NCBI GenBank assembly: GCA_029260135.1
Contig: JAJDDV010000058.1
Location: forward strand, 1 to 64,000
Length of the DNA: 64,000 nt
Direction: 5' to 3'
From: Phycisphaerae bacterium
GTDB lineage: Bacteria > Planctomycetota > Phycisphaerae > UBA1845
Positions within the stretch are counted from its first letter, which is position 1; every line of letters starts with the position of its first letter. Made by a program: the position numbers and the translations under genes. Under the pieces are notes generated by a model, which saw only the letters and a list, made by a program, of their open reading frames with translations, had not been told where the DNA came from and searched no databases. Positions 1 through 64,000 of this stretch are shown one piece after another.

Positions 1-41
1 ATCGTGTGGCGAATCTCCTTGGGGGCTGCGATCCCGGCCCC

Positions 42-62
42 GGGGGGGGGGGGGGGGGGGGG
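42..62. repeat. 21-base G homopolymer
   Basis: An uninterrupted run of 21 G residues lies just downstream of the pilC end. No gene is visible in positions 1-246. A tract this long is prone to replication slippage and to sequencing or assembly error, so its exact length should not be trusted. Confidence 0.9.
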
Positions 63-246
63 CGGTAGCCATCGACAAATTGTAGGGCGCCCCTGCGTGT
101 CCGGGCGAATGCACGCCGCTGGAGCAAGCGCTATTCAAGTCCAGCGTATTCAACGACTCCGTATGCGAGATACACACCACTTTCCCCGCCACACGCAGTA
201 GGGTCCGCGCAATCGGTGTGCCCTCACAGGGGTCATGGACCGTGTT

Positions 247-1512
247 CTATCCGCCGCCACCGCTGACGGAGGAAATCAACTGTACGAGCGGCATAAACAG
301 GGCGATGACGATAAAGCCGACAATACCGCCGAGGCAGACCACCATAATCGGTTCGAGCAGCGACACGAGACTGGCGACCGCGACGTCCACCTCTTCATCG
401 TAGTTGTCCGCCACTTTGGTCAGCATCTTGTCGAGTTCACCGGTTTCCTCGCCGACATCGATCATGTTCGTGACGAGTCCATCGACCACCTTGGCCTGTC
501 GTAGCGGCGCGGCGATGCTCTCGCCCTCGCGGATCGAATCATGGACCTTGTCCAGGGCTCGAACGTAGACTTCGTTTCCGGAGGTGTCGCGCGTGATGTT
601 GATGGCGTCGAGAATCGGAACGCCGGCGTTGATCAGGGTCCCGAGCGTACGAGAGAATCGTGAAACCGATGTCTTCTCGACCAGTCCGCCGAGAACGGGT
701 GCTTTGAGCGCGGAATAATCAAGGACGAAGCGTCCTCCCTTGGATGCCCGTATGGTCTTGTACAAGAAGAACATGGCAAAGGGGCCGAGAATGACGACCG
801 CCCAACCCGGCAGAGGCTTGCCGTTGACGAACCAATCCGACGTGCCCATCAAGACGAGGGTCACGGGGGGCAGGGCCACGTCGAAGTCGTCGAAAATCTT
901 ACTGAACTTCGGAATGACGACAATCATGATGCCCAGCACGATACCGCCGGCAAACAATACGACGACAACCGGATAGACCATCGCGCCCTGGATCTTCTTC
1001 TTGAGTTTCTGCGCCTTCTCCATGAACTCCGCGAGACGTTGCAGAATCAAGTCCAAGACACCGCCCGTTTCGCCGGCGGCGACCATGTTGACGTACAACC
1101 GATTGAACGCTTTGGGGTGTTTCGAGCAGGCCTCGGAAAGCGTGGAACCTCCTTCGATATCCTCGGCCATGGCGCTGAGGACGTTCTTCATCGTTCCGGG
1201 TCTCTGCTGCTCTTCGAGGATGTGGAGGCTTCGCAGAATCGGAAGCCCGGCGTCCTGAAGCGTGGAGAGCTGACGGGTCACCTGGGTGATCGTCTTCTCG
1301 CCGACGCGCCCCAGCGACAACGTGAACCCACCCTTTTTCTTCTTGGCGGCCGGTCCCACCTTGCCCTTGGCGCCACCTTTCTCGCGAATTCGAGTGGGGA
1401 AGTAGCCCAGGTTTCGGATGCGCGCGAGGGCGTCCTCACTGGAGATCGCGTCGATCTCGTCCTTGACCTCCTGGCCCGCCTGATTCATAGCCTCGTAGCC
1501 GAAAGTAGGCAT
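247..1512 (-). CDS. pilC: Type IV pilus / type II secretion inner-membrane platform protein (PilC/GspF family)
   Basis: 421 residues, the usual length for PilC/GspF. The protein forms the inner-membrane platform on which PilB and PilT ATPases act. Two T2SSF repeats are visible, roughly residues 85-210 and 285-410, each with the family's E-G-G/E-T-G-E type turns (AAGETGGVLD and DVGEETGELDKM). Hydrophobic segments follow near residues 180-205, 235-255 and 385-410. The N-terminus (MPTFGYEAMNQAGQ) is the typical start. It is the last gene of a minus-strand cluster, 56 bases after the upstream ATPase, and ends in a short Gly run. T2SS or T4P assignment cannot be settled from this gene alone; the neighbouring PilT favours a pilus. 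Confidence 0.93.
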   Translation of the reverse strand: MPTFGYEAMNQAGQEVKDEIDAISSEDALARIRNLGYFPTRIREKGGAKGKVGPAAKKKKGGFTLSLGRVGEKTITQVTRQLSTLQDAGLPILRSLHILEEQQRPGTMKNVLSAMAEDIEGGSTLSEACSKHPKAFNRLYVNMVAAGETGGVLDLILQRLAEFMEKAQKLKKKIQGAMVYPVVVVLFAGGIVLGIMIVVIPKFSKIFDDFDVALPPVTLVLMGTSDWFVNGKPLPGWAVVILGPFAMFFLYKTIRASKGGRFVLDYSALKAPVLGGLVEKTSVSRFSRTLGTLINAGVPILDAINITRDTSGNEVYVRALDKVHDSIREGESIAAPLRQAKVVDGLVTNMIDVGEETGELDKMLTKVADNYDEEVDVAVASLVSLLEPIMVVCLGGIVGFIVIALFMPLVQLISSVSGGGG

Positions 1513-1568
1513 CGTGCAATCCTCGTCAGCGCGACGATAGTCCTTTGAACCCGTCCAATTCTACGCCG

Positions 1569-3380
1569 CTAACCCTCATCGATGATCGTCTCGCGAACGA
1601 CTTCATCGAGCGAGGTGATTCCATCGTAAATCGCCATCAGTCCGGATTCCCGGAGCGTACGCATTCCTTGGCGTACCGCTTCACGCCGCAGGATCGACGT
1701 GGAAGCGCGATCCATAATGAGCTCTCGCAGGCGGTCGTCGATCGCCATGACTTCGTAGATTCCCATGCGGCCGCGATACCCCGTGTTGTTGCAGTAGTCA
1801 CAGCCTTTGCCGTAGAAGAACGTGCGATCCCCCAGTTCCTCCGGAGACATCGACAGCTGCATGAGCTGCTCTTCCGTGGGGTGATACTCGGTCTTGCAGT
1901 TGACACAGATGCGGCGCACGAGGCGCTGCCCCACAACCGCCTCCAGCGTGGCTGTAATCAAGAAGGGCTCCAGACCCAGGTCCATCAGTCGCGCGATGGC
2001 AGCCGGGGCATCGTTCGTGTGCAGCGTCGTAAAGACCAGGTGTCCGGTCAAAGAGGCCTGGACGCTGATCTGGGCCGTCTCGAGGTCTCGAATCTCACCG
2101 ACCAGAATGATGTCGGGGTCCTGACGGAGGAAGCTGCGCAGCGCCCTGGCAAACGTCATTCCGAGCTCGGTGCGGATCTGCGTTTGGATCAGGCCGTCGA
2201 TGTCATACTCGACCGGGTCTTCCGCCGTGAGAATCTTGACCTCGGGGCTGTTTAGCTCCGCCAAGGCGGCGTAGAGCGTCGTCGTCTTGCCGCACCCGGT
2301 GGGTCCGGTGTTGATGACGATGCCGTTGGGCTTGCGCATGAACTGCCGGAACTTCACCAGGTCGTCTTCCAGCATTCCGATCTTGTCGATACTCAGCTCG
2401 ACGTTGGACCGGTCGAGCACACGCAACACCACACTCTCGCCGAACATGGTGGGCAGAACGGAGACACGCAAGTCGATCGGTGACCCCTTGACCAGCAGCT
2501 CTACACGACCGTCCTGCGGGAGGCGGCGTTCGGCGATGTCGAGATTGGCCATGACCTTGATTCGCGACGCGAGGGCCAAGGCGACGTAATGCGGCGGCGG
2601 GACCATCTCATAGAGTACGCCGTCGATGCGGTATCGCATCTTGAACTCGTCTTCGAACGGTTCAAAGTGGACGTCCGAGGCCTTCTCTTTGATCGCCTGG
2701 AGCAAGACCAGGTTCAGGAGCTTCTTGACCGGATTGAGATCGGCAATTTCCTTGAGTTCCGCAAGGTCGATGCTGTCGCCGCGTCCTTCGAAGCGTGCGA
2801 GATCGGTGTCGTCGCCGAGTTCGCCGATCAGTCCCGTAATCGATTCTTGTTCGCCCTCGGGATAGTAGCGGTCGAGCGCGGTCTGGAGATCATCCGGTTT
2901 GCAGACGAATGCCTTGACCGTGACGCCCAGCAAGGTCTGAAGGTCGTCGGTCGCGCGGAAGTTGTCGGGATTATCCACCGCCAGCGAGAGCGTTCTGCGA
3001 TCCGGGCTCATGTCAAAGGGCATCACCCGGTAGGTCTGCGCCATCTGCGCGCTCATGACCGCGACGATCTCGGGTTGAATGTCGAGCTTGCCGAGTTCCA
3101 CCGGTTCCATGCCGCTCTGGGCGGCCAGCGCGATGTTGAGGTCGTCCTCGCTGATATGCCCGAGTTCCACGAGGATGGCGCCGATCGGTCCTCGCTGCTC
3201 TTTCTGTATCTCGAGGGCCTCGTGGACCTGGCTTCGTCGGAGCTTGCCCATCTTGATGAGGATGCGTCCGAGCTGCCTTCCGCGTAGCTGCTCGATGGGA
3301 GGCATCTTCCGTGAACCGGCGGCGCGCGGCGGCGCGGCGGCCGAGGAGGAGCTGCTCGATGTTGAGGAGGAGTCCTTCAT
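1569..3380 (-). CDS. pilB: PilB/GspE-family secretion or pilus assembly ATPase (first paralogue)
   Basis: 603 residues. A Ser/Ala-rich leader (about residues 1-25) precedes a GSPII_E/MshEN N-domain (about 30-170) and the hexameric ATPase domain. Walker A is GPTGCGKTT at residues 359-367; Walker B is in DIILVGEIRD, and the Asp-box and His-box (LVFTTLHT) are present. A zinc-binding tetracysteine module follows (CVNC ... CDYC, then GYRGRMGIYEVM), a hallmark of PilB/GspE rather than PilT. The start ATG overlaps the pilT stop by four bases (ATGA), so translation is probably coupled. The unusual poly-Ser leader is not found in the second PilB paralogue at 4523-6235. Confidence 0.93.
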   Translation of the reverse strand: MKDSSSTSSSSSSAAAPPRAAGSRKMPPIEQLRGRQLGRILIKMGKLRRSQVHEALEIQKEQRGPIGAILVELGHISEDDLNIALAAQSGMEPVELGKLDIQPEIVAVMSAQMAQTYRVMPFDMSPDRRTLSLAVDNPDNFRATDDLQTLLGVTVKAFVCKPDDLQTALDRYYPEGEQESITGLIGELGDDTDLARFEGRGDSIDLAELKEIADLNPVKKLLNLVLLQAIKEKASDVHFEPFEDEFKMRYRIDGVLYEMVPPPHYVALALASRIKVMANLDIAERRLPQDGRVELLVKGSPIDLRVSVLPTMFGESVVLRVLDRSNVELSIDKIGMLEDDLVKFRQFMRKPNGIVINTGPTGCGKTTTLYAALAELNSPEVKILTAEDPVEYDIDGLIQTQIRTELGMTFARALRSFLRQDPDIILVGEIRDLETAQISVQASLTGHLVFTTLHTNDAPAAIARLMDLGLEPFLITATLEAVVGQRLVRRICVNCKTEYHPTEEQLMQLSMSPEELGDRTFFYGKGCDYCNNTGYRGRMGIYEVMAIDDRLRELIMDRASTSILRREAVRQGMRTLRESGLMAIYDGITSLDEVVRETIIDEG

Positions 3381-4507
3381 CGTCTGAGTACATCCGGTTC
3401 GTCATCGCCACCGACCTTCATATCTTTGGAGGCCAGACGTCGGCGGTGGGTGTCGATCTTGTCTTGCATCGGTCCGGGCTCCCGTGCCCGGTCCACGCAA
3501 TACTCCGCCCCGACGAGCCCGGTCTCGTACAACATCCACAGGTGCTCGTCGAGAAGCTGCATGCCGTATTTCTTCCCGGTCTGAATGGCGGAGTCAATCC
3601 GGAAGGTCTTGTTCTCGCGAATGAGGTTCGCGATGGCGGGCGTGACGACCATGAACTCGTACGCGGCGATCATTCCCTTGGGCGATCGCGGCATCAACGC
3701 TTGCGAGAGCGTCGCGATCATGTTGGTCGAGAGCTGGACGCGAATCTGCTCCTGCTGGTTCGGCGGGAACGCGTCGATGATTCGGTTGATCGTTCCCTGG
3801 CAACCGGTCGTGTGCAGCGTGGCAAAGACCAGGTGGCCGGTCTCGGCGGCACTGATGGCCGCTTCGATCGTCTCGAGGTCACGAAGCTCTCCGACCAGAA
3901 TCACATCCGGGTCCTGCCGCAAGACGCGACGCAGCGCCTCGGAAAAGCTCGGCACATCCACGCCGACGTTGCGCTGATTGATGATCGACTTCTTGTGGTT
4001 GTGGTAATACTCGACCGGGTCCTCCACCGTCACGATGTGCCGGTCGAGGTTCATGTTGATGTAGTCGATCATCGAGGCCAGCGTGGTCGTCTTGCCGGAA
4101 CCGGTGGGGCCTGTAACCAGGAAGATACCCTGCGGGCGCCGACAGAGCGCGCGACAGATCTTGGGGAGTCCGATCTCGTCAAACGATAGCAGCTTTGACG
4201 GGATCAGCCGAAGGACGATGGTGACGTTGCTGCGCTGCATGAAAACCGCTACGCGAAACCGTCCCGCGTCGCCGAACGAAAAACCGAAGTCGGTACCTCC
4301 CTCTTCCTGGAGTTCCTGCTGGTTCTTCTCCGGCGTGATGGCCTTCATCAACGCGACGGTGTCCTCCGGCGCCAGGACCTTGGTTTCCAGCGATCGCAGA
4401 TGACCCTGAAGGCGAATGACAGGCGGCCGGCCCACCGTAAGGTGCAGATCCGATGCCCCCTGGTTTACCACCGTTTCAAGTAAGCGGTCAATGTGTATGG
4501 TCGCCAT
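3377..4507 (-). CDS. pilT: Type IV pilus retraction ATPase PilT
   Basis: 376 residues, normal for PilT, which powers pilus disassembly and twitching. The N-terminal part shows the ASDLHL signature; Walker A is GPTGSGKTTT; Walker B and downstream boxes read DVILVGELRDLETI and GHLVFATLHT. The C-terminal IQTGKKYGMQLLDEHL segment is characteristic of PilT, and the tetracysteine zinc module of PilB is absent. A charged tail of about 35 residues (RRRLASKDMKVGGDDEPD) extends past the usual end. It lies between two PilB-type ATPases, 15 bases after the upstream one and overlapping the next by four bases, so the three ATPases are very probably one transcript. Confidence 0.95.
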   Translation of the reverse strand: MATIHIDRLLETVVNQGASDLHLTVGRPPVIRLQGHLRSLETKVLAPEDTVALMKAITPEKNQQELQEEGGTDFGFSFGDAGRFRVAVFMQRSNVTIVLRLIPSKLLSFDEIGLPKICRALCRRPQGIFLVTGPTGSGKTTTLASMIDYINMNLDRHIVTVEDPVEYYHNHKKSIINQRNVGVDVPSFSEALRRVLRQDPDVILVGELRDLETIEAAISAAETGHLVFATLHTTGCQGTINRIIDAFPPNQQEQIRVQLSTNMIATLSQALMPRSPKGMIAAYEFMVVTPAIANLIRENKTFRIDSAIQTGKKYGMQLLDEHLWMLYETGLVGAEYCVDRAREPGPMQDKIDTHRRRLASKDMKVGGDDEPDVLRR

Positions 4508-4522
4508 TCGGCTCGTTCGTCC

Positions 4523-6235
4523 TTAATCTTCGACCGCGACAAGACCCTCCGCTTGCGTCACGCGAAGGAGATCTTCCGGGGTCGTCGTACCGTTCAATAC
4601 TTTGCGTCGTCCATCTTCCACGAGCGTTTGCATACCCGCAGCCCGGGCGGCGACCCGCAACTCCGACGCCGGCGCCCGTTTGAAGGCGAGGTCCCGTAGC
4701 TGCGTGTTCATCTCGACCATCTCAAAGATACCGATTCGCCCACGATATCCGGAACCGCCGCAACGCTTGCAGCCCGCGCCCTTCCAGAGCGTCTTGCCCT
4801 CCACTTCCTCATCCGCAAAGCCGAGCAATCGCAACGTTCGGCGATCCGGATTCGGATCTTCGACCTTGCACTGTGCGCAGATCACGCGAATCAGTCGCTG
4901 GGCCATGATGGCCTGGATCGCACTGGCCACCAGGAACGGCTTGATGCCCATATCGATCAATCGCGTGATCGCCGACGGCGCATCGTTGGTGTGGAGCGTG
5001 CTGAAGACGAGGTGTCCTGTCAACGCCGCCTGAATCGCGACGTCGCCGACCTCCTGGTCTCGAATCTCACCGACCAGAACGATGTTCGGTGCCTGTCGCA
5101 GCATGGCCCGGAGGATCTTGGCGAACGACAGCCCGATTTCCTCCTTCACTTGGCATTGGTTCATGCCGGTGAAGTTGTACTCGACCGGGTCCTCGGCGGT
5201 GATGATCTTCCGGTCCGATTTGTTCAACTCCTGCAGGGCCGAATACAGCGTCGTCGTCTTGCCGGATCCGGTGGGTCCGGTCACCAGGAAGATGCCGTTG
5301 GGGCGCTGGATGATTCGCTGAAATTTCGCGTGGTCTTCCGACTCGAACCCAAGCGCCTGGATACCTACTTTGGCCGATTCAGGACGGAGAATTCGCAGGA
5401 CGATACTCTCGCCGTGATACGCCGGAAGGGCGGAAACGCGGAAGTCGATCTGGCCGCCACCGATCTTCATCTTGATACGGCCGTCCTGCGGAATGCGCCG
5501 CTCGGCGATATCGATACCGGCCATAATCTTGAACCGCGTCGTCACCGCACCTTGCATGCTCTTGGGAATATCGTCGCGAATATGGCAGACACCGTCGATG
5601 CGATAGCGGACGCGTATTCGATCCGTCATCGGTTCGATGTGGATGTCGCTGGCCCGCGTATGGACGGCTTCGCTGATGAGCAGGTTGACGAGCTTGATGA
5701 TCGGCGCGTCGGCGTCTTCCTCAGACTGGGCGGCGTCGCCGCCGTCGACCGTCGGCGCTTCCTGGTCGATGCTCGCCATGGTTTGCGACAGTACATCGCC
5801 CTCAGGGTTGACGAATTTCTCGATGAACCGCTTGACCTTGCTCAGCGGCGCCAGCAGCGGAACGACTTCACGGTTGATCCGAAACCGGATGAGATCCAGC
5901 GTCTCCAAATCGAGCGGGTCGGTGATGATAACCTTGAGCCGTTCACCGTCCTCCGCGTAGGGCAGCACGTGGTACTCTTCAATGAGCTTCGACGGAATGA
6001 CATCCAGAATGCGCTTGTCCGCTGGATGGTGGTCGAGGTCTATATATTCCAGCCCGAATTGAGTGGCCAGTGCTTTGACCACGTCATCTTCGCTGCACTT
6101 GCCCAGCTCGATCAGCGCTTCACCGATACGCTTCCCGTGCTCCATACCGTACTCAAGGCCCTCCGTGACGGTCGCGTCGTCGACGATGCCCCATTCGACC
6201 AGGATTTCACCGAGTTTCTTGCGTTGTTTCGCCAT
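4523..6235 (-). CDS. PilB/GspE-family secretion or pilus assembly ATPase (second paralogue)
   Basis: 570 residues. An N-terminal MshEN-type domain (LGEILVEWGIVDDATVTEG) is followed by the ATPase core with Walker A GPTGSGKTTT, Walker B NIVLVGEIRD and LVFSTLHTND. The tetracysteine module CAQC ... CKRC precedes GYRGRIGIFEMVEM. It is the first gene of the four-gene pilus/secretion cluster, so the promoter should lie in 6236-6637. Two assembly ATPases next to one PilT suggests either two pilus or secretion systems sharing PilC, or a specialised hetero-hexamer. Which PilB drives pilus extension cannot be told from sequence alone. Confidence 0.93.
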   Translation of the reverse strand: MAKQRKKLGEILVEWGIVDDATVTEGLEYGMEHGKRIGEALIELGKCSEDDVVKALATQFGLEYIDLDHHPADKRILDVIPSKLIEEYHVLPYAEDGERLKVIITDPLDLETLDLIRFRINREVVPLLAPLSKVKRFIEKFVNPEGDVLSQTMASIDQEAPTVDGGDAAQSEEDADAPIIKLVNLLISEAVHTRASDIHIEPMTDRIRVRYRIDGVCHIRDDIPKSMQGAVTTRFKIMAGIDIAERRIPQDGRIKMKIGGGQIDFRVSALPAYHGESIVLRILRPESAKVGIQALGFESEDHAKFQRIIQRPNGIFLVTGPTGSGKTTTLYSALQELNKSDRKIITAEDPVEYNFTGMNQCQVKEEIGLSFAKILRAMLRQAPNIVLVGEIRDQEVGDVAIQAALTGHLVFSTLHTNDAPSAITRLIDMGIKPFLVASAIQAIMAQRLIRVICAQCKVEDPNPDRRTLRLLGFADEEVEGKTLWKGAGCKRCGGSGYRGRIGIFEMVEMNTQLRDLAFKRAPASELRVAARAAGMQTLVEDGRRKVLNGTTTPEDLLRVTQAEGLVAVED

Positions 6236-6637
6236 GTATACCTGCGTTTACGTCGTGGCTGCCGGGGTTCTCTCCGGACACCGGAGGCGGCGGGGCCGCT
6301 GCATCGTGTAGGCCGGGCGCCGTCCTTGCCGTGCATCACCACGCCGGGACCCAGAGGGTAGACCCGCCGCGCGAGATTCGACCTATCCGGAAGGATTCTA
6401 CGGCCAGTGGAGGCCCAATTCAACCGACCTTCGGTACTCCTTTCCAGGGACGAACCCACGGCAACGGCGAACGTATCGAGGACGATCGGGGCCCGGACGC
6501 GCTCGCTGCACGCCTGCGGATGCGTCCACCTGCCGCCCGTGACGCAAAAACCGTCCTCAGGTGGCGATCCCTTGCGTAATCTCCCATCTTGTGTATGCTC
6601 ACGCTCTCCTGGCACTGGCGGAACGAGGGCACACGAA
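6236..6637. other. Divergent intergenic region, no gene seen
   Basis: This 402-base gap separates the minus-strand pilus cluster from the plus-strand SPOR-like gene. Open frames crossing it have no recognisable protein signature and are frame shadows or run-ins to the downstream gene. Promoters for both directions must be here, but no convincing -35/-10 pair was identified. Confidence 0.5.
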
Positions 6638-7450
6638 GTGGGTAAGCCCAAACGCGAAACCGCGCTGTTCGATTTGTTGACGGACGGCGAACAGACTCCC
6701 ACGCAGGCCCTGAACGCACCTGACCGAAAGGGACGCTCGGGCGCTGGCACGAGCGACGTCGATTCACGGGGTCCGGTCGCCCACCAAGGGGCGATAACCG
6801 ATTCCGCGGCGGCGGCGTCAGACGTTGACGCAACCTTTTTCGAATTGGATGGCGACCGGATTCGCCTCTCCTTCAGTAGTATCTCCGCAGGCGTGGCGGT
6901 CTTTGCCGCCATGGCTTTGCTCGTCGTCGCCTTCGAAGTGGGACGACGGTCGGGAACGACGGATGGTTTCCGGCGCGGCCATGCCGCCGGCCGAGATTCT
7001 TATGCCGCCGAGGCGGTGAGCGAGATCGCCCAGGCGCGGCAGCAGCCGCCTGCGACTCGGCTCGTCGGCACGCTGCTCGACGATGCTGAGGCCGGACCGA
7101 CGGCTTCGGATTCCGTCGGCGGACCGTCCACGGCTTCGCCGCGGTCGAAGTGGATCCGCGAGAACACGTATGTCGTGGTGCAGGAGTTCGGCGTGGGGCG
7201 GCGGGGCGATGCCCTCCGCGCAAAGGCGTTTCTGGCGGAACGCGGGATCGCGACGGAAATCGTGATGTACCCGCGGGGTACGATGCAGTTGGTGACGGCG
7301 CAGGGGTATGATCGTTCGGATTCGACACAGCGCCAGCTCGCCGACGAACTGAAGCGTAAAGTCCGTGAATTCGGCGCAGCGTATTTTGCCGGCGGCGGCG
7401 GCTATCGTTTGGAAGGCTATTTCAAGACGCTCAAGACTGAAGACTGGTAG
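6638..7450 (+). CDS. Single-pass membrane protein with SPOR-like C-terminal domain
   Basis: 270 residues from a GTG start at 6638, chosen because AGGG lies about 8 bases upstream and the longer in-frame reading has no protein-like character. Order: cytoplasmic N-terminus rich in Asp/Gly (VGKPKRETALFDLL start), one membrane helix near residues 80-105 (AGVAVFAAMALLVVAFEVG), a low-complexity linker, then an alpha/beta domain beginning TYVVVQEFGVG with an ALRAKAFLAERGIA helix, which resembles the start of SPOR peptidoglycan-binding domains. Inferred role: inner-membrane protein reaching the cell wall, perhaps in division or envelope organisation. It is followed after 15 bases by the PVC signature protein. 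Function is not established. Confidence 0.75.
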   Translation: MGKPKRETALFDLLTDGEQTPTQALNAPDRKGRSGAGTSDVDSRGPVAHQGAITDSAAAASDVDATFFELDGDRIRLSFSSISAGVAVFAAMALLVVAFEVGRRSGTTDGFRRGHAAGRDSYAAEAVSEIAQARQQPPATRLVGTLLDDAEAGPTASDSVGGPSTASPRSKWIRENTYVVVQEFGVGRRGDALRAKAFLAERGIATEIVMYPRGTMQLVTAQGYDRSDSTQRQLADELKRKVREFGAAYFAGGGGYRLEGYFKTLKTEDW

Positions 7451-7465
7451 ACGAGGACTCATCGA

Positions 7466-7702
7466 ATGTCATTGGATCGATCGCTGAAGGGCAAAGACAC
7501 GCTGAAACGCCACCGGAACGTCCTCACGCGCGCCGAGCGCGTCGAGCAGCTCAAGGAAGAGGGGCGTTGGACGGAAGACTCCAAGGTCATGTCGCTGCCG
7601 AAGGTCGCTCATCGCAAGGTGGCGGTCGGCAAGAAGGACAAAGCCGAGAAGAAGACCGAGGAGGCAGAAGGCGCAGAGACGACCGAGGAAACCAAATCGT
7701 AG
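7466..7702 (+). CDS. Small basic PVC-superphylum signature protein (TIGR04137-like)
   Basis: 78 residues, Lys/Arg-rich, beginning MSLDRSLKGKDTLKRHRNVL and continuing TRAERVEQLKEEGRW ... SLPKVAHRKVAVGKK. This matches what is known of the small basic protein used as a molecular signature of Planctomycetes-Verrucomicrobia-Chlamydiae, proposed to act with ribosomes or nucleic acids. The tail (about residues 58-78) is Glu/Thr-rich and looks disordered; it is longer than in many family members. It lies 15 bases after the SPOR-like gene and 11 bases before the aminotransferase start, so the three genes probably form one transcript. It supports the taxonomic assignment more than any metabolic role. 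Confidence 0.88.
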   Translation: MSLDRSLKGKDTLKRHRNVLTRAERVEQLKEEGRWTEDSKVMSLPKVAHRKVAVGKKDKAEKKTEEAEGAETTEETKS

Positions 7703-7713
7703 CAGCGGATCCC

Positions 7714-8832
7714 ATGACCGCGCAACGGTTCATTGCCGACCACGTTCTGCCGCTCGGGTCGTCCGGCATTCGCCGCGTGTTCGAACTCGCGGCGACGCTC
7801 GACGACCCCATCGACTTGTCGATTGGTCAGCCCGATTTTCCGGTTCCCGAGAACATCAAGGAGACGATGTGCGGAGCCATTCGCGGCGACCGCAACAGCT
7901 ACACACCCTCGCGAGGCCTGCCCGCGCTCCGTGAGCGAATCGCGGCGGACCTGAAGGCGGAATTCGACTGGGAACCCGATCTCTTCGTGACGTGCGGTGT
8001 CTCCGGCGGCCTTCTTCTCGCGTTGATGGCGTGCATCAATCCGGGCGACGAAGTCCTCATCGGCGACCCCTACTTTGTCTCGTACAAGCAGCTGGTACGT
8101 CTCGTCGGGGGGGTTCCCGTACTGGTCGATCTCTACGAGGATTTCCAGGCCCGCCCCGACCGCTTCGAAGCCGCCATCACCGACAAGACCAAGATCATCT
8201 TGCTCTGTTCTCCCGGAAACCCCACGGGCGTCGTCCAATCCGCCCAGAGCATTCAGGCCGTCGCCGAACTCGCGCAACGTCGCGACTTGCTCCTGATCAG
8301 CGACGAGATCTACACCAAGCTCAGCTATGACGGTCCCAGTTCCAGTCCGGTGCGGTTCGCGCCCGAGCGTACACTGCTGCTTCGCGGGTTCGGAAAGTCC
8401 CACGCCCTGACGGGGCTTCGCCTGGGATACGCCGCCGGTCCGGAGGAGATCATCGCGCAGATGGCCAAGCTTCAGCAGTACACGTTCGTCTGCGCGCCTC
8501 ACCCCGGTCAGGTCGGCGCGCTCGAAGCGATGGACACCGACGTGTCCCATCAGGTCGATCGCTATCGTGCCAAGCGAGACTTGATCTGCGCTGAGCTGAA
8601 GGGCGCCTTCGACTTCGTTCGCCCGTCGGGCGGGTTCTACCTCTTTCCGAAGGTTCCGAAGCAGTACGCTTCGGGCAACGCATTTGTCGACGCCGCGATC
8701 GAACGGAACCTGCTGATCATCCCCGGCGACGCGTTCAGCGAGCGCGACACGCACTTCCGCATCAGTTACGCCGCTCCCGACGACCGCCTCCGGCAAGGCT
8801 GCGAAATCCTCCGAGACCTAGCGGCGGGGTAG
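7714..8832 (+). CDS. PLP-dependent class I/II aminotransferase
   Basis: 372 residues from the ATG at 7714; the frame is open further upstream but that part overlaps the signature protein. Fold-type I landmarks: N169 in CSPGNPTG, D197 and Y200 in SDEIY, the PLP-binding K228 in GFGKSHALTGLRLGY, and a C-terminal arginine in HFRISYA that would bind the substrate carboxylate. The family includes aspartate, aromatic and LL-diaminopimelate-type aminotransferases; the sequence does not settle the amino donor. The gene follows two unrelated genes closely, so context gives no pathway. Biosynthetic aspartate-type transamination is the most likely general role. Confidence 0.9.
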   Translation: MTAQRFIADHVLPLGSSGIRRVFELAATLDDPIDLSIGQPDFPVPENIKETMCGAIRGDRNSYTPSRGLPALRERIAADLKAEFDWEPDLFVTCGVSGGLLLALMACINPGDEVLIGDPYFVSYKQLVRLVGGVPVLVDLYEDFQARPDRFEAAITDKTKIILLCSPGNPTGVVQSAQSIQAVAELAQRRDLLLISDEIYTKLSYDGPSSSPVRFAPERTLLLRGFGKSHALTGLRLGYAAGPEEIIAQMAKLQQYTFVCAPHPGQVGALEAMDTDVSHQVDRYRAKRDLICAELKGAFDFVRPSGGFYLFPKVPKQYASGNAFVDAAIERNLLIIPGDAFSERDTHFRISYAAPDDRLRQGCEILRDLAAG

Positions 8833-9391
8833 CCGGGACTCAGAGACCACATCACATGCGTCACGATGGGCGTCGCGCGTTCATCTGAGTCGCGCTGCCT
8901 CGAATGGTGCGGCGGCGCATCGCCTCGCGGGCCGACTTCACCTGGTACCGACGGTTCGGTCGCTCATTACAGCACGGATCCGTCCCAGCCGACCGGCCGA
9001 AAGCCCGCTCCAGCTCAGCTCGTAGCCTTGATATAGGACGATCAGAGGATCGGCACGTTGATGCTGAGAGACTTCTAGGAGCTGGCGCCCGATCGTGCTA
9101 CACTTGGAGCGTTCGCGGGCGGAGCCCTCAAGGCAGGCGGCAATCCGTACGGGCGGATGATTTCCAGCGCCAGGAGGGCCCGGCACGAGAGCCGTGGAGG
9201 TCTGCCACGGGCCGTCACTCTGCACGTGGTTGCGACGGATGAAGACCGCACAACTCCGGTTTCTGCTACGGATGCAGTCGGCGGTTTGGAACTGGAGGAC
9301 GCGGCGTTGTTTTCTTGTTTGCCGCGAGCACCGGAGGAGAAGGGTTCAGAGGCGGCCGAACGATCTGACAACAACGAAAGCGAGGTGAGAG
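8833..9391. other. Intergenic region, no gene seen
   Basis: About 560 bases between the aminotransferase and the beta-helix protein. Open frames here lack ribosome binding sites and protein-like composition. The promoter of the downstream secreted protein should be in the distal part; no clear sigma-70 motif was found. Confidence 0.5.
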
Positions 9392-12283
9392 ATGAAGACC
9401 ACGGTTGTGACAATCAGCATGGCCATGGGGCTGTCGCTGGCGGCGGCTACCAGGTTGCACGCCCAGCCGTGCAACTTCACCGGGCCGTACGAGATGCAGC
9501 ACTGGAGCAGCTCGGGGATCGACCTGGGTACGACGACGATCACGCCGGATTCGGGTCCGACGGAGTCCGCAAGCTTCGCTTACGACGTCTCTCCTCTGTT
9601 TGGCCCGGTCAGCTTTCGGACCGCTACGTTCAGCGCGAGGGCGGCCGCCACTGGCACCATCAACTTCGACTGGGACTACACCTGGGTCCACACCGGGTCT
9701 TCGTCCACCGCGCAGCTCTCGGTGTTTGCCGATATCCCATGGGGGGGCAGGACGACGATTCTCCTGGCGGATGAAACGGGGCCCGCCGGCGGATCTGCCA
9801 CGATCGACGTGGAAGAGGGCTCCGCGTTCGGCTTCATCGTCGGTGGTTCGAGTTCCGACTTCTTCGGCCCGATCCAAGGCACGGCAACCATCACCCACCT
9901 ATACAACGCCGGTGACGACTGCAACGGCAACGCGGTGCCGGACAACTGCGACATTGCCGCCGGCACCAGCGACGATCTCAACGGTAATGGCGATCCGGAC
10001 GAATGTGAAACGGTCCACAATATTACGCAGGGCACGACTCATTCCAGAATCCAGAGGGCCATCGAAACGGCAGTTGGCGCCGACGTCATCGAGGTCGGCC
10101 CGAGGGATTACGTCGAGCGGATCAACCTGTTGGGCAAGGCGATCACGCTGCGCAGCACCGGCGGGCCGGACGTCACCATCATCGACGGCGACGCCGGCGG
10201 CAGCGTCATCACATGCAGCAACAGTGAAGGACCGGGCACGGTGATCGAGGGCTTCACCGTCACGAACGGAACGGGAACCGAGGTTGCGTGGGACACCCGT
10301 GGCGGTGGGATGTTCAACTTCGGCAGCAGTCCGACGGTGACCAACTGTATTTTCCGCGGAAACTCGGCCATTCTCGGCGGCGGGATGTACAACGAACAGG
10401 GCACTCCGACGGTGACGAACTGTACCTTCCGAGGGAACTCAGCAGCCAAGCCGGGACAAGGGGGCACCGGCGGCGGGATGTACAACGGCGTGCTTGGCAG
10501 CCCGACGGTGACCAACTGCGTCTTCAGCGGCAACTCGGCCAACAACCGCGGTGGCGGGATGCACACCGTGTACGCGAGCTACCCCGTACTGATCAACTGC
10601 ACGTTCAGCGGCAACTCGGCAGGCCGTTGGGGCGGCGCGGTGGCCAGCGACGGCAGCCCGACGCTGACCAACTGCATTCTCTGGGGCAACACGGCGCCAT
10701 TCGGCGGCCGTCAGGTCTACGGGTCGGCCACGATAGACTACAGTGACTTCCAGGGCGGTTGGCCGGGCACGGGCAACATAGATAGCGACCCAAGTTTCGT
10801 GCGTAATCCTTCGGACGGCGGTGACGGATGGGGTGACGATCCCAATACGCCCGACGTCGATGAGTCGGCCAACAACGACTACGGCGACCTGCACCTGCAG
10901 GTTGGCTCGCCTTGCATCAACGCGGGCGACAACTACGCATTGCCGGACCACGTCACCACCGACATCGACGGCGAAGCGCGGATTCAGCAGTGCAGAGTCG
11001 ACATGGGCGCTGACGAAACGCCTCACTCGGGTGCCCTCATCGACTGCGACACCAACGGTATCCCGGACGAATGCGACATCGCTGCGGGCACCCTTCAAGA
11101 CTGCAACAGGAACGGGATTCCCGACACATGCGACCTCGCCGCGGGAACAAGTGACGACTGCAACGTCAGCGCTGTCCCTGACGAGTGCGAGTCAGGCGGA
11201 CTCTACGACTGTAACGCGAACGGCACCTCGGATTGGTGCGACGTCCAGTCCGGCACGAGTCAAGACTTGAACACGAACGGCGTTCCGGACGAGTGCGATT
11301 CGATCCACAATCTGACGCAGAACATCTACCACCTGACGATCCAGGGGGCGATCGTCTCGGCGGTGGGCGGCGACGTGATCGAGCTCGAGCCGGGGAGGTA
11401 CGTCGAGCGCATCGACCTGCTGGGCAAGGCGATCACGCTGCGCAGCACCGGCGGGCCGGATACCACGATCATCGACGGCGCTGCCGGCGGCAGCGTGATC
11501 ACGTGCAACAGCGGCGAAGGGCCGGGCACGGTGATCGAGGGCTTCACCGTCACGAACGGAAGTGCGCATAATGGCGGCGGGATATACATCTACTACAGCA
11601 GTCCCACACTAAGGAACTGCGCGTTTACCAGAAACTACTCCGCTCAAGCTGGTGGCGGGGTATTTAACGGCGGCGGCTCTCCGACGCTGACGCATTGCAC
11701 GTTCAGGGGCAACCAGCAGGCTGGAATGGCCAACACAGAAGGCAGTCCGATCCTGATCAACTGTGCGTTCTTCGAACTCGGCGACGCGCTAAGGAATTCC
11801 TCGTCGTTTCCGCGGCTGATCAACTGCACCCTATGCGCCGGGGGTTACGCACTGCGAAACTCCAGGGCCTACCCGACGCTGACCAATTGCATCGTCTGGC
11901 GCGGCGCGCCCCCTGTCTTCTACGATCACCAAAGCACGACTCGCGCGAGCTTCAGTTGCGTTACGGGCGGTTGGCCCGGCCCCGGCAACATTGACGCCGA
12001 CCCGCTCTTCGTTAATGCGGACGACGACGTGCGTCTGAAGGCCGGTTCACCGTGCATCGACGCTGGAGTCAGCATGGGATTGGCCGAGGATCTCGACGGC
12101 CATCAGCGGATCGTGGACGACCCCTACACGGTCGACACCGGCGTGGGCTTCCCCGCGGTGATCGATATGGGCGCGTACGAATATGGCTCTGCGCCGCAAC
12201 GCCCGGGCGACCTCGACGGCGACGGCGACATTGACCTGGACGACTTCGCGATTCTTCAGGCGGGGTTCGGCGGTATTCCGTAA
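9392..12283 (+). CDS. Large secreted right-handed beta-helix protein with DCNxNGxPDECD repeats and dockerin-like C-terminus
   Basis: 963 residues with GAGGTGAGAG just before the ATG. A signal peptide (about residues 1-25, ending LHAQ) precedes a beta-sandwich-like region, then Ca-binding-type repeats (DCNGNAVPDNCDI) and a parallel beta-helix with repeated TVTNC.F.GNSA rungs. This whole module occurs twice: DNA at 10016-10270 is closely repeated at 11306-11560, encoding a shared YVERI..LGKAITLRSTGG stretch. Between them lie four more CNxNGxPDECD units. The C-terminus GDLDGDGDIDLDDFAILQAG is a dockerin type I-like Ca loop. Likely an extracellular or surface protein that binds polysaccharide or other surface partners; no catalytic residues were identified. 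Confidence 0.88.
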   Translation: MKTTVVTISMAMGLSLAAATRLHAQPCNFTGPYEMQHWSSSGIDLGTTTITPDSGPTESASFAYDVSPLFGPVSFRTATFSARAAATGTINFDWDYTWVHTGSSSTAQLSVFADIPWGGRTTILLADETGPAGGSATIDVEEGSAFGFIVGGSSSDFFGPIQGTATITHLYNAGDDCNGNAVPDNCDIAAGTSDDLNGNGDPDECETVHNITQGTTHSRIQRAIETAVGADVIEVGPRDYVERINLLGKAITLRSTGGPDVTIIDGDAGGSVITCSNSEGPGTVIEGFTVTNGTGTEVAWDTRGGGMFNFGSSPTVTNCIFRGNSAILGGGMYNEQGTPTVTNCTFRGNSAAKPGQGGTGGGMYNGVLGSPTVTNCVFSGNSANNRGGGMHTVYASYPVLINCTFSGNSAGRWGGAVASDGSPTLTNCILWGNTAPFGGRQVYGSATIDYSDFQGGWPGTGNIDSDPSFVRNPSDGGDGWGDDPNTPDVDESANNDYGDLHLQVGSPCINAGDNYALPDHVTTDIDGEARIQQCRVDMGADETPHSGALIDCDTNGIPDECDIAAGTLQDCNRNGIPDTCDLAAGTSDDCNVSAVPDECESGGLYDCNANGTSDWCDVQSGTSQDLNTNGVPDECDSIHNLTQNIYHLTIQGAIVSAVGGDVIELEPGRYVERIDLLGKAITLRSTGGPDTTIIDGAAGGSVITCNSGEGPGTVIEGFTVTNGSAHNGGGIYIYYSSPTLRNCAFTRNYSAQAGGGVFNGGGSPTLTHCTFRGNQQAGMANTEGSPILINCAFFELGDALRNSSSFPRLINCTLCAGGYALRNSRAYPTLTNCIVWRGAPPVFYDHQSTTRASFSCVTGGWPGPGNIDADPLFVNADDDVRLKAGSPCIDAGVSMGLAEDLDGHQRIVDDPYTVDTGVGFPAVIDMGAYEYGSAPQRPGDLDGDGDIDLDDFAILQAGFGGIP
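10016..10270 (+). repeat. Internal gene duplication, unit 1 of beta-helix protein
   Basis: A 255-base segment whose close copy lies 1290 bases downstream (11306-11560). Both encode HN.TQ...H.IQ.AI followed by a shared YVERI..LGKAITL block. The near-identity of the DNA in the central part suggests a recent intragenic duplication or gene conversion. Confidence 0.85.
11306..11560 (+). repeat. Internal gene duplication, unit 2 of beta-helix protein
   Basis: Second copy of the 255-base unit at 10016-10270, in the same frame and orientation. The downstream beta-helix rungs of this copy are shorter and more diverged than those after unit 1. Confidence 0.85.
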
Positions 12284-12494
12284 TGGCTCGTCGCGGAGTG
12301 GGAGCGGGCGTTGGGTGGCTTCAGCGATTGTGCCGCAACCGACGACAAACTTCGACAAATCTGTGAGATCCTGCCAGGCTCGGGCGGGTAAGATATGCTT
12401 GGCGGTCGTCTACCGCGCGAGGAGAGACCCGCCGCGATACGGCGCAATATGGCGCGGTCGAAGTCTCGTGGCGGCTCGGTTCAGGAGAGAGCAT

Positions 12495-14483
12495 ATGCGT
12501 GCGATTCCCGCTGCCTTGTCCTTCCTCGTGTTTTCAGCCGCATCCTGCCCGGCCGGAGCATCAGATCCCGACCCGCTGCGTTTCTGGGCGCCGGCGGATC
12601 CGCCGCGCTCGCACAACTGGGTGGCCTGCACAATCAACCCGGACGAGTCGACGTTCGAAGGGATGCAGCAGATCCGCTTCACGAACAACACCGATCGGCC
12701 TATCCGCCGCCTCATTCTCTCATGGGACGTCGTTGACGGTACCGACCGGTCGCGCGAACTCGAAATCACTCAAGAAGGTCGCCCCGTTCGCGTGATCGAC
12801 GACGCGGGACCGGTCGTGTTTGACCTTCCCCACCCGATAAGTCCGTCGGCTCGCTGCGATCTGAACGTCCGATTCAAGGTCGACGGCTGGCCTAGGTTTC
12901 GCGACGGCGCCGACGAGATCATCGCCTCGCGTTTCCTGCCACGCCTGGACTGGGGATTCCCCGTACATGAGGACTATGACGTACAGATGATCGTTCCGCC
13001 GGACTACGAGGTCGCGCTCAGCGCCGCCAAGGACGCGGAGACCGGAGGATACCAAGCCCGCAACGTTCGTGCGTTCGGGATATACCTCGGTAAAGCCCAC
13101 CGCACGATGGAGGCGCGCTCCGGTGACATCGTCGTTCGCGTGGTCTTTCGAGAAGCAGCCCTGAGGTGCGCCAAGCTCCTGCTCGAAACCGCGGTCGACG
13201 CCATTAAGTTCTACCGCGACCGTTTCGGGTTCTACCCTCAGGAGTTTCTGAACATCGTTCCGGGGATGGACTCACCCGCCGGCGGCTATCCCGTGGCTTC
13301 GGGAATTGTCGTCATCCATGGTCAGCAGCAAATGGCGAAGCGTGACGCACTCCACTGGAAGTGGATCACGGCCCACGAGATCGGCCATCAGTATTGGGGC
13401 GAGCACGTCCTCGAAAAGGACGATCCGAGCTGGGTATGGATCGGCATGGGCGTGTACGCCGATCTCCTCTACACCCGCGCCCGCGGTCTTGCGCCCGACA
13501 AGCATCACGGCATGATGAAGCGCTACATCGACGGCGTCCGCGAAGGCCACGACACGACGTTGGCCATCACATCCGAGCAGCACGCGAGAGTGTCGTTCGA
13601 TTGGAACAATGTGGTCAAGCACGGCAAGGGATACAGCGTCATCAGTGCGCTCGCGTTTTACCTGGGCGAGAAGACATTCGATCGCATTCTGCGGAAAGGC
13701 CTGAAGGACTACGCCGGTCGAAGATTCGGGGCTGACGAACTACAGAGACTCAGCGAGCAGGCGTCCGGCGAAGACCTTGCCTGGTTCTTCGACCAGTGGG
13801 TGCGGACAGATCGCTACCTCGCCTACGAGATCACCTCGCAAGAAACGAAAAAACCGGGCAATGCTTTCGTTACGACCGTCGCAGTGAGGCGAGTTGGAGA
13901 CCTGGTCATGCCGGTCCCCGTCGTCGCGCTCTTCGAGGATGGATCTCAGCAGCGGAAACGTACCGACCGGTTGTTCGAACACAACGTCCTGACATTCGAG
14001 AGTAAGAGCCCCGTAAGAGAGATCGCCATCGACCCGGACCACGAACTGGCCATGGTCCTTCCGCCGCCGCCCGGAAAGATCGCGCAGCAGATCATCCGGA
14101 GCATCCGCGATCTTTCGTACACCGGCGAAGGCGATGATGCCGTAAAGCTGTTCGAGAAGGCTGAGCAAGCCAAGCTCCAGGACACCGGAACGTGGGTCAA
14201 GCTCGGGATGTGCCTCTATGACGGGGAACACTATCCACCCGCGCTGGTCGCCTTTGAACGTGCGGGAAAGTTCGCGGAAGAAGGCCGCATCTGGGGCTTC
14301 GTCTCTTTGGTCTGGCAGGGGCAGATTCTCGATCTACTGGACCGCCGCGAAGAAGCGCTCGGGCGATACCGCCGTGCTGTCGAGAAAGACACCGGTGCGA
14401 CGATGCGCCACGATCAGTACCGCATGCAGATCAACCGTGCCTGGATCGAGCAGCGATTGGAGACGCCATTCCGTCGCAAATAG
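12495..14483 (+). CDS. Secreted M1-like metallopeptidase homologue with altered zinc site and C-terminal TPR-like region
   Basis: 662 residues from the ATG at 12495 (AGGAGAG about 7 bases upstream). Signal peptide residues 1-22, M1-type N-terminal beta domain, catalytic-type domain with HEIGH at 294-298, then a helical C-terminus with TPR-like repeats (about 540-650). M1 enzymes use HExxH plus a glutamate 19 residues later, in a WLNEGF-type motif. Here the corresponding stretch is WVWIGMGVYADL: G317 is at exact spacing and M318 at a one-residue offset, so the acidic zinc ligand is missing. The GAMEN-like exopeptidase segment is also altered (GMDSPAGGYP). It may be a pseudoenzyme or use a different ligand. 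It sits among exported proteins. Confidence 0.85.
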   Translation: MRAIPAALSFLVFSAASCPAGASDPDPLRFWAPADPPRSHNWVACTINPDESTFEGMQQIRFTNNTDRPIRRLILSWDVVDGTDRSRELEITQEGRPVRVIDDAGPVVFDLPHPISPSARCDLNVRFKVDGWPRFRDGADEIIASRFLPRLDWGFPVHEDYDVQMIVPPDYEVALSAAKDAETGGYQARNVRAFGIYLGKAHRTMEARSGDIVVRVVFREAALRCAKLLLETAVDAIKFYRDRFGFYPQEFLNIVPGMDSPAGGYPVASGIVVIHGQQQMAKRDALHWKWITAHEIGHQYWGEHVLEKDDPSWVWIGMGVYADLLYTRARGLAPDKHHGMMKRYIDGVREGHDTTLAITSEQHARVSFDWNNVVKHGKGYSVISALAFYLGEKTFDRILRKGLKDYAGRRFGADELQRLSEQASGEDLAWFFDQWVRTDRYLAYEITSQETKKPGNAFVTTVAVRRVGDLVMPVPVVALFEDGSQQRKRTDRLFEHNVLTFESKSPVREIAIDPDHELAMVLPPPPGKIAQQIIRSIRDLSYTGEGDDAVKLFEKAEQAKLQDTGTWVKLGMCLYDGEHYPPALVAFERAGKFAEEGRIWGFVSLVWQGQILDLLDRREEALGRYRRAVEKDTGATMRHDQYRMQINRAWIEQRLETPFRRK

Positions 14484-14643
14484 GTCGATGCGGCTGCCGC
14501 GAACGAATTGGGTCGAGCGTTGAGGCCGCCCCGAATATTCGCTTTGCGCGAGGGAATATCCCTGTGGCCCCGCGTTCTGCGCAGGCTGTATGTTCGCACG
14601 GTGGATCAGGAACAGGGCAAACGCCCGCTCTATGAGGTCAATC

Positions 14644-15903
14644 ATGTTCGCTCGAAACAAGAAAACGCATCGGCTTGTGGCACTTCTCGCCCTCTCCACT
14701 GTGACGCTTGCACCGGCCATCTCGCTCGCTTGGGAATCCGCCCCGGCCGCACTCGACTTCTCCGAGCGCCTTGTCGCCGGCGGCCCTCACGACTTCATGA
14801 CCGTTCACCATCTAAAGATGCGCGGCACCCAGCGCGCCATCGGCAGGAAGCTCGCCGAGATCGCGCAGTCACGCCACAGCCTGCGCCCGGCGACCATTGA
14901 TGCCGACCTGGCCCTACGGCGCAGGGACTTCTACCAGGCGAACTACCCTCTGCACCTGCAGCGGGCGATGGGCGTTGCCGACCACTTCGAGATGAAGCTT
15001 GGCGACAGCGGCGACGTCACCGTCCTGCCCTACAACGTGCCGGCGGCGCCGGGTTGTTCCGTTGTGTATTACCCACCATCCCACGTCGCCGGCGGGCACG
15101 CCATGCTGAGTCGTAACTACGACTTCACGACCGGAACCTGGCAAGACCTCCTCGGCGACACGGTTCAAGATACGGGAAGAAAGACAACCGAAGATCCCTA
15201 CGTGATCGAGGTCTATCCGGACAACGGCTTCGCCTCGCTCTATCTCTGCGTGTACGAACTGCTCGGCGGCTGCTTCGACGGGGTCAACGAACACGGGCTC
15301 ACCGTGGCGTTGCTCGCCAACAACGACCGATCCGCCCCGACGCCGAGTATCACTTGGCAACCCGGCCTCAGCGAACTCGAGATCGCCCGCTACGTCTTGG
15401 ATACCTGTCGCACCGCCGATGAAGCCCGCGAAGCCCTCGCTGCGATCGACTTCTACTACATGCTCGTACCCTGCCACTACATCATCGGCGATCGCGACGG
15501 ACACTCCTTCGTATGGGAATACCCCGTCAACCGACGGCGCCGCTACGTCACGGAGGGCGACGGCGGTCCCCAGTGGGTGACCAATCACCCCATCCATCGC
15601 CGTGCCTATCCCACCGTCGAATCGATCCCAAAGGAATTGACGAGCAGCACGTTTGCACGCTTCCGCCGATTGAACGATGAGATCAACAAAGCCCCGACCA
15701 AGCGAACGCTGGAGGACATCAAGAACGCCAACCACTGCGTCCGCGCGACCGGCGGCGCCGCCGCCGTTCCCGGACGAACACTCTGGCATGCGCTCTACGA
15801 CTGTACCGAAAACTCACTCGCCATCGACTTCTATCTCGGCGAGGGAGATCCCCCAGGCCAAGAGAAACGCTCCGGCTACATTCAATTCAAACTGGAGCAC
15901 TGA
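14644..15903 (+). CDS. Secreted C45-like / choloylglycine hydrolase-like Ntn amidohydrolase
   Basis: 419 residues from the ATG at 14644, preceded by GAGGT at good spacing. Signal peptide residues 1-29 (ending SLAW). The Ntn-hydrolase landmark is C138 in APGCSVVYY, followed by LSRNYDF, as in acyl-CoA:6-aminopenicillanate acyltransferase (peptidase C45) relatives; NEHGLTVALLAN further on is also typical. In this family the cysteine becomes the N-terminal nucleophile after self-cleavage. About 110 residues precede C138 after the signal peptide, which would form the alpha chain. Expected role: hydrolysis or transfer of an amide-linked acyl group outside the cytoplasm. The substrate cannot be inferred. 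Confidence 0.82.
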   Translation: MFARNKKTHRLVALLALSTVTLAPAISLAWESAPAALDFSERLVAGGPHDFMTVHHLKMRGTQRAIGRKLAEIAQSRHSLRPATIDADLALRRRDFYQANYPLHLQRAMGVADHFEMKLGDSGDVTVLPYNVPAAPGCSVVYYPPSHVAGGHAMLSRNYDFTTGTWQDLLGDTVQDTGRKTTEDPYVIEVYPDNGFASLYLCVYELLGGCFDGVNEHGLTVALLANNDRSAPTPSITWQPGLSELEIARYVLDTCRTADEAREALAAIDFYYMLVPCHYIIGDRDGHSFVWEYPVNRRRRYVTEGDGGPQWVTNHPIHRRAYPTVESIPKELTSSTFARFRRLNDEINKAPTKRTLEDIKNANHCVRATGGAAAVPGRTLWHALYDCTENSLAIDFYLGEGDPPGQEKRSGYIQFKLEH

Positions 15904-15951
15904 TCGGACACGTGAGGAGGACATCCCCGTGCGCCGCCGCGGCAGAGGCGG

Positions 15952-16626
15952 CTACTGGGGCAGTAGGCCATGGAACACGGCGAAGTCGTTCAGATCGGCG
16001 TCGCCATCGCCGTCGTAGTCCGCGCACTCGCAGCCGGGCGCCACGGGGCTGTTTCCGGCGCCGGTGAAACAGGTGAGAAGGCTCGCGACGTCGACCAGAT
16101 CGAGCGTCGCACTGACGTCGAAATCCCCGAACGAATCGCAGACGCAGATGTTGGGGCAGTTCGCACGCGCAATGTTGGCGCAAATGTTGTCCCACTCGCC
16201 GTCGCAGCAGTACGAATCGCGCCCGCAGACAAGGTCGCAGCAGAACTCCCGCTCGCAACCACCGTCAGGCGCGTGATCCGTGCAACAGTCGCCCGTTTGC
16301 GGACACGTAAAGGGTGTGTCGCAAACATCGCAGACTGCTGCCGCGATGCCGGCACACTCCTGTGTCCAGAGTCCTTCGCAGCAAAAGGGTGTGTGGCTGC
16401 ACACCTGTTCACAGCAGAGCGGGTCCCCACATCCGACGCCCGGATGACTCTCGCAGCAAGGACCCGCCGAAGGGCACACGTCCCCAGCGGCCGATTCGAC
16501 TTGCGCGTGAGGGTCGACGGCAACATCGTTGGTGTTCACAGGCACGGCGTCTCGGCTAGGCTCCGCGCCCGCGGTGCATGCGATCATCGAGAAAAGCGAC
16601 AGCGGTATAAAGGCAGCTTGCATCAT
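15952..16626 (-). CDS. Secreted Cys-rich protein with two CC..WD..C repeats and dockerin-like C-terminus
   Basis: 224 residues with a GGAGGGGAGAG site upstream of the start. After a signal peptide (about residues 1-21) come two Cys-rich repeats with the pattern CC..HP..GC....CC..VC....FCC.G.W...CA: residues about 56-98 and 112-155. The C-terminus (CECADYDGDGDADLNDFAVF) is a single dockerin-like Ca-binding loop, preceded by a DLVDVASLLTCFTGAG helix. Such Cys repeats recur in planctomycete and myxobacterial secretomes but have no assigned activity. Likely extracellular, disulfide-bonded and surface-associated. It is convergent with the Ntn hydrolase, 48 bases away. Confidence 0.82.
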   Translation of the reverse strand: MMQAAFIPLSLFSMIACTAGAEPSRDAVPVNTNDVAVDPHAQVESAAGDVCPSAGPCCESHPGVGCGDPLCCEQVCSHTPFCCEGLWTQECAGIAAAVCDVCDTPFTCPQTGDCCTDHAPDGGCEREFCCDLVCGRDSYCCDGEWDNICANIARANCPNICVCDSFGDFDVSATLDLVDVASLLTCFTGAGNSPVAPGCECADYDGDGDADLNDFAVFHGLLPQ

Positions 16627-16738
16627 CTCTCCCCTCCAGTGTTGAGCGTGGCATCGTCATTGTATGAAGTGCGACGCTTCGATACAAGCCTGTTCTTGCG
16701 CCGGCGAAAACGCCGCAACGCTATAGTCTTAATGTGGT

Positions 16739-17401
16739 TCAACGGCATCGACGCACCAGCACGGCCCCAGCAGACAGTACGGTCGCGCCGAGTACGACAA
16801 GCCCGATCGAAGACATCGCAGGCACGGGCGGGTCAACGACCGGCAGACCTGAGACCGCAACCCGATCGATGAAGTGCGTACGCCACGATTCCCATATGAC
16901 ACTGCATCCAGCGGCTACCCAGAGCGGCCCACCCGGGTGGGACACGGCCAAGGAATGAGTGTAAGGCGTCCAACCCATGACGCCGGTCTCGCCGAGAATC
17001 GCGAAGTCCGACTCGACCTCAGGTCGTATGCTGCCGATGTAGCCGACCACAGGCCAGTTGTTAATGTCGGAATTGACGCTGTCCCAGAAGTCGAAGCTGA
17101 CCTCGACGTTGTACTCGCCCGCGGGCACATCAAAACTGCGAACGATCCACACCGTCCCGTCGTCGTTCGTTCCATCGATCGTGAAGTCTAAAGACCAGCT
17201 GCCGTCGCTGGCCTGAGCCTGGCTTCGCGTGACCGTGTAGATGAACTCAGGGGGCGGCTCCGGAGGAATCGGATTAATATGCGAATCGACCTCCCACGCG
17301 CCGAACCCGTTCTCGAAGCTCTCGACAACTTGTGCGTGTGCCGTGCCGGCCAAAGACAGGGCCGCTACCACCAACCCTGTCGCGCAACGTAATGAATGCA
17401 T
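16739..17401 (-). CDS. Secreted beta-sandwich protein with IPTL/PEP-CTERM-like sorting tail
   Basis: 220 residues from the ATG at 17401, chosen for a strong GGAGGAG just upstream; the frame is open further upstream only because it runs into the 17.5 kb repeat. Signal peptide residues 1-23 (ending AHAQ); a lectin-like beta-sandwich follows (SFENGFGAWEVD ... FDFWDSVNSD). The C-terminus has the tripartite sorting signal: VPAMSSIGLVVL, a hydrophobic helix, then RRCR. It resembles the tail of the protein at 31790-32260. Proteins like this are usually processed by an exosortase and anchored or released at the surface. No exosortase gene is in the window. Confidence 0.82.
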   Translation of the reverse strand: MHSLRCATGLVVAALSLAGTAHAQVVESFENGFGAWEVDSHINPIPPEPPPEFIYTVTRSQAQASDGSWSLDFTIDGTNDDGTVWIVRSFDVPAGEYNVEVSFDFWDSVNSDINNWPVVGYIGSIRPEVESDFAILGETGVMGWTPYTHSLAVSHPGGPLWVAAGCSVIWESWRTHFIDRVAVSGLPVVDPPVPAMSSIGLVVLGATVLSAGAVLVRRCR

Positions 17402-17526
17402 ATCACTCCTCCGCACCGAAACCGTTCGGCACCCCAGTGCACTGCTCCGAGGAGTCCCCCTCAGGGCACTTGGGAAACCATGACTTACAGTATACCGAGA
17501 CAGGCTGGTGAAAGTCGAGAGAAATG

Positions 17527-17650
17527 TAGCAGCCTGTTGAAGCAGTCGCTTTCGGTTGCCCAGGTGTAGCGCCACCACTTGTGGGTGGCGTCTTACTGTG
17601 GTTTTCGTCGCCCACAAGGGGCGACGCTACATTTTTCAACGGCCTGCTAG
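17527..17650 (-). mobile_element. MITE/BIME-like inverted-repeat element, copy 1
   Basis: About 124 bases whose reverse complement almost exactly matches 55950-56074; only about two or three differences are visible. The ends are inverted repeats of consensus CTAGCAGSCYGTTGAA. Inside are two hairpins in opposite orientation, each preceded by GTAG: one with stem CGCCACC(A/C) and loop CTTGT, the other with stem CGTCGCCC. This copy has GTAG instead of CTAG at its left border and one loop-proximal mismatch. It lies about 125 bases upstream of the CTERM protein start, so it may affect that gene's expression. No transposase is encoded; mobilisation in trans is inferred. Confidence 0.85.
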
Positions 17651-17767
17651 GCGGGCGGTCACCTCATCCGCTGCACAGACGTTAACCATTTGAAGCGAGA
17701 CTGTGGGTTCAGCCTCGGGGTGGGCAGTGGCGCATACCGGCGCGGTGAATCTGAGATGTCGACCCAC

Positions 17768-18121
17768 TTATGACCCGCTGGCCGGCTTCAAACTGCTGAC
17801 CGTGACGATCCAGCGCTTCGAAATCTCGACGCCCTTTCGCACCTCGAGCGTCCCCTTCACGACGACCGTCTTTCCGTCCAGCTTATCAGCAGATGCGCGA
17901 AAGCTGTCAGACTTGCCGAGGTCGAGCTCCCACGTGATCCCCTTGGCCGTGATCGTGGTCCCCGTCGTCTCTCCACCAATCGCCATGAGGCCGTGCGCGA
18001 GAGTCCCCTTAACTTCGACCTTGATGTACTGACCAGGTTTTTCGGTTCTCGTTTGGCCACGAACCGCCGCAACGACCAACGCAAGTGCTACGCCGCAAAA
18101 CAAGTACGATTTGAACGTCAT
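17768..18121 (-). CDS. Small secreted protein, probable beta-barrel (OB-like), unknown function
   Basis: 117 residues with CGGAGG about 9 bases before the ATG. Signal peptide residues 1-22 (ending VRGQ). The mature part is beta-rich with alternating hydrophobic residues and a C-terminal LDGKTVVVKGTLEVRKGVE hairpin, reminiscent of OB-like secreted proteins common in planctomycetes. No catalytic motif is visible and I do not recognise a named family. It stands alone between two other export genes on the same strand, with more than 100 bases on each side. Confidence 0.75.
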   Translation of the reverse strand: MTFKSYLFCGVALALVVAAVRGQTRTEKPGQYIKVEVKGTLAHGLMAIGGETTGTTITAKGITWELDLGKSDSFRASADKLDGKTVVVKGTLEVRKGVEISKRWIVTVSSLKPASGS

Positions 18122-18506
18122 GTCAACAGCCTCCGTTCTAGACGTTTTCGATGATCGTGTATCGCCGTCTCAACGCAGCCACTCGCAAGTCTACGAGCCT
18201 GCGAGGCCACGGGTCAATCGGTATTGCCCGGCGCGCAACCCTCGTCTTGTCCGCTCCGAAGAGATGAAGGCTCAACGTTGGACCGCTCCGATGAACCAAG
18301 GTTAGACCCCAAATTGCGCGCCGGATCGTGATGACGTTCCTGTCTTCATGAACACCGCCGACGAGCCACCGACCATTGTCAACCTGGCCGGGCAAAACGC
18401 AAGAGGACCCAGGGACGCCCGATGCGGGTCACACGGACGCCCCTGAGCCTATGGGGGTTGAGCCCTCACGGGCTCATCAAATCGGTTTTGCGTTCATAAA
18501 CGCACC
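18122..18506. other. Intergenic region with a hairpin next to the subtilase stop
   Basis: 385 bases without a supported gene. At 18486-18510 is a TGCGTT / AACGCA hairpin with a four-base loop, preceded on the minus strand by GTAG (18507-18510). That GTAG contains the TAG stop codon of the subtilase gene, so the hairpin lies immediately after its stop and could end its transcript. A second short stem (GAGCCC / GGGCTC) lies at about 18458-18475. Confidence 0.55.
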
Positions 18507-20516
18507 CTACTCCACCGCTACGGTCGTTGTCTTGACCTCATGACGCTGGATGGTCCCGTCGTCGAGCAACTCCATCGTATCCAGGTCGTCGGCCCCGATC
18601 TCCAGGATCCCGCCTCCTTTGCTGCCAAACGCCTCGATCATCAGCGTCCCCGAGTCCGTAACGAGCTGGGCGCCGCGAGGCCACACGTTCCAGCGAACGG
18701 TGTAACGTCCAGGCCCCATCCTGCGCCCGAAAGAAGTCGTCATCGGCTGTACCGCACCGGCCTTACCGAATTGAGCGCGGCGAAGTGACCTCGTGTAGAT
18801 CGTGCTGGCCGAGGACGACGTGGTCAGACCCGTGGTGACCGTGACACTGCCCGACGGCTTCACCTGCCTGGCCGTCGTCTGCGCCGTGATGTGTACGAAC
18901 ATCGTGGTCGGAAGCGTGAACGTCACGGACGTCAACGTCTGCGGCTTGCCGGTGAGCGTCTTTCTGTTGAAATCGTTGTAGGCTTCGATGGTGCGCCAGG
19001 TTTTCGTGGCCGTCTCGAGGAAGCCGATATCCAACGTCCCACCCGTCACACACTTGCCCGAAAGCGCCGAGATTCGACGGGCATTATTGAGAAGCATCGA
19101 CTTCACCGACCTCCACGAGCTGCGACCGTGTTGAACGTGCCCCCAGATCAACGCCGCCGCGCCCGAAACATGCGGCGTCGCCATCGACGTCCCGCTCTTC
19201 GAACCATACTTGTTGGAAGGAAGCGTGCTATACACTGAACTTCCCGGAGCAGCCAAATCGACCGACTTCTTTCCGAGGTTGCTGTGGGTGGACAGTTTGT
19301 TTGTCTTCGTGATGGAAGCCACGGCAATAACGTTTGCCTGAGGATAGGACGACGGATAGTGGGGGCTCGCGTCATTGTCTCTGCCGTAGCCGTTACCGGC
19401 AGCCGCCACAAACAGAATCCCCGCCTTCTCTGCACGGCTGATCTCGTCAGACAACGCTTTGGAGTGTCCGCCACCGCCCCAACTGTTGCTCATCACCCGC
19501 GCGCCGTTCTTACGTGCGTATTGAACGCACTTGATGGCATTGCTCGTGTTGCCGCCCCCACTCGCGGACAGGAACTTGAGGGCCATGATCTTCACCCGCC
19601 AGTTGACGCCCACGACCCCGATGCCGTTGTTTCCAACAGCCCCAACGGTCCCGGCGCAGTGGGTGCCGTGACTGTGATCGTCCATCGGGTCACCATCGTT
19701 GTTGACGAAGTCGTATCCGTGAATGTCGTCAGGAAACCCGTTGCCGTCGTTGTCCTTCCCGTCTTTCACCTCGCCGCGGTTCCTCCACATATTCCCCTTG
19801 AGGTCCGGGTGATTGTAGTCCACCCCTGTGTCGATCACCGCGACCACGATCGGAGAGCCGGTGACGGTGTTCCACGCGCGAGGCGCATGAATGTTCGTCA
19901 TGCCCCAGAGACTGCCGTACTTCGGATCGTTGGAGGACCTGGTCGGTGCGATCCCGGAGTCGGCTTCCGGATCAGCTTCTTCCTCCTCCACATCTTCCGC
20001 CGGAGGGATGACGCGAACGAGATAGTCCGGCTCCACATAGGCGACACGCGGATCGTTCTCCAACGCCGCGATTGTCGCAGCCGACAGACCGTCTCCGGAT
20101 CGAACCACCACGAACGATCCCTCTTCATTCTCCGAGACCAACTCGAGCCCCGCCGTGCCCAGCGATGCCTTCTCCAACGCCTGACCCGGCTGGTACATCA
20201 CGATGAATTGATCCGTCGACTCGATGTCCTCAGGGACGACATCATCCTGCTCCAGAATCCCCGAAAACCTGGCGACCTGCTCCATCGCAGCCGCCGCACT
20301 CGCGGCCGTCATCTCGACCACAGCCTGTCCCGCCTTCGTCACTCCGATCAAGGTCCCACCGACCTGCTTCGCCGCTGCCAACGCCGGAGCGAGCTTCTGC
20401 GTCTGCTCCGCGCGAACCACAAGCCGGACCCTGTCCGCATCTGCTTGGGCTTGAACCGACTGGCATCCAGCCACCACGATCACCGCGAACAAACAGAACG
20501 ATTCCCTCATGCACAT
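18507..20516 (-). CDS. Subtilisin-like S8 serine protease, predicted lipoprotein
   Basis: 669 residues with GGAGA upstream of the start at 20516. The N-terminus carries a lipobox (VVAGC, Cys18), so it is probably lipid-anchored. An I9-like propeptide region spans about residues 30-170, followed by an acidic linker (DVEEEEADPEAD) and the S8 domain (about 200-500). Catalytic residues: D229 in VIDTGVDYNHPD, H283 in HSHGTHCAGT, oxyanion N375 in AAAGN, S444 in SGTSMATPH. A Ca-binding-like KDGKDNDGNGFPDD insert follows the Asp motif. A beta-rich C-terminal domain of about 170 residues ends in VAVE. Likely a surface or periplasmic endoprotease that processes exported proteins or nutrients. The stop codon is inside a hairpin-flanking GTAG. 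Confidence 0.93.
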   Translation of the reverse strand: MCMRESFCLFAVIVVAGCQSVQAQADADRVRLVVRAEQTQKLAPALAAAKQVGGTLIGVTKAGQAVVEMTAASAAAAMEQVARFSGILEQDDVVPEDIESTDQFIVMYQPGQALEKASLGTAGLELVSENEEGSFVVVRSGDGLSAATIAALENDPRVAYVEPDYLVRVIPPAEDVEEEEADPEADSGIAPTRSSNDPKYGSLWGMTNIHAPRAWNTVTGSPIVVAVIDTGVDYNHPDLKGNMWRNRGEVKDGKDNDGNGFPDDIHGYDFVNNDGDPMDDHSHGTHCAGTVGAVGNNGIGVVGVNWRVKIMALKFLSASGGGNTSNAIKCVQYARKNGARVMSNSWGGGGHSKALSDEISRAEKAGILFVAAAGNGYGRDNDASPHYPSSYPQANVIAVASITKTNKLSTHSNLGKKSVDLAAPGSSVYSTLPSNKYGSKSGTSMATPHVSGAAALIWGHVQHGRSSWRSVKSMLLNNARRISALSGKCVTGGTLDIGFLETATKTWRTIEAYNDFNRKTLTGKPQTLTSVTFTLPTTMFVHITAQTTARQVKPSGSVTVTTGLTTSSSASTIYTRSLRRAQFGKAGAVQPMTTSFGRRMGPGRYTVRWNVWPRGAQLVTDSGTLMIEAFGSKGGGILEIGADDLDTMELLDDGTIQRHEVKTTTVAVE

Positions 20517-21527
20517 AATGATTCTCCAACCGCCAGCCTTTGTCCTACCGAGCTTCTGACTGACGCAATTCCGTTGAGTTGTTTGTCTTCGACGCCGGCG
20601 TGTCTCGCCGCGTCCACGATCAGGTGCTTCGCCTCTCTTGTTTCATCGAGTATCGTTAGCGTCTCAAGCTCTCCCTCCTTTCAGAAAGAACCGTTCGGGC
20701 GTGTCCGTTCTCCGCAAGCCCGGTTCAAGATGTCGCGTTGTGTCTTGTGTGCAACGAAAAGCCGCGCGTGACACCACCCGCTGCCGTGCGCCTTGGTTAG
20801 CGCTGGTGATCCTTCGCTCTGCGCGCACCGCGAGCGCAAACGAAGCCGCTCAATCGCATCATGTTTCATCTTCGATCGGAGAACATCCGGCTGACCCGCT
20901 CGCCGACATTCTCAAACCGCTCGGCGTCAGTTGATGGGTACGCGTGCCGGCGGTCGATCCGTAAAAGACTCACCACCTAAACCCGCAAAGAGTGCGGCGT
21001 TGTCACGAAACAAAATGAAAGGAACTGTTCTTGTGGCAAAGTACCGCTTCACCCAGACCCATTGGATCTGCGCGGCATTCTACAGTTGGCGAATGTGGAG
21101 AATACAAACTCGCCGCGAAACCACTTTTGGAAGGTCTGTCACAATAGGTAATTATAGCGCAACCAGTCCAAGCGTATCGGAAGACTGGCAGGATTCTCCG
21201 GGCGAAATGGAACCCCGAACGCTAGAGCCTATCCCAGTACCCCTGAGCCGCGGGCTTCAGCCCGCGCGAACTCGCAAAACGCCTGGGAGTCTTATGTGCC
21301 ATCTGCTCGCACTCCGGCAAGAACAGGGTTTTGGGATACCCTCTACAATCGGATAGAGCTTGCTCTAGATCGCGACGGAGTCACCGGTGGCATCGCCTCG
21401 AGGGCATGGTTCGATACGCAGACTGCATCGATCGCGACGCGAGAGAGCGAGCGTCCGCTGACCTTGGATGATTCTTGCGATCACCCCGAGTCCGCGCCCT
21501 GACATCGCCCCCGCGCAGCATTATCAT
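20517..21527. other. Long intergenic region, no convincing gene
   Basis: About 1 kb. Several short open frames exist (for example 20638-20934 and 20931-21356) but none has a ribosome site, recognisable family or protein-like composition. A TGAA-loop hairpin (21249-21266) related to one inside citE lies here. Local base composition around 21060-21160 is less GC-rich than the neighbours. The region may be decayed sequence. Confidence 0.5.
21249..21266 (-). repeat. TGAA-loop hairpin, family C (intergenic copy)
   Basis: Perfect 7-bp stem CGCGGGC / GCCCGCG with loop TTCA on the plus strand (TGAA on the minus strand). On the minus strand it is preceded by GTTCG and followed by GCTCAGG. The copy inside citE at 43665-43682 has the same flanks with a compensatory stem change (G-C to A-T), and 40313-40332 is a third, more diverged member. 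Confidence 0.7.
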
Positions 21528-22604
21528 ATGGACATGATTCACTGGCCACAGACGATGAGCGATTCGATGTCTGTCCGCCGCGCCTGCACAACGCCGCGAT
21601 TCGCGCGGTGTCTATACTGCCTGGGTATCGCCGCGACGGCCGCGTTCGCCTTCGCGATACCGCCCGACGCACCCGAAGGCGTCGCGCAGATCCGCGCGGA
21701 CGCTCGGAACCTGCGCGAGATCGTCACGGCGCAAATCGCCAAAGAATTCCTCGACGCCACAACGCGCCTTGAGAACATCGCACCACGCAAGCTGTACCGT
21801 GATCTTGAGAAACGCCGTTACTACTCGCAGCGCCGTTACGATACGCTCGCTCCGACCGAGCGCGCGGGACTTGATCCCGTCGCAGTCGATGAAACCTACT
21901 ACTACACGACCAAGTACGGAGCGCCACTGGCCTACGTCCGCACACTGGAACTCTACGCCCGCCATGCCAGGGGGACACTCGCCGGCCGCCGCGTTCTCGA
22001 TTTCGGTTACGGCACCATAGGCCAGCTTCGCCTGATGGCGCTTTGCGGCGCGAGCGCCGTGGGCATCGAGGTCGACCCCATGCTGCGCGAGCTCTACAGC
22101 GAACCTACCGATCAAGGCCCCGTAGACAACCACGGCGCCCCCAAAGGATCGATCAAGCTCATCCACGGCCGATTCCCCAACATCGCAAAAGCCGTCGGCC
22201 ACGGATACGATCTGGTCACCGCTAAGAACACACTCAAGAACGGCTTCTTCAATCCCGAGCGCCCCGTCCCCAAGAACCGCCTCATGGACCTCGGCGTCGA
22301 CCGCGAGACCTTCGTAAGGACCATCCACACCGCGCTGAAACCCGGCGGCCTCTTCATCATCTACAACATCTGTCCAGCCCCCAGCAAACCCGACGAGCCC
22401 TACAAACACTGGGCCGACGGCCGATGCCCATTCCCCCGGTCCATGCTGGAGTCTGCCGGATTCACCGTCCTCGACTACAACACCAACGACAATCTCCAAA
22501 CCCGCCGCCTCGCCAAGACCCTCGGATGGGACCAGGGCGAGTACGCCATGGACCTTGAAAACGACCTCTTCGGATCCTGCACCGTCGTTCGCAGGAAAGA
22601 GTGA
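21528..22604 (+). CDS. Class I SAM-dependent methyltransferase-like protein with N-terminal signal-like segment
   Basis: 358 residues from the ATG at 21528; ATGs at 21555 and 21567 are equally possible, and none has a strong ribosome site. The segment RFARCLYCLGIAATAAFAFA looks like a signal peptide or membrane anchor. The Rossmann motif I is VLDFGYGTIGQLRLMALCG, followed by GIEVDP (acidic residue that would bind the SAM ribose) and a C-terminal LKPGGLFIIYN strand typical of class I methyltransferases. Exported SAM enzymes are unexpected because SAM is cytoplasmic. It may be membrane-anchored facing the cytoplasm, or have lost methyltransferase activity. The neighbours are secreted proteins. 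Substrate unknown. Confidence 0.78.
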   Translation: MDMIHWPQTMSDSMSVRRACTTPRFARCLYCLGIAATAAFAFAIPPDAPEGVAQIRADARNLREIVTAQIAKEFLDATTRLENIAPRKLYRDLEKRRYYSQRRYDTLAPTERAGLDPVAVDETYYYTTKYGAPLAYVRTLELYARHARGTLAGRRVLDFGYGTIGQLRLMALCGASAVGIEVDPMLRELYSEPTDQGPVDNHGAPKGSIKLIHGRFPNIAKAVGHGYDLVTAKNTLKNGFFNPERPVPKNRLMDLGVDRETFVRTIHTALKPGGLFIIYNICPAPSKPDEPYKHWADGRCPFPRSMLESAGFTVLDYNTNDNLQTRRLAKTLGWDQGEYAMDLENDLFGSCTVVRRKE

Positions 22605-22877
22605 TCAGATCGACCGCCACAGGAGCCTCGCAACGATGGCACCCGCTCGCGCGAAAAGCGGTCGACCAACACCGTTCTCTCGCCTTATCGGGCTCCGCGC
22701 GAGGAACTCAGGAAGAATCAAAGCGATACCGTAGGAACTGGCGATCCAATCTGCTACAATCCCGGTCGGGCAATCGGGACAACAGATTGGCCGAGCAGGG
22801 TATCGAGTTCGCCGCTCGCCACGAAACAACGAACGGTGTATCGAGAACCGATTCCAGATCGGAAGGGGGCAGCCGGC

Positions 22878-25800
22878 ATGCAAGTCGACAGGTTTGGCCG
22901 TCGAGTGTCACAAGCGTCAGTACGCGGATGTCTCTCGCTTCTTGCGACGCTTTTCGTCATGTCCTCGGCGGCGGCAGATGAACGCCAACCGGCCGTGATC
23001 AAGATGCCGCGCGACACGCCACAGGCAACGTCGGGTCAAGACTACGCCGGCGTCTTCGAGGTTCACATTTTCGAGGAAGGCGCTCTGGCCGACTTCAAGT
23101 TGGAAGGTAAGGGGTGGACCGTCCTCTCGTTCGACCCACCAACGGAGAAGGGGTTCACCCAGGTGGGAAAACTCCGAATCCCTTTCCAGGCCGTGCCGCA
23201 TGATGCGGATCAGCCGATCCGCCTCTCGTTCACGTACGACGGACAGCGAGTGTCCAAACCATACGAGCTCGGCCCCAAGTACTTCGGCCGCTTCGACAAG
23301 TCCCGCGCCGTGCACAGCGCCGGGGTCCGCGTCGAGGAAGAACTCACCCTGTCGAGCCCTCAGGATGCCGATCAGGCACAGGCGTCGCCGAGCGGTGGCG
23401 CCGTTCCGCTTCAGTTCTCCGGGCGGTTCGTCTACACGCGACCGGACGGCGAGGTGGTCGGCGCTGACCACATATGGTTCGAGGTCATGGACGATGATGG
23501 GCTCGCCAGTGACCCGCTGGTCGACGAGACCATCTGGTCCTTCCACACCGATGCGAACGGCAACTTCAACTCCCCGATCATCTGGTGGGACGACTGCGAT
23601 GTGGTCGGTTGCGACGAGCCCGACATCTATATCCGATTCGAGTGTGATACGTCGGTCGGCCAGGTCCAGGATCCCGGCGTCATGGAGGAAGACTGGTTCT
23701 GGTGGACGATGAACAACATCCGCGAGGACTTCACCGGCGAGTCGATCAACTTCGGAACCATGTCGCCGCCGGCAGACGAGATGCCCGCCGTACACATCTG
23801 GAATGCGCTGGTCCGAGGCCATCGGTACATCGGAAACATCACCGGCATCAACGTCGACCACGTGGATATCCAGTGGCCGGAAACCGGCGTCTCTTCTCGT
23901 TTCAGCCCGGATTTTGACGAGATCTATATGGTCGCCGATCAGCAATGGTCCGAGGCAACCGTCATGCACGAGTACGGGCATCACTTCATTTATAACCACT
24001 CGACCTACACGCCGTCCGACTACTGCAACGACGACCATGGCGACACGCCGTTCTGCGATTACGCCAGCGGCGTACCCGGTTGTTATGCCTCAGACGTTGA
24101 GAAGTGTACGCACTGCGGTTGGTGCCGGGAGACCGACCACGACGCCTGGAACGAAGGCTGGCCCAACTGGCTGGGCGACGTGGTGACGCGTTCCTATGAA
24201 CAGGATTACGAGTTCGAGGATTGTACGCCTTACACCGCTTATGGTCCTGATTCTCTCGAAGGCATCGGCACCTGCTGCCAGGACAGCATGGAACACGATC
24301 CGTTCCTCACAGAGGGATTCCCCGGCTCGCTGTTGCGCGACATCGAGGACGAGATGGACGACAAGCACGATCCCGACGATAACGACAATCATCGTGGGGA
24401 TCTGACCACCGACTGCCTGGCCCTGGGGCCGGACGAAATCTTTACCATCGTTACCCAGGATCAGCCGACGACGCCCGCTCAGTTCCTCAGCAGTTTCCGA
24501 GCTCGTTATCCTCAGCACACGCCCGGCCTCTGGCAGACAGCGCGCAACGTCCATCCATCTTACGTCTCCGGATTCCCTGCCGATACGGACCCACCCGGGC
24601 TCGTCACCGGGTTTAGCTCGCCGACGCACCCGAGCGGAGTAGGGGGGGCATTGCCCTGTATCAGTGTCGCATTCGACCAGCCCGCGGACGACGTCACCGG
24701 AGCCAAGGGCTTCAGCGCCGACTTCACCACCAATCCCGGCGGAAACGTACCCATAGAAGACGTCAACTACCCCGGCCCCTGCGTAACCCAGGTCACGAGC
24801 GGCCCGAAAGGTTTCGGGAATTACTACGTCAGCATTCGAGCGGTCGATTACGATGATCACTGGGGACCGGTGGAGACGTTCGGCCCGCTCGTCGTCAATG
24901 GCGACTGCAACTCCAACGGCATCATCGATCTCTGCGATATCGAGTGCGACGCCAGGGCCCACGCACAGGCCGTAGGGCTGCAGTGCACAGTCTACGAGAG
25001 TTTTTGTGACGTGACCGGGTGCGGACTGAGCGAGGACTGCAATCTCAACGCCGTCCCCGACGACTGCGACCTCGCCAGCGGGACCAGCAAGGACTGCGAT
25101 CGCAACGGCGTACCCGATGAGTGTGACGGCAAGGCCGGAATCCTGATCAACTGGGCCGACGGAGATGGTTCATGGCATGTCCCTGCCAACTGGTACAAGG
25201 AAAGTGAGTGTCCTGATCCGCCACAACCACCCGTCTGCGATTACACGTTCCCGGTGAACTGCTCGGCCCTGCCGGTGACCCCCGACAACGTCTGCATCGA
25301 CAATGCCTTCGCCAACATCACCGTCGACTACACCAGCGGTGTCACCGACATCGATGTCCTCGCCTGTTACGAAAGTCTGAGCATCTCCGGCGGGGCACAG
25401 GCAACCCTAAAGGTCAACGAACCGTCCTGGGTCGACGGAGACCTCGACCTCACCGGCAACAACAGCATCCTGGAGGTAGTCGACAGCCTCGACATCGGCG
25501 GACTCTTTACATGGACCGGAAGTAACGTCACCAGCAGTGCCAGGCTGAAAGGCGCGGGCATCACCTATGCGAGCGGTGGCGTGCACATTAGCGAAATCGT
25601 TCACCTGGATCAGCATCACCTCATTCTCGATGGCAACAGCACGTCGGTCTCCACCACCGGACGCGTGGACTTCATCAGCCCTTCCATCTTCGAAATCTGG
25701 CCCGGTTCTACCTATGAGCACCAGGGAAGTACCGGTCTTTTCAGGGGCTGGTTCGACGACATGTTTGTAAACGGCGGTACGCTCATCAAGTCAGTCGACA

Positions 25801-27326
25801 CTGGGGCCAGCTCAATCTACATGTTCACCAGCAATGCGGGGTTGATCCACGTAAAGACCGGAACGCTGAAGTTCTATCTGGGCGGAAGCCACACCGGCGA
25901 TTTCCTCGCCGAACCAGGGGCAGTGCTAGATTTCGCCGGCGCCAGACACGAGTTTCTTTCCAGCTCCAGCATCGTCGCAGAAACGGTCGAGTTCACTCCA
26001 GGAGTCAGCGGAAACAACACCATCCGTGGAACGTACAACGTCTCCGGCAGCTCGCGCTTCATCGGGGGAAACAGAACGGACTTCACGCACAACGCAAACG
26101 TGGTCAATTACGGTCCCGACCTGATACTAAATCCGGCCGACGTTCGTCTCGATGCCGTCTTCGGGGATCCGATCAACTTCAACAGCATTGCCGTGAGGGG
26201 AGTCCTATACGTAAACAGCGGAGATCCGATCAACGTGACGACATTGACGACCGGCGGGACGATCAGGGGGCCGAGCGAGATCACGGTGAGTGGACTGCTG
26301 ACCTGGAACGGCGGCGGACACTTTCGTGGCCCAGGCGTCGTCAATGCGGACGGCCCCATGGTCGTAGGATCTGGCGGTAGCGAGAAGACGCTCTATAAAC
26401 GTGTCTTCAATAATGCGAGCACCGCAACGCTTCTGGGCGGGTTCACCTTGGGGACCGAAGTGGTGTTCAACAATCTCGACACCGGCGTGATAGACATCCA
26501 GTTCGATGGCGGCGCGATCTCAGGCATCTACCAGACCCTCGACAACGCCGGTGCCATTGTCAAATCCGCCGGCACCGGTACCAGCACAATCTCCGCCCCC
26601 ACCACCAACACCGGAACGGTCGAGGTCCAAACAGGCGTGCTCGAATTCTACACCCACTACAACGGCCACTACATTCAGACCGCCGGGCAGACCCTGCTCA
26701 ACGGCGGCGACATCAACATGTTCGGACGCGAACCGCTTGAGATCAGCGGCGGCCTGCTCGCCGGAACGGGCATCATCACCGGAAACGTCTTGAACGCCGC
26801 CGGAACCGCCACACCCGGTTTATCCGCAGGGCAGATCAACATCGTGGGCAACTACACGCAGCATGCCGCCGCAACGTACAAGGTCGAACTCGGCGGCGCA
26901 GCCGCGGGACAGTTCGACCTGCTTACCTGTACCGGCCACGCGTCTCTCGCGGGCGATCTGGAAGTCACGCTGATCAACAACTTCGTTCCCGCAGAGTGCG
27001 ACGCCTTCCCCGTCCTGACCGCCGGTTCCATCAGCGGCCAGTTCGAAAACGTCAACGTCACGAACCTCCCGCCGGGGATGGAGCTTCGCATGATCCCGTC
27101 GCCTACAGCCGTCACGCTTCTCGTAGCCCAGGCACCCTCTGACGGCGACTGCGACGGAGATTGCGACCGCGATGGGGCCGACGTCACGCAGTTCGCGACC
27201 TGCATGACCGGCCCAGGCGGTCCACTAGGCCTCAACTGCGAGTGCGCAGACCTCGACAACGATAGCGACGTCGACCTCAGGGATAGCGCTCATCTCCAGG
27301 CGCGCTACACGGGTCCGATCTACTGA
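22878..27326 (+). CDS. Giant secreted zincin metalloprotease-like protein with CNxNG repeats, beta-solenoid and dockerin-like tail
   Basis: 1482 residues from the ATG at 22878, preceded by GGAAGGGGG. Signal peptide residues about 1-33. The N-terminal half contains HEYGH at 364-368 and, about 58 residues on, E426 in NEGWPNW, consistent with a gluzincin-like zinc site; a Cys-rich insert (CTHCGWCRETDHD) lies between them. Then come fibronectin-like sequence, CNxNGxPDECD repeats (about 680-755), a long repetitive beta-rich region (about 820-1420) with recurring GTGTSTI..PTTNTGTVEVQ-like units, and a dockerin-like DNDSDVDLRDSAHLQ tail. Probably a surface or extracellular protease. The repetitive half may be a passenger-type solenoid. 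Confidence 0.85.
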   Translation: MQVDRFGRRVSQASVRGCLSLLATLFVMSSAAADERQPAVIKMPRDTPQATSGQDYAGVFEVHIFEEGALADFKLEGKGWTVLSFDPPTEKGFTQVGKLRIPFQAVPHDADQPIRLSFTYDGQRVSKPYELGPKYFGRFDKSRAVHSAGVRVEEELTLSSPQDADQAQASPSGGAVPLQFSGRFVYTRPDGEVVGADHIWFEVMDDDGLASDPLVDETIWSFHTDANGNFNSPIIWWDDCDVVGCDEPDIYIRFECDTSVGQVQDPGVMEEDWFWWTMNNIREDFTGESINFGTMSPPADEMPAVHIWNALVRGHRYIGNITGINVDHVDIQWPETGVSSRFSPDFDEIYMVADQQWSEATVMHEYGHHFIYNHSTYTPSDYCNDDHGDTPFCDYASGVPGCYASDVEKCTHCGWCRETDHDAWNEGWPNWLGDVVTRSYEQDYEFEDCTPYTAYGPDSLEGIGTCCQDSMEHDPFLTEGFPGSLLRDIEDEMDDKHDPDDNDNHRGDLTTDCLALGPDEIFTIVTQDQPTTPAQFLSSFRARYPQHTPGLWQTARNVHPSYVSGFPADTDPPGLVTGFSSPTHPSGVGGALPCISVAFDQPADDVTGAKGFSADFTTNPGGNVPIEDVNYPGPCVTQVTSGPKGFGNYYVSIRAVDYDDHWGPVETFGPLVVNGDCNSNGIIDLCDIECDARAHAQAVGLQCTVYESFCDVTGCGLSEDCNLNAVPDDCDLASGTSKDCDRNGVPDECDGKAGILINWADGDGSWHVPANWYKESECPDPPQPPVCDYTFPVNCSALPVTPDNVCIDNAFANITVDYTSGVTDIDVLACYESLSISGGAQATLKVNEPSWVDGDLDLTGNNSILEVVDSLDIGGLFTWTGSNVTSSARLKGAGITYASGGVHISEIVHLDQHHLILDGNSTSVSTTGRVDFISPSIFEIWPGSTYEHQGSTGLFRGWFDDMFVNGGTLIKSVDTGASSIYMFTSNAGLIHVKTGTLKFYLGGSHTGDFLAEPGAVLDFAGARHEFLSSSSIVAETVEFTPGVSGNNTIRGTYNVSGSSRFIGGNRTDFTHNANVVNYGPDLILNPADVRLDAVFGDPINFNSIAVRGVLYVNSGDPINVTTLTTGGTIRGPSEITVSGLLTWNGGGHFRGPGVVNADGPMVVGSGGSEKTLYKRVFNNASTATLLGGFTLGTEVVFNNLDTGVIDIQFDGGAISGIYQTLDNAGAIVKSAGTGTSTISAPTTNTGTVEVQTGVLEFYTHYNGHYIQTAGQTLLNGGDINMFGREPLEISGGLLAGTGIITGNVLNAAGTATPGLSAGQINIVGNYTQHAAATYKVELGGAAAGQFDLLTCTGHASLAGDLEVTLINNFVPAECDAFPVLTAGSISGQFENVNVTNLPPGMELRMIPSPTAVTLLVAQAPSDGDCDGDCDRDGADVTQFATCMTGPGGPLGLNCECADLDNDSDVDLRDSAHLQARYTGPIY

Positions 27327-27328
27327 CG

Positions 27329-27394
27329 GCCTGGGTGCCCCACCTCGTGAGCGAAGCGCTCTGCCTGGGTGCCCCACCTCGTTAGCGAAGCGCT
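27329..27394 (+). repeat. Two direct repeats containing a CCCACCTC / GAGGTGGG hairpin
   Basis: A 32-base unit beginning GCCTGGGTGCCCCACCTCG occurs at 27329-27360 and 27363-27394. The second continues into GAGGTGGGG, forming a stem with CCCACCTC around a loop containing GCGAAGCG. It directly follows the stop of the giant metalloprotease gene. Confidence 0.8.
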
Positions 27395-27424
27395 GAGGTG
27401 GGGGATTCGATTGCAGACGGCCGC

Positions 27425-27460
27425 CGGGTGGCATGGCCAAGCGAAGCGCCGCCATGTTCG
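27425..27460 (+). repeat. GCGAAGCGCCGCCATG dispersed repeat, copy 1
   Basis: One of four copies in the window of GGGTGGC, ATGGCC, AAGCGAAGCGCCGCCATGTT in succession; the others are near 27573, 27790 and 34586. CATGGC and GCCATG can pair across an AAGCGAAGC loop. Confidence 0.8.
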
Positions 27461-27572
27461 CCAGGGCCGGGTGGCCGGGTGGCATGCAACGCCGTTAACC
27501 GTACCCTCCCCATACGTTCCCCCAGAACAGGTCGATCATGACATTTTCTTGCGGCGTGGGCCTGCGCCAATT

Positions 27573-27789
27573 GGCCGGGTGCCATGGCCAAGCGAAGCGC
27601 CGCCATGTCCGCGAGGGCTGGGTGGCCCATGTCCTTCGGACATGGGGGAGACGATGATCCTCCCTCGCCTGCCGGTAACGTCGACGAATCCAGACAATAC
27701 AATGGACCCCGGAACCGCAACGAGAAGCAAAGAAACGCTGCCAGCCGGAAAGGCGTAACGGCGGCACCGCCGCGCCCACCCGCCCCTAC
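27573..27789 (+). repeat. 217-bp tandem duplication, unit 1
   Basis: 217-base unit directly followed by a close copy at 27790-28006. Each unit contains the dispersed GCGAAGCGCCGCCATG repeat, a perfect 9-bp stem CCCATGTCC / GGACATGGG with a TTC loop, and ends in a GC-rich stretch containing GGCGGCACCGCCGC and CCCCTAC. Open frames across the array are repeat artefacts. Confidence 0.9.
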
Positions 27790-28006
27790 GGCTGGGTGGC
27801 ATGGCCAAGCGAAGCGCCGCCATGTTCGCGAGGGCTGGGTGGCCCATGTCCTTCGGACATGGGGGAGACGATGATCCTCTCTCGCCGGCCGATAACGTCG
27901 ACGAATCCAGACAATACAATGGACTCCGGAACCGCAACGAGAAGCAAAGAAACGCGGCCAGCCGGAAAGGCGTAACGGCGGCACCGCCGCGCCCACCCGC
28001 CCCTAC
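27790..28006 (+). repeat. 217-bp tandem duplication, unit 2
   Basis: Second unit, differing from the first by about ten substitutions (for example TCCGCGAGG versus TTCGCGAGG). Its right end provides the stop codon (28003-28005) of the minus-strand secreted-protein remnant, so the element inserted at or into that gene's 3' end. Confidence 0.9.
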
Positions 28007-29128
28007 GGGCTCGTACACGGAATCGCATGGCACGGATCCGGATCCGACGGACTGAACGGGTACGCCAGCCCGCGAAAAGCATCGACCGTATCCACGTAGT
28101 CCACAACCGTGATCTTCTGGTCCACACACCAGCGGTGGGGCGGAACGCCCACCAGATCCGCACGCACCTTGCGCGGGGCGCACGGCAAATCACGGAACTT
28201 CTCGACGGCTGCAACTGTATCGAGCGGAACACTGACGATGCCGTTGGGAGCGGTCCACGAACAGTCGCCGCCGTCGAACTGGTCGACGAGGTCACCATAC
28301 GTGCTCGTGTACAACCAGAGCGGGTCCGAGTAATTCGACGAGTCGAACGTGTCGCATCCGCACACGATCGATTGCACCCAATACTGTCCCCCCGGAACGA
28401 TCCCTTCGCCAAACACGTCGATCACGCCCAGCGACCCCCAGTCCCGACAATCCGGCTGACACGACAAGCCCGCGACCGTAAAGCCCGGCGAGGGTAGATC
28501 CGCCACAGAGCCGCTCTGCTCGGTTACCCTCCGGGGCTGAGTCACCCACATCGCCTTTCCGTTCCAGATGTCGTAACTCCCGGGAAGATCCATGAACCTC
28601 AGACGAAGCGCAGTCTGCACCTCGGGATTCGTTGGCAACAACGACACATAGCGCACCTTCTCCACCGGTGCAGGCTCGGGCATGGGTGCGGCCAGGAGGT
28701 GAAGCTCGCATTCGTCCGGTATGTCGTTGGAGTTGCAGTCGTTCGACGTTCCGTTCGCGATGTCGCACGCATCAACCACACCGTTTGGCTGACAGTCCGG
28801 CTCGCAATCGTCGGGAACGCCGTTCGTATCGCAGTCGATGCTACCACCGCAACCGGAAACATCACACAGACCGCCCACGGCGCCGCAATCCAGGTCGCAT
28901 TCATCGGCGACGCCGTTGACGTTGCAGTCTGAGTGCTCGACATCGAGCACGAGCGTCCCGCCCGTCAGTTGCCCGACAGACGCCCACCGATATCGTCTCA
29001 CCAGGAGCATAAGGTCCGATGTGACTTGGGATGAGCTCGACCTCAACCTCGCTGTCGCCGAGAAGTACAGGCACCCGAGCGACGTGGACGGGCCGGACGA
29101 GACCGTAGAGCAGCGCAACGCGCGGCAC
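28003..29128 (-). pseudogene. Frameshifted, 5'-truncated secreted protein with DCNxNGxPDECD repeats
   Basis: The 3' part (28003 to about 29000) reads GGTLVLDVEHSDCNVNG, four CNxNGxPD-type repeats, then a beta-rich C-terminal domain ending PCTSP. The 5' part, in another frame (about 29005-29128), reads VEVELIPSHIGPYAPGETIS, the usual lead-in to such domains in planctomycete secreted proteins. Joining them needs one base change near 28975-28990, where a GTGGGCGTCT run appears to hold one extra G. No signal peptide is visible upstream and the 29128 start is only a GTG. The stop lies in the 217-bp repeat. Probably a decayed gene; a sequencing error would explain the frameshift but not the missing N-terminus. 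Confidence 0.6.
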
Positions 29129-29167
29129 GGGCTGGGCACCGGCGGAGTGCTGTCGGCCGCGGGATGA
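29021..29167 (+). CDS. Possible small accessory protein (48 aa)
   Basis: Starts at a GTG preceded by AAGG at 7 bases. The reading VTWDELDLNLAVAEKYRHPS ... EQRNARHGLG has a natural composition, but it overlaps the minus-strand remnant in antisense, so only one of the two can be genuine over 29021-29128. No family recognised. It would be the first of three small plus-strand genes (29021, 29250, 29466). Confidence 0.35.
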   Translation: MTWDELDLNLAVAEKYRHPSDVDGPDETVEQRNARHGLGTGGVLSAAG

Positions 29168-29185
29168 TGACGACAGTCAGTCCAT

Positions 29186-29226
29186 CGCCCCCAGGTCGGG
29201 TTGGGCTTTTCCCTGGCCTGGGGGCG
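29186..29226 (+). terminator. 10-bp GC-rich hairpin
   Basis: Perfect stem CGCCCCCAGG / CCTGGGGGCG around a 21-base loop, just after the small ORF at 29021-29167 and before the one at 29250. There is no terminal T-run, so it may be a weak terminator, an RNA processing site or a recombination structure. Confidence 0.45.
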
Positions 29227-29249
29227 GCTCCTTTCAGAGGACCGATGAT

Positions 29250-29456
29250 ATGAGCGAACCGCGGATGGTGGCACAACGGCCGTCGCTGCACGCACCCCGC
29301 CCGCCGATGACGGCGTCGCACGAGACGTCGGACGACGATGACCCGCCCGTCCTGCGGAGCGTGGACGCCAGCGACCCGCCGGGACGGCATCCGAAGGCGT
29401 GCGACCAGCCGAAGACCGTCGTGCGGCGGAATGGGTCGTGGTCGCGGTTTGGGTGA
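29250..29456 (+). CDS. Possible small acidic/proline-rich protein (68 aa)
   Basis: ATG at 29250 with AGAGGA about 14 bases upstream. The product has a low-complexity SDDDDPPV segment and a basic C-terminus. No family recognised. Its stop is 9 bases before the next gene's ATG, which is the best argument that it is expressed. It may be a fortuitous frame. Confidence 0.35.
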   Translation: MSEPRMVAQRPSLHAPRPPMTASHETSDDDDPPVLRSVDASDPPGRHPKACDQPKTVVRRNGSWSRFG

Positions 29457-29465
29457 GGGGGGCTA

Positions 29466-29885
29466 ATGACCGTCCCGTGTTCAGCCGACGAGAATAGGTT
29501 GATGGACCACACTGAGACGCTAGTCAAGGTCAACGCTTGGGTCGACGAGGGTGTCGCCCCTCTCGTGCGCGCGTTGAATCAATTCGACGACGCAATAACT
29601 CTCGACAGCTGCGAAGGTCACCAGGGGGAATCGGCATACGTGCATTTCTGCTCGCGCGCTGGCGTTGAGGAACTCTGCTCGCTCGTCCATCGCTTGTCTT
29701 CCTTCCTTGGACGCCGTCTACCGGCGAACGACGAGTACAGGCTCACAATAGAATGGGTGGCCGGAGGCACTGAGCCTCTGGCCACCCTTGAGGTCCATCA
29801 GGGCTTCATCCAGCCCTTAGCAGATGCAGTTGATGAGGCTGTCGCTAATGTCGCCCCCAGGATTGCGTCTGCTTGTGACACCTGA
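29466..29885 (+). CDS. Hypothetical protein with SCEGH motif
   Basis: 139 residues with a strong GAGGGGGG site 4 bases before the ATG. The product is a compact alpha/beta protein: LVKVNAWVDEGVAPLVRALN, then TLDSCEGHQGESAYVHF. The D-S-C-x-G-H pattern followed by a strand faintly recalls TYW3/SSO0622-type proteins, but this is a weak resemblance. The neighbours are small accessory genes and the convergent HNH gene, whose end it overlaps by 41 bases, so a phage or integrative-element origin is plausible. Function unknown. Confidence 0.65.
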   Translation: MTVPCSADENRLMDHTETLVKVNAWVDEGVAPLVRALNQFDDAITLDSCEGHQGESAYVHFCSRAGVEELCSLVHRLSSFLGRRLPANDEYRLTIEWVAGGTEPLATLEVHQGFIQPLADAVDEAVANVAPRIASACDT

Positions 29886-30078
29886 CGCAAAGGACTTCAC
29901 AGTTCGACAGCGAATCCGAACCGCCGAGGCTCTCGGCGTGCTTGTGATGATACTGAGCACCGTGGCGCGTAACACGCGTGGGGCAACGCCCGGTGTGTCC
30001 GTGGGATTCTCTCTCGCACTCGCATCGTCCACCGGACCGCTTGAAGGCAAGGTCCTTTGTTGATTCTGAGAAAGCCAT
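29845..30078 (-). CDS. Small HNH-type endonuclease domain protein
   Basis: 77 residues with a strong AAAGGAGG site before the ATG. The whole protein is a minimal HNH module: RCECERE (first Cys pair), QYHHKHAESLGG (the H-N-H histidines and Gly-Gly turn), NCEVLCVRCHKQT (second Cys pair and final His). Such stand-alone HNH proteins occur in phages and integrative elements, where they nick DNA or assist packaging. It overlaps the 3' end of the convergent SCEGH gene by 41 bases, which supports a compact mobile-element origin. Confidence 0.8.
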   Translation of the reverse strand: MAFSESTKDLAFKRSGGRCECERESHGHTGRCPTRVTRHGAQYHHKHAESLGGSDSLSNCEVLCVRCHKQTQSWGRH

Positions 30079-30420
30079 GGTGGCCTCCTTTCATGTTGAA
30101 GAGTTCGATTCTGCGGGCAGCGGAATTCGATCCATAAAGATCAATGGCACGTGGACGACCCGTCCACTCCGCCAGCCTGATCAGGCACGCCCGCCTTGAG
30201 TGCCGCTGCAAATTGCGTTCAGGGTGTGGCCGAGCGTGTATCGCCGATGAGCGCGCACGCCTGGCCTCGTTCTTTTGGTCTTGACATGCGGGGGGCGGAC
30301 GTGCTAAAAAAGGCACGCGCCCCGTACGTAAACGTCTCATCGAGACGTTCTCCTTTGCTCAAGGTATTCGCGGGTCGCATTAGGCCGAGGCGCTGCAACG
30401 TCTCGGCCACTTTTCTGCTG
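30079..30420. other. Intergenic region between two minus-strand accessory genes
   Basis: No supported gene. At about 30283-30325 a bulged hairpin pairs GGGGCG and GCGTGC segments around a run of six A/T pairs. At about 30328-30346 an AACGTCTC / GAGACGTT stem has an ATC loop. These could act on transcripts coming from 30421-30837. A TTGACA hexamer at about 30281 has no convincing -10 partner. Confidence 0.45.
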
Positions 30421-30837
30421 TCAGTCTTCAGCCGCTGCCACCTGAAGACCGTAGAACGTCGGTCGTCGCCCCGCGCCTGCGTCGACGACCTGTACGATTC
30501 CTCCTAACTCCACAAGTCGGCTGAGAATATTCGTGACCGACTTCCGATTGACGTCGCCGTTGAGCCCGCGACCGTGAAGGCGCTGCTCAACGTCCGTGGC
30601 TGTAAAACGATCGGATGACGCAAAACTGCTGACAACATCCTGAACGTGACGCGACAGGTCGGGCGTCCGTTGTCGCGATTGCCTCGCGCCGTTTCGGCGA
30701 CGTGCCGTTGATTCCAGCCGAAATACAACTTCGATGGCCGCCATCTCGCCGTCAAAAGCCTTCTTTGCGGAGGCGATTGCATCATCGCGACGCTTCTTGG
30801 CCAGCGCTCGTAGCCGGTTTCGCTTCGCTTCCGTCAT
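30421..30837 (-). CDS. Probable winged-helix DNA-binding accessory protein
   Basis: 138 residues from the ATG at 30837, with GGGAGAA about 8 bases upstream; the longer frame is not protein-like. A basic helical N-terminus (MTEAKRNRLRALAKKRRDD) is followed by a C-terminal winged-helix-like domain: RFTATDVEQRL (first helix and turn), NRKSVTNILSRLVELG (recognition helix), then IVQVVDAGAGRRPTFYGL (wing). This arrangement is usual for small regulators of mobile elements. Partner genes are unclear. Assignment is by pattern only. Confidence 0.65.
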   Translation of the reverse strand: MTEAKRNRLRALAKKRRDDAIASAKKAFDGEMAAIEVVFRLESTARRRNGARQSRQRTPDLSRHVQDVVSSFASSDRFTATDVEQRLHGRGLNGDVNRKSVTNILSRLVELGGIVQVVDAGAGRRPTFYGLQVAAAED

Positions 30838-31165
30838 CGCATTTCTCCCAAAACGTCCAGGGCCGTTATCGGAACTACGTACAGAATACGCTAGGGCCAT
30901 GACTTTGTCAATTGAGCCGCAACATCTGGTACGCCGTCTTTCAGGATGCCATATATATGGAAAGAACTCACAGGCGTGATGCCACGACGTCCGTACGCGA
31001 AGATGCCGCAAGTCACTGGCTTGTCGGGGCAAATACCGGCCTCAGAGGACGTCAGGCAGGTTGGTGACCAACGACGTGGTCTTAACGCCCCCCGCCGCCT
31101 GGACTTCTCGCGCCTTCGTCAACCACCCTGACACCCCTGGCGGTCAGCCTGTATCATATCCGACC
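30838..31165. other. Divergent intergenic region, no gene seen
   Basis: 328 bases between the winged-helix gene and the MORN-type gene. It has a less GC-rich patch (about 30930-30965, including CATATATATGGAAAG) that could hold promoter elements. No open frame has protein-like features. Confidence 0.45.
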
Positions 31166-31750
31166 ATGAACCTCTCGCGCCGCCAATCGCTCGTGGCCGC
31201 CGTGGTAACCGTCATGCTTATCGCTGTGCTCTTGGCGACAGATGCCGGGCCGTATCGTTCAGAGGCGGTACAGTCACTCGCTTTTGCAGGACTAACCTGG
31301 CAACAGGTCGGACCCTGCACCTCCACCGGAGACGTTCTTCGTCCGGGCATGTCGGCCACCGAATACTCCGCTGGCGAGAGCGACGTCCGCCTTATCGAGC
31401 TTGTTGCCAGCGATGACTCGACCGTGGAGCAGATGTACTCTCGACTTCTCCGCGTTCAGGTCTACGCAAACGGCACATGGATCACCCACGGTCCGGCGCA
31501 TTCGTGGCTTCAGGACGGGTCACGAAGCGAGATCGATCATGTTCGCGGGCTTCCACACGGTGCGCAGCGAGAGTGGTATGCCAACGGGCAACCGCGATTG
31601 GAAATCGAATGGGCCAACGGAATGAAGAGCGGCCGAGCGCGGGGATGGTACAGGAACGGCATACCACTGTACGACGTCGTCTACATCGACGACCACGAGG
31701 TTGAGGGAAGAGCATGGCGCGAAGACGGTACGCTTCGTCAGGACGAGTAG
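31166..31750 (+). CDS. Membrane-anchored MORN-variant repeat protein
   Basis: 194 residues from the ATG at 31166, chosen so that the protein starts with a signal/anchor (about residues 8-25: LVAAVVTVMLIAVLLAT). The C-terminal half has MORN/YwqK-like repeats: GAQREWYANGQPRLEIEW, GRARGWYRNGIPLYDVVY and GRAWREDGTLRQ. Such repeats form beta-hairpin arrays and occur in the YwqK family, sometimes listed as antitoxins, but no toxin neighbour is visible. Likely anchored at the outer face of the inner membrane. Downstream genes follow on the same strand after about 40 bases. Confidence 0.72.
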   Translation: MNLSRRQSLVAAVVTVMLIAVLLATDAGPYRSEAVQSLAFAGLTWQQVGPCTSTGDVLRPGMSATEYSAGESDVRLIELVASDDSTVEQMYSRLLRVQVYANGTWITHGPAHSWLQDGSRSEIDHVRGLPHGAQREWYANGQPRLEIEWANGMKSGRARGWYRNGIPLYDVVYIDDHEVEGRAWREDGTLRQDE

Positions 31751-31789
31751 TCGGTTATTGTCCAATACTCTTTGGGAGGAGTCAGAACC

Positions 31790-32260
31790 ATGTCACGTAT
31801 GATGACTGTTGCGGTGGTTGTGTTGTTGTCGGCGGGTGTTGCGTGGGGGCAAGATCAGCGGGGGGCGATTGTGAGCTACTACGAGAACCTACCTGACGGA
31901 GGCACGTGGATCGCGAGTGTCCCGGACGGCGGCTTCGTCATGACAGATATTGTGACTCCCGGTGGAGCCACAGTCATCGTTCGCGAGAACGGCGTTCACA
32001 AGCTCGTCTGGACCTCGGAGCTTGGCGCCCGGTCATTGCATCTGACGTCAGGCGTTCCGCTCGCCGCAGGTTCGGTGGTCACGCTCCTGCATGGGGGAGG
32101 AGCTAGTACAATCCAAATCGCCCTCAGCGGCTACATCCCCTGTCCCGCTCCCTGCGGTCTGTCCACAATCCCCGCCGTCTCCACCATCGGCCTTGTGATC
32201 ATGGTCAGCGGTCTGCTCGCGGCGGGCGGGTACGTGATGAGGCGTAGGACGGTGGCGTGA
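31790..32260 (+). CDS. Small secreted protein with IPTL/PEP-CTERM-like sorting tail
   Basis: 156 residues from the ATG at 31790, with GGGAGGAG 8 bases upstream. Signal peptide residues 1-20 (ending AWGQ), then a beta-rich body of about 100 residues. The C-terminus has a sorting signal: IPAVSTIGLVIM, a Gly/Ala-rich hydrophobic helix, then RRRTVA. The P-A-x-S-x-IGLV core matches the tail of the protein at 16739-17401, so both are probably handled by the same exosortase-like enzyme. The stop overlaps the ATG of the AlbA_2 gene (TGATG), implying translational coupling with a cytoplasmic partner, which is unusual for a secreted protein. Confidence 0.8.
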   Translation: MSRMMTVAVVVLLSAGVAWGQDQRGAIVSYYENLPDGGTWIASVPDGGFVMTDIVTPGGATVIVRENGVHKLVWTSELGARSLHLTSGVPLAAGSVVTLLHGGGASTIQIALSGYIPCPAPCGLSTIPAVSTIGLVIMVSGLLAAGGYVMRRRTVA

Positions 32261-33219
32261 TGGACCACGTTCCTACCCTTCAAGATACGTTCGAGTCGAT
32301 CGATTTAGCTGCGATTCACGGTTTCGTTGAACAGCGGCGACAAGAGGGCCTGCGCCTAGAGTTCAAGACGCTAGGCAATCACGCCAGCTTCGAGCGTGAA
32401 GACCGGGTCAATCTAGCGAAAGCAATATCAGGGTTCTCGAATTCTGACGGTGGCATCGTCGTATGGGGCATCCAGGCGTGCAGGGACGAGGAACGCGTGG
32501 ACGCCGCTTCTGAACTCAAGCCGATCAAGAATCTCGATCGAGCGCTCTCTGACATCCTCAGTTACACGTCTCAAGCCACCAGCCCCTTGGCCAGTGGCGT
32601 TGACAGCAGGGCCATCGCCGAGGGTGACGGCGCAGGCTATCTCGTCACCTACGTGCCGGTAACTGACGGTCCGCCACACATGGCGATGCTTGGAGAGCAC
32701 CGATACTACCGGCGAACAGGTGACAGTTTTCGCAAGATGGAGCACTTCGAAATCGCTGATATGTTCGGGAAGCGACTGCGACCCGAATTGTCTCTCTTCG
32801 TTCAGTTCGTGCCGTTCTCGATGGCCGGGAGCTACAGGCCCAGGGCCATCGTTGGAATCGAGAACTCCGGACGCGGGATGGCCAGATCCCCGGCATTGTC
32901 TCTTCGCGTCGAACGCCCCTACAAGCCATACGAGTATGGCCTGGATGGGAATGGGACAACCGGACTACCTTCCCTCCCGACTCGGTTGGCGAGGGGTCGG
33001 CTCAGTGAATTCGGCGCGGGCGCAGGACAAGTTGTGCATGCTGGTGCGATCCTGGAGATCACCCAAGTCTATGGCGAGCTGACGGACTCGATCCCCCCCG
33101 AATGCCGAATCGGGTACACGATCAGGGCTGAGGGCATTCCGCCAGTGGAGGGCACGCGGGTTATTCCCGGTGACGAGATCGCGGCCGTCGCAACGGAGCC
33201 GCGTCCGACCTCGCCGTGA
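32260..33219 (+). CDS. AlbA_2/Schlafen-type putative DNA-binding protein
   Basis: 319 residues from the ATG at 32260 (a GTG at 32257 is in frame). The N-terminal domain matches the AlbA_2 (Slfn, PF04326) pattern: LRLEFKTLGNH, then RVNLAKAISGFSNSDGGIVV and WGIQ, with the later YYRRTGDSF strand typical of this family. The C-terminal about 150 residues are beta-rich and unrecognised (NSGRGMARSPALSLRV). AlbA_2 proteins are often regulators or parts of defence and accessory systems. Start and stop overlap with the CTERM gene. A hairpin (33266-33291) follows the gene and probably ends the transcript. Confidence 0.8.
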   Translation: MDHVPTLQDTFESIDLAAIHGFVEQRRQEGLRLEFKTLGNHASFEREDRVNLAKAISGFSNSDGGIVVWGIQACRDEERVDAASELKPIKNLDRALSDILSYTSQATSPLASGVDSRAIAEGDGAGYLVTYVPVTDGPPHMAMLGEHRYYRRTGDSFRKMEHFEIADMFGKRLRPELSLFVQFVPFSMAGSYRPRAIVGIENSGRGMARSPALSLRVERPYKPYEYGLDGNGTTGLPSLPTRLARGRLSEFGAGAGQVVHAGAILEITQVYGELTDSIPPECRIGYTIRAEGIPPVEGTRVIPGDEIAAVATEPRPTSP

Positions 33220-33265
33220 ATCGCAGCTACGCAGACGTCGATACTGGTCGCGAAAGTAAGAAGTA

Positions 33266-33291
33266 GGCCGCCCGAGAAATCCCGGGCGGCC
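33266..33291 (+). terminator. Strong hairpin after the AlbA_2 gene
   Basis: Perfect 9-bp stem GGCCGCCCG / CGGGCGGCC with an 8-base loop, 46 bases after the stop. No T-run follows, so it is a hairpin-only terminator candidate, or it may serve the decayed minus-strand frame on the other side. Confidence 0.55.
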
Positions 33292-33369
33292 GTAGGCGTC
33301 GTCTTGCGGCACGCTACTGGCGCGACCCTTCGATATCAAGTCCCTCAACTCGTCTCGGCGAGAGCCTGC

Positions 33370-33640
33370 CAGCGGGAGGATTGCGACTTGCTGCCAGCGA
33401 TGCGATTGCTTCTTCGTGACGCCAAGGTCGTCGAGCGTCGAAACTGGTTCCGTCGTGGAACCAGTTTTTCGCGGCCGCCCACCCTTGGCTTTCTTCATCT
33501 GCTTGAGCAGCTCGGCGGATTCGCCGAGGCCGGAGAGCTGCGGTGATAAAGTCGCATCGTGCGACTTTTTCGGCTTTCCTTTTCTCTGTCGCTCCATCTG
33601 CCTGAGCAGGTCGCCCGGCGCCTGATTTCTGCATCCACTG
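33370..33640 (-). pseudogene. Remnant of a mobile-element accessory protein
   Basis: The minus-strand frame contains LLKQMKKAKGGRPRKTG ... LDDLGVTKKQSHRWQQVA, a pattern seen in phage/plasmid accessory proteins (GGRP linker followed by LGxxKxQSxRWQ). Upstream there is a second, diverged half-unit (GDLLRQMERQRKGKPKK). The N-terminus is lost at a palindrome cluster (33656-33731), and past RWQQVA the frame runs on as shadow sequence, so this is not an intact gene. Confidence 0.5.
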
Positions 33641-33655
33641 TAATTGATATTCTCG

Positions 33656-33679
33656 AAACCGATCCAATTGGATCGGTTT
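33656..33679. repeat. 24-bp perfect palindrome
   Basis: Self-complementary sequence with half-site AAACCGATCCAA. It adjoins a second palindrome at 33706-33731 and marks the junction between the remnant at 33370-33640 and the IS256 fragment. It could be an operator, a resolution site or an element end. Confidence 0.8.
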
Positions 33680-33705
33680 TGTGTTTTGCTGCACATTTAG
33701 TCCTG

Positions 33706-33731
33706 GATTTGTCCGGGTTCCCGGACAAATC
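33706..33731. repeat. 26-bp perfect inverted repeat
   Basis: Arms GATTTGTCCGGG and its complement separated by TT. It lies just inside the break point of the truncated IS256-like transposase. Confidence 0.8.
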
Positions 33732-33734
33732 GTG

Positions 33735-34021
33735 AATCCCCCGCCCCGTTCACGGGGCGTCTGGAGTGGAACCGTGCCGCTGCCGAGCGTCAGGCGGGTG
33801 GGTGAGGAGCCGTTGCGGTAGCCGCGAAAGCCGTCTCCGCGTTCGTACCGTCCCCGGCCGAGGTACGCGTCCACCTCGTCTCCGAGCGCCGTCATCAACA
33901 TCTCCCGAGCCCCAGCGCGGGCCAGTGCTTCCAACTGATCGGGTACGACCTCATTGGCCGTTTCTGTTCCTTCCGGGGCCGCGGACTTGACAATCCGCGT
34001 CGCTTTCCGTTTCCTGGACAT
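33735..34021 (-). pseudogene. Truncated IS256-family (mutator) transposase, N-terminal fragment
   Basis: About 92 residues from the ATG at 34021. LARAGAREMLMTALGDEVDAY and RYERGDGFRGYRNG, then LGSGTVPLQTPRER, match the conserved N-terminal part of IS256-like transposases, which are normally about 400 residues. The DDE catalytic region is absent: after the conserved part the frame runs into a palindrome cluster and unrelated sequence. This is therefore a dead fragment and shows past transposition in the accessory region. Confidence 0.75.
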
Positions 34022-34071
34022 CCGGCATCCTCCGTGTTGAATCAGAGACGCTTCTGAAGGGAGGACGCCCG

Positions 34072-34494
34072 ATGATCGTCCTGCATCGTGGCGTGGCCTG
34101 CGACGCGCTGCAGGGCTTGCTCGATGCGCTGCAGGGAACCCAAACGACAACCGTGGAACTCAGAAACGATGGAGCCTTTCCGGTCGAGGTGACGCTCCTT
34201 TACGACGACAATCAGGAAACGGTCGACGGAGTGATCCAGGTTACGGGCACGGAACGGAACGTGACGATCGCCGCCGGCGCGACGGAGTCGTTGTCACGCT
34301 CCTGTGACGAACTCCAGGCCGTAATCATCGACGACGCCGATCTTCAGCTAGTCGGCGAGTTGGGCCCGGAAGACAGGAGCAACCTGCTACGCGACGGAGA
34401 TGACTTTCGGTGTGGCGAGACGATCGTGTTCACGTTTGACCACTCCGACTTGATCTTGGATTTCGCCATCGCGGTCACTACCCAGTCGCCATAA
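34072..34494 (+). CDS. Hypothetical beta-rich protein, possibly truncated at its N-terminus
   Basis: 140 residues with GGGAGG about 9 bases before the ATG. The body (TTVELRNDGAFPVEVTLLYD, then FTFDHSDLILDFAIAVTT) is typical of planctomycete secreted beta-sandwich proteins, but there is no signal peptide; the N-terminus DALQGLLDALQGTQ begins abruptly next to IS256 debris. It may therefore be the 3' part of a formerly secreted protein, re-initiated at an internal ATG. Function unknown. Confidence 0.6.
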   Translation: MIVLHRGVACDALQGLLDALQGTQTTTVELRNDGAFPVEVTLLYDDNQETVDGVIQVTGTERNVTIAAGATESLSRSCDELQAVIIDDADLQLVGELGPEDRSNLLRDGDDFRCGETIVFTFDHSDLILDFAIAVTTQSP

Positions 34495-34585
34495 CGCTGC
34501 GCAGGACTCGCTGCCGTCATCGCGGATGAGGCGGGTGGCCCACTTCTTCAGAGGTGCGGGACTCGATTCCAGGATGTAGGACGAC

Positions 34586-34615
34586 GGGTGGCCAAGCGAA
34601 GCGCCGCCATGTTCG
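34586..34615 (+). repeat. GCGAAGCGCCGCCATG dispersed repeat, copy 4
   Basis: GGGTGGCC followed by AAGCGAAGCGCCGCCATGTT, between the hypothetical gene and the mutS 3' end, 6.8 kb from the other three copies. The preceding 60 bases (GGTGGCCCAC ... GGGACTCGATTCCAG) also match the 27.4 kb locus, so the whole element was dispersed. Confidence 0.8.
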
Positions 34616-34635
34616 AGACGTGCCGGATGCCGACC

Positions 34636-37317
34636 CTACCCGAACCGATCCTTCCATGCCTTGAGGCGCTGGAGCGCCTCGAGCGGCGTCATCTGATCCG
34701 GGTCGACGCCGGAGAGTTCCTCAGCCAGTTCTTCGCCCGGCTCGCGAAACAGCGTGAGCTGATCGTCGGATCGTGTGCGCTTCCTGGTGAGTTGCGGCGT
34801 TCGCGACTCCCGCTCGAAACCGCGCTGCAGCTCTTCGAGCACTTCAGACCCGCGACGAATCACACCCGGCGGTATCCCAGCCAGCTTCGCGACATGGATC
34901 CCGTAGCTCTTACTGGCCCCGCCCTCCACAATCGCGTGCAGGAACACAATGCCCTCATCCCCCTGCTCGCGGACGGCCACATTGTAGTTCCGCACACCCC
35001 GAAACAGGTCCGCCAGTTCCGTCAGTTCGTGATAATGAGTCGCGATCAGCGCCGGACACTGAATCTCGGTCGCCAGGTGTTCCGTGATCGCCCACGCCAG
35101 TGACAGCCCATCGAACGTACTCGTGCCGCGCCCCAGTTCATCGAGAACCACGAGTGACTTGTTCGTGGCATTGTGCAGAATGTTCGCTGCCTCGGTCATC
35201 TCGACCATGAACGTCGATTGCCCGCGCATGATCTCGTCCGACGAACCCACACGCGCGAAAATCCGATCGACCGCGAAGCACGTCATACCTCGCGCGGGCA
35301 CGAACGACCCCGTCTGCGCCAAGAGCGCCAGCAGCGCCACTTGCCGGATATAGGTACTCTTCCCCGCCATATTCGGACCGGTGATCACGAGCACCTGACA
35401 GTCCGGCTGTGTCAGCCCCGTGTCATTCGGGACAAACGCGTCACCCAAAACCTGATCCAAAACCGGGTGCCGGCCCTCGAGAATCTCGATGTTACCGTCA
35501 GAACTGAAGTCCGGGCGCACGAATCGCCGATCCCGTGCCAACTGTGCCAACCCCGTGGCACAGTCTGCAGAGCCGATCCCCGCCGCGACTGTGAGCAGTT
35601 CTTCAATTCGCTCGGCGGTTGCGCGCCGAATGTCTTCGAAAAGGCGCAGCTCGAGTTCGAGCGCGCGGTCCTGCGCGGAGAGCACTTCCGACTCGTACTG
35701 CTTGAGTTCGTCGGTGATGTAGCGTTCGGCGTTCTTGATCGTTTGCTTGCGCACGTACTCGGGTGGCACGCGGTCCTTGCCGGTGTTCGACACTTCAATG
35801 TAGTAACCGAAGACGCGATTGAAGCCGACTTTGAGTGTTGGGATTCCGGTGCGCTCGATCTCCCGGCGTTGGTAGTCGGCGAGCCACTCGCGGCCGTCGC
35901 GGCGGATGTGTCGGAGTCGATCAAGTTCTTCGTCGTAACCGTCGGCGATGAAGCCGCCTTCGCGTGTTGTGGGTGGCGCGTCGGGATGGATCGCATTCAG
36001 TAATAAAGTAGCTAAATCGGTGAGGCCACAGAAGTCGGAGGCGATGGCTGTCAGGTAGGGGACGCGCGAGCCTTCGAGCTGCGCAGCGACAGCGGGCAGC
36101 GTTTCGAGTGTGCGACCCAGCGCGCCGAGTTCGCGCGGGGAAGTACGCGACAGCGCAACGCGTCCGGCGATTCGCTCGACGTCGGCCATCTCCTTGAGTC
36201 TTGTGCGAAGGTCATTACAAATGGTGTCGTTGTCAACGAGGAAAGAAACCGCATCCTGTCGATGCACGATGGCGCAGACGTCAGTGAGCGGCGCGCGCAG
36301 CCACTGGCGCAGCATCCGGCTTCCGATGGGGTGGGTGGTTCGATCGATAGCCCAGAGGAGCGAGCCTTCGTGCGCACCGCTTCGCAGCGTTCGATCGATC
36401 TCCAGTGCGCGCCAGCTGCTGTGGTCAATCTGCAGATGGTCGGTGACGACGCGGCGACGGAGGGCGGTGATGTGGGTCAGCGATGTTTTCTGGGTCTCAG
36501 CCAGGTATTGAACGATGACGCCGGCGGCGCAGAGGGATGCATCAACCTCCTCAAAACCGAAACCCGCAAGCGTCGAGACACCGAAGTGTTCGAGCAGGGT
36601 TCGCTCGGATTGGTAGTGCGAGTACTCGTGCGCGGGTCGGCGCGAAATGGGTGTGCCGCAGATCTGTCGCAGATCTTCGGCCACGGACTCGGCTGGACCC
36701 TGTCGGTCGTCGTCGATGAGCAGTTCCGCCGGTCGCATCCGCACGAGTTCGTCGAGAAGGGAGTCCGGCGGAACATCGATGACTTCGAATCGGCCGGCGG
36801 CGAGTTCGATCATTGCGAGGCCGACGCCGGCGGGAGCCGTGGCACCCGGCGCTCGTTTGCCTCGAAGGCAGATACAGGCCAGGACGTTGTCGTCCTGCTC
36901 GGCGAGGAGGGATTCGTCGGTCAGCGTGCCGGCGGTGACGATTCGGACCACGTCTCGTTTGACGACGCCCTTGGCTTCTTTGGGGTCTTCGAGCTGCTCG
37001 GAGATGGCGACCTTGTATCCGGCCGCGACGAGCTTTTTGAGGTAGCCGTCGAGCGCGTGGTAGGGGATCCCGGCGAGTGGAATCGGGTTGTCGCTTCCCT
37101 TATTGCGTGAGGTCAGCGTGATGCCGAGGACTTTGGCACAGAGCTTGGCGTCGTCGTAAAAGGTCTCGTAGAAGTCGCCCATGCGGAAGAGCAGGACGGC
37201 GTCGCCAACGCGTTTCTTCTGGTCGACGTATTGCTGCATGGCCGGTGACAGGGCGTCTGCGCGCGGATTTGCCTTCTTCTTCGTGACGCCGTCTGTTGTC
37301 GGTTTGGTCGAGGACAA
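34636..37317 (-). CDS. mutS: DNA mismatch repair protein MutS
   Basis: About 893 residues. MutS recognises mismatches and small loops and recruits MutL. The N-terminal mismatch-binding motif GDFYETFYDDA holds the F-x-E residues that stack on the mismatch; the connector, lever and clamp domains follow; the ATPase has Walker A GPNMAGKSTY, SSDEIMRGQSTFMVEM and VVLDELGRGTSTFDG. The C-terminus ends LKAWKDRFG. The frame begins at a TTG (37317) with no strong ribosome site; a later in-frame ATG would remove about 27 residues ahead of SPAMQQY, so the start is uncertain. It stands alone; no mutL is in the window. Confidence 0.95.
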   Translation of the reverse strand: MSSTKPTTDGVTKKKANPRADALSPAMQQYVDQKKRVGDAVLLFRMGDFYETFYDDAKLCAKVLGITLTSRNKGSDNPIPLAGIPYHALDGYLKKLVAAGYKVAISEQLEDPKEAKGVVKRDVVRIVTAGTLTDESLLAEQDDNVLACICLRGKRAPGATAPAGVGLAMIELAAGRFEVIDVPPDSLLDELVRMRPAELLIDDDRQGPAESVAEDLRQICGTPISRRPAHEYSHYQSERTLLEHFGVSTLAGFGFEEVDASLCAAGVIVQYLAETQKTSLTHITALRRRVVTDHLQIDHSSWRALEIDRTLRSGAHEGSLLWAIDRTTHPIGSRMLRQWLRAPLTDVCAIVHRQDAVSFLVDNDTICNDLRTRLKEMADVERIAGRVALSRTSPRELGALGRTLETLPAVAAQLEGSRVPYLTAIASDFCGLTDLATLLLNAIHPDAPPTTREGGFIADGYDEELDRLRHIRRDGREWLADYQRREIERTGIPTLKVGFNRVFGYYIEVSNTGKDRVPPEYVRKQTIKNAERYITDELKQYESEVLSAQDRALELELRLFEDIRRATAERIEELLTVAAGIGSADCATGLAQLARDRRFVRPDFSSDGNIEILEGRHPVLDQVLGDAFVPNDTGLTQPDCQVLVITGPNMAGKSTYIRQVALLALLAQTGSFVPARGMTCFAVDRIFARVGSSDEIMRGQSTFMVEMTEAANILHNATNKSLVVLDELGRGTSTFDGLSLAWAITEHLATEIQCPALIATHYHELTELADLFRGVRNYNVAVREQGDEGIVFLHAIVEGGASKSYGIHVAKLAGIPPGVIRRGSEVLEELQRGFERESRTPQLTRKRTRSDDQLTLFREPGEELAEELSGVDPDQMTPLEALQRLKAWKDRFG

Positions 37318-37609
37318 TGCGCGAATCCGGAAAACCCGTGTCTGCCGAGCGGACGACCTTCATCAATCTGTGTCCGCGGCTTGGCGAGATGCTACCCGGT
37401 GGGGCGTGGCTTGCCCAGGGTTTGAGTCGGCGCTGTGTTGCCCGTCTGCGCGCCGATTTCCTCTCCGAGTTTCATTCGGGTGTCCCGCACGCGTAACGAC
37501 AGTAAAGCCGCGTCTCTGAGACGCCGAAGATCGTAAAGAGGCCGTCATGCGGTCTGCGGTAGATCCCTGCCGGCGCGCGGGACGGTAGCATCGAGCGGAG
37601 AGTCAAATC

Positions 37610-38383
37610 ATGGACTCAGCGGCATACGCGAAATGGCTGATCGACACGCGGCGGTTCTGGGACGCGGACTCGGAATTCCAGGCGAAGTATCGCCGGATTT
37701 GCTCGTCACCGGAGTTCGACGCGACGACGGACGAGGGCGAGCTAGTGGGGTTGTGGGATCGGGCGACCGAGGCCTCATTGCGCATGATTCTCCGCGCGAT
37801 TCCCATCTCGAGCGAGTGGACGTGTGTGGAGATCGGGTGCGGGATCGGGCGGCTGCTCAAGCCGGTGGCCGCGCGATGTCGGCAAGCGATCGGTGTCGAC
37901 CTGAGCCAGAAGATGGTCGCTTGGTCGCGGGATTATCTTCGCGGAAGCCCGAATGCCGAGGTCCGACTGAATGACGGCCATTCGCTGACGGGGATCGATG
38001 ATGCATCGGTGGACTTCGTCTATTCGCATCTGGCGTTTCAGCACATCACATTGCACGAGGTTGTCGAGGCTTATCTGGGGGAGATCGCACGCGTGCTGAA
38101 GCCGGGTGGGTATTGCCGCATTCAGAACTGGCGTGATGCGTCCAAGCCTGTGGCAGAGTCGCTGAAGGATGTCGTTCGACCCCTGCTCGGTCGCGATCGG
38201 TATCGGAGTTCACGCTGCTGGGTCTGGGAGGAAGGGAAAGAGGTTCGATTCGGGGGGGTCGTGTATCATCCCAGAACGTGGCGCAGTCTGCTGCGCCGAC
38301 ACGGCCTTCGTTGCACGTCTACCGAACTTGGCGCAGGTCACGACTATTGGATGTGGACGACGAGCCGGCGCGGGGATCGCTAG
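37610..38383 (+). CDS. Class I SAM-dependent methyltransferase
   Basis: 257 residues with GGAGAG about 8 bases before the ATG. Motif I is CVEIGCGIGRLLKPVA, motif II acidic GVDLSQKMV, and motif IV-like DFVYSHLAFQHI, followed by VLKPGGYCRIQNW, all typical of Methyltransf_11/25 small-molecule methyltransferases. The N-terminal about 70 residues are helical (WLIDTRRFWDADSEFQAKYR). The neighbours (mutS and SUI1-like) give no pathway. Substrate unknown. Confidence 0.85.
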   Translation: MDSAAYAKWLIDTRRFWDADSEFQAKYRRICSSPEFDATTDEGELVGLWDRATEASLRMILRAIPISSEWTCVEIGCGIGRLLKPVAARCRQAIGVDLSQKMVAWSRDYLRGSPNAEVRLNDGHSLTGIDDASVDFVYSHLAFQHITLHEVVEAYLGEIARVLKPGGYCRIQNWRDASKPVAESLKDVVRPLLGRDRYRSSRCWVWEEGKEVRFGGVVYHPRTWRSLLRRHGLRCTSTELGAGHDYWMWTTSRRGDR

Positions 38384-38435
38384 CGCGTTGTGTCTAACCG
38401 CGGAGAGCGCAGAGGATTGTGGGCGACGCAGATCC

Positions 38436-38460
38436 CACCGGTTGGAAACCGGTGCCACAC
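38436..38460 (-). repeat. GTGTGG-flanked hairpin, family B copy 1
   Basis: Perfect 8-bp stem CACCGGTT / AACCGGTG with a GGA loop, followed by CCACAC. An identical core is at 44920-44944, and 44980-45004 has the same layout with a different stem. Confidence 0.8.
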
Positions 38461-38510
38461 CGGCATGACGGGGTCGCAGCCGCGCGCGGGGGTGGCCCTT
38501 CATCGCTGAT

Positions 38511-38531
38511 GCTCCGCACAGCGGGTCCTAC
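38511..38531 (-). repeat. GTAG-flanked hairpin, family A, degenerate copy
   Basis: GCTCCGC, loop ACA, GCGGGTC, then CTAC; on the minus strand this reads GTAG followed by a stem. It is a decayed relative of 40366-40386, with one mismatch and one wobble pair. The preceding GATG is also shared. Confidence 0.6.
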
Positions 38532-38576
38532 ACCCGGGGGACTTACAGACAGGCTGGAGCTATGGGGAGGGGGAGG

Positions 38577-38942
38577 TTACCCGCCGGTCTTCTTGGCGGG
38601 GTATCCCAAGTCTTCGAGGACGGCCAGCGCGCGCTTCGTGTGATCGCCCTGGATCTCAAGGACCCCCGCGGTCACGGTTCCGCCTGCGGCGCATGCAGAC
38701 TTGAGTTGTCGCAGAATCGCGGTCAGATCTGACGCTGAGGGGTCCAGACCCTCCACGACGGTGACTGTTTTTCCCTTTCGGCGTTTCTCTCGGCGGATGC
38801 GCACGGGCTGGTCTTTGGGAAGCCGCACGTCACCGTCGGCGCTGCGGGGGCACGCGCACTGATTCAATGGTCTCTCGCAAACCTGGCAGGAAACCGGGCG
38901 TTCAAGCGGTGTGCCATCGAAGAGTCCAGGCATGCCGGGCAT
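38577..38942 (-). CDS. SUI1/eIF1-like translation factor (YciH family) with N-terminal Cys motif
   Basis: 121 residues. The C-terminal about 75 residues match SUI1/eIF1/YciH: PVRIRREKRRKGKTVTVVEG, then LKSACAAGGTV and ILEIQGDHTKRALAVL-type spacing (here GVLEIQGDHTKRALAVLEDLGY). The N-terminus has CQVCERPLNQCAC, a possible zinc-ribbon-like CxxC/CxC element. Bacterial SUI1-like proteins bind the small ribosomal subunit and affect start-codon fidelity. It is convergent with the methyltransferase across hairpin repeats and divergent from the THUMP gene. Confidence 0.88.
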   Translation of the reverse strand: MPGMPGLFDGTPLERPVSCQVCERPLNQCACPRSADGDVRLPKDQPVRIRREKRRKGKTVTVVEGLDPSASDLTAILRQLKSACAAGGTVTAGVLEIQGDHTKRALAVLEDLGYPAKKTGG

Positions 38943-39008
38943 CGTAATGGAACCTGACGGGTCGGTCGACGGGCTTTTCGCGGCGCCGGTGAGCGAATAT
39001 CGTTAGCG

Positions 39009-40178
39009 GTGATGACAGACTTTCATGAACCGCGAACGATTCGTATCACCTGCGCTCCAGGGCTGGTCGACTACCTTCGGGGCGAGGTCGAGGTGCTTGG
39101 TTACTCGGTGGACACTTCCTGGCCGACGGGTCTGGAGATCACAGCCGGCATGCACGACGCCATGCGGCTGAATCTTTTTCTGCGCACGGCGTTCAATGTG
39201 CTCGTGCTGATCGAGGCCTTTCCGTGCGCCGATCCGGACGAGCTGTACCGGCGCGTGCGCGCACTGCACTGGGAGGAGATGATCTCGCCGGATGAGTATC
39301 TCAGTGTGGTGTCGAGCGTGAACACGCCGACGATCAAAGACTGGCGATTCGCAAGCCTCAAGGTCAAAGACGCAATTGTGGACCGGGTGGCTTCGGTGGT
39401 GGGTGCTCGGCCGAACTCCGGGCCTGACCGGCGAAACTTCGTCGTTCATCTCTACTGGAGCGGGAACGATGCGTGGGTTTTCCTGAATACGTCGGGGCAG
39501 AAGCTCGCGGATCGGAATTACCGCAAGATGCCGCACAAGGCTCCGATGCAGGAGACCTTGGCGGCCGGTGTCATGCTGGCGACGGGGTATGACGGGTCGG
39601 TGCCGCTCGTCAACCCGATGTGCGGCAGCGGTACGCTGGCGATCGAGGCGGCGCTGATCGCCTCGGGTCGACCGCCCGGGTTGCTTCGAGCGAACTTCGG
39701 GTTCATGCACCGCAAGGGCTTCGACGTCGATGGGTGGCAGGCGTTGCGCCGCGGCGCCAAGAAGATCCGCAACAAAGGCACGATCGCCCCGATTATCGCC
39801 ACGGATATCGATGAGGGCGCCCTGTGCGCAGCCAGGCAGAACGCCGAGACGGCCGGCGTACACCACATGATCCGATTCGAGCGGTGCGACTTCGCGGATA
39901 CACCCATTCCATCCGAGCGGGGGATCGTCGTTATGAATCCCGAGTACGGCGAACGACTCGGCGTCATCGCGGAGCTCGAAGGGACCTACAAGCGCATGGG
40001 TGATTTCTTCAAGCAGCGTTGTCAGGGGTGGACCGGTTACATCTTTACCGGCAACCTCGAACTCGCAAAGAAGGTCGGGCTGCGGACAAGCCGCCGTCTG
40101 GAGTTCTTCAACGCGAAGATCGAGTGCCGGCTGCTCAAGTACGAGCTGTATGAGGGAACGCGTCGCAAGGAGAGCTAG
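39009..40178 (+). CDS. THUMP-domain 23S rRNA/tRNA guanine-N2 methyltransferase (RlmL/Trm14-like)
   Basis: 389 residues, close to the single-domain RlmL N-terminal unit or archaeal Trm14. The THUMP-containing region is about residues 40-165; the SAM-binding domain follows with VNPMCGSGTLAIEAALIAS, ATDIDEGALCAARQNAETAG and FERCDFAD. The catalytic motif is NPEYGERLG instead of the usual NPPYGERL; the N-P and Y are kept. The E in place of the second P also occurs in some relatives. The expected role is m2G modification of rRNA or tRNA. The gene is monocistronic, with a very short leader. Confidence 0.92.
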   Translation: MMTDFHEPRTIRITCAPGLVDYLRGEVEVLGYSVDTSWPTGLEITAGMHDAMRLNLFLRTAFNVLVLIEAFPCADPDELYRRVRALHWEEMISPDEYLSVVSSVNTPTIKDWRFASLKVKDAIVDRVASVVGARPNSGPDRRNFVVHLYWSGNDAWVFLNTSGQKLADRNYRKMPHKAPMQETLAAGVMLATGYDGSVPLVNPMCGSGTLAIEAALIASGRPPGLLRANFGFMHRKGFDVDGWQALRRGAKKIRNKGTIAPIIATDIDEGALCAARQNAETAGVHHMIRFERCDFADTPIPSERGIVVMNPEYGERLGVIAELEGTYKRMGDFFKQRCQGWTGYIFTGNLELAKKVGLRTSRRLEFFNAKIECRLLKYELYEGTRRKES

Positions 40179-40312
40179 GTCGGGCGGACCCACGCCGGGG
40201 CAACAGGTCTCGACGCTGGTGCAGTCGACGCCTGCAAATCAGTCAGACCTGTGGTCGGCAGGGCGGCCCCGTACGACCTTCGGAGGCGGATTGGATTCCG
40301 ATCATCGTGTTC

Positions 40313-40332
40313 CCCAGGTCTGAAGACCTGGG
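40313..40332 (+). repeat. TGAA-loop hairpin, family C, diverged copy
   Basis: Perfect 8-bp stem CCCAGGTC / GACCTGGG with a TGAA loop, preceded by GTTC. It has the same GTTC-stem-TGAA layout as 43665-43682. It is downstream of both the THUMP and citF genes and may terminate either transcript. Confidence 0.65.
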
Positions 40333-40365
40333 CCAGCCTGCCGCTTGCATATCTGTTAGGCAGAT

Positions 40366-40386
40366 GGTCCGCACAGCGGACCCTAC
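40366..40386 (-). repeat. GTAG-flanked hairpin, family A
   Basis: Perfect 7-bp stem GGTCCGC / GCGGACC with loop ACA, followed by CTAC; on the minus strand it is GTAG directly followed by the stem-loop, the layout of REP elements. Relatives are at 48110-48132 and 38511-38531. Confidence 0.75.
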
Positions 40387-40418
40387 AGTTGGGCCGACCG
40401 AGCATGTGGTCGACGACG

Positions 40419-41978
40419 TCAGGTCTTCACCTGTCGCACGCAATCGATGACGGTTCCGTCGACCCATTTGATGGCTGCGACGACCTTGTCGCCGAGTGAC
40501 GGTGGGGTGGGGGCGCCGCCGCAGAGCAACTCGACCTCGGCTTTGATGTCCTGGATCGGGCGGATCGGCAGGTCGCTTCCTTTGACGGCTTCGAGCAGAT
40601 CGGCGCGGCGCGGGTTGATGGCGATGCCGCGCTCGGTGACGATGACGTCAACCAAATCGCCGGGGCCGCACAGGGTGGTGACGCGATCGACGATCACCGG
40701 TATGCGATCTCTCACCGAAGGGATCGGAAGAATCACGCACTTGCCGAAGAGGCAGTTCTGCCAGCCGCCGATACCGTGGAGGAGGCGGCCATCGGAATGT
40801 GTCACGACGTTGGCATTGAAGTCGACGTCGACTTCGGTGGCGCCGAGTACGGTCGCGTCGAGCATGGAGGCGAAGTTGCCCTTGCCGTGGTAGTTGTAGC
40901 TGGTAAACGGGCTGGTGTCCTGGTGGTTGGGGTTGTCTCGCATCGAGCGGACGCCGTCGAGGTCGAAGGTCTGGCCGTCGAGGATGTAGTCGGTGAGGCC
41001 TTGCTCGAGCATTTCGACGAGGTATTTCGTGCTGCCGCCGCGGATGAACCGAGCGCTGACACCGGCGTCCTTCATCATCTCTTTGAGGAAAATTGCAAAG
41101 CCCAGCGCCGTTCCGCCTGCGCCGGCCTGGAAGGAGAAGCCGTCTTGCATGATGCCCGCGTCGCGAACGAAGCGTGCGGCGAGTTCGGCGATGAGGAGTC
41201 GGTCGGGGCTTTTGGTGAGCTGGGTGGTGCCCGAGACGATTTTGCTGGGGTCACCAATCGAATCCATCACAACGACCTGGTCGACGTTGTTGCCCTGGAT
41301 CTGCCAGGGGATGCAGGGGAAATCGATGAGGTTGTCGGTGACGACGATCACATGATCGGCGTAGATCGAGTCAGCCAGGGCGAAGCCGAGCAGGCCGCAA
41401 GCGGAGGGGCCGGTGACGCCGTTGGCGTTACCGAACGGGTCTGCAGTCGGCGCGGCGATGACGGCGATGTCGATGTGGACTTCGCCGTCCTGGATGGCTT
41501 GCCAGCGTCCGCCGTGCGAGCGGAGCACGCCCATGCCGCGCATCTTTCCGCTGGAGCAGTAGTCGCCGAGCGGGCCGTTCATGCTCCCCTCGATGTGGTG
41601 GATCACCCCTGATTCCAAGTGGTCGATGATTGGGGCGTGGCAGGGGAAGGACGCGCTGGGGAACCAGCGGAGGTCTTTGACGCCGAGTGCTGCGGCCGCT
41701 TCGAAGAGCGGGTTGGCGACCTTGTCGCCATTGCGGAAATGGTGGTGGGTGGAGATGGTTATGCCGTTGCGCAGGCCGGCGTTCTGTAAGGCCGTCTTCA
41801 GATTCGCGACGATCTTGCTGCCGCTGTCGGGATAGTCGGCGCAGGTGCGCAAGGGCGGCGCGGCTTTAGTCCCCTCGGGGCGATACTTGCCGACGCCCTG
41901 AAACGGAACGGCGGGCCTGCCGTTGATCTCGGTCGGGACGATTCGGCCGGCGGTGTTTCCGGTATGAGGCTGAGTCAC
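40419..41978 (-). CDS. citF: Citrate lyase alpha subunit-like CoA/ACP transferase (CitF)
   Basis: 519 residues from a GTG start (GGAG about 9 bases upstream), the usual CitF length. CitF exchanges the acetyl group of the acyl-carrier subunit for the substrate acid (citrate:acetyl-ACP transferase). Recognisable stretches: ISTHHHFRNGDKVANPL near the N-terminus, CSSGKMRGMGVLRSHGG, FSFQAGAGGTALGFAIFLKE and HIGGWQ-like HGIGGWQNCLFG. It is the last gene of a minus-strand metabolic operon and is separated from citDE by an MNT/HepT/HNH cassette. No citC, citX or citG (activation genes) is present here, so the ACP prosthetic group must be made elsewhere or the lyase acts on a CoA ester. Confidence 0.92.
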   Translation of the reverse strand: MTQPHTGNTAGRIVPTEINGRPAVPFQGVGKYRPEGTKAAPPLRTCADYPDSGSKIVANLKTALQNAGLRNGITISTHHHFRNGDKVANPLFEAAAALGVKDLRWFPSASFPCHAPIIDHLESGVIHHIEGSMNGPLGDYCSSGKMRGMGVLRSHGGRWQAIQDGEVHIDIAVIAAPTADPFGNANGVTGPSACGLLGFALADSIYADHVIVVTDNLIDFPCIPWQIQGNNVDQVVVMDSIGDPSKIVSGTTQLTKSPDRLLIAELAARFVRDAGIMQDGFSFQAGAGGTALGFAIFLKEMMKDAGVSARFIRGGSTKYLVEMLEQGLTDYILDGQTFDLDGVRSMRDNPNHQDTSPFTSYNYHGKGNFASMLDATVLGATEVDVDFNANVVTHSDGRLLHGIGGWQNCLFGKCVILPIPSVRDRIPVIVDRVTTLCGPGDLVDVIVTERGIAINPRRADLLEAVKGSDLPIRPIQDIKAEVELLCGGAPTPPSLGDKVVAAIKWVDGTVIDCVRQVKT

Positions 41979-42064
41979 TTACGAAATCTCCACAACACCC
42001 CGTCATCTTGAAGACTTCTTCGCGTGTGGAAGAGAATCCTGGAATCGTTGATGGGGTCTCAAAT

Positions 42065-42709
42065 CTAAACTCCTTCGAAGCCTTGTTCTGATTCAGAAAC
42101 CAGCGCAAAGAACGAACGGTTCTCGAAAAACGTCAATACAAACACAGAGTGAATACCATGTGAACCAATCCTCTCATAGGAATACTCGGCAACATCGCGC
42201 TCTCGATGTTGTGCGATCATCGAATCACGAAATGCCGCAGGGATCGCGTACTTCTGTACATCGGCCGATATACGACGATCGGAAACGGGAGTGAGTAACT
42301 TATGATGATAGCAAAGACCACGTACAATCTTGCGTAATATGCGACGTACCTTGTCGTCCTTTCCCGGGAACACTCTGTGGCGCAGTTGACCGTCGATCGA
42401 AACAGGTCTCATGTGCTCGGCTAGTTCTCGTCGACGATGTTGTCCATCCACTTTGCTAAAGCTGCGGAGTACTGTCTCCCAGTTCTCGAGAACGACAGCG
42501 TTGGGTTCCCCTGAGATGGTCAGCATGTCGCGAAAATGCGCCTCGTCGTCTGTCCATGAACTGTTGCATTTGGCGCATGCTGGAACTGTCAGAAGCTGTA
42601 CGTTCGATCTAGCCCTTGAAGAAGGGGGGTAGAGACATTTCGGAAACACATGTTCCCTCTCCAGTCTTGCGCCCACGGCACCACAATATGCACATGCGTT
42701 ACCTTTCAT
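42065..42709 (-). CDS. HNH-type nuclease-like protein in low-GC cargo
   Basis: 214 residues from the ATG at 42709 (MKGNACAYCG). An in-frame ATG at 42790 would add 27 residues, but that DNA encodes the hepT remnant in another frame. The N-terminal zinc/HNH module is CAYCG ... LEREHVFPKCL ... VPACAKCNSSW, followed by a helical body and a C-terminal beta region (HSVFVLTFFENRSFFALV). The gene is visibly less GC-rich than the surrounding operon, which points to recent acquisition. It begins exactly where hepT is cut off. It could be a homing-type or defence nuclease. Whether the upstream MntA still acts with it is unknown. Confidence 0.75.
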   Translation of the reverse strand: MKGNACAYCGAVGARLEREHVFPKCLYPPSSRARSNVQLLTVPACAKCNSSWTDDEAHFRDMLTISGEPNAVVLENWETVLRSFSKVDGQHRRRELAEHMRPVSIDGQLRHRVFPGKDDKVRRILRKIVRGLCYHHKLLTPVSDRRISADVQKYAIPAAFRDSMIAQHRERDVAEYSYERIGSHGIHSVFVLTFFENRSFFALVSESEQGFEGV

Positions 42710-42797
42710 CGGAGTACTGGCTTCGACCCTCTGCCTCAAGAAAGAACTCGCAGGAGCTTTGGATGTCGTAGAGGTATTTCTCAGGATCATGCGGCAT
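42699..42797 (-). pseudogene. hepT: HepT (HEPN/DUF86 toxin) remnant, first 32 codons
   Basis: The minus strand reads MPHDPEKYLYDIQSSCEFFL, then EAEGRSQYSDER and a TAA stop. This is a clean match to the N-terminus of HEPN/DUF86 proteins, which are normally about 110-140 residues. The ATG lies inside the end of mntA, the usual overlap for MNT-HEPN pairs. The rest of the protein, including the R-x4-6-H RNase motif, is missing; the HNH gene starts 10 bases inside the remnant's end. Hence the toxin is inactive here. It was too short to be noticed by length-based gene calling. Confidence 0.85.
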
Positions 42798-43098
42798 AGA
42801 CAAGCCTACGGGATTCGTTCAACCGTCGGAGAAAGAACGGGTTGTTCGGCGCACCCTCTTCGACGAGGTCAACGCGGCGACCGAAGAGTTCCGAAAGCGC
42901 TCGTTGGAGCCCGAAGAAGGTGTCGAACCGGCTCCCCTGCACCAAATCGCCGAGTTGAACGAGAAAGTCCAGGTCACTGCGCTCGACGTCAAACTCCGCG
43001 GTGGCGGCTGACCCGAAGACCTCCAGTCGTGCCACATGAAAGCGACGGCAGAGATCGGCGAGTTCGTTGTGATGTTCGGCGATTAGGGTATTCATCAC
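42787..43098 (-). CDS. mntA: MNT-type minimal nucleotidyltransferase (MntA antitoxin of MNT-HEPN pair)
   Basis: 103 residues. Nucleotidyltransferase signature: VARLEVFGSAATAEF, then SDLDFLVQLG (G-S ... D-x-D). MntA-type enzymes AMPylate and neutralise HEPN toxins. Its C-terminus overlaps the start of the truncated hepT. With the toxin broken, the gene is either an orphan under decay or has taken a new partner, for example the adjacent HNH protein. It sits 42 bases after citDE in the same orientation. Confidence 0.88.
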   Translation of the reverse strand: MMNTLIAEHHNELADLCRRFHVARLEVFGSAATAEFDVERSDLDFLVQLGDLVQGSRFDTFFGLQRALSELFGRRVDLVEEGAPNNPFFLRRLNESRRLVYAA

Positions 43099-43140
43099 AC
43101 TACAGATCCGCAGACGGACCTCATCTAACTCACGCTGTCA

Positions 43141-44403
43141 TTATACGCGGTTCATCGCCTCCGCCAAGCGTACGACCCGTTGGGCTCGTTTGACGACGGG
43201 GGGGTCTATCATCTTGGTGCCGAGGGAGACGACGCCGAGGCCTTTGCGCGTGGCGTCTTCGAAGGCGTCGACGATTCGGCGGGCCTTGGTCAGCTCGGCC
43301 TCGGTGGGGGCGAAGGCGTCGTGGATGACGGCGATCTGTCGAGGGTGGATGCAGCCCTTGCCGTCGAAGCCGAGGGACTTGGCTTCGAGGACGCTGTCGC
43401 GGAGGGCGTCCATATTGCCGACGTCGGAGAAGACGCTGTCGATCGGCTGGACGCCGGCCGCGCGGGCGGCGTTAACCACCTGGGCACGAGCCCAGAAGCT
43501 CTCGCTACCTTGCTGCGTTCGGGCGGCACCGATGTCGGCCGTGTAGTCTTCAAGGCCAATCGTCAGAGCGATGACGTTTGGCGAGGCGGTGGCGATGTCA
43601 TACGCGCGGATCGCGCCGAGGGCGCTTTCGACGATCGGCATCAAGTAGACGCGAGGTGCGTTCGCGCAGGCTGAAGCCTGCGGCTCGGGCGGTGGATTCT
43701 TCGTCGCTTCGTCGCTTCGTCGCTCCGTCGCTCCACATACCACTTGTTTGATTCGCTCGTCGACCTTTCGCACCTGCTCGGGGTCTTCGACCTTTGGGAT
43801 CAGGATGACGTGGACGTTGTGTGCGGCGATGACGTCGAGGTCTTCGAGGCCTCGATCGCCCTGGTTGATTCGCACCATGCGTTCCGAGCAGCGGAAGTCG
43901 ATGGTTCGCAGCGCATTGCGCACGAGAATGCGGGCGGCGTCCTTCTCGGGCGGCGCGACGCTGTCTTCGAGGTCCAGGATGATGCCGTCGGGATTGTGCA
44001 GTCCGGCGTTGAGCATGAACTTGGGTTCGTTGCCGGGCAGGTAGAGTCGAGAACGGCGGAAGCGGTCGCGCTCGGTGGTGGTGTCGGTGCCGGGCAAGCG
44101 GTCCTGGAGGAAGCCGTCGCCGACGTCGAGGCCCAATCTGCGGACAGCCGCTTCGACGCGAGCGGTCAGGACGAACGGGAGTGCGCCGTTGTCTTCGATC
44201 TCGACATTGGCGTTGGCCAGCCCGAGGGCTTCGAGTTCGTCGCTGATGAGTTGGCGGGTCGCGTCGCCATACATCGACTCGACTTTGCTCTTGAGGTCCA
44301 GGGCGATTCCGCCGGAATCGGTGGGCGTGATCTTCACCCAGCAATCGGAACGTGCGTCCGGTCCTCGTCGTCCGGCTTCAGCGGTATTGGTCTTGTTGGT
44401 CAT
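43141..44403 (-). CDS. citDE: Fused citrate lyase acyl-carrier (CitD) and beta subunit (CitE)
   Basis: 420 residues. The N-terminal about 95 residues match CitD: RSDCWVKITPTDSGG around the serine that would carry the prosthetic group, then LKSKVESMYGDATRQLISDE and NVEIEDNGALPFVLTARVEA. The remainder is CitE/HpcH-like lyase: RSRLYLPGNEPKFMLNAG, DGIILDLEDSVAP, MVRINQ, VYLMPIVESALGAI and IGLEDYTADIGA. CitE cleaves the acyl-ACP to acetyl-ACP and a 2-oxoacid. CitD and CitE are normally separate. Near the middle is an about 26-residue insertion (ERRSDEATKNPPPEPQ...) encoded by an 8-bp tandem repeat and a hairpin element, with potential for frameshift switching. Confidence 0.9.
   Translation of the reverse strand: MTNKTNTAEAGRRGPDARSDCWVKITPTDSGGIALDLKSKVESMYGDATRQLISDELEALGLANANVEIEDNGALPFVLTARVEAAVRRLGLDVGDGFLQDRLPGTDTTTERDRFRRSRLYLPGNEPKFMLNAGLHNPDGIILDLEDSVAPPEKDAARILVRNALRTIDFRCSERMVRINQGDRGLEDLDVIAAHNVHVILIPKVEDPEQVRKVDERIKQVVCGATERRSDEATKNPPPEPQASACANAPRVYLMPIVESALGAIRAYDIATASPNVIALTIGLEDYTADIGAARTQQGSESFWARAQVVNAARAAGVQPIDSVFSDVGNMDALRDSVLEAKSLGFDGKGCIHPRQIAVIHDAFAPTEAELTKARRIVDAFEDATRKGLGVVSLGTKMIDPPVVKRAQRVVRLAEAMNRV
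43665..43682 (+). repeat. TGAA-loop hairpin, family C, in frame within citDE
   Basis: Stem CGCAGGC / GCCTGCG with a TGAA loop, flanked by GTTCG and GCTCGGG as at 21249-21266. Compared with that copy, the stem carries a compensatory pair change. It encodes part of a PPPEPQASACANAP insertion that other CitE proteins lack. Confidence 0.75.
43700..43734 (+). repeat. Octanucleotide tandem repeat (TTCGTCGC x4) inside citDE
   Basis: Units at 43700, 43708, 43716 and 43724, the last with one substitution. The unit length of 8 is not a multiple of three, so gain or loss of one unit shifts the citE reading frame. It lies beside the in-frame hairpin at 43665-43682. Confidence 0.85.
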
Positions 44404-44410
44404 GAGCGTG

Positions 44411-44884
44411 CTAGTCGTTGCTTGTTAGTTCCAGTTCCATGAACCGTGCCCCTTCGATTGGATTCTCTCGATAGGCATTTGTGTCCTGGAAACCCAGCGA
44501 TTCATAGAGCGCGACGGCGGCTTCCATGGTCGGGAGGGTATCCAGCCAGATGCGTTCATAGCCGATCTTTCGGGCTTCGTCGATGACGCGGATGGCGAGG
44601 GTTCGCCCCAGGCCGGTGCCCCGGAAGCGCGGTCGTACGTACATTCGCTTAAGTTCGCCGACACCGGGCTGGAACTGGCGGAGTGCGACGCTTCCGGCAA
44701 TGTCGCCGCCGGCGACCGCAAGGAAGAGGCGGCCCATCGGTGGGGCGTAGTCGCCGGGGAGCTGCTCGATCTCGCGCTCGAAGTCCTGGAAGCAGAGGTG
44801 GAAGCCCAGGCTGTCGGCGTACTCATTGAAGATTGCGCGAACGGCATCGGTGTGCTCGCTTGTGTGGGCTTCGATGAGGTTCAT
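44411..44884 (-). CDS. GNAT-family N-acetyltransferase
   Basis: 157 residues from the ATG at 44884. Motif order is GNAT: beta-strand GRLFLAVAGGDIAGSVALR, acetyl-CoA loop VRPRFRGTGLGRTLA (R-x-x-G-x-G), then GYERIWLDTLPTMEAAVALY and ESLGF. The nearest description is a MarR-linked/YjcF-type GNAT acting on small molecules; the substrate is unknown. It lies between prpD and citDE, 7 bases before citDE, so it is expressed with the operon. It may modify the lyase or be an unrelated passenger, because hairpin repeats adjoin its 5' side. Confidence 0.88.
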   Translation of the reverse strand: MNLIEAHTSEHTDAVRAIFNEYADSLGFHLCFQDFEREIEQLPGDYAPPMGRLFLAVAGGDIAGSVALRQFQPGVGELKRMYVRPRFRGTGLGRTLAIRVIDEARKIGYERIWLDTLPTMEAAVALYESLGFQDTNAYRENPIEGARFMELELTSND

Positions 44885-44919
44885 GTGGTCGTCTTCATGT
44901 TCGAGGCCTCGCGGTCTTC

Positions 44920-44944
44920 CACCGGTTGGAAACCGGTGCCACAC
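44920..44944 (-). repeat. GTGTGG-flanked hairpin, family B copy 2
   Basis: Stem CACCGGTT / AACCGGTG with a GGA loop, then CCACAC; identical core to 38436-38460. It sits in the prpD-GNAT gap next to 44980-45004. Confidence 0.8.
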
Positions 44945-44979
44945 AGAGTGATCGCGCGACAGATTCCATCCAAGTCCGG

Positions 44980-45004
44980 CACTGCTCACAGAGCAGTGGC
45001 ACAC
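44980..45004 (-). repeat. GTGTGC-flanked hairpin, family B, variant stem
   Basis: Stem CACTGCTC / GAGCAGTG with an ACA loop, then GCACAC. Same layout as 44920-44944 but with a different stem, so the constant part is the flank and the pairing rather than the stem sequence. Confidence 0.75.
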
Positions 45005-45025
45005 AACGCGTCGCTCCGTCGCCTC

Positions 45026-46402
45026 TTAGTGCCTGTCCGCGACGGTCAGCGCCATCAGTTTGCCGACGTCGTCGATGGTGTCCAGTGCGAAGATGGCCTC
45101 GCGGAGCTGGGATCGCCGGCTTTCGCTCATGATCGGTTCGGCCAGGGCATCGAATTTCACTTTGATGTCGTCGATCGTCATCGGGTCGCGAGGGTCACCC
45201 TTGGGCACGTCGACCTGGTGCGTGAGCTGGCGGCCGTCCGTCGTCGTTATCGTTACGCGGGAACACTGTTTGGCCGGGAAGGCCTCTTCGAACTCCTGAT
45301 TGGCGACGACCTTGACCTTCGTCATCTGCGAGCGGAGGCGGTTGTCCCAGAGCTTCTCCTCCGTGAATTCCTGTGGCGTGACGCGCCCCTCAGCCAGGGC
45401 GGCGGCGATGCAGTAGGGGAGGCTGTGGTCGGCGGACTCCTTGCTCTGCGGGTCGTACTTGGCCGGGTCGGAGAGGATGTCAGCCGCACGGGCGATACTG
45501 TCAATCCGAACCTCCGTGATGTCCTCCGCATTGAGGCTGTGCTCTTTGAGAATGTGGAGCGTCGCGGAGACGGGCGAGTGCATGAGGGCTTCGATGGGGA
45601 AGGACTTCATGCCGCAATCCGTAATCATGAGTCGTTTGCCGAGTTCGTTGGTTATCCAACTGTAATCCCATCCCGTACCGAGGCAGTGTTCCATGCCCTC
45701 TTTGCCCTCGATGACACCTTCGGGGCCGGTGTATCCCTTTTGCGCGAGGAGGACGGCTTCGACGCCGGCGCGCGTGGCCATCGGGCTGACGGTGTTCTTC
45801 ATCATGGTGAGCTTGCCGGCCACGGCGCAGCCGAGGGTGAAGCAGCGAACGCTGGCGATGCCGATGGCGTGCTGCATCTTCTCCCAGTCGAGGCCGATCA
45901 TGCGTCCGGCGACGACGGGTGCGGCGTAGCCCATCAGTGTGGCGTGATGCCATCCTCGCTCGCGAATTCCAGGCAGGGCGATGTGGCAGAGTCGCTGACC
46001 CATTTCGTAGGCGATGATGATGCCGACGATCAGGTCCTTTCCGGTCAGGTGATCCCGTTCGGCCAGTGCCATCGGCGCGGAGAGTAGATCGCTGGGGTGC
46101 GAGGGGTCCTGCTTCCAGTAGATGTCGTTGTAGTCCATCGCGCGGATCATCAACGCGTTGAGCATCGATGCGCTCAGCGGGTTGAGCTTCTCGCCCGATC
46201 CGATGACGCTGCACTTACCTGGTCCGGCGACCTCGCGCTCGTGTTCGAGGAAGATCTTGACGTCGTGGACCTGATAGCCGCCGAGTGCGCAGCCGAGGGT
46301 GTCGTAGAGGAAGCGCTTGGCTGCATCGACAGCGTCGGCGGGGATGTCTTCGTACTTCAGGTTACACGCCCAGCGGGCGAGGGTCTCAGTGTGTGTTGGC
46401 AT
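45026..46402 (-). CDS. MmgE/PrpD-family dehydratase (2-methylcitrate dehydratase-like)
   Basis: 458 residues, normal for PrpD. Family features: ARWACNLKYEDIPADAV near the start, DTLGCALGG, the active-site-like NALMIRAMDYNDIYW and SDLLSAPMALAE region, then GWHHATLMGYAAPVVAGRM and CFTLGCAVAGKLTMMKN. PrpD dehydrates 2-methylcitrate, and in some cases citrate, to the cis-aconitate-type alkene without an iron-sulfur cluster. In this operon it sits with an aconitase-family hydratase and citrate lyase subunits, consistent with work on a citrate-like tricarboxylate. The exact substrate is unproven. Confidence 0.9.
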   Translation of the reverse strand: MPTHTETLARWACNLKYEDIPADAVDAAKRFLYDTLGCALGGYQVHDVKIFLEHEREVAGPGKCSVIGSGEKLNPLSASMLNALMIRAMDYNDIYWKQDPSHPSDLLSAPMALAERDHLTGKDLIVGIIIAYEMGQRLCHIALPGIRERGWHHATLMGYAAPVVAGRMIGLDWEKMQHAIGIASVRCFTLGCAVAGKLTMMKNTVSPMATRAGVEAVLLAQKGYTGPEGVIEGKEGMEHCLGTGWDYSWITNELGKRLMITDCGMKSFPIEALMHSPVSATLHILKEHSLNAEDITEVRIDSIARAADILSDPAKYDPQSKESADHSLPYCIAAALAEGRVTPQEFTEEKLWDNRLRSQMTKVKVVANQEFEEAFPAKQCSRVTITTTDGRQLTHQVDVPKGDPRDPMTIDDIKVKFDALAEPIMSESRRSQLREAIFALDTIDDVGKLMALTVADRH

Positions 46403-46423
46403 TCAAATGCTCCTTCAAATAAA

Positions 46424-46456
46424 GCTGTCAGCCCTCAGCCGTCAGCCGTCAGCCAG
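46424..46456 (+). repeat. Left flank repeat of four-helix-bundle cassette
   Basis: A run of degenerate 7-mers (GTCAGCC / CTCAGCC): AAGCTGTCAGCCCTCAGCC followed by two GTCAGCC units. The opposite flank at 46836-46863 is the imperfect reverse complement. Confidence 0.75.
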
Positions 46457-46466
46457 ATCTGTATTC

Positions 46467-46820
46467 TCATCGTCTCAGGCGCTGGTTCAGGCCCGTTAAC
46501 ATCCTCTTGATTTCCCGAACGCGCTCGTCAACGACGGCATGATCGGATTCGGTTACGTACTTCAGGTCTCGCGCGAGCAGCAGGAAATACTCGACTTCGC
46601 TGGCCGAGCCGAGCGCCATGTCAACGAACCGCGCGAAGTCCTTGTCGGTATGGCGGCAGCAGCCCTCCGCCAGATTCGCGCAAATCGATGCACAGGCGCG
46701 CCGAAGCTGGCTGGTCAGTCCGAAGCGTTCTTCTTGTGGAAATGTACGCGTGACTTTGTAGACACGAAGCGTCAGTCCATGGCTTTTCTGCCAGACACTC
46801 AAGTCTCGAAAGTCCTGCAT
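46467..46820 (-). CDS. Four-helix-bundle protein (S23/IVS family, TIGR02436-like)
   Basis: 117 residues: MQDFRDLSVWQKSHGLTLRV, then FPQEERFGLTSQLRRACASI and ANLAEGC, the standard signature of this family, first known from proteins encoded in 23S rRNA intervening sequences. The proteins form helical bundles and spread as small cassettes; their biochemical role is unknown. Here the gene is inserted between prpD and the HD hydrolase and is bordered by inverted GTCAGCC/GGCTGAT repeats (46424-46456 and 46836-46863). Confidence 0.9.
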   Translation of the reverse strand: MQDFRDLSVWQKSHGLTLRVYKVTRTFPQEERFGLTSQLRRACASICANLAEGCCRHTDKDFARFVDMALGSASEVEYFLLLARDLKYVTESDHAVVDERVREIKRMLTGLNQRLRR

Positions 46821-46835
46821 CCCTCTTTCCTTTGC

Positions 46836-46863
46836 TGAGAGCTGACAGCTGATGGCTGATGGC
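46836..46863 (+). repeat. Right flank repeat of four-helix-bundle cassette
   Basis: GCTGAGAGCTGACAG followed by two TGATGGC units; an imperfect inverted copy of 46424-46456. Its edge is at the stop codon of the HD-hydrolase gene (46863-46865). Confidence 0.75.
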
Positions 46864-47414
46864 TACTTCCTCTTCCCCAGTCCGCACGCGATGTCGAAAT
46901 CGATGAAATCGGCGTGGTGGAAGATGAGCGATTCGGTCGTTCGTTGCACGTGGTCGCCCTCTTTCGAGTGGGTCGCGACGATGTGCATGACCTCGTCGGG
47001 CAGGCCATGCTTCCAGCACATGCCGACGCCGGAGAAGGGGTGTCGCAGCATCTCACCGCGATAGCCCTTGGAGGGCGTGCCGTCTTTGCCCTTGACGAAC
47101 TCGATCGGTTTGCCGACGTCAGCCAACAGGGACCCAGCCACGAGATGGTCGTGGTGGATCGGCATGCGATTGCCCCAGACGCCGTTGAGGACCTTCTCGA
47201 TGGCGAGGCACATCTGCGCGCACGAGCGAACGTGCTCGATGAACTTCATCTCGATGTCGCCGGCGAGGAGTGTGAAGGGGATGTCCAGGAGTTCCTCCGG
47301 CGTCCATCCGCCGGTGGTGATGGAATCTTCCCAGACGTCGATCACTTTCTCGCGGAGTGTGGCGTCTTTGATCTCCGCGATTTCGGGTAAGAGTTCTTGG
47401 ATTCTGTTACGCAT
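46863..47414 (-). CDS. HD-domain metal-dependent phosphohydrolase-like protein
   Basis: 183 residues from the ATG at 47414. Metal-site residues: IHHDHLVAGSLLADVGKP (HD), RHPFSGVGMCWKHGLP (a second His), ATHSKEGD and IFHHADFIDFD near the end. HD proteins of this size hydrolyse nucleotides or phosphoesters. In this operon it sits between the aconitase and PrpD-type enzymes, where no HD enzyme is known to be needed, so its link to the pathway is open. The stop codon abuts the four-helix-bundle cassette. Confidence 0.82.
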   Translation of the reverse strand: MRNRIQELLPEIAEIKDATLREKVIDVWEDSITTGGWTPEELLDIPFTLLAGDIEMKFIEHVRSCAQMCLAIEKVLNGVWGNRMPIHHDHLVAGSLLADVGKPIEFVKGKDGTPSKGYRGEMLRHPFSGVGMCWKHGLPDEVMHIVATHSKEGDHVQRTTESLIFHHADFIDFDIACGLGKRK

Positions 47415-47454
47415 GGTGCTGATTCCTTCCGCGCCGGACCATTGTCGTCCGCCG

Positions 47455-49473
47455 TCAGTTGTCCAATGCCAATCGTTCACGGATGACGGCTTCGAAGCCG
47501 CCTTTCACAATGAGTTCCTGGGCCACCTCGCCGAGCGGGGCGAAGGTGTACTCTTCCCCACCGCAGTTGATCTTCGCTCGCTTGAAGTCGATCCGGGCTG
47601 CGGCGCCGGTTCGGATGCTGAGGGCCGCTTCGTGGGCTCCTCGGTCGACAGCGAACGTCGAGCGGAGATTGTCCACGAGCCTTGGGCACTCGATCACGAT
47701 GTATCCGTTATTGAACGCGTTGCGTTTGTAGGTCTGCGAGAAGGAACCCGCGATGACCATCTGAAGGCCTCGGTACTTGAGGGCGGTGGCGGCTTGCTCG
47801 CGGGAGGAACCTGATCCGAAGTTGTAGCCGCCGACGAGGATATCGCCATCGCGGGCGAGCTGCTGAAACTGCGGGTCGTAATTGAGCATGGCCTTGGTGG
47901 CCATCTCGTTCGGGCTCAGGTTCTCCTCATAGGTGAACTCCTTGCCGTAGATGCCGTCGGTGTTGAGATTGTCCTGGGGGACCAGGAGGAGTTCGCCCTC
48001 GATGAGTTCGGGGAAACCGTCGAGGATAGTGACGGGTTTGACGGCGGCGGCGGGGCGGGAGCACGTTTCTATAGAGCTGCCACGACGCAGCGCGTCGTGC
48101 AATGCGGATGGTGCGTCCGGGACGCACCCTACATTTTGGACGGCGCCGGCTCCCGTTGCTGGTGCTGCAATCCTTCCTGCGATGGCGGAGGCCGCGACCA
48201 CGGCGGGGCTGGAAAGATAGACCTGCGCTTCTCTGGAGCCCATTCGGCCCTTGAAATTGCGGTTCGTGGCGGAGATTCCAACTTCGCCGTCCTTGAGGAT
48301 TCCGTCTCCCAGGCCGATGCAGGGTCCACAGCCAGGCGGCAAGGCGACGGCGCCTGCGTCAAGGAGCGTGCCCCAATGACCCAGCCGTGTTGCCTCAGCT
48401 TCAATCTCGCTCGACGCGGCCGCGATGTAGAACGTGACACCGTCGGCCACCTTCTTTCCTTCGATGATCTTCGCGGCTTCGGCGAAGTCTTCCAGTCGGC
48501 CATTGACGCAACTGAGCAGGTAGGCCCGGTGGATCTTCACGTCGCGCGACTGAAGTTCAGGTAGGGGGGTGATCGTCTTGACCTCGTTGGGTCCTGCGAC
48601 GAAGGGTGTGACGGCTGAGAGGTCGAGGTGAAGCTCCTTGGCGTAGTAGGCGTCCGGATCGGCCGAGGGGAGGTCGGGCAGGAGCTGCGCGATCGAGTTC
48701 GGCGTGAGTCGCGGGGTCGCATCGGCGCGATCCTTCATCGTTTGGGCTCGCTCTGCCAGATAGTCGAGCGTGACACCGTCGAAGGGAAAGACACCCGCGA
48801 GCGCTCCCCACTCGGTGGTCATGTTGGCGATGGCCATCCGCTCGTCCATACGGAGCGACGCTGCTCCCTCACCGGTGAATTCGATGCAGCAGTTCAAGAC
48901 CTCGTCCTGATTGAAGCGACCGATCAGTGTAATAATGACGTCTTTTCCACTGACGCCGGGCTGGAGATTGCCGGTCAGGTTGACACGGACGATGTCGGGC
49001 ACCTGCCACCACGTTCGACCCGTCGCCCAGATAGCCGCCGCGTCCGTGCGAACGACGGGGGTCCCCAGGGCGCCCATCGCGCCGTACACGTTCGAGTGTG
49101 AATCGGACGCCACGGCGAATGTGCCCGGAAGAACGAAACCCTCTTCCATCATGATCTGATGACCGATACCGCGACCCGCCGGGAAGAACGTGACGCCTTG
49201 CTCGCCGGCAAATGCCTCGATCTTGGCGTACTTCGCCAGGTTGTCTTCTGCCTTATTCTGGATGTCGTGATCCAGGGCGTAGACAGGCTGAGTGGGATCC
49301 GCGATGCGCTTGGCGCCCATACTCTGAAACTTGGGTATGACGGCGGCGGTGTTGTCGTGGGTCATGACGTGCGCGGGGCGCATCGTCAGAAAGTCACCGG
49401 CCTGGACGCAGTGCTCATCCGATAGCCCGACGGCAAAGCGCTGGGCGATCTTCTCGATCAGGTTCTGTGGCAT
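47455..49473 (-). CDS. Aconitase-family hydratase of the homoaconitase type, single chain
   Basis: 672 residues; large and small subunit domains are on one chain, as in fungal homoaconitase, unlike bacterial LeuC/LeuD. Motifs: MTHDNTAAVIPKFQSMGA, ALDHDIQNKAEDNLAKY, FPAGRGIGHQIMMEEGFVLP, ASDSHSNVYGAMGALGTPVV and TDAAAIWATGRTWWQVP, all strikingly like Lys4. Iron-sulfur cysteines are in SCVNGR and GCGPC. The swivelling domain has YNFGSGSSREQAATALKYRG. An about 30-residue insertion (NVGCVPDAPSALHDALRRG) between the domains is encoded by two hairpin repeats (48081-48132). Reaction: reversible dehydration-hydration of a tricarboxylate, such as homocitrate, citrate or a methyl derivative. Confidence 0.9.
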   Translation of the reverse strand: MPQNLIEKIAQRFAVGLSDEHCVQAGDFLTMRPAHVMTHDNTAAVIPKFQSMGAKRIADPTQPVYALDHDIQNKAEDNLAKYAKIEAFAGEQGVTFFPAGRGIGHQIMMEEGFVLPGTFAVASDSHSNVYGAMGALGTPVVRTDAAAIWATGRTWWQVPDIVRVNLTGNLQPGVSGKDVIITLIGRFNQDEVLNCCIEFTGEGAASLRMDERMAIANMTTEWGALAGVFPFDGVTLDYLAERAQTMKDRADATPRLTPNSIAQLLPDLPSADPDAYYAKELHLDLSAVTPFVAGPNEVKTITPLPELQSRDVKIHRAYLLSCVNGRLEDFAEAAKIIEGKKVADGVTFYIAAASSEIEAEATRLGHWGTLLDAGAVALPPGCGPCIGLGDGILKDGEVGISATNRNFKGRMGSREAQVYLSSPAVVAASAIAGRIAAPATGAGAVQNVGCVPDAPSALHDALRRGSSIETCSRPAAAVKPVTILDGFPELIEGELLLVPQDNLNTDGIYGKEFTYEENLSPNEMATKAMLNYDPQFQQLARDGDILVGGYNFGSGSSREQAATALKYRGLQMVIAGSFSQTYKRNAFNNGYIVIECPRLVDNLRSTFAVDRGAHEAALSIRTGAAARIDFKRAKINCGGEEYTFAPLGEVAQELIVKGGFEAVIRERLALDN
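48081..48099. repeat. Hairpin in frame within the homoaconitase gene
   Basis: Perfect 8-bp stem CACGACGC / GCGTCGTG with a three-base loop. With the next hairpin (48110-48132) it makes up the in-frame insertion between the two domains of the enzyme. Confidence 0.75.
48110..48132 (-). repeat. GTAG-flanked hairpin, family A, in frame within the homoaconitase gene
   Basis: Perfect 8-bp stem GGTGCGTC / GACGCACC with a three-base loop, then CTAC (GTAG first on the coding strand). It has the same layout, including the preceding GATG, as 40366-40386. Confidence 0.8.
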
Positions 49474-49550
49474 ATCAACCGTTCTCTATCGGCGAACGCG
49501 GGATGATGGTTTGGAGTCTTCCCGTACCGGCCTGCTACGGGACTCCTGCG

Positions 49551-50732
49551 TTACAGTTTCTCGATGATCGCGTCGGTCATCTGTGTTGTGTTGACGGCTC
49601 CGTTGGCGAGCGCTTCGGGCCCGCCGGTCAGGCGCATCATGTCATACGTTCGGACTTTTCCCTCGGCCACGACGGTGCCGACCGCGGTACGAATTCGCTC
49701 CGAAGCTTTGGTCTCGCCGATGTGATCGAGCATCATGCAGGCGCTGAGGATCATGGCGATCGGGTTGACGATCGACGGCGAGAGTTGCTGATATTTCGGT
49801 GCGGAGCCGTGGGTCGGCTCGAAAACGGCGACCTCGCGGCCGATGTTGGCGCTGCAGGCGAAACCGAGTCCGCCGACGAGTCCGGCGAAGCCGTCCGAAA
49901 CGATGTCTCCGAACATGTTCCCGCTGACGAGAACGCCGTAGTCTTCCGGGTTCTTCGTGAGCCACATCATCTGGGCGTCGATGTTGGTTTCCCACAGGTC
50001 GATGCCCGCATAATTGCGTGCGGCCACCTTAGCCTCGGCGCGCAACATGCCGGAGGTTTCACGTATGACGTTGGGCTTTTCGCAGACGGTGACGGACTTG
50101 TAGCCGAATTTCTTGGCGTACGTAAACGCCTCGGTCATGATGCGTTGACAGGCGTTACGCGTGAAGATGCGCGTGGAGATCGCCAGGTCGCGTCCGGGGA
50201 CGGACTTGAAGCGTGCCATCCTCGGGTGGGTCTCCAGTGCACTACGAACCTCGTCGGGTGGATCGGTCCACTCGACGCCGGCGTAGAGACCCTCCGTGTT
50301 TTGGCGGAAGATGACGGCGTCGACCTCGGGCTCGTCGAAGCCATCGCCACTGCGCCGAATGAAGTTCAGCGGGTTTCCGGGGAAGGTCTGACAGGGACGG
50401 ATACTGACGTCGAGGTCGAAGTGCTGGCGGAGACCGACGATCGGGCTGGCGTAGACGTATCCCTTGTTGCGAAGCTCAGGCGCAAGTTCTTCGGCGGCCT
50501 GCTCCTTGGGCTTGGAGGTGATGGCCCCGAATAGCCCGAGCTTGTGCTGCCTCAGCAAATCGATCGTGCGATCGGGAAGCGCATTTCCCTCGGTTTTCCA
50601 GAACTCCCATCCGATGTCCGCGTGTACGTAGTCGGCGTCGAATCCTGAAGCCGCCAACACCCTCAGCGCCTCGGGCAGAACCGTCTCTCCGATTCCGTCT
50701 CCCGGCATGGTCACAATCGTTCTCTTGGCCAC
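49551..50732 (-). CDS. Isocitrate/isopropylmalate/homoisocitrate dehydrogenase-family protein
   Basis: 393 residues from a GTG at 50732 (AGGGAGA about 7 bases upstream; the TTG at 50735 is also possible). Beta-decarboxylating dehydrogenase features: PGDGIGETVLPEAL, DVSIRPCQTFPG, FRQNTEGLYAGVEW, the catalytic lysine in CEKPNVIRETSGM, metal-binding acids in LVSGNMFGDIVSDGFAGL, and FEPTHGSAPKY. Substrate loop and cofactor choice cannot be fixed by eye. As first gene of the operon, next to a homoaconitase-type enzyme, it fits oxidative decarboxylation of an (homo)isocitrate-like acid to a 2-oxoacid, or the reverse carboxylation. Confidence 0.9.
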   Translation of the reverse strand: MAKRTIVTMPGDGIGETVLPEALRVLAASGFDADYVHADIGWEFWKTEGNALPDRTIDLLRQHKLGLFGAITSKPKEQAAEELAPELRNKGYVYASPIVGLRQHFDLDVSIRPCQTFPGNPLNFIRRSGDGFDEPEVDAVIFRQNTEGLYAGVEWTDPPDEVRSALETHPRMARFKSVPGRDLAISTRIFTRNACQRIMTEAFTYAKKFGYKSVTVCEKPNVIRETSGMLRAEAKVAARNYAGIDLWETNIDAQMMWLTKNPEDYGVLVSGNMFGDIVSDGFAGLVGGLGFACSANIGREVAVFEPTHGSAPKYQQLSPSIVNPIAMILSACMMLDHIGETKASERIRTAVGTVVAEGKVRTYDMMRLTGGPEALANGAVNTTQMTDAIIEKL

Positions 50733-50735
50733 CAA

Positions 50736-51040
50736 GCCATCTCCCTACATAATCGTCTCGTGAAGAATCTCCCCGGACGCACGGGCGGCGATCCCCCGCG
50801 CCGGCCTGCCTGCCGGTTTGCCCGACAGGTGCGGTAAGATAAGGCACGGCGGGCGTAAAGCAACCCGTATGGAGGCGCCGGGGGTGGACGATCTCGTGGA
50901 TCCGACGATAACCGGCGGTGGGGCGGCGCGGCGTTGGCGCGTTTTGGGGGGGGCGTGCTGGCACGCCGCGTGCATTCGGATGGGGTGCTCAACGCGGTTC
51001 GGGGAGGAATCCGCCAGGCTGTAGCGTGGAGGTATCGTGC
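50736..51040. other. Divergent promoter region between metabolic operon and glnA
   Basis: 305 bases, no gene. It must hold the promoters of the minus-strand operon and of glnA. A Cys/Trp-rich plus-strand reading reaching into it is a run-in frame. No clear NtrC or other operator palindrome was recognised. Confidence 0.5.
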
Positions 51041-52459
51041 ATGTTCGCAACGCAGGACGAGGCTCTGAAGTACATCGCAGACCAGGATATCGCCATGGTC
51101 GACCTGAAGATCTGCGGGATTGCGGGGCAGTGGCTCCATGTGACGATCCCCGCGCGGACCTTCGGCGACCGCCATTTTGAGGAGGGCGTGGGGTATGACG
51201 GTTCTTCCGGATCCGGCTTCACCACCGTCGAGAGCGGCGATGTCGCCGCCCGTCCGGTGCCCGAAACTGCCTTTCTCGACACTTTCTGCGAGCATCCGAC
51301 GCTGAGCTTCCTCTGTCGGACCGTCGCGGCGGACACGCGAGAGCCCTTCGCCAGCGATCCGCGGAGCATCGCCGAGAAGGCGGTGGAGTATCTTCGAGGG
51401 CTGGGCGTCGCGGACGAGGCGTTGATGGCGCCGGAGTTCGAGTTCCACGTTTTCGACCGCATCGAGATCGTCAACGACTCCTACCTCAACCTTGTGAACC
51501 TCGAGTCGCCGGAGATCGAAACGGACGGGCTGACGCCGGCGATTCCGGCGAAGCGGGGATATATGCGTTCGCCGCCGGCGGATCGGCTTCAGGACCTTCG
51601 CACCGAGATCGCACTGACGCTCGAGGCGATGGGTGTGTCGGTGCGGTATCACCACCACGAGGTCGGCGCACCGGGACAGTGCGAGATCGAGGTCGGACTT
51701 ACACCACTGGTGACCGCCGCCGATCAGGCCATGCTCATCAAGTATGTCGTCAAGAATACGGCCTTGCGTCATGGAAAGATCGCGACGTTTATGCCCAAGC
51801 CGGTGTACGGCGAGGCAGGAAACGGGATGCACGTTCATCAGAAGCTGGACGATGGTGGGAAGCCGGTTTTCTTCGATCACCAGGAAAAGAACTACGCCAA
51901 CCTCAGCGACACGGCGCTGCAATATGTCGGCGGGTTGCTCAAGCACGGTCCGGCGCTCACCGGGTTGACGAATCCGTCGACGAACTCGTTCAAACGGTTG
52001 GTGCCGGGCTTCGAGGCGCCGGTCAATCTGTTCTTCTCCTTGGCTAATCGCTCGGCAGCGATCCGTGTGCCGCGGTATGCGGTTTCTCCTGAGGAGAAGC
52101 GGATCGAGTATCGACCGCCCGACTTCACGGGGAATGTCTATCTGACGCTGGCGGGCATGTTGATGGCCGGACTCGATGGCATTCGTACGAAGATCGACGT
52201 CGGCAAGGCATCCTTCGGTCCGTATGATGTGGACATGGCCAAGGAGCCGGAGGAAGTCCAGCGCGAGATTACACCGTTGCCGCGTTCCCTTTATGATGCG
52301 ACGGGCGCGCTGGCGCGCGACCACGATTTCCTATGTCAGGGTGACGTCTTTCCGAGTTCATTCATCGAGAACTGGGTCTCCGCCCGGCGGCGCGACGAGA
52401 CGGAGGCCATCGCGACGCGGCCCCACCCCTTCGAATATGCCCTGTACCTCGATACCTGA
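51041..52459 (+). CDS. glnA: Type I glutamine synthetase
   Basis: 472 residues from the ATG at 51041, with GGAGG about 9 bases upstream. It makes glutamine from glutamate, ammonia and ATP. Motifs: VGYDGSSGSGF (near the N-terminal latch), APEFEFHVFD (metal), GAPGQCEIEVG, the ATP-site ATFMPKPVYGEAGNGMHVH, KRLVPGFEAPVNL and RSAAIRVPRY. The C-terminal LYDATGALARDHDFL aligns with the adenylylation region of GSI and keeps a tyrosine. Located 120 bases before gatE on the same strand, it could supply the glutamine used by GatDE. Confidence 0.95.
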   Translation: MFATQDEALKYIADQDIAMVDLKICGIAGQWLHVTIPARTFGDRHFEEGVGYDGSSGSGFTTVESGDVAARPVPETAFLDTFCEHPTLSFLCRTVAADTREPFASDPRSIAEKAVEYLRGLGVADEALMAPEFEFHVFDRIEIVNDSYLNLVNLESPEIETDGLTPAIPAKRGYMRSPPADRLQDLRTEIALTLEAMGVSVRYHHHEVGAPGQCEIEVGLTPLVTAADQAMLIKYVVKNTALRHGKIATFMPKPVYGEAGNGMHVHQKLDDGGKPVFFDHQEKNYANLSDTALQYVGGLLKHGPALTGLTNPSTNSFKRLVPGFEAPVNLFFSLANRSAAIRVPRYAVSPEEKRIEYRPPDFTGNVYLTLAGMLMAGLDGIRTKIDVGKASFGPYDVDMAKEPEEVQREITPLPRSLYDATGALARDHDFLCQGDVFPSSFIENWVSARRRDETEAIATRPHPFEYALYLDT

Positions 52460-52579
52460 CGGCGTTGTCCCCCCGGCGTAGGTCGCAGCGCCTGGGTCCC
52501 GGTTCCCGACGGTTTCCACGGTGCGTCGGGTGACCTATACTCTGCTCGGCGACCGCGAGTCCAGAGAGAAACCGCACGG

Positions 52580-54565
52580 ATGACGTTACCTTTCAAACCC
52601 TTCTCCGACATGACGCCCGAGGATTATGCGGCCATCGGTCTCAAGTGCGGCTTGGAGGTCCATCAGCAGCTTCTGACCGATCGCAAGCTTTTCTGCCGAT
52701 GCCCGGCCGGTCGTTACAGCGAAGAGTACCAGGCTGAGGTGCTTCGCCACATGCGTCCAACGCTCTCCGAGCTGGGCGAGTACGACGGAACGGCGTTGAT
52801 GGAGAAGAAGACGCGCAAGAACATCTTCTATCGCATCCATCAGGACACCGTTTGTACGTACGAATTCGACGATACGCCGCCGTTTCTTCCGGATGAGCGG
52901 GCGCTGGACATCGGTCTTGAAATCTCGCTACTCCTGCACTTGAACATGGTCAGCGAGATCCATATCTCGCGCAAACAGTACCTGGATGGGTCGATTCCCA
53001 CGGGATTCCAGCGCACGGCCATCCTCGGTGTGGGCGGTTGGATTCCCTACGGTGACCGGCGCATCGACATTCGGCAGCTCTCGATCGAGGAGGACTCTTG
53101 CCGCGAAGTCTCGGACATCGGTCACGATCGAATCTGCCTGACGGATCGGCTCGGGATGCCGCTGATCGAGGTCGTGACGGAACCGCAGATGGGGACGCCT
53201 GAAGAAACGGCTGAGGTCTGTCAGGTGATCCGTCTGATGTGTCGCTCGACGGGGAAAGTGCGGATCGGGTATGGCGCGGCTCGCGAGGACGTGAACGTGA
53301 GCGTTCGCGGTGGAACTCGGATCGAGATCAAAGGGGTGCCGCAGATCACGCGCATTCCGCTCCTCATTTACAACGAAGCGATGCGGCAGTGCTCGCTGCT
53401 GCACATTCGGGGTCTTCTTTCGCAGCGCGGGATCACGTCGGACACGTTGCAGTGCTCATCGGCTGACGTAACACGCGCGGTTGCGAAGACTCAGTTCGCG
53501 CCGATCCACGAGGCGTTGGCGGTCGGGCATCGCGTTCGGGTCGTCGTGTTGAAGGGCTGGTCGGGGCTGCTGAAGTTGCAGACGCAGGAGCAGACGACGT
53601 TTGCCAAGGAGTTCTCCGACCGCGTCCGCGTGATTGCGTGCCTGATGACCCTGCCCAATCTGGTGCATTCCGACACGGCATCGGACCTTCTGACCGTTCG
53701 CGATTGGAAGGCGTTGCGGAAGCGTGCCCGGGCGGATGAAAACGACGCACTCATCCTTGTGTGGGGAACCGAGGATGATGTACATACTGCTTGCGAGGAG
53801 ATCATCAACCGGGCCGTGGAGGCGACGGTAGGCATCCCCAGTGACACGCGGCAGGCGTTCAAGGACGGGACCAGCGGATTCGAGCGCGTGCTTCCCGGTC
53901 CGGAGCGGATGTATCCCGACACGGATTTGCCGCCGATCGCCATTCCGAAGACGCGGATTCAGCGGATTCGTGCGGGGCTTCGACCGCCGTCGTGGGAACG
54001 CATCGAGCGATATGAGGGCCTCGGTATTCCGGCGGATGTCATCGAACCGCTGAGTATCTCCTCACGGGCGGATCTGTTCGACCGTCTTGTGGGTGAGCTG
54101 AAGGTCGATCCGACGTTGGCATCGGTGATTCTGATTCAGCGCCTTAAATCGTTGCGCCGGTGCGGCCTGCACCCCGAGAAATTGAGCGATGAAGATCTGT
54201 TCGAGGTGTTCAGGGCGTACCGAGACGGTCAGGTCGCGCGCGAGGGGCTCGTTCCGTTATTGGAGGAATTGCTGAAAGACGCGCCGTCACCGGACGCCGA
54301 GCGTTCTGTGCGAGGCACTTTGGAGGGGTATCCGGCGCCACTGTTGGCCGTGGAAACCGACGAGGTGATCCAGCGGGCTGTGCTCAACGCGAGTTCGCGA
54401 GCCTTTCCAAGTGAGGAAACCAAGCACCGCTACATCATGGGGAGTCTGATGGACGACGTGCGCGGTCGGGTTGAGGGGCGGAGCGTGTCGACAGCGGTGG
54501 CCCGGTTGCTGCAAGACAGTGTCTCCGTCGAAGGGGCACGTGCGGTCGGCGAGGATAAGCGATGA
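52580..54565 (+). CDS. gatE: Archaeal-type Glu-tRNA(Gln) amidotransferase subunit E
   Basis: 661 residues, near the archaeal GatE size and far longer than bacterial GatB (about 480). Kinase-like amidotransferase domain: LKCGLEVHQQLLTDRKLFCR, CRCPAG, HISRKQYLDGSIPTGFQRTA, and LPLIEVVTEP-like GMPLIEVVTEPQMGTPEE, then AREDVNVSVRGGTRIEIKG. The middle part (about residues 285-420) includes the AspRS-like insertion that marks GatE, and the C-terminal helical YqeY-like tail closes the protein. GatE phosphorylates and amidates Glu on tRNA(Gln). It overlaps gatD by four bases (ATGA). GatDE is regarded as archaeal, so its occurrence here is unexpected. Confidence 0.92.
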   Translation: MTLPFKPFSDMTPEDYAAIGLKCGLEVHQQLLTDRKLFCRCPAGRYSEEYQAEVLRHMRPTLSELGEYDGTALMEKKTRKNIFYRIHQDTVCTYEFDDTPPFLPDERALDIGLEISLLLHLNMVSEIHISRKQYLDGSIPTGFQRTAILGVGGWIPYGDRRIDIRQLSIEEDSCREVSDIGHDRICLTDRLGMPLIEVVTEPQMGTPEETAEVCQVIRLMCRSTGKVRIGYGAAREDVNVSVRGGTRIEIKGVPQITRIPLLIYNEAMRQCSLLHIRGLLSQRGITSDTLQCSSADVTRAVAKTQFAPIHEALAVGHRVRVVVLKGWSGLLKLQTQEQTTFAKEFSDRVRVIACLMTLPNLVHSDTASDLLTVRDWKALRKRARADENDALILVWGTEDDVHTACEEIINRAVEATVGIPSDTRQAFKDGTSGFERVLPGPERMYPDTDLPPIAIPKTRIQRIRAGLRPPSWERIERYEGLGIPADVIEPLSISSRADLFDRLVGELKVDPTLASVILIQRLKSLRRCGLHPEKLSDEDLFEVFRAYRDGQVAREGLVPLLEELLKDAPSPDAERSVRGTLEGYPAPLLAVETDEVIQRAVLNASSRAFPSEETKHRYIMGSLMDDVRGRVEGRSVSTAVARLLQDSVSVEGARAVGEDKR

Positions 54566-55953
54566 TTTCACAGGGCGACGCTCTCAAAGGCTATCGCGGT
54601 CCCGCACGAAAGATGCTCGAGTGTCACGGCGTAGGCGTGTGGAGCGATGTCGTCGTCGAATCGACCAACGGGCACTTCGAGGGTCTGATTCTCCCGCGTG
54701 CCGAGACGGCCGACGATCGTCACATCGTGCTCAAGCTGGAGTCGGGCTACAACATTGGCGTCGAGGCCGAGACGATCACGAGTATTACGGAAATTGGTCG
54801 ACGAGAGGCCAACTACAAGATCCCCGAAAAGGAGTTTCCGGTCGATCCGGGGAAACCGAACATCTTGCTGTTGGGCACGGGCGGGACCATTGCAAGCCGG
54901 CTGGACTATCGAACCGGCGCGGTGATTCCGGCGTTCTCGCCGGGCGAGCTGTACGGATCGGTTCCGGAGCTGGCCGACATCTGCAATCTCCGGACGGAAA
55001 AACTCTACGGCGTGTTCAGCGAGAACATGGGTCCGGAGCAGTACATTCGGTTGGCGGGGCGGATCGGCGAGGCGATCGCGGAGGGGGTCGACGGTATCGT
55101 CATCGGGCATGGTACCGACACGATGCACCACACCGCGGCCATCCTGACGTTTATGGTTCAGAATCCTCCCGTCCCGATCGTCATGGTCGGGTCGCAGCGG
55201 TCATCCGATCGCCCCTCGTCCGACGCGGCCATCAATCTGATCAACGCGGTGAAGTCGGCCGCGGAAGGTGACATCGCCGAGGTTGTCGTTTGCATGTTCG
55301 GGCCGACGTCGGATCAATATGACCTGCTCCACCGAGGCACACGGGTGCGGAAGATGCACTCGAGTTACCGCTCCACGTTTCGGACGATCGGTGATATTCC
55401 TTTGGCGCTGGTCGAGTCCGAGCGAATCGACTACCTGCGTCAGGATTTCAAGCGGCGTCGCGATGATCGCGAAGTGACGATCAACACGGCCTTTGAAGAT
55501 AAGGTGACGATTCTCTACTACTACCCGGGAATGAGGCCGGATGTGGTGGATGCCATCGTCGAGAAGGGCTATCGCGGGATCGTCATCGCCGGGACCGGGC
55601 TGGGGCATATCAACAAGCCGCTCTATCCGGCCATTCGGCGCGCGGCGGAGGCAGGCGTACACATCTACATGACCGTGCAAACATTGTGGGGTTATGTGCA
55701 GATGTACGTCTACGAGACCGGTCGCGAGATCATGGAACTGGGCGTGGTCCCGGCCGCCAACATGCTTCCCGAGGTGGCCTATATGAAACTCTGCTGGGCG
55801 CTGGGGCAGTCAGACGATCCGGACGAGGTACGCCGCATCATGCTCACCCCGGTGGCGGACGAGATCACCGATCGCGAACCCTACAACGGCTACCTCATCA
55901 TGCAGGGGGCGATCCCCGAGGTGCAGGAGTTCCTGCGGACGACGAAGCGCTAG
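54562..55953 (+). CDS. gatD: Archaeal-type Glu-tRNA(Gln) amidotransferase subunit D (asparaginase-like glutaminase)
   Basis: 463 residues, start overlapping gatE. An N-terminal beta-barrel-like domain of about 90 residues (GVGVWSDVVVESTNGHFEG) precedes the asparaginase fold, as in GatD and unlike plain asparaginases. Catalytic motifs: LLLGTGGTIAS (nucleophile T109), GIVIGHGTDTMHHTA (T185, D186), MVGSQRSSDRPSSDAAINL. It releases ammonia from glutamine and channels it to GatE. Its TAG stop (55951-55953) lies in the CTAG at the border of the inserted element at 55950-56074. Confidence 0.92.
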   Translation: MISQGDALKGYRGPARKMLECHGVGVWSDVVVESTNGHFEGLILPRAETADDRHIVLKLESGYNIGVEAETITSITEIGRREANYKIPEKEFPVDPGKPNILLLGTGGTIASRLDYRTGAVIPAFSPGELYGSVPELADICNLRTEKLYGVFSENMGPEQYIRLAGRIGEAIAEGVDGIVIGHGTDTMHHTAAILTFMVQNPPVPIVMVGSQRSSDRPSSDAAINLINAVKSAAEGDIAEVVVCMFGPTSDQYDLLHRGTRVRKMHSSYRSTFRTIGDIPLALVESERIDYLRQDFKRRRDDREVTINTAFEDKVTILYYYPGMRPDVVDAIVEKGYRGIVIAGTGLGHINKPLYPAIRRAAEAGVHIYMTVQTLWGYVQMYVYETGREIMELGVVPAANMLPEVAYMKLCWALGQSDDPDEVRRIMLTPVADEITDREPYNGYLIMQGAIPEVQEFLRTTKR

Positions 55954-56074
55954 CAGGCCGTTGAAAAATGTAGCGTCGCCCCTTGTGGGCGACGAAAACC
56001 ACAGTAAGACGCCACCCACAAGGGGTGGCGCTACACCTGGGCAACCGAAAGCGACTTCTTCAACAGGCTGCTAG
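55950..56074 (+). mobile_element. MITE/BIME-like inverted-repeat element, copy 2
   Basis: 125 bases bounded by CTAG on both sides, with ends CTAGCAGGCCGTTGAA and, inverted, CTAGCAGCCTGTTGAA. Inside are two GTAG-headed hairpins facing each other: stem CGTCGCCC, loop CTTGT (55974-55994), and on the minus strand stem CGCCACCC, loop CTTGT (56010-56030). The two stems differ by compensatory changes. The left CTAG gives the stop codon of gatD and the right CTAG gives the stop of the convergent RND gene. Its reverse-complement copy is at 17527-17650. Confidence 0.9.
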
Positions 56075-59000
56075 GCATGCGGTCCACCAGCGGTCGACAG
56101 CGCCGGGGCGGCACCAGGGGCGACGGTCGGCGTTGACTCCGGATGTAGCACGACCGCGAGGCGTCGCTGGGCGTCGAGGAAGAGTGTGAACACAGCCGGG
56201 ACGACCACGAGCGTGAAGACCGTCGACACCAGCAGCCCGCCCAGCACGACACTGCCCAGGCCTCGGTACAACTCGCTGCCTGCGCCGGGCATGACCACCA
56301 GCGGGAACATCCCGAAAATCGAGGTCATGGCGCTCATGAAGATCGGCCGGGTCCGCGTTCGGACGGAGAGAGTGACCGCTTCGGCTGGTTGGACGCCGTC
56401 GCGGCGCATGTAGGTCAGCGCCTGGTGGACGATGAGGATCGCGTTGTTCACGACGATCCCGATCAGGATCACGAAGCCCAGCATGGTGAGCACATCGAGC
56501 TGCTGAATCGGCGTCGTCACGTCGAACAGGCTCACCTCGTGAACGATGCGTAAGGCGACGAATCCTCCCACAGCCGCAAGCGGCACGGAGAACATGATCA
56601 CGAAAGGGTAGGCAAACGACTCGAAGAGTGCGGCCATCAAGAGGTACGTAATGAGCAGGGCGAGAAAAGCACGCGACTGAAACAGCATGAGCGCAAGGTC
56701 CGGATTGACGGCCAGGAATCCCAGGGATACGAGGATGAACCCTCCGATGAAGACAAGCGTCGCGCCGCGAGCACCGGCGACGGCGCCGCCAACGCCTGTG
56801 GCTATGAGCACGGCGAGGATCAGCGAAAGAACGGACAGCCAGATCGGCAGCCCGAAGAGGCGAGGCTGACGGACGGTATCGCGGAAGTCGCCAATCAGTG
56901 CGCGCTGCGTCTGTGTTAGCCTGTCGGCCGTTCCCGCCAACGAAGTAATCACGTCCGAGTCGATTCTGCCGGCGGTTCGGAGCGGGGCGATGACTTCCTC
57001 TTCCAGTTCGCGCATGGTTTCTTGCAGGGGAACGCCCGTTTTGGGCTTGATGGAGAGCGTCACCGAATCCATTTCTTCGATGTGCGTGATTTCTTGTGGT
57101 GCGGTGGTTCGGTGAAACTGCACGGCGGATACTATCGGTACCACGTCACCGGTCGGCGTGACAATCGGAACCTGTCCGACGTCCTGCAGGTTGGCGCCTT
57201 TCATTCCCACAACCGTCAGCGCCAAGTCGATCTTGTCGCCGCGATCGTTGTATTCCCCGACAAATGCACCGTCGACGCACGCTCGGACGATGAACCCGAC
57301 ATCGTTGACGTCGAGGCCCAGGTCGGCCGCCTTCACGCGATCCGGGATGAGCTGCACCTCGGGGCGACCCTGATCGTAGTTGGCGGGGGTGGCCGAAGCG
57401 CGTCCGTATCCTGCTTCCCGCGCCTTACGCCGGACCTGACTTGCTGCCGCGACGACATGCTCATGATTGTCACTTCGAATCTGGATGTCGACCGTGTTCC
57501 CGCCGCGAAGACCGCCGCTCTGGAACAAGGAGGTCTGGTTGAACATGGTGAACACGCCCGGTACGCGACTCCCGGCGCGGTTCATGACGTGTTCGAGCGG
57601 CTTTACGACCGTGGGGTCCTTGGACGTGCAGCCCATGAAGGCACCGCCGCCGAATGAGACATAGAAGAAATTGTCGATCGGCGGCGGAAGGACCTCCTGA
57701 ACCAGCTTTCCGTCCTTACCGTACGGAATGTGAACGGTGGGCAGATTGGCGGCCTCTTTGGAGCCACTCTTGGCCTCCCACATCGGGCGAACGCCGTCGG
57801 TTGGGTCGTTGGGGTCGCCGTCCTCGACCATCCTGGCCATGCGATCGAATTCCTGGATCGAATACCCCGGCGGGGAGAACAGAAATCCGAAAACGAGGTT
57901 CTGATTGCCGGTGGGCATGTACTCCGTGGCGGGCATCAGAAACCAGCTTCCGCCGATCGCGGCGGCGGAGATCCCGGCGACGATCGCGAGGCGTCGACCG
58001 ACACTCGCGTTGATCGCGGCGACCATCGTCGAGACCTGCGTCGCCAACCACCAGGGCTTCTCGCCCTCCGTTTTCGCCTTCGATGCGCTGAAGAATTTCG
58101 ATGCGAGTGGCGGGATCACCAGAATCGATACCATCAGCGAGAGGCCCACGGCTGACGAGATGGCGATGGCAATGTCTTTGAAGAGCTGACCGGCCTCCTC
58201 CTGAATCGTAATGACAGGAAGAAAGACGGCCATCGTCGTGAGCGTACTGGCCAGAACGGCGCCCCAGACCTCATGCGAGCCGTCGAGCGCCGCCTGTAGT
58301 CTCGACTTGCCCATCGATCGGTGACGGTAAATGTTTTCGAGCACGACAATGGCGTTGTCGACGACCATGCCGACGGCGAATGCCATCCCCGCCAGGAGCA
58401 CCACGTTGAGGCTACGACCGAGCAGCGTGATGACGAAGAGCGTTCCGATCACCGAGATGGGGATTGCGGCTGCGATAATGCCGACCGCGCTAGCGCTTCT
58501 CAGGAAAACCATCAGGACGATGATGGACAGAAGACCACCGAGAAACAGGTTCTTCACGACCAGCCAGATGGCGCTCCAGATGTACGTCGTTTCGTCGTAG
58601 ACCTGTGTCAGCTCCAATCCCAGCCCACGGGGCTTTAGGATTTCGCGATTGACCAGAGCGATCTGGCCCTTGAGATTCTCCATGGCTTTGATCACGTTCG
58701 CGCCGGTTTCCCGCCGGGCGGGCATGGCGATGACCTTGCGCCCTTTGCTGCGAACAAAGCTGACCGGCTTCTTGTACCCATCGATGACGGTGGCGACGTC
58801 GCGGATATGAACCGGACCGCCCGGTTGATAGGCGACGACGGCCTCTTCGATGTGTTCGATTGCCCTGAATTCGCCGACGGTACGATAGCTGGTTTGGTGT
58901 TTTCCGCCGGAGATTGTCCCGGCGGAAATGTTTTCGTTCTGACCTCTCAATGCACGTTCGACGTTGCGGAACGAGATCCCGCGCGCGGCGAGTCGATAGG

Positions 59001-59571
59001 GATCGATCTCCACCTGGATTTCTCGCTCGCGCCCGCCGTAGACTGCGATCTCCGCGATTCCCTCCGCTCGTTCGAGGATCGGTTTGACGTTGTCTTCGAT
59101 GAACGTCTTGAGATACGCCACGTCTTCGCCGGCCTCGGCGTAGAGGATCATCCAGGCGATGGTCCGCTCCATGTCGTCGTCGGTCGCGCTCATGACCGGT
59201 TCGTCGACTTCTTCAGGATAACCCGTCACCTGGCGGAGCTTGTCGGAAACGTCTCGGTAGGCGGTGTCTTTATCGACGCTGACGGGAAACTCCAGCTTGA
59301 CGATGCCTTCGTTTGCGCTCGCCGTTGACGTCATCTTCCGAAGATTGCTGACGTTCTTGAGCTGCTCCTCTTGCCGGTCGATGATTTCGTTCTCAACCTC
59401 TTGAGGGCTCGCGCCCGGCCAGCGCGTCTTCACCGTGATGACTGGGCGGTCGACGTCCGGTTTGAGTTGGATGCGCACCTCCGCAAGACTGAGCAGCCCG
59501 AAGAGCACGAGCAGGATGACACCGACGGCGACTTTGACCGGGTTCTCGATGGCGAATCGAATGACGCCCAT
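56071..59571 (-). CDS. RND-family (HAE1/AcrB-like) efflux transporter
   Basis: 1166 residues. Inner-membrane proton-driven pump that works with the membrane fusion protein encoded upstream and an outer-membrane channel not present here. Helices: first near residues 12-30; clusters near 330-540 and 880-1130. TM4 motif AFAVGMVVDNAIVVLENIY keeps one Asp of the Asp pair used in proton relay and has Asn at the second, as in many HAE1 proteins. Porter loops follow TM1 and TM7. It is longer than AcrB (about 1050), mainly in the second periplasmic loop. The start abuts the MFP stop. Its own stop codon is in the element at 55950-56074. Confidence 0.93.
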   Translation of the reverse strand: MGVIRFAIENPVKVAVGVILLVLFGLLSLAEVRIQLKPDVDRPVITVKTRWPGASPQEVENEIIDRQEEQLKNVSNLRKMTSTASANEGIVKLEFPVSVDKDTAYRDVSDKLRQVTGYPEEVDEPVMSATDDDMERTIAWMILYAEAGEDVAYLKTFIEDNVKPILERAEGIAEIAVYGGREREIQVEIDPYRLAARGISFRNVERALRGQNENISAGTISGGKHQTSYRTVGEFRAIEHIEEAVVAYQPGGPVHIRDVATVIDGYKKPVSFVRSKGRKVIAMPARRETGANVIKAMENLKGQIALVNREILKPRGLGLELTQVYDETTYIWSAIWLVVKNLFLGGLLSIIVLMVFLRSASAVGIIAAAIPISVIGTLFVITLLGRSLNVVLLAGMAFAVGMVVDNAIVVLENIYRHRSMGKSRLQAALDGSHEVWGAVLASTLTTMAVFLPVITIQEEAGQLFKDIAIAISSAVGLSLMVSILVIPPLASKFFSASKAKTEGEKPWWLATQVSTMVAAINASVGRRLAIVAGISAAAIGGSWFLMPATEYMPTGNQNLVFGFLFSPPGYSIQEFDRMARMVEDGDPNDPTDGVRPMWEAKSGSKEAANLPTVHIPYGKDGKLVQEVLPPPIDNFFYVSFGGGAFMGCTSKDPTVVKPLEHVMNRAGSRVPGVFTMFNQTSLFQSGGLRGGNTVDIQIRSDNHEHVVAAASQVRRKAREAGYGRASATPANYDQGRPEVQLIPDRVKAADLGLDVNDVGFIVRACVDGAFVGEYNDRGDKIDLALTVVGMKGANLQDVGQVPIVTPTGDVVPIVSAVQFHRTTAPQEITHIEEMDSVTLSIKPKTGVPLQETMRELEEEVIAPLRTAGRIDSDVITSLAGTADRLTQTQRALIGDFRDTVRQPRLFGLPIWLSVLSLILAVLIATGVGGAVAGARGATLVFIGGFILVSLGFLAVNPDLALMLFQSRAFLALLITYLLMAALFESFAYPFVIMFSVPLAAVGGFVALRIVHEVSLFDVTTPIQQLDVLTMLGFVILIGIVVNNAILIVHQALTYMRRDGVQPAEAVTLSVRTRTRPIFMSAMTSIFGMFPLVVMPGAGSELYRGLGSVVLGGLLVSTVFTLVVVPAVFTLFLDAQRRLAVVLHPESTPTVAPGAAPALSTAGGPHA

Positions 59572-60882
59572 CTACGCGCCCTCCTCGTCGGACGGCTTGC
59601 CGTGCGAACCGGGCATCGCCACGGCGGGCGGATTCCCCACCGGCGTGCCAGACTCGTCGACGATTTCGACGGGGGCGGGGAATGGCATGATGTACTCTGT
59701 TCCGCGTACGACCACCCCAGCGCCCGGACGCACGTTCCCGGAGGTGATGGTGATCCAGTCATCGACCTCGAGACCCAAGGTGACCGGCATGCGCATGCCG
59801 TTCATTCCTCCCTTGTGACCGGGCATGACCATTCCGACGTAGGAGATCCCGTCATGCTGTACGATGGCATCAATGGGAACGCACACCGCCTGTTGCGAAG
59901 GCCCCGAAGCGATCGTCGCCCGGGCGAACATCCCGCCGGCGAGCAAGCCGTCGGGATTCGCGACCTCGATCTGGACGGGGAAAGTCCGCGCGTTGGGGTC
60001 GGCCTTGCGCATGATACGTTTGATGTGCCCTTCAAAGGTCCGCTTGAGAGCGTCGATCTTGACGCGAGCCGCGTCTCCGACGACGAGGTAGGGCAACGCC
60101 GACTCCGGGGCGTCGAGGCGAACGAGCACCGAACTCAGATCGAGCATCTCGACGAGCGGATCACCAACGTTGATCCACTCGCCGATCTCAAACTGGCGTT
60201 CGACGATGTGGCCGCCAAACGGAGCGTTGATGATCGTTTTCCGCAGATCTGCTGCCATGCGATCAACGACGGCCTGCTGCTCATCGACATCGTAGCGCGC
60301 CTGGGCCTTGACCTCCGCCCTCGGACCTTCCGCGGCCAGGTTGTAGGCCGCTTCGGCGGCAATTCGGCGACGTTCCGCCGCGAGATAGTTGGCTTTGGTA
60401 TCCTCAAATTCCTTTTCGTTGGACGTGCCGCGCGTGCGCAAGCCCTCGATTCTCGCCATCTCGAACTCCCATCGATCGTCTTCGGCGATGGCTTCATCAA
60501 GAAGGGCCTTGAAGCGGCGCAGCTCTTCCTTGCGTGTTCCGGCGAGGAGCTCTTCGTGTCGGGAACGAAGATTGGCGAGCTTGGCCATCTCCGCCGCAAG
60601 CGCGAGCGAACGCGTGTCGTCGTTCAGCTTGGCAATGACACCACCGCGCTGGATCAGGTCCCCCTCCCGTGCGGGCATTTCGGTGATCAGCCCGGCGATT
60701 TCGGAGCTGACTCGACTTCGGCGCAGCGGTTCGACCGTGGCGACAAGCGTGATCGTCGCCCTTGCGTCAATGATTTTGGCTCGCTGAACGACCACCTTTG
60801 TGGTGGGCATTTGTGCGTGTGCAGGTGCGATCGAGGCAAGCGACACCACAAGCGTAAGCACTACCGAGAGGGTCCGAAGCAT
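59572..60882 (-). CDS. RND efflux membrane fusion (periplasmic adaptor) protein
   Basis: 436 residues from the ATG at 60882 (AAAGGG about 8 bases upstream; an in-frame start at 60984 would add 34 residues with no signal-peptide character). Signal peptide about residues 1-24. The HlyD layout is clear: lipoyl half VEPLRRSRVSSEIAGLIT, a long coiled coil (about 95-215), second lipoyl half TIINAPFGGHIVERQFEIG, then a beta-barrel. It ends in an acidic low-complexity tail. It directly precedes the RND gene, with adjacent stop and start. No TetR/MarR regulator gene lies nearby. Confidence 0.9.
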   Translation of the reverse strand: MLRTLSVVLTLVVSLASIAPAHAQMPTTKVVVQRAKIIDARATITLVATVEPLRRSRVSSEIAGLITEMPAREGDLIQRGGVIAKLNDDTRSLALAAEMAKLANLRSRHEELLAGTRKEELRRFKALLDEAIAEDDRWEFEMARIEGLRTRGTSNEKEFEDTKANYLAAERRRIAAEAAYNLAAEGPRAEVKAQARYDVDEQQAVVDRMAADLRKTIINAPFGGHIVERQFEIGEWINVGDPLVEMLDLSSVLVRLDAPESALPYLVVGDAARVKIDALKRTFEGHIKRIMRKADPNARTFPVQIEVANPDGLLAGGMFARATIASGPSQQAVCVPIDAIVQHDGISYVGMVMPGHKGGMNGMRMPVTLGLEVDDWITITSGNVRPGAGVVVRGTEYIMPFPAPVEIVDESGTPVGNPPAVAMPGSHGKPSDEEGA

Positions 60883-61033
60883 GAGAAGCCCTTTGGCCGA
60901 GCCAGGGAGTTGTTCTCGACGTCGAAGCAGCCGCCGCTGGCGCAGTAAACCGGTTTCAGACTCGGCATTATAATCCTTCGGCAACTATTGTGAAGGTGAG
61001 GACATTCCGGAACGGGCCAGTTACACTGCGGAC

Positions 61034-61798
61034 ATGGTTTCGATGAAACGCCTGAAAGACGTCGCGGCCAATCTCATCTTTCCGTGTTACTGTAAATTGT
61101 GCGGGGGCGCGTTCGCAGATGTCGATCGATCACTGTGCTCCGGGTGCGCGGCGTTGCTCAGCCGGGAGCGGCGGACGCCCGCGTGTCCCAGATGCGCGGG
61201 AACGGTGGGGCCGTTCGAAATCCACGAGGGAAGGTGTCGCCGCTGCCGCGGGAGACGACCGGTCATCGTTGGAACGGCCCGTGTTTCCCCGTACGCCGAG
61301 CACTTCGCGCGACTGATTCGGTCGTACAAGTATCATGGACGTGTGGAGCTGGGGCCGCTGATGGGGGAGTGGCTTGCGGAGGCCGTCGAGTCCGCGCCGT
61401 GGCGTGCTCGGCTTGAGGCGATCGTGGCGGTTCCGACGCACTGGCGGCATCGACTGGGCCGACCACTCTACGCGGCGGAGGCCTTGGCGGGCGAGGTGGC
61501 CCGCCGGACGGGCATTTGGCAAGCCTCGGTGTTGCGCCGTGTGCGGGGCGGTCCGCACCAGATCGGGTTAAGTCAGGCGGATCGCGCCGCGAACGTGCGG
61601 GGCGCTTTTGCACTTCGCCGCGGTGCTTCGCTGGACGGTGCACGTCTCGTCCTGGTCGACGACGTGAAGACGACAGGCGCGACACTCAAGGAATGCGCGA
61701 ATGCGCTTCGCCGCGGTGGGGCGGCAGAGGTCTATGCGGCGGTCGTCGTGACCGTACCGTTCGACGAGTCGGGGAATACAGTGATTTCGTCCATTTGA
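61034..61798 (+). CDS. comF: ComF-family phosphoribosyltransferase-like protein
   Basis: 254 residues. N-terminal zinc-ribbon Cys pairs (FPCYCKLCGG, CSGCAALL, CPRCAG, CRRCRG) are followed by the phosphoribosyltransferase fold: YSYKYHG-like IRSYKYHGRVELG, VAVPTHWRHRLGRPLYAAEAL, and the PRPP loop VLVDDVKTTGATLKECANAL. ComF proteins help DNA uptake in competent bacteria and occur widely in others. The window also holds type IV pilus genes, which competence machinery uses, but they are 55 kb away. An alternative start is at 61043. Confidence 0.92.
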   Translation: MVSMKRLKDVAANLIFPCYCKLCGGAFADVDRSLCSGCAALLSRERRTPACPRCAGTVGPFEIHEGRCRRCRGRRPVIVGTARVSPYAEHFARLIRSYKYHGRVELGPLMGEWLAEAVESAPWRARLEAIVAVPTHWRHRLGRPLYAAEALAGEVARRTGIWQASVLRRVRGGPHQIGLSQADRAANVRGAFALRRGASLDGARLVLVDDVKTTGATLKECANALRRGGAAEVYAAVVVTVPFDESGNTVISSI

Positions 61799-61846
61799 GT
61801 AGGGTATGACGATCAGCGGCTTGGCCAATCGGAGGAGAGGCCGACA

Positions 61847-62086
61847 CTAGAAAACGGCCATTATCAGGAAGGCCGCCACAACCATCAAGGCGGCGATGAC
61901 CCAGACGGGCCTCTTCCATCCGCCCTGCGGGTACACCGGAATGATCCAATCGCCGCAGTGAGGGCATTGCTGAGTGTCCTCATGCACTGATTGGTGGCAG
62001 GACGGGCAGAGAAGCAGATCATCCTCTTCGCCGCCTTCATCCTCGACCCATTCTTCATCCGGGAATTCGTCGACATCCATGTTCAT
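61847..62086 (-). CDS. Small zinc-ribbon membrane protein
   Basis: 79 residues: an acidic N-terminus (MNMDVDEFPDEEWVEDEGGE), a zinc-ribbon CPSCHQSVHEDTQQCPHCG, then one C-terminal membrane helix (VWVIAALMVVAAFLIMAVF). Such proteins are common in planctomycetes and have no known function. Its start overlaps the stop of the isochorismatase-like gene (ATGA), so the pair is translated together. Confidence 0.82.
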   Translation of the reverse strand: MNMDVDEFPDEEWVEDEGGEEDDLLLCPSCHQSVHEDTQQCPHCGDWIIPVYPQGGWKRPVWVIAALMVVAAFLIMAVF

Positions 62087-62664
62087 TCATCGGAGGGCGG
62101 CGTGGCTTTGATGACCTCGATCATGGCTTTGAACTGCGGAGTGTCACACGCGTCGCAGAGTTCAAAGAGAACGCTCTCGACCGTTGTGACCCAGACGCCA
62201 TCCTGGCGCATTCTGGCGAGCGATTGTTCTTCATCGATTCGGCCTCGCGATCCGATCGCGTCGGCACAGACGAAAACGTCGTAATCTCGACTTGCCAGGT
62301 CGAGGGCGGTCTGCTGCACGCAAACATGTGCCTCAATCCCGACCAAGATGACCTGTGGTCGATCGATGGCGAGCATTCTGTCCCGCACCTCCCGACAGGC
62401 CCATGCGCTGAACGTGAGCTTCTCGATCACGTTGACGTCCGTTGCCTGGAGACGCTGACGCACGGACTCGACGGTGGGCCCGATTCCCTTGGGGTACTGC
62501 TCGGTGGCGATGACCGGTAGTTCAAACGGACGACTTCCGTCCAGCAGCCTATGGGTGGCGGATACGATGGTGTCGTGATGGCGAATCAGAGGCAGCAGTT
62601 TCTCCTGGAGATCGATGAGCAGTAGTACCGCGCGATCCGGAGTGAGTTGATTGGCACGTCGCAT
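62083..62664 (-). CDS. Isochorismatase-like cysteine hydrolase
   Basis: 193 residues from the ATG at 62664; the frame is open further upstream. Catalytic triad of the nicotinamidase/isochorismatase fold: D18 in LLLIDLQEKL, K82 in EKLTFSAW, C115 in GIEAHVCVQQTALDL. The TEQYPKGIGPTVESV stretch is typical of the YcaC-like subgroup. Substrate unknown. Coupled by a four-base overlap to the zinc-ribbon membrane protein. Confidence 0.9.
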   Translation of the reverse strand: MRRANQLTPDRAVLLLIDLQEKLLPLIRHHDTIVSATHRLLDGSRPFELPVIATEQYPKGIGPTVESVRQRLQATDVNVIEKLTFSAWACREVRDRMLAIDRPQVILVGIEAHVCVQQTALDLASRDYDVFVCADAIGSRGRIDEEQSLARMRQDGVWVTTVESVLFELCDACDTPQFKAMIEVIKATPPSDE

Positions 62665-63082
62665 GGCGTAGTGCTCCGCACCGCATCCGGCGAAGCCGGT
62701 ATGACGATGCAACGGATGTTACGGCAGCCTTTTCGACCGGGGGGTGAGACCCGAGGCCTCATCCATTCGGTGACGGTGCGAGTGTAGGAACCTATGCGGT
62801 GGGGGTCAACGCGGCGGTCGCGTCGGCCCTCGAGGCTGTTTTCCGCGTGCGGCATGAGGCAGTTTCCGCTAGATTTCGAGCGCGACAACAACGAACAAGT
62901 ATCGACATAGCGATGCTGGGCTGCCGTCGAGGGCATCACTATGCTGAAGATGGCGACGCCGTGTCTATTCGTCGGCGCCGCTTTATCGGGCCGATACGGC
63001 TGCGCTATTCGGCGGCGGGGAGACAACGACCGCGTCGCAGGTCCTTTGGCCCCGGTCATGTTCTGTAGAGGAGTTTGTATCG
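62665..63082. other. Divergent intergenic region, no gene seen
   Basis: 418 bases between the isochorismatase-like gene and the last, partial gene. Frames here lack protein character. Promoters for both neighbours are expected. The downstream gene has AGAGGAG at 63067-63073. Confidence 0.5.
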
Positions 63083-64000
63083 ATGCGACGAATCGTCGGC
63101 CTGACGGCCTTGATGATGCTCAGCGGCGTTACCGTGCCGGCTTTGGCGGGTCCGCCGTCGGAGCGATTCACGCTGGGGCGTTATATGCCCGGCGACGTGT
63201 GGATGTACATTCACAGCGTCCACAATCCGGAACGGCAGTGGCTGGAGAAGGAATGGGCCGAGTTCTTCGAAGCACTCAAGACCAGTGGGATCGATCGCGA
63301 CGTGGCGGGCCTGGTGCTGGGCTCTTTGGAGCAACAGCAGCGATCCGAGACGGAAGCGTCGATCGAAAAATGGACGAGACTTCTCCAGCACGTGCCGTGG
63401 AGTGATATCGTTTCCGCGGAGGTCGCCTACGGGCAACGCGTCGCGTCGGTGCCGGGCGCTTACGACTATTTCGTACTTACGAACTCCAGAAAGGGCGCCG
63501 GCGAGAAGAACGCGGCTGCGCTCGTGAAGATACTCCGTGAGCTTGCGGCGTTGTGCGACGAAATCCATGTGGTCCACGAGCAACAGGACGGCATCGACGT
63601 CTGGTCCATGACCAGCGGCGACCGGGGAATCAAGAACCTCGGATTCAGCCTCGAGTTGATCCGGAAGGGCGATGTCATCGGGTTGACGACGAATCCCGGG
63701 CCGCGCCGCGAGATTCTGGCATTGATGACCGGCAAGGCCGGCGTGAAGTCCATTCTCAGGTCGCCACGATTCCAGGAGGCCGTTTCCCAAGTCGCCCCCG
63801 CCGAGGACTTCGTCAGCTTCGTTGATGCCCGGCGGATCATTCGGGACCTGCGAGGACTCTTCGACCGAGCGGAGCACGGTGGTGCCCAGGGGCTGAACAA
63901 CAAGGAGAATAAGGTCGCGTCCGCGGTGGCCAAAGCGCTGGAACATCTCGATGTTCTCGACTACGCCGTGACGACGGTTGAAACGCAAGATCGCCGTGAG
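63083..64000 (+). CDS. Secreted protein, function unknown (incomplete, runs off the window)
   Basis: At least 306 residues from the ATG at 63083, with AGAGGAG about 10 bases upstream; the frame is still open at the window end. Signal peptide residues 1-23 (MRRIVGLTALMMLSG ... PALAG). The mature part is alpha/beta (FTLGRYMPGDVWMYIHSVHN; then TSGDRGIKNLGFSLELIRKG; VDARRIIRDLRGLFDRA) and resembles planctomycete periplasmic proteins of about 500-700 residues annotated as hypothetical. No catalytic motif is visible. Confidence 0.8.
   Translation, partial: MRRIVGLTALMMLSGVTVPALAGPPSERFTLGRYMPGDVWMYIHSVHNPERQWLEKEWAEFFEALKTSGIDRDVAGLVLGSLEQQQRSETEASIEKWTRLLQHVPWSDIVSAEVAYGQRVASVPGAYDYFVLTNSRKGAGEKNAAALVKILRELAALCDEIHVVHEQQDGIDVWSMTSGDRGIKNLGFSLELIRKGDVIGLTTNPGPRREILALMTGKAGVKSILRSPRFQEAVSQVAPAEDFVSFVDARRIIRDLRGLFDRAEHGGAQGLNNKENKVASAVAKALEHLDVLDYAVTTVETQDRRE

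Follow-up and report, generated by a model that had tools for sequence, protein, structure and literature searches.

A Bacterial GatDE Amidotransferase Encoded Beside Glutamine Synthetase in a Phycisphaerae Genome That Also Carries GlnRS

Organization of the glnA-gatE-gatD Locus

The window (the whole stretch of 64,000 nucleotides that was analyzed) belongs to the genome of a Phycisphaerae bacterium and carries three consecutive genes on its plus strand. The first one, glnA (51041..52459; both boundaries were checked and are correct), encodes a type I glutamine synthetase (TIGR00653, 465 bits) and is located upstream of gatE on the same strand, with 120 bp between its end and the gatE start. 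The gene gatE (52580..54565, plus strand) encodes a protein of 661 aa assigned as subunit E of the Glu-tRNA(Gln) amidotransferase, and gatD (54562..55953, plus strand) a protein of 463 aa predicted to be the amidase subunit that provides ammonia from glutamine (or asparagine). The stop codon of gatE and the start codon of gatD overlap as ATGA (54562-54565), as the first-pass annotation of this DNA had described. GC and GC3 of glnA, gatE, and gatD equal the values of the adjacent genes, and no Rfam motifs were found near the locus.

Two further gene groups of the window are encoded on the minus strand. The products of the group at 40419-50735, which is oriented divergently from glnA-gatE-gatD, resemble in sequence citrate lyase subunits, a MmgE/PrpD protein, aconitase, and isocitrate dehydrogenase. 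The group at 247-6235 consists of type IV pilus or type II secretion-like genes (PilC, PilB, PilT, and a second PilB-like gene).

Comparative in silico Analysis of GatE and GatD

The GatE protein of the window scored 517 bits with the GatE model NF003107 (cut-off 456) and 443 bits with TIGR00134 (cut-off 319.6), whereas the best GatB model reached 135 bits, far below its cut-off of 338. Pfam analysis revealed GatB_N, an AspRS-like (GAD) insertion, and GatB_Yqey. The insertion comprises residues 296-405 (53465..53794, plus strand; Pfam GAD 309-405). The YqeY-like tail, a putative tRNA-binding region, comprises residues ~560-645 (54257..54514, plus strand); here GatB_Yqey scored 23.6 bits, just under the cut-off of 27, and the GatE models align over the full length. 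An AlphaFold model, for which 42 bacterial sequences were used, reached a mean pLDDT of 85.6 (~69-92 in the tail block) and contained both the insertion and a folded tail, the two features that the first-pass annotation had noticed. The domain order is a catalytic cradle with the AspRS-like insertion, a helical domain, and the YqeY tail. The nearest solved structures of the window GatE are the GatE chains 1zq1_C and 2d6f_C, with an alignment spanning residues 15-646, and the top Foldseek hits of the predicted model were 1zq1_C and 2d6f, followed by GatB.

For the GatD protein, the TIGR02153 score was 511 bits (cut-off 324). The protein combines a type I asparaginase fold, represented by both asparaginase domains of Pfam, with the GatD-specific N-terminal domain (GatD_N, 54 bits, cut-off 25.7; residues 29-75, 54646..54786, plus strand). 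Its top matches in the PDB are 2d6f_A and 1zq1_A.

Alignment with the proteins of Methanothermobacter thermautotrophicus placed the Mg-site residues H15, E157, and E184 of GatE at H28, E170, and E197 of the window GatE. Likewise, the catalytic residues T101, T177, D178, and K254 of GatD correspond to T109, T185, D186, and K264 of the window GatD. The three GatE residues were invariant in 84/84 bacterial sequences and the four GatD residues in 72/72.

The window system thus shares with the archaeal GatDE of Pyrococcus abyssi (1zq1) and M. thermautotrophicus (2d6f) both subunits, the full domain order, the AspRS-like insertion, the GatD N-terminal domain, and all catalytic residues. With bacterial GatCAB it has the chemistry in common as well as the catalytic, helical, and tail domains that GatB shares with GatE; unlike GatCAB, it has a GatD-type amidase and the AspRS-like insertion, and no GatA was found. 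Model scores, catalytic residues, AlphaFold model, and Foldseek agree, and at the level of sequence and predicted structure they confirm that the gene pair is a real, intact GatDE, as the first-pass annotation had recognized.

GlnRS, Amidotransferases, and tRNA(Gln) of the Host Genome

The host assembly (5.35 Mb, 224 contigs, 94.8% complete) has Phycisphaerae as nearest named relatives and is a bacterial genome. It encodes GlnRS in two pieces: contig C25 terminates with the coding region of the N-terminal 242 residues, the remainder is found at the start of contig C59, and the two parts join at residues HRP. This GlnRS ends shortly past the anticodon-binding domain and is not adjacent to gatED. 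Profile searches of the contigs revealed no match to GatA and no GatB apart from the GatE match. The first-pass annotation had suggested that GatDE perhaps replaced GatCAB; the absence of GatA and GatB matches agrees with this, but the presence of GlnRS speaks against a replacement in Gln-tRNA synthesis, and a replacement of GlnRS by GatDE is likewise rejected. AsnRS was also found, together with two proteins above the AsnB cut-off. Given GlnRS, AsnRS, and AsnB, neither Gln-tRNA nor Asn-tRNA seems to depend on GatDE in this host, and a role of GatDE in serving asparagine is unlikely.

All Archaea lack GlnRS. A missing GlnRS is a rule of how GatDE is distributed rather than a property of the protein itself, and the GlnRS of the present host therefore leaves the membership of the window proteins in GatDE intact. 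The A1-U72 pair of tRNA(Gln) is a trait of the archaeal substrate and not of the GatDE protein. Of the archaeal-type identity elements, which the first-pass annotation had proposed to look for, the A1-U72 pair is not present in the host: both tRNA(Gln) genes have the bacterial pair U1-A72. The UUG isoacceptor of the host (L084:201-272) carries A73 in place of G73, and the tRNA-Gln(UUG) of one relative (G001, L228) combines A73 with an A1-U72 pair, like the archaeal tRNA. Comparison of relatives with and without GatDE revealed no consistent difference in tRNA(Gln).

The host has a single GluRS, which lacks one residue at the position of T. thermophilus Arg358. This site was altered in all members of the order examined, with and without GatDE, and the Arg was kept in the GluRS of an Ignavibacteria genome with GatDE. 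As a marker, this discrimination site was uninformative.

Distribution of GatDE in Bacteria

Among the 40 genomes of the order (the host and 39 relatives), GatE was above cut-off in 19, with a fragment in one more, GlnRS in 33, with further ones as fragments, and GatA in 32. Most GatDE-bearing relatives retain both GatCAB and GlnRS; three GatE genomes (the host, G006, and G031) showed neither GatA nor GatB. In a sample covering the whole planctomycete phylum, GatE was detected in 22 of 294 genomes.

A scan of GTDB contigs revealed at least 573 species contigs that encode a GatE of the window type. The best 80 of them were all bacterial and included Phycisphaerae, Aminicenantes, Ignavibacteria and other Bacteroidota-side groups, Calditrichota, KSB1, Neomarinimicrobiota, Latescibacterota, Cloacimonadota, Gemmatimonadota, and Krumholzibacteriota. 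In most of the bacterial gatE genomes inspected gatE and gatD were adjacent; at three loci, L077 (G015), L104, and L162, gatE had no recognizable gatD beside it although flanking sequence was there. GlnRS was above cut-off in 40 and GatB in 24 of 50 named bacterial gatE genomes. Two single-contig chromosomes (G047 and G085) carry GlnRS and GatDE and no GatB above cut-off. By these sequence searches, numerous bacteria seem to possess the genes for both the direct and the indirect formation of glutamine-tRNA.

Some genomes differ in this respect. Three GatE-bearing genomes of 94-97% completeness (G101, G151, and G188) had one GluRS-type synthetase and no GlnRS match in a search for GlnRS and GluRS. 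In a member of Neomarinimicrobiota (G077, L165), GatE was accompanied by two full-length GluRS, and neither GlnRS nor GatB was found; here GatDE may be the sole Gln-tRNA route. The natural reading of these four gene sets is that GatDE would have its canonical role there.

Phylogeny of GatE

A tree of 84 bacterial and two archaeal GatE sequences, rooted with GatB, separated GatE from GatB with full support. Support was 92 for the side that comprised the 84 bacterial GatE and 99 for the opposite side with the two archaeal GatE. Within the bacterial side, 23 Planctomycetota of the order constituted one clade (100), and G029 was located alone elsewhere on a long branch. The window GatE is 49-69% identical to GatE of many bacterial phyla. 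The archaeal pair shares 52% mutual identity and is 31-38% identical to bacterial GatE. In a wider planctomycete set, the archaeal pair joined beside the GlnRS-less planctomycetes with weak support.

The comparison with archaeal GatDE proposed in the first-pass annotation thus places the protein apart from GatB, as had been expected, but in a bacterial branch distinct from the two archaeal GatE. By this tree with its two archaeal members, the window GatDE belongs to an old bacterial branch that extends over more than 10 bacterial phyla; with about half of the sampled order possessing GatDE, this does not agree with the recent single horizontal acquisition that had been suggested. With two archaeal GatE usable, the ultimate origin of bacterial GatDE may be either shared ancestry or an ancient archaeal transfer. 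The sole match in a search for archaeal sequences to root the tree was a broken, unannotated gatE with in-frame stop codons on a plasmid of Natrinema thermotolerans (L209:3001-4634, CP031304.1), and a scan of viral contigs gave no relative.

Linkage of gatED to glnA and glnS

A glutamine synthetase homolog is located next to gatED, in the orientation of gatE, in seven lineages, namely the window and G018 (counted as one, with glnA-gatE-gatD syntenic in both), G029, Krumholzibacteriota (L181 and L182), G118, G151, G122, and G235. It is located upstream in some lineages and downstream in others. Against seven, a chance expectation of ~0.3-1.2, which assumes a few glutamine synthetase genes per genome and several neighbors per locus, gave a probability of 2.5e-4 or less. 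The significance that the first-pass annotation attached to the adjacent glnA is supported by this same-strand recurrence.

Moreover, in one planctomycete family (f41; G116, G141, and G161) a GlnRS-YqeY fusion gene (NF011291) is directly followed by gatE and then by gatD in an operon (L280:1367-7490, L281, and L282), with overlapping stop and start codons in L280. The host GlnRS, which stops soon past its anticodon-binding domain, is unlike this fusion and does not lie beside gatED. No third gene conserved beside gatED across phyla was found. Among 54 loci, the sole tRNA gene adjacent to gatE was a tRNA-Glu(CTC) directly upstream of it (L167:2756-2832). The linkage to glnA and glnS points to a tie of GatDE to glutamine and Gln-tRNA.

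Possible Function of Bacterial GatDE

GatDE coexists with GlnRS, has kept its domain architecture and active sites, and forms a two-gene operon in most genomes. On the sequence evidence, we give slightly better than an even chance to the reading that bacterial GatDE supplements GlnRS by amidating Glu-tRNA(Gln), either as a second route or as a repair. GatD would release ammonia from glutamine provided by the glutamine synthetase of the gene cluster, GatE together with ATP would activate the side chain of the glutamate on Glu-tRNA(Gln), and Gln-tRNA(Gln) would be the product. The Glu-tRNA(Gln) converted in this way would arise from GluRS or from an error of GlnRS, and the activity is probably linked to the nitrogen or glutamine state via glnA. 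Since GlnRS already supplies Gln-tRNA(Gln), GatDE would constitute a second route or a repair step. Against this reading we count that the GatE tail is far more variable than that of GatB or of the archaeal pair, that tRNA(Gln) does not differ consistently with the presence of GatDE, and that the deletion at the Arg358 site of the host GluRS, shared with GatDE-free relatives, does not single out a non-discriminating GluRS as partner.

In the main rival reading, the substrate of GatDE has changed: the catalytic pair would be kept, acting on another aminoacyl-tRNA or a non-translational substrate, with recognition of tRNA(Gln) lost. The canonical role is dispensable where GlnRS is present. In archaeal GatDE, the GatE tail touches the D-loop of tRNA(Gln). 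At equal identity of the catalytic domain (66-74%), tail identity was 19% in bacterial GatE vs. 56% in GatB, the GatB pairs being mostly from the same order; in the archaeal GatE pair it was 40% at a catalytic-domain identity of 59%. GatD was unusually conserved, reaching 72% where GatE reached 52%, whereas the corresponding values of the two archaeal systems are 58% and 53%; within the order, GatD encoded beside GatE is 71-87% identical across genera. In addition, many fixed residues are specific to bacteria. The tail divergence may point to tRNA recognition that is relaxed or altered. However, tail identity was also low (28%) in the GlnRS-less planctomycetes, so the divergence is not decisive; as proof of lost tRNA binding it is weakened, and it does not prove a new substrate. 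The YqeY tail still folds in the predicted model, and the glnA linkage in seven lineages as well as the glnS operon indicate glutamine and Gln-tRNA. A change of substrate is rather unlikely, at somewhat above one chance in five.

It is improbable that GatDE is a decaying relic, i.e., a Gln-tRNA route that preceded GlnRS and is now redundant. Its patchy occurrence (about half of the order and the small share of the phylum sample), the few genomes with GatE and no adjacent GatD, and the relaxed tail would fit such a history, but all catalytic residues are invariant in more than 10 phyla and GatD is ~80% identical across genera. The dN/dS of the GatE catalytic domain was 0.02-0.16 between pairs of relatives, and by this sequence measure the catalytic parts of GatDE were shown to be under strong purifying selection.

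Still less probable, and refuted as far as replacement in Gln-tRNA synthesis is concerned by the host GlnRS, is a recent horizontal gain from Archaea in which GatDE took the place of GatCAB and became the only source of Gln-tRNA. The host without GatA or GatB matches and reviews placing GatDE in Archaea only (PMC9499178) are in its favor; the higher identity to bacterial than to archaeal GatE within one bacterial branch, the retention of GatCAB and GlnRS in most GatDE relatives, and a base composition like that of neighboring genes are against it. A chimeric contig or archaeal contamination, conceivable for a fragmented MAG of 224 contigs, is refuted: GatDE also occurs in 18 further members of the order and on single-contig chromosomes, glnA-gatE-gatD is syntenic in G018, and the base composition matches that of neighboring genes.

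Returning to the second or repair route, a parallel is the dual formation of Asn-tRNA(Asn) in Bdellovibrio and Deinococcus, where a direct route by AsnRS exists side by side with an indirect one by ND-AspRS and the amidotransferase GatCAB (PMC4206432). The dual system supplies asparagine where AsnA and AsnB are missing (PMC4206432), whereas the amide of the window system is glutamine and glutamine synthetase is present. From archaeal GatDE, the bacterial system differs in its low identity, its very variable tail, its bacterial hosts, the GlnRS beside it, the U1-A72 tRNA(Gln), and the recurrent glnA linkage.

A 2014 survey described bacteria with both Gln-tRNA routes as unknown (PMC4206432), and a 2022 review confined GatDE to Archaea (PMC9499178), the view also taken in the first-pass annotation. 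Both statements fail, given at least 573 GTDB species contigs with GatE, of which the best 80, those inspected, were all bacterial and usually accompanied by GlnRS. The literature searched, with subscription papers outside its scope, gave no report of bacterial GatDE. Automatic annotation at NCBI would already label bacterial genes of the window type as GatE.

A more far-reaching reading, at clearly less than even confidence, is that a large, unrecognized bacterial branch of GatDE goes beyond Gln-tRNA synthesis: in bacteria with GlnRS it may either work with glutamine synthetase and GlnRS in a glutamine-sensing or editing system that repairs Glu-tRNA(Gln) or be an amidotransferase repurposed for a new substrate. 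Such bacteria would be the first cells known with both Gln-tRNA routes. The finding is relevant to the way in which Gln-tRNA was formed in the last common ancestor, to the spread of GlnRS among bacteria, and to the reason for the coexistence of two routes, and the linkage to glnA and glnS renders the question directly testable.
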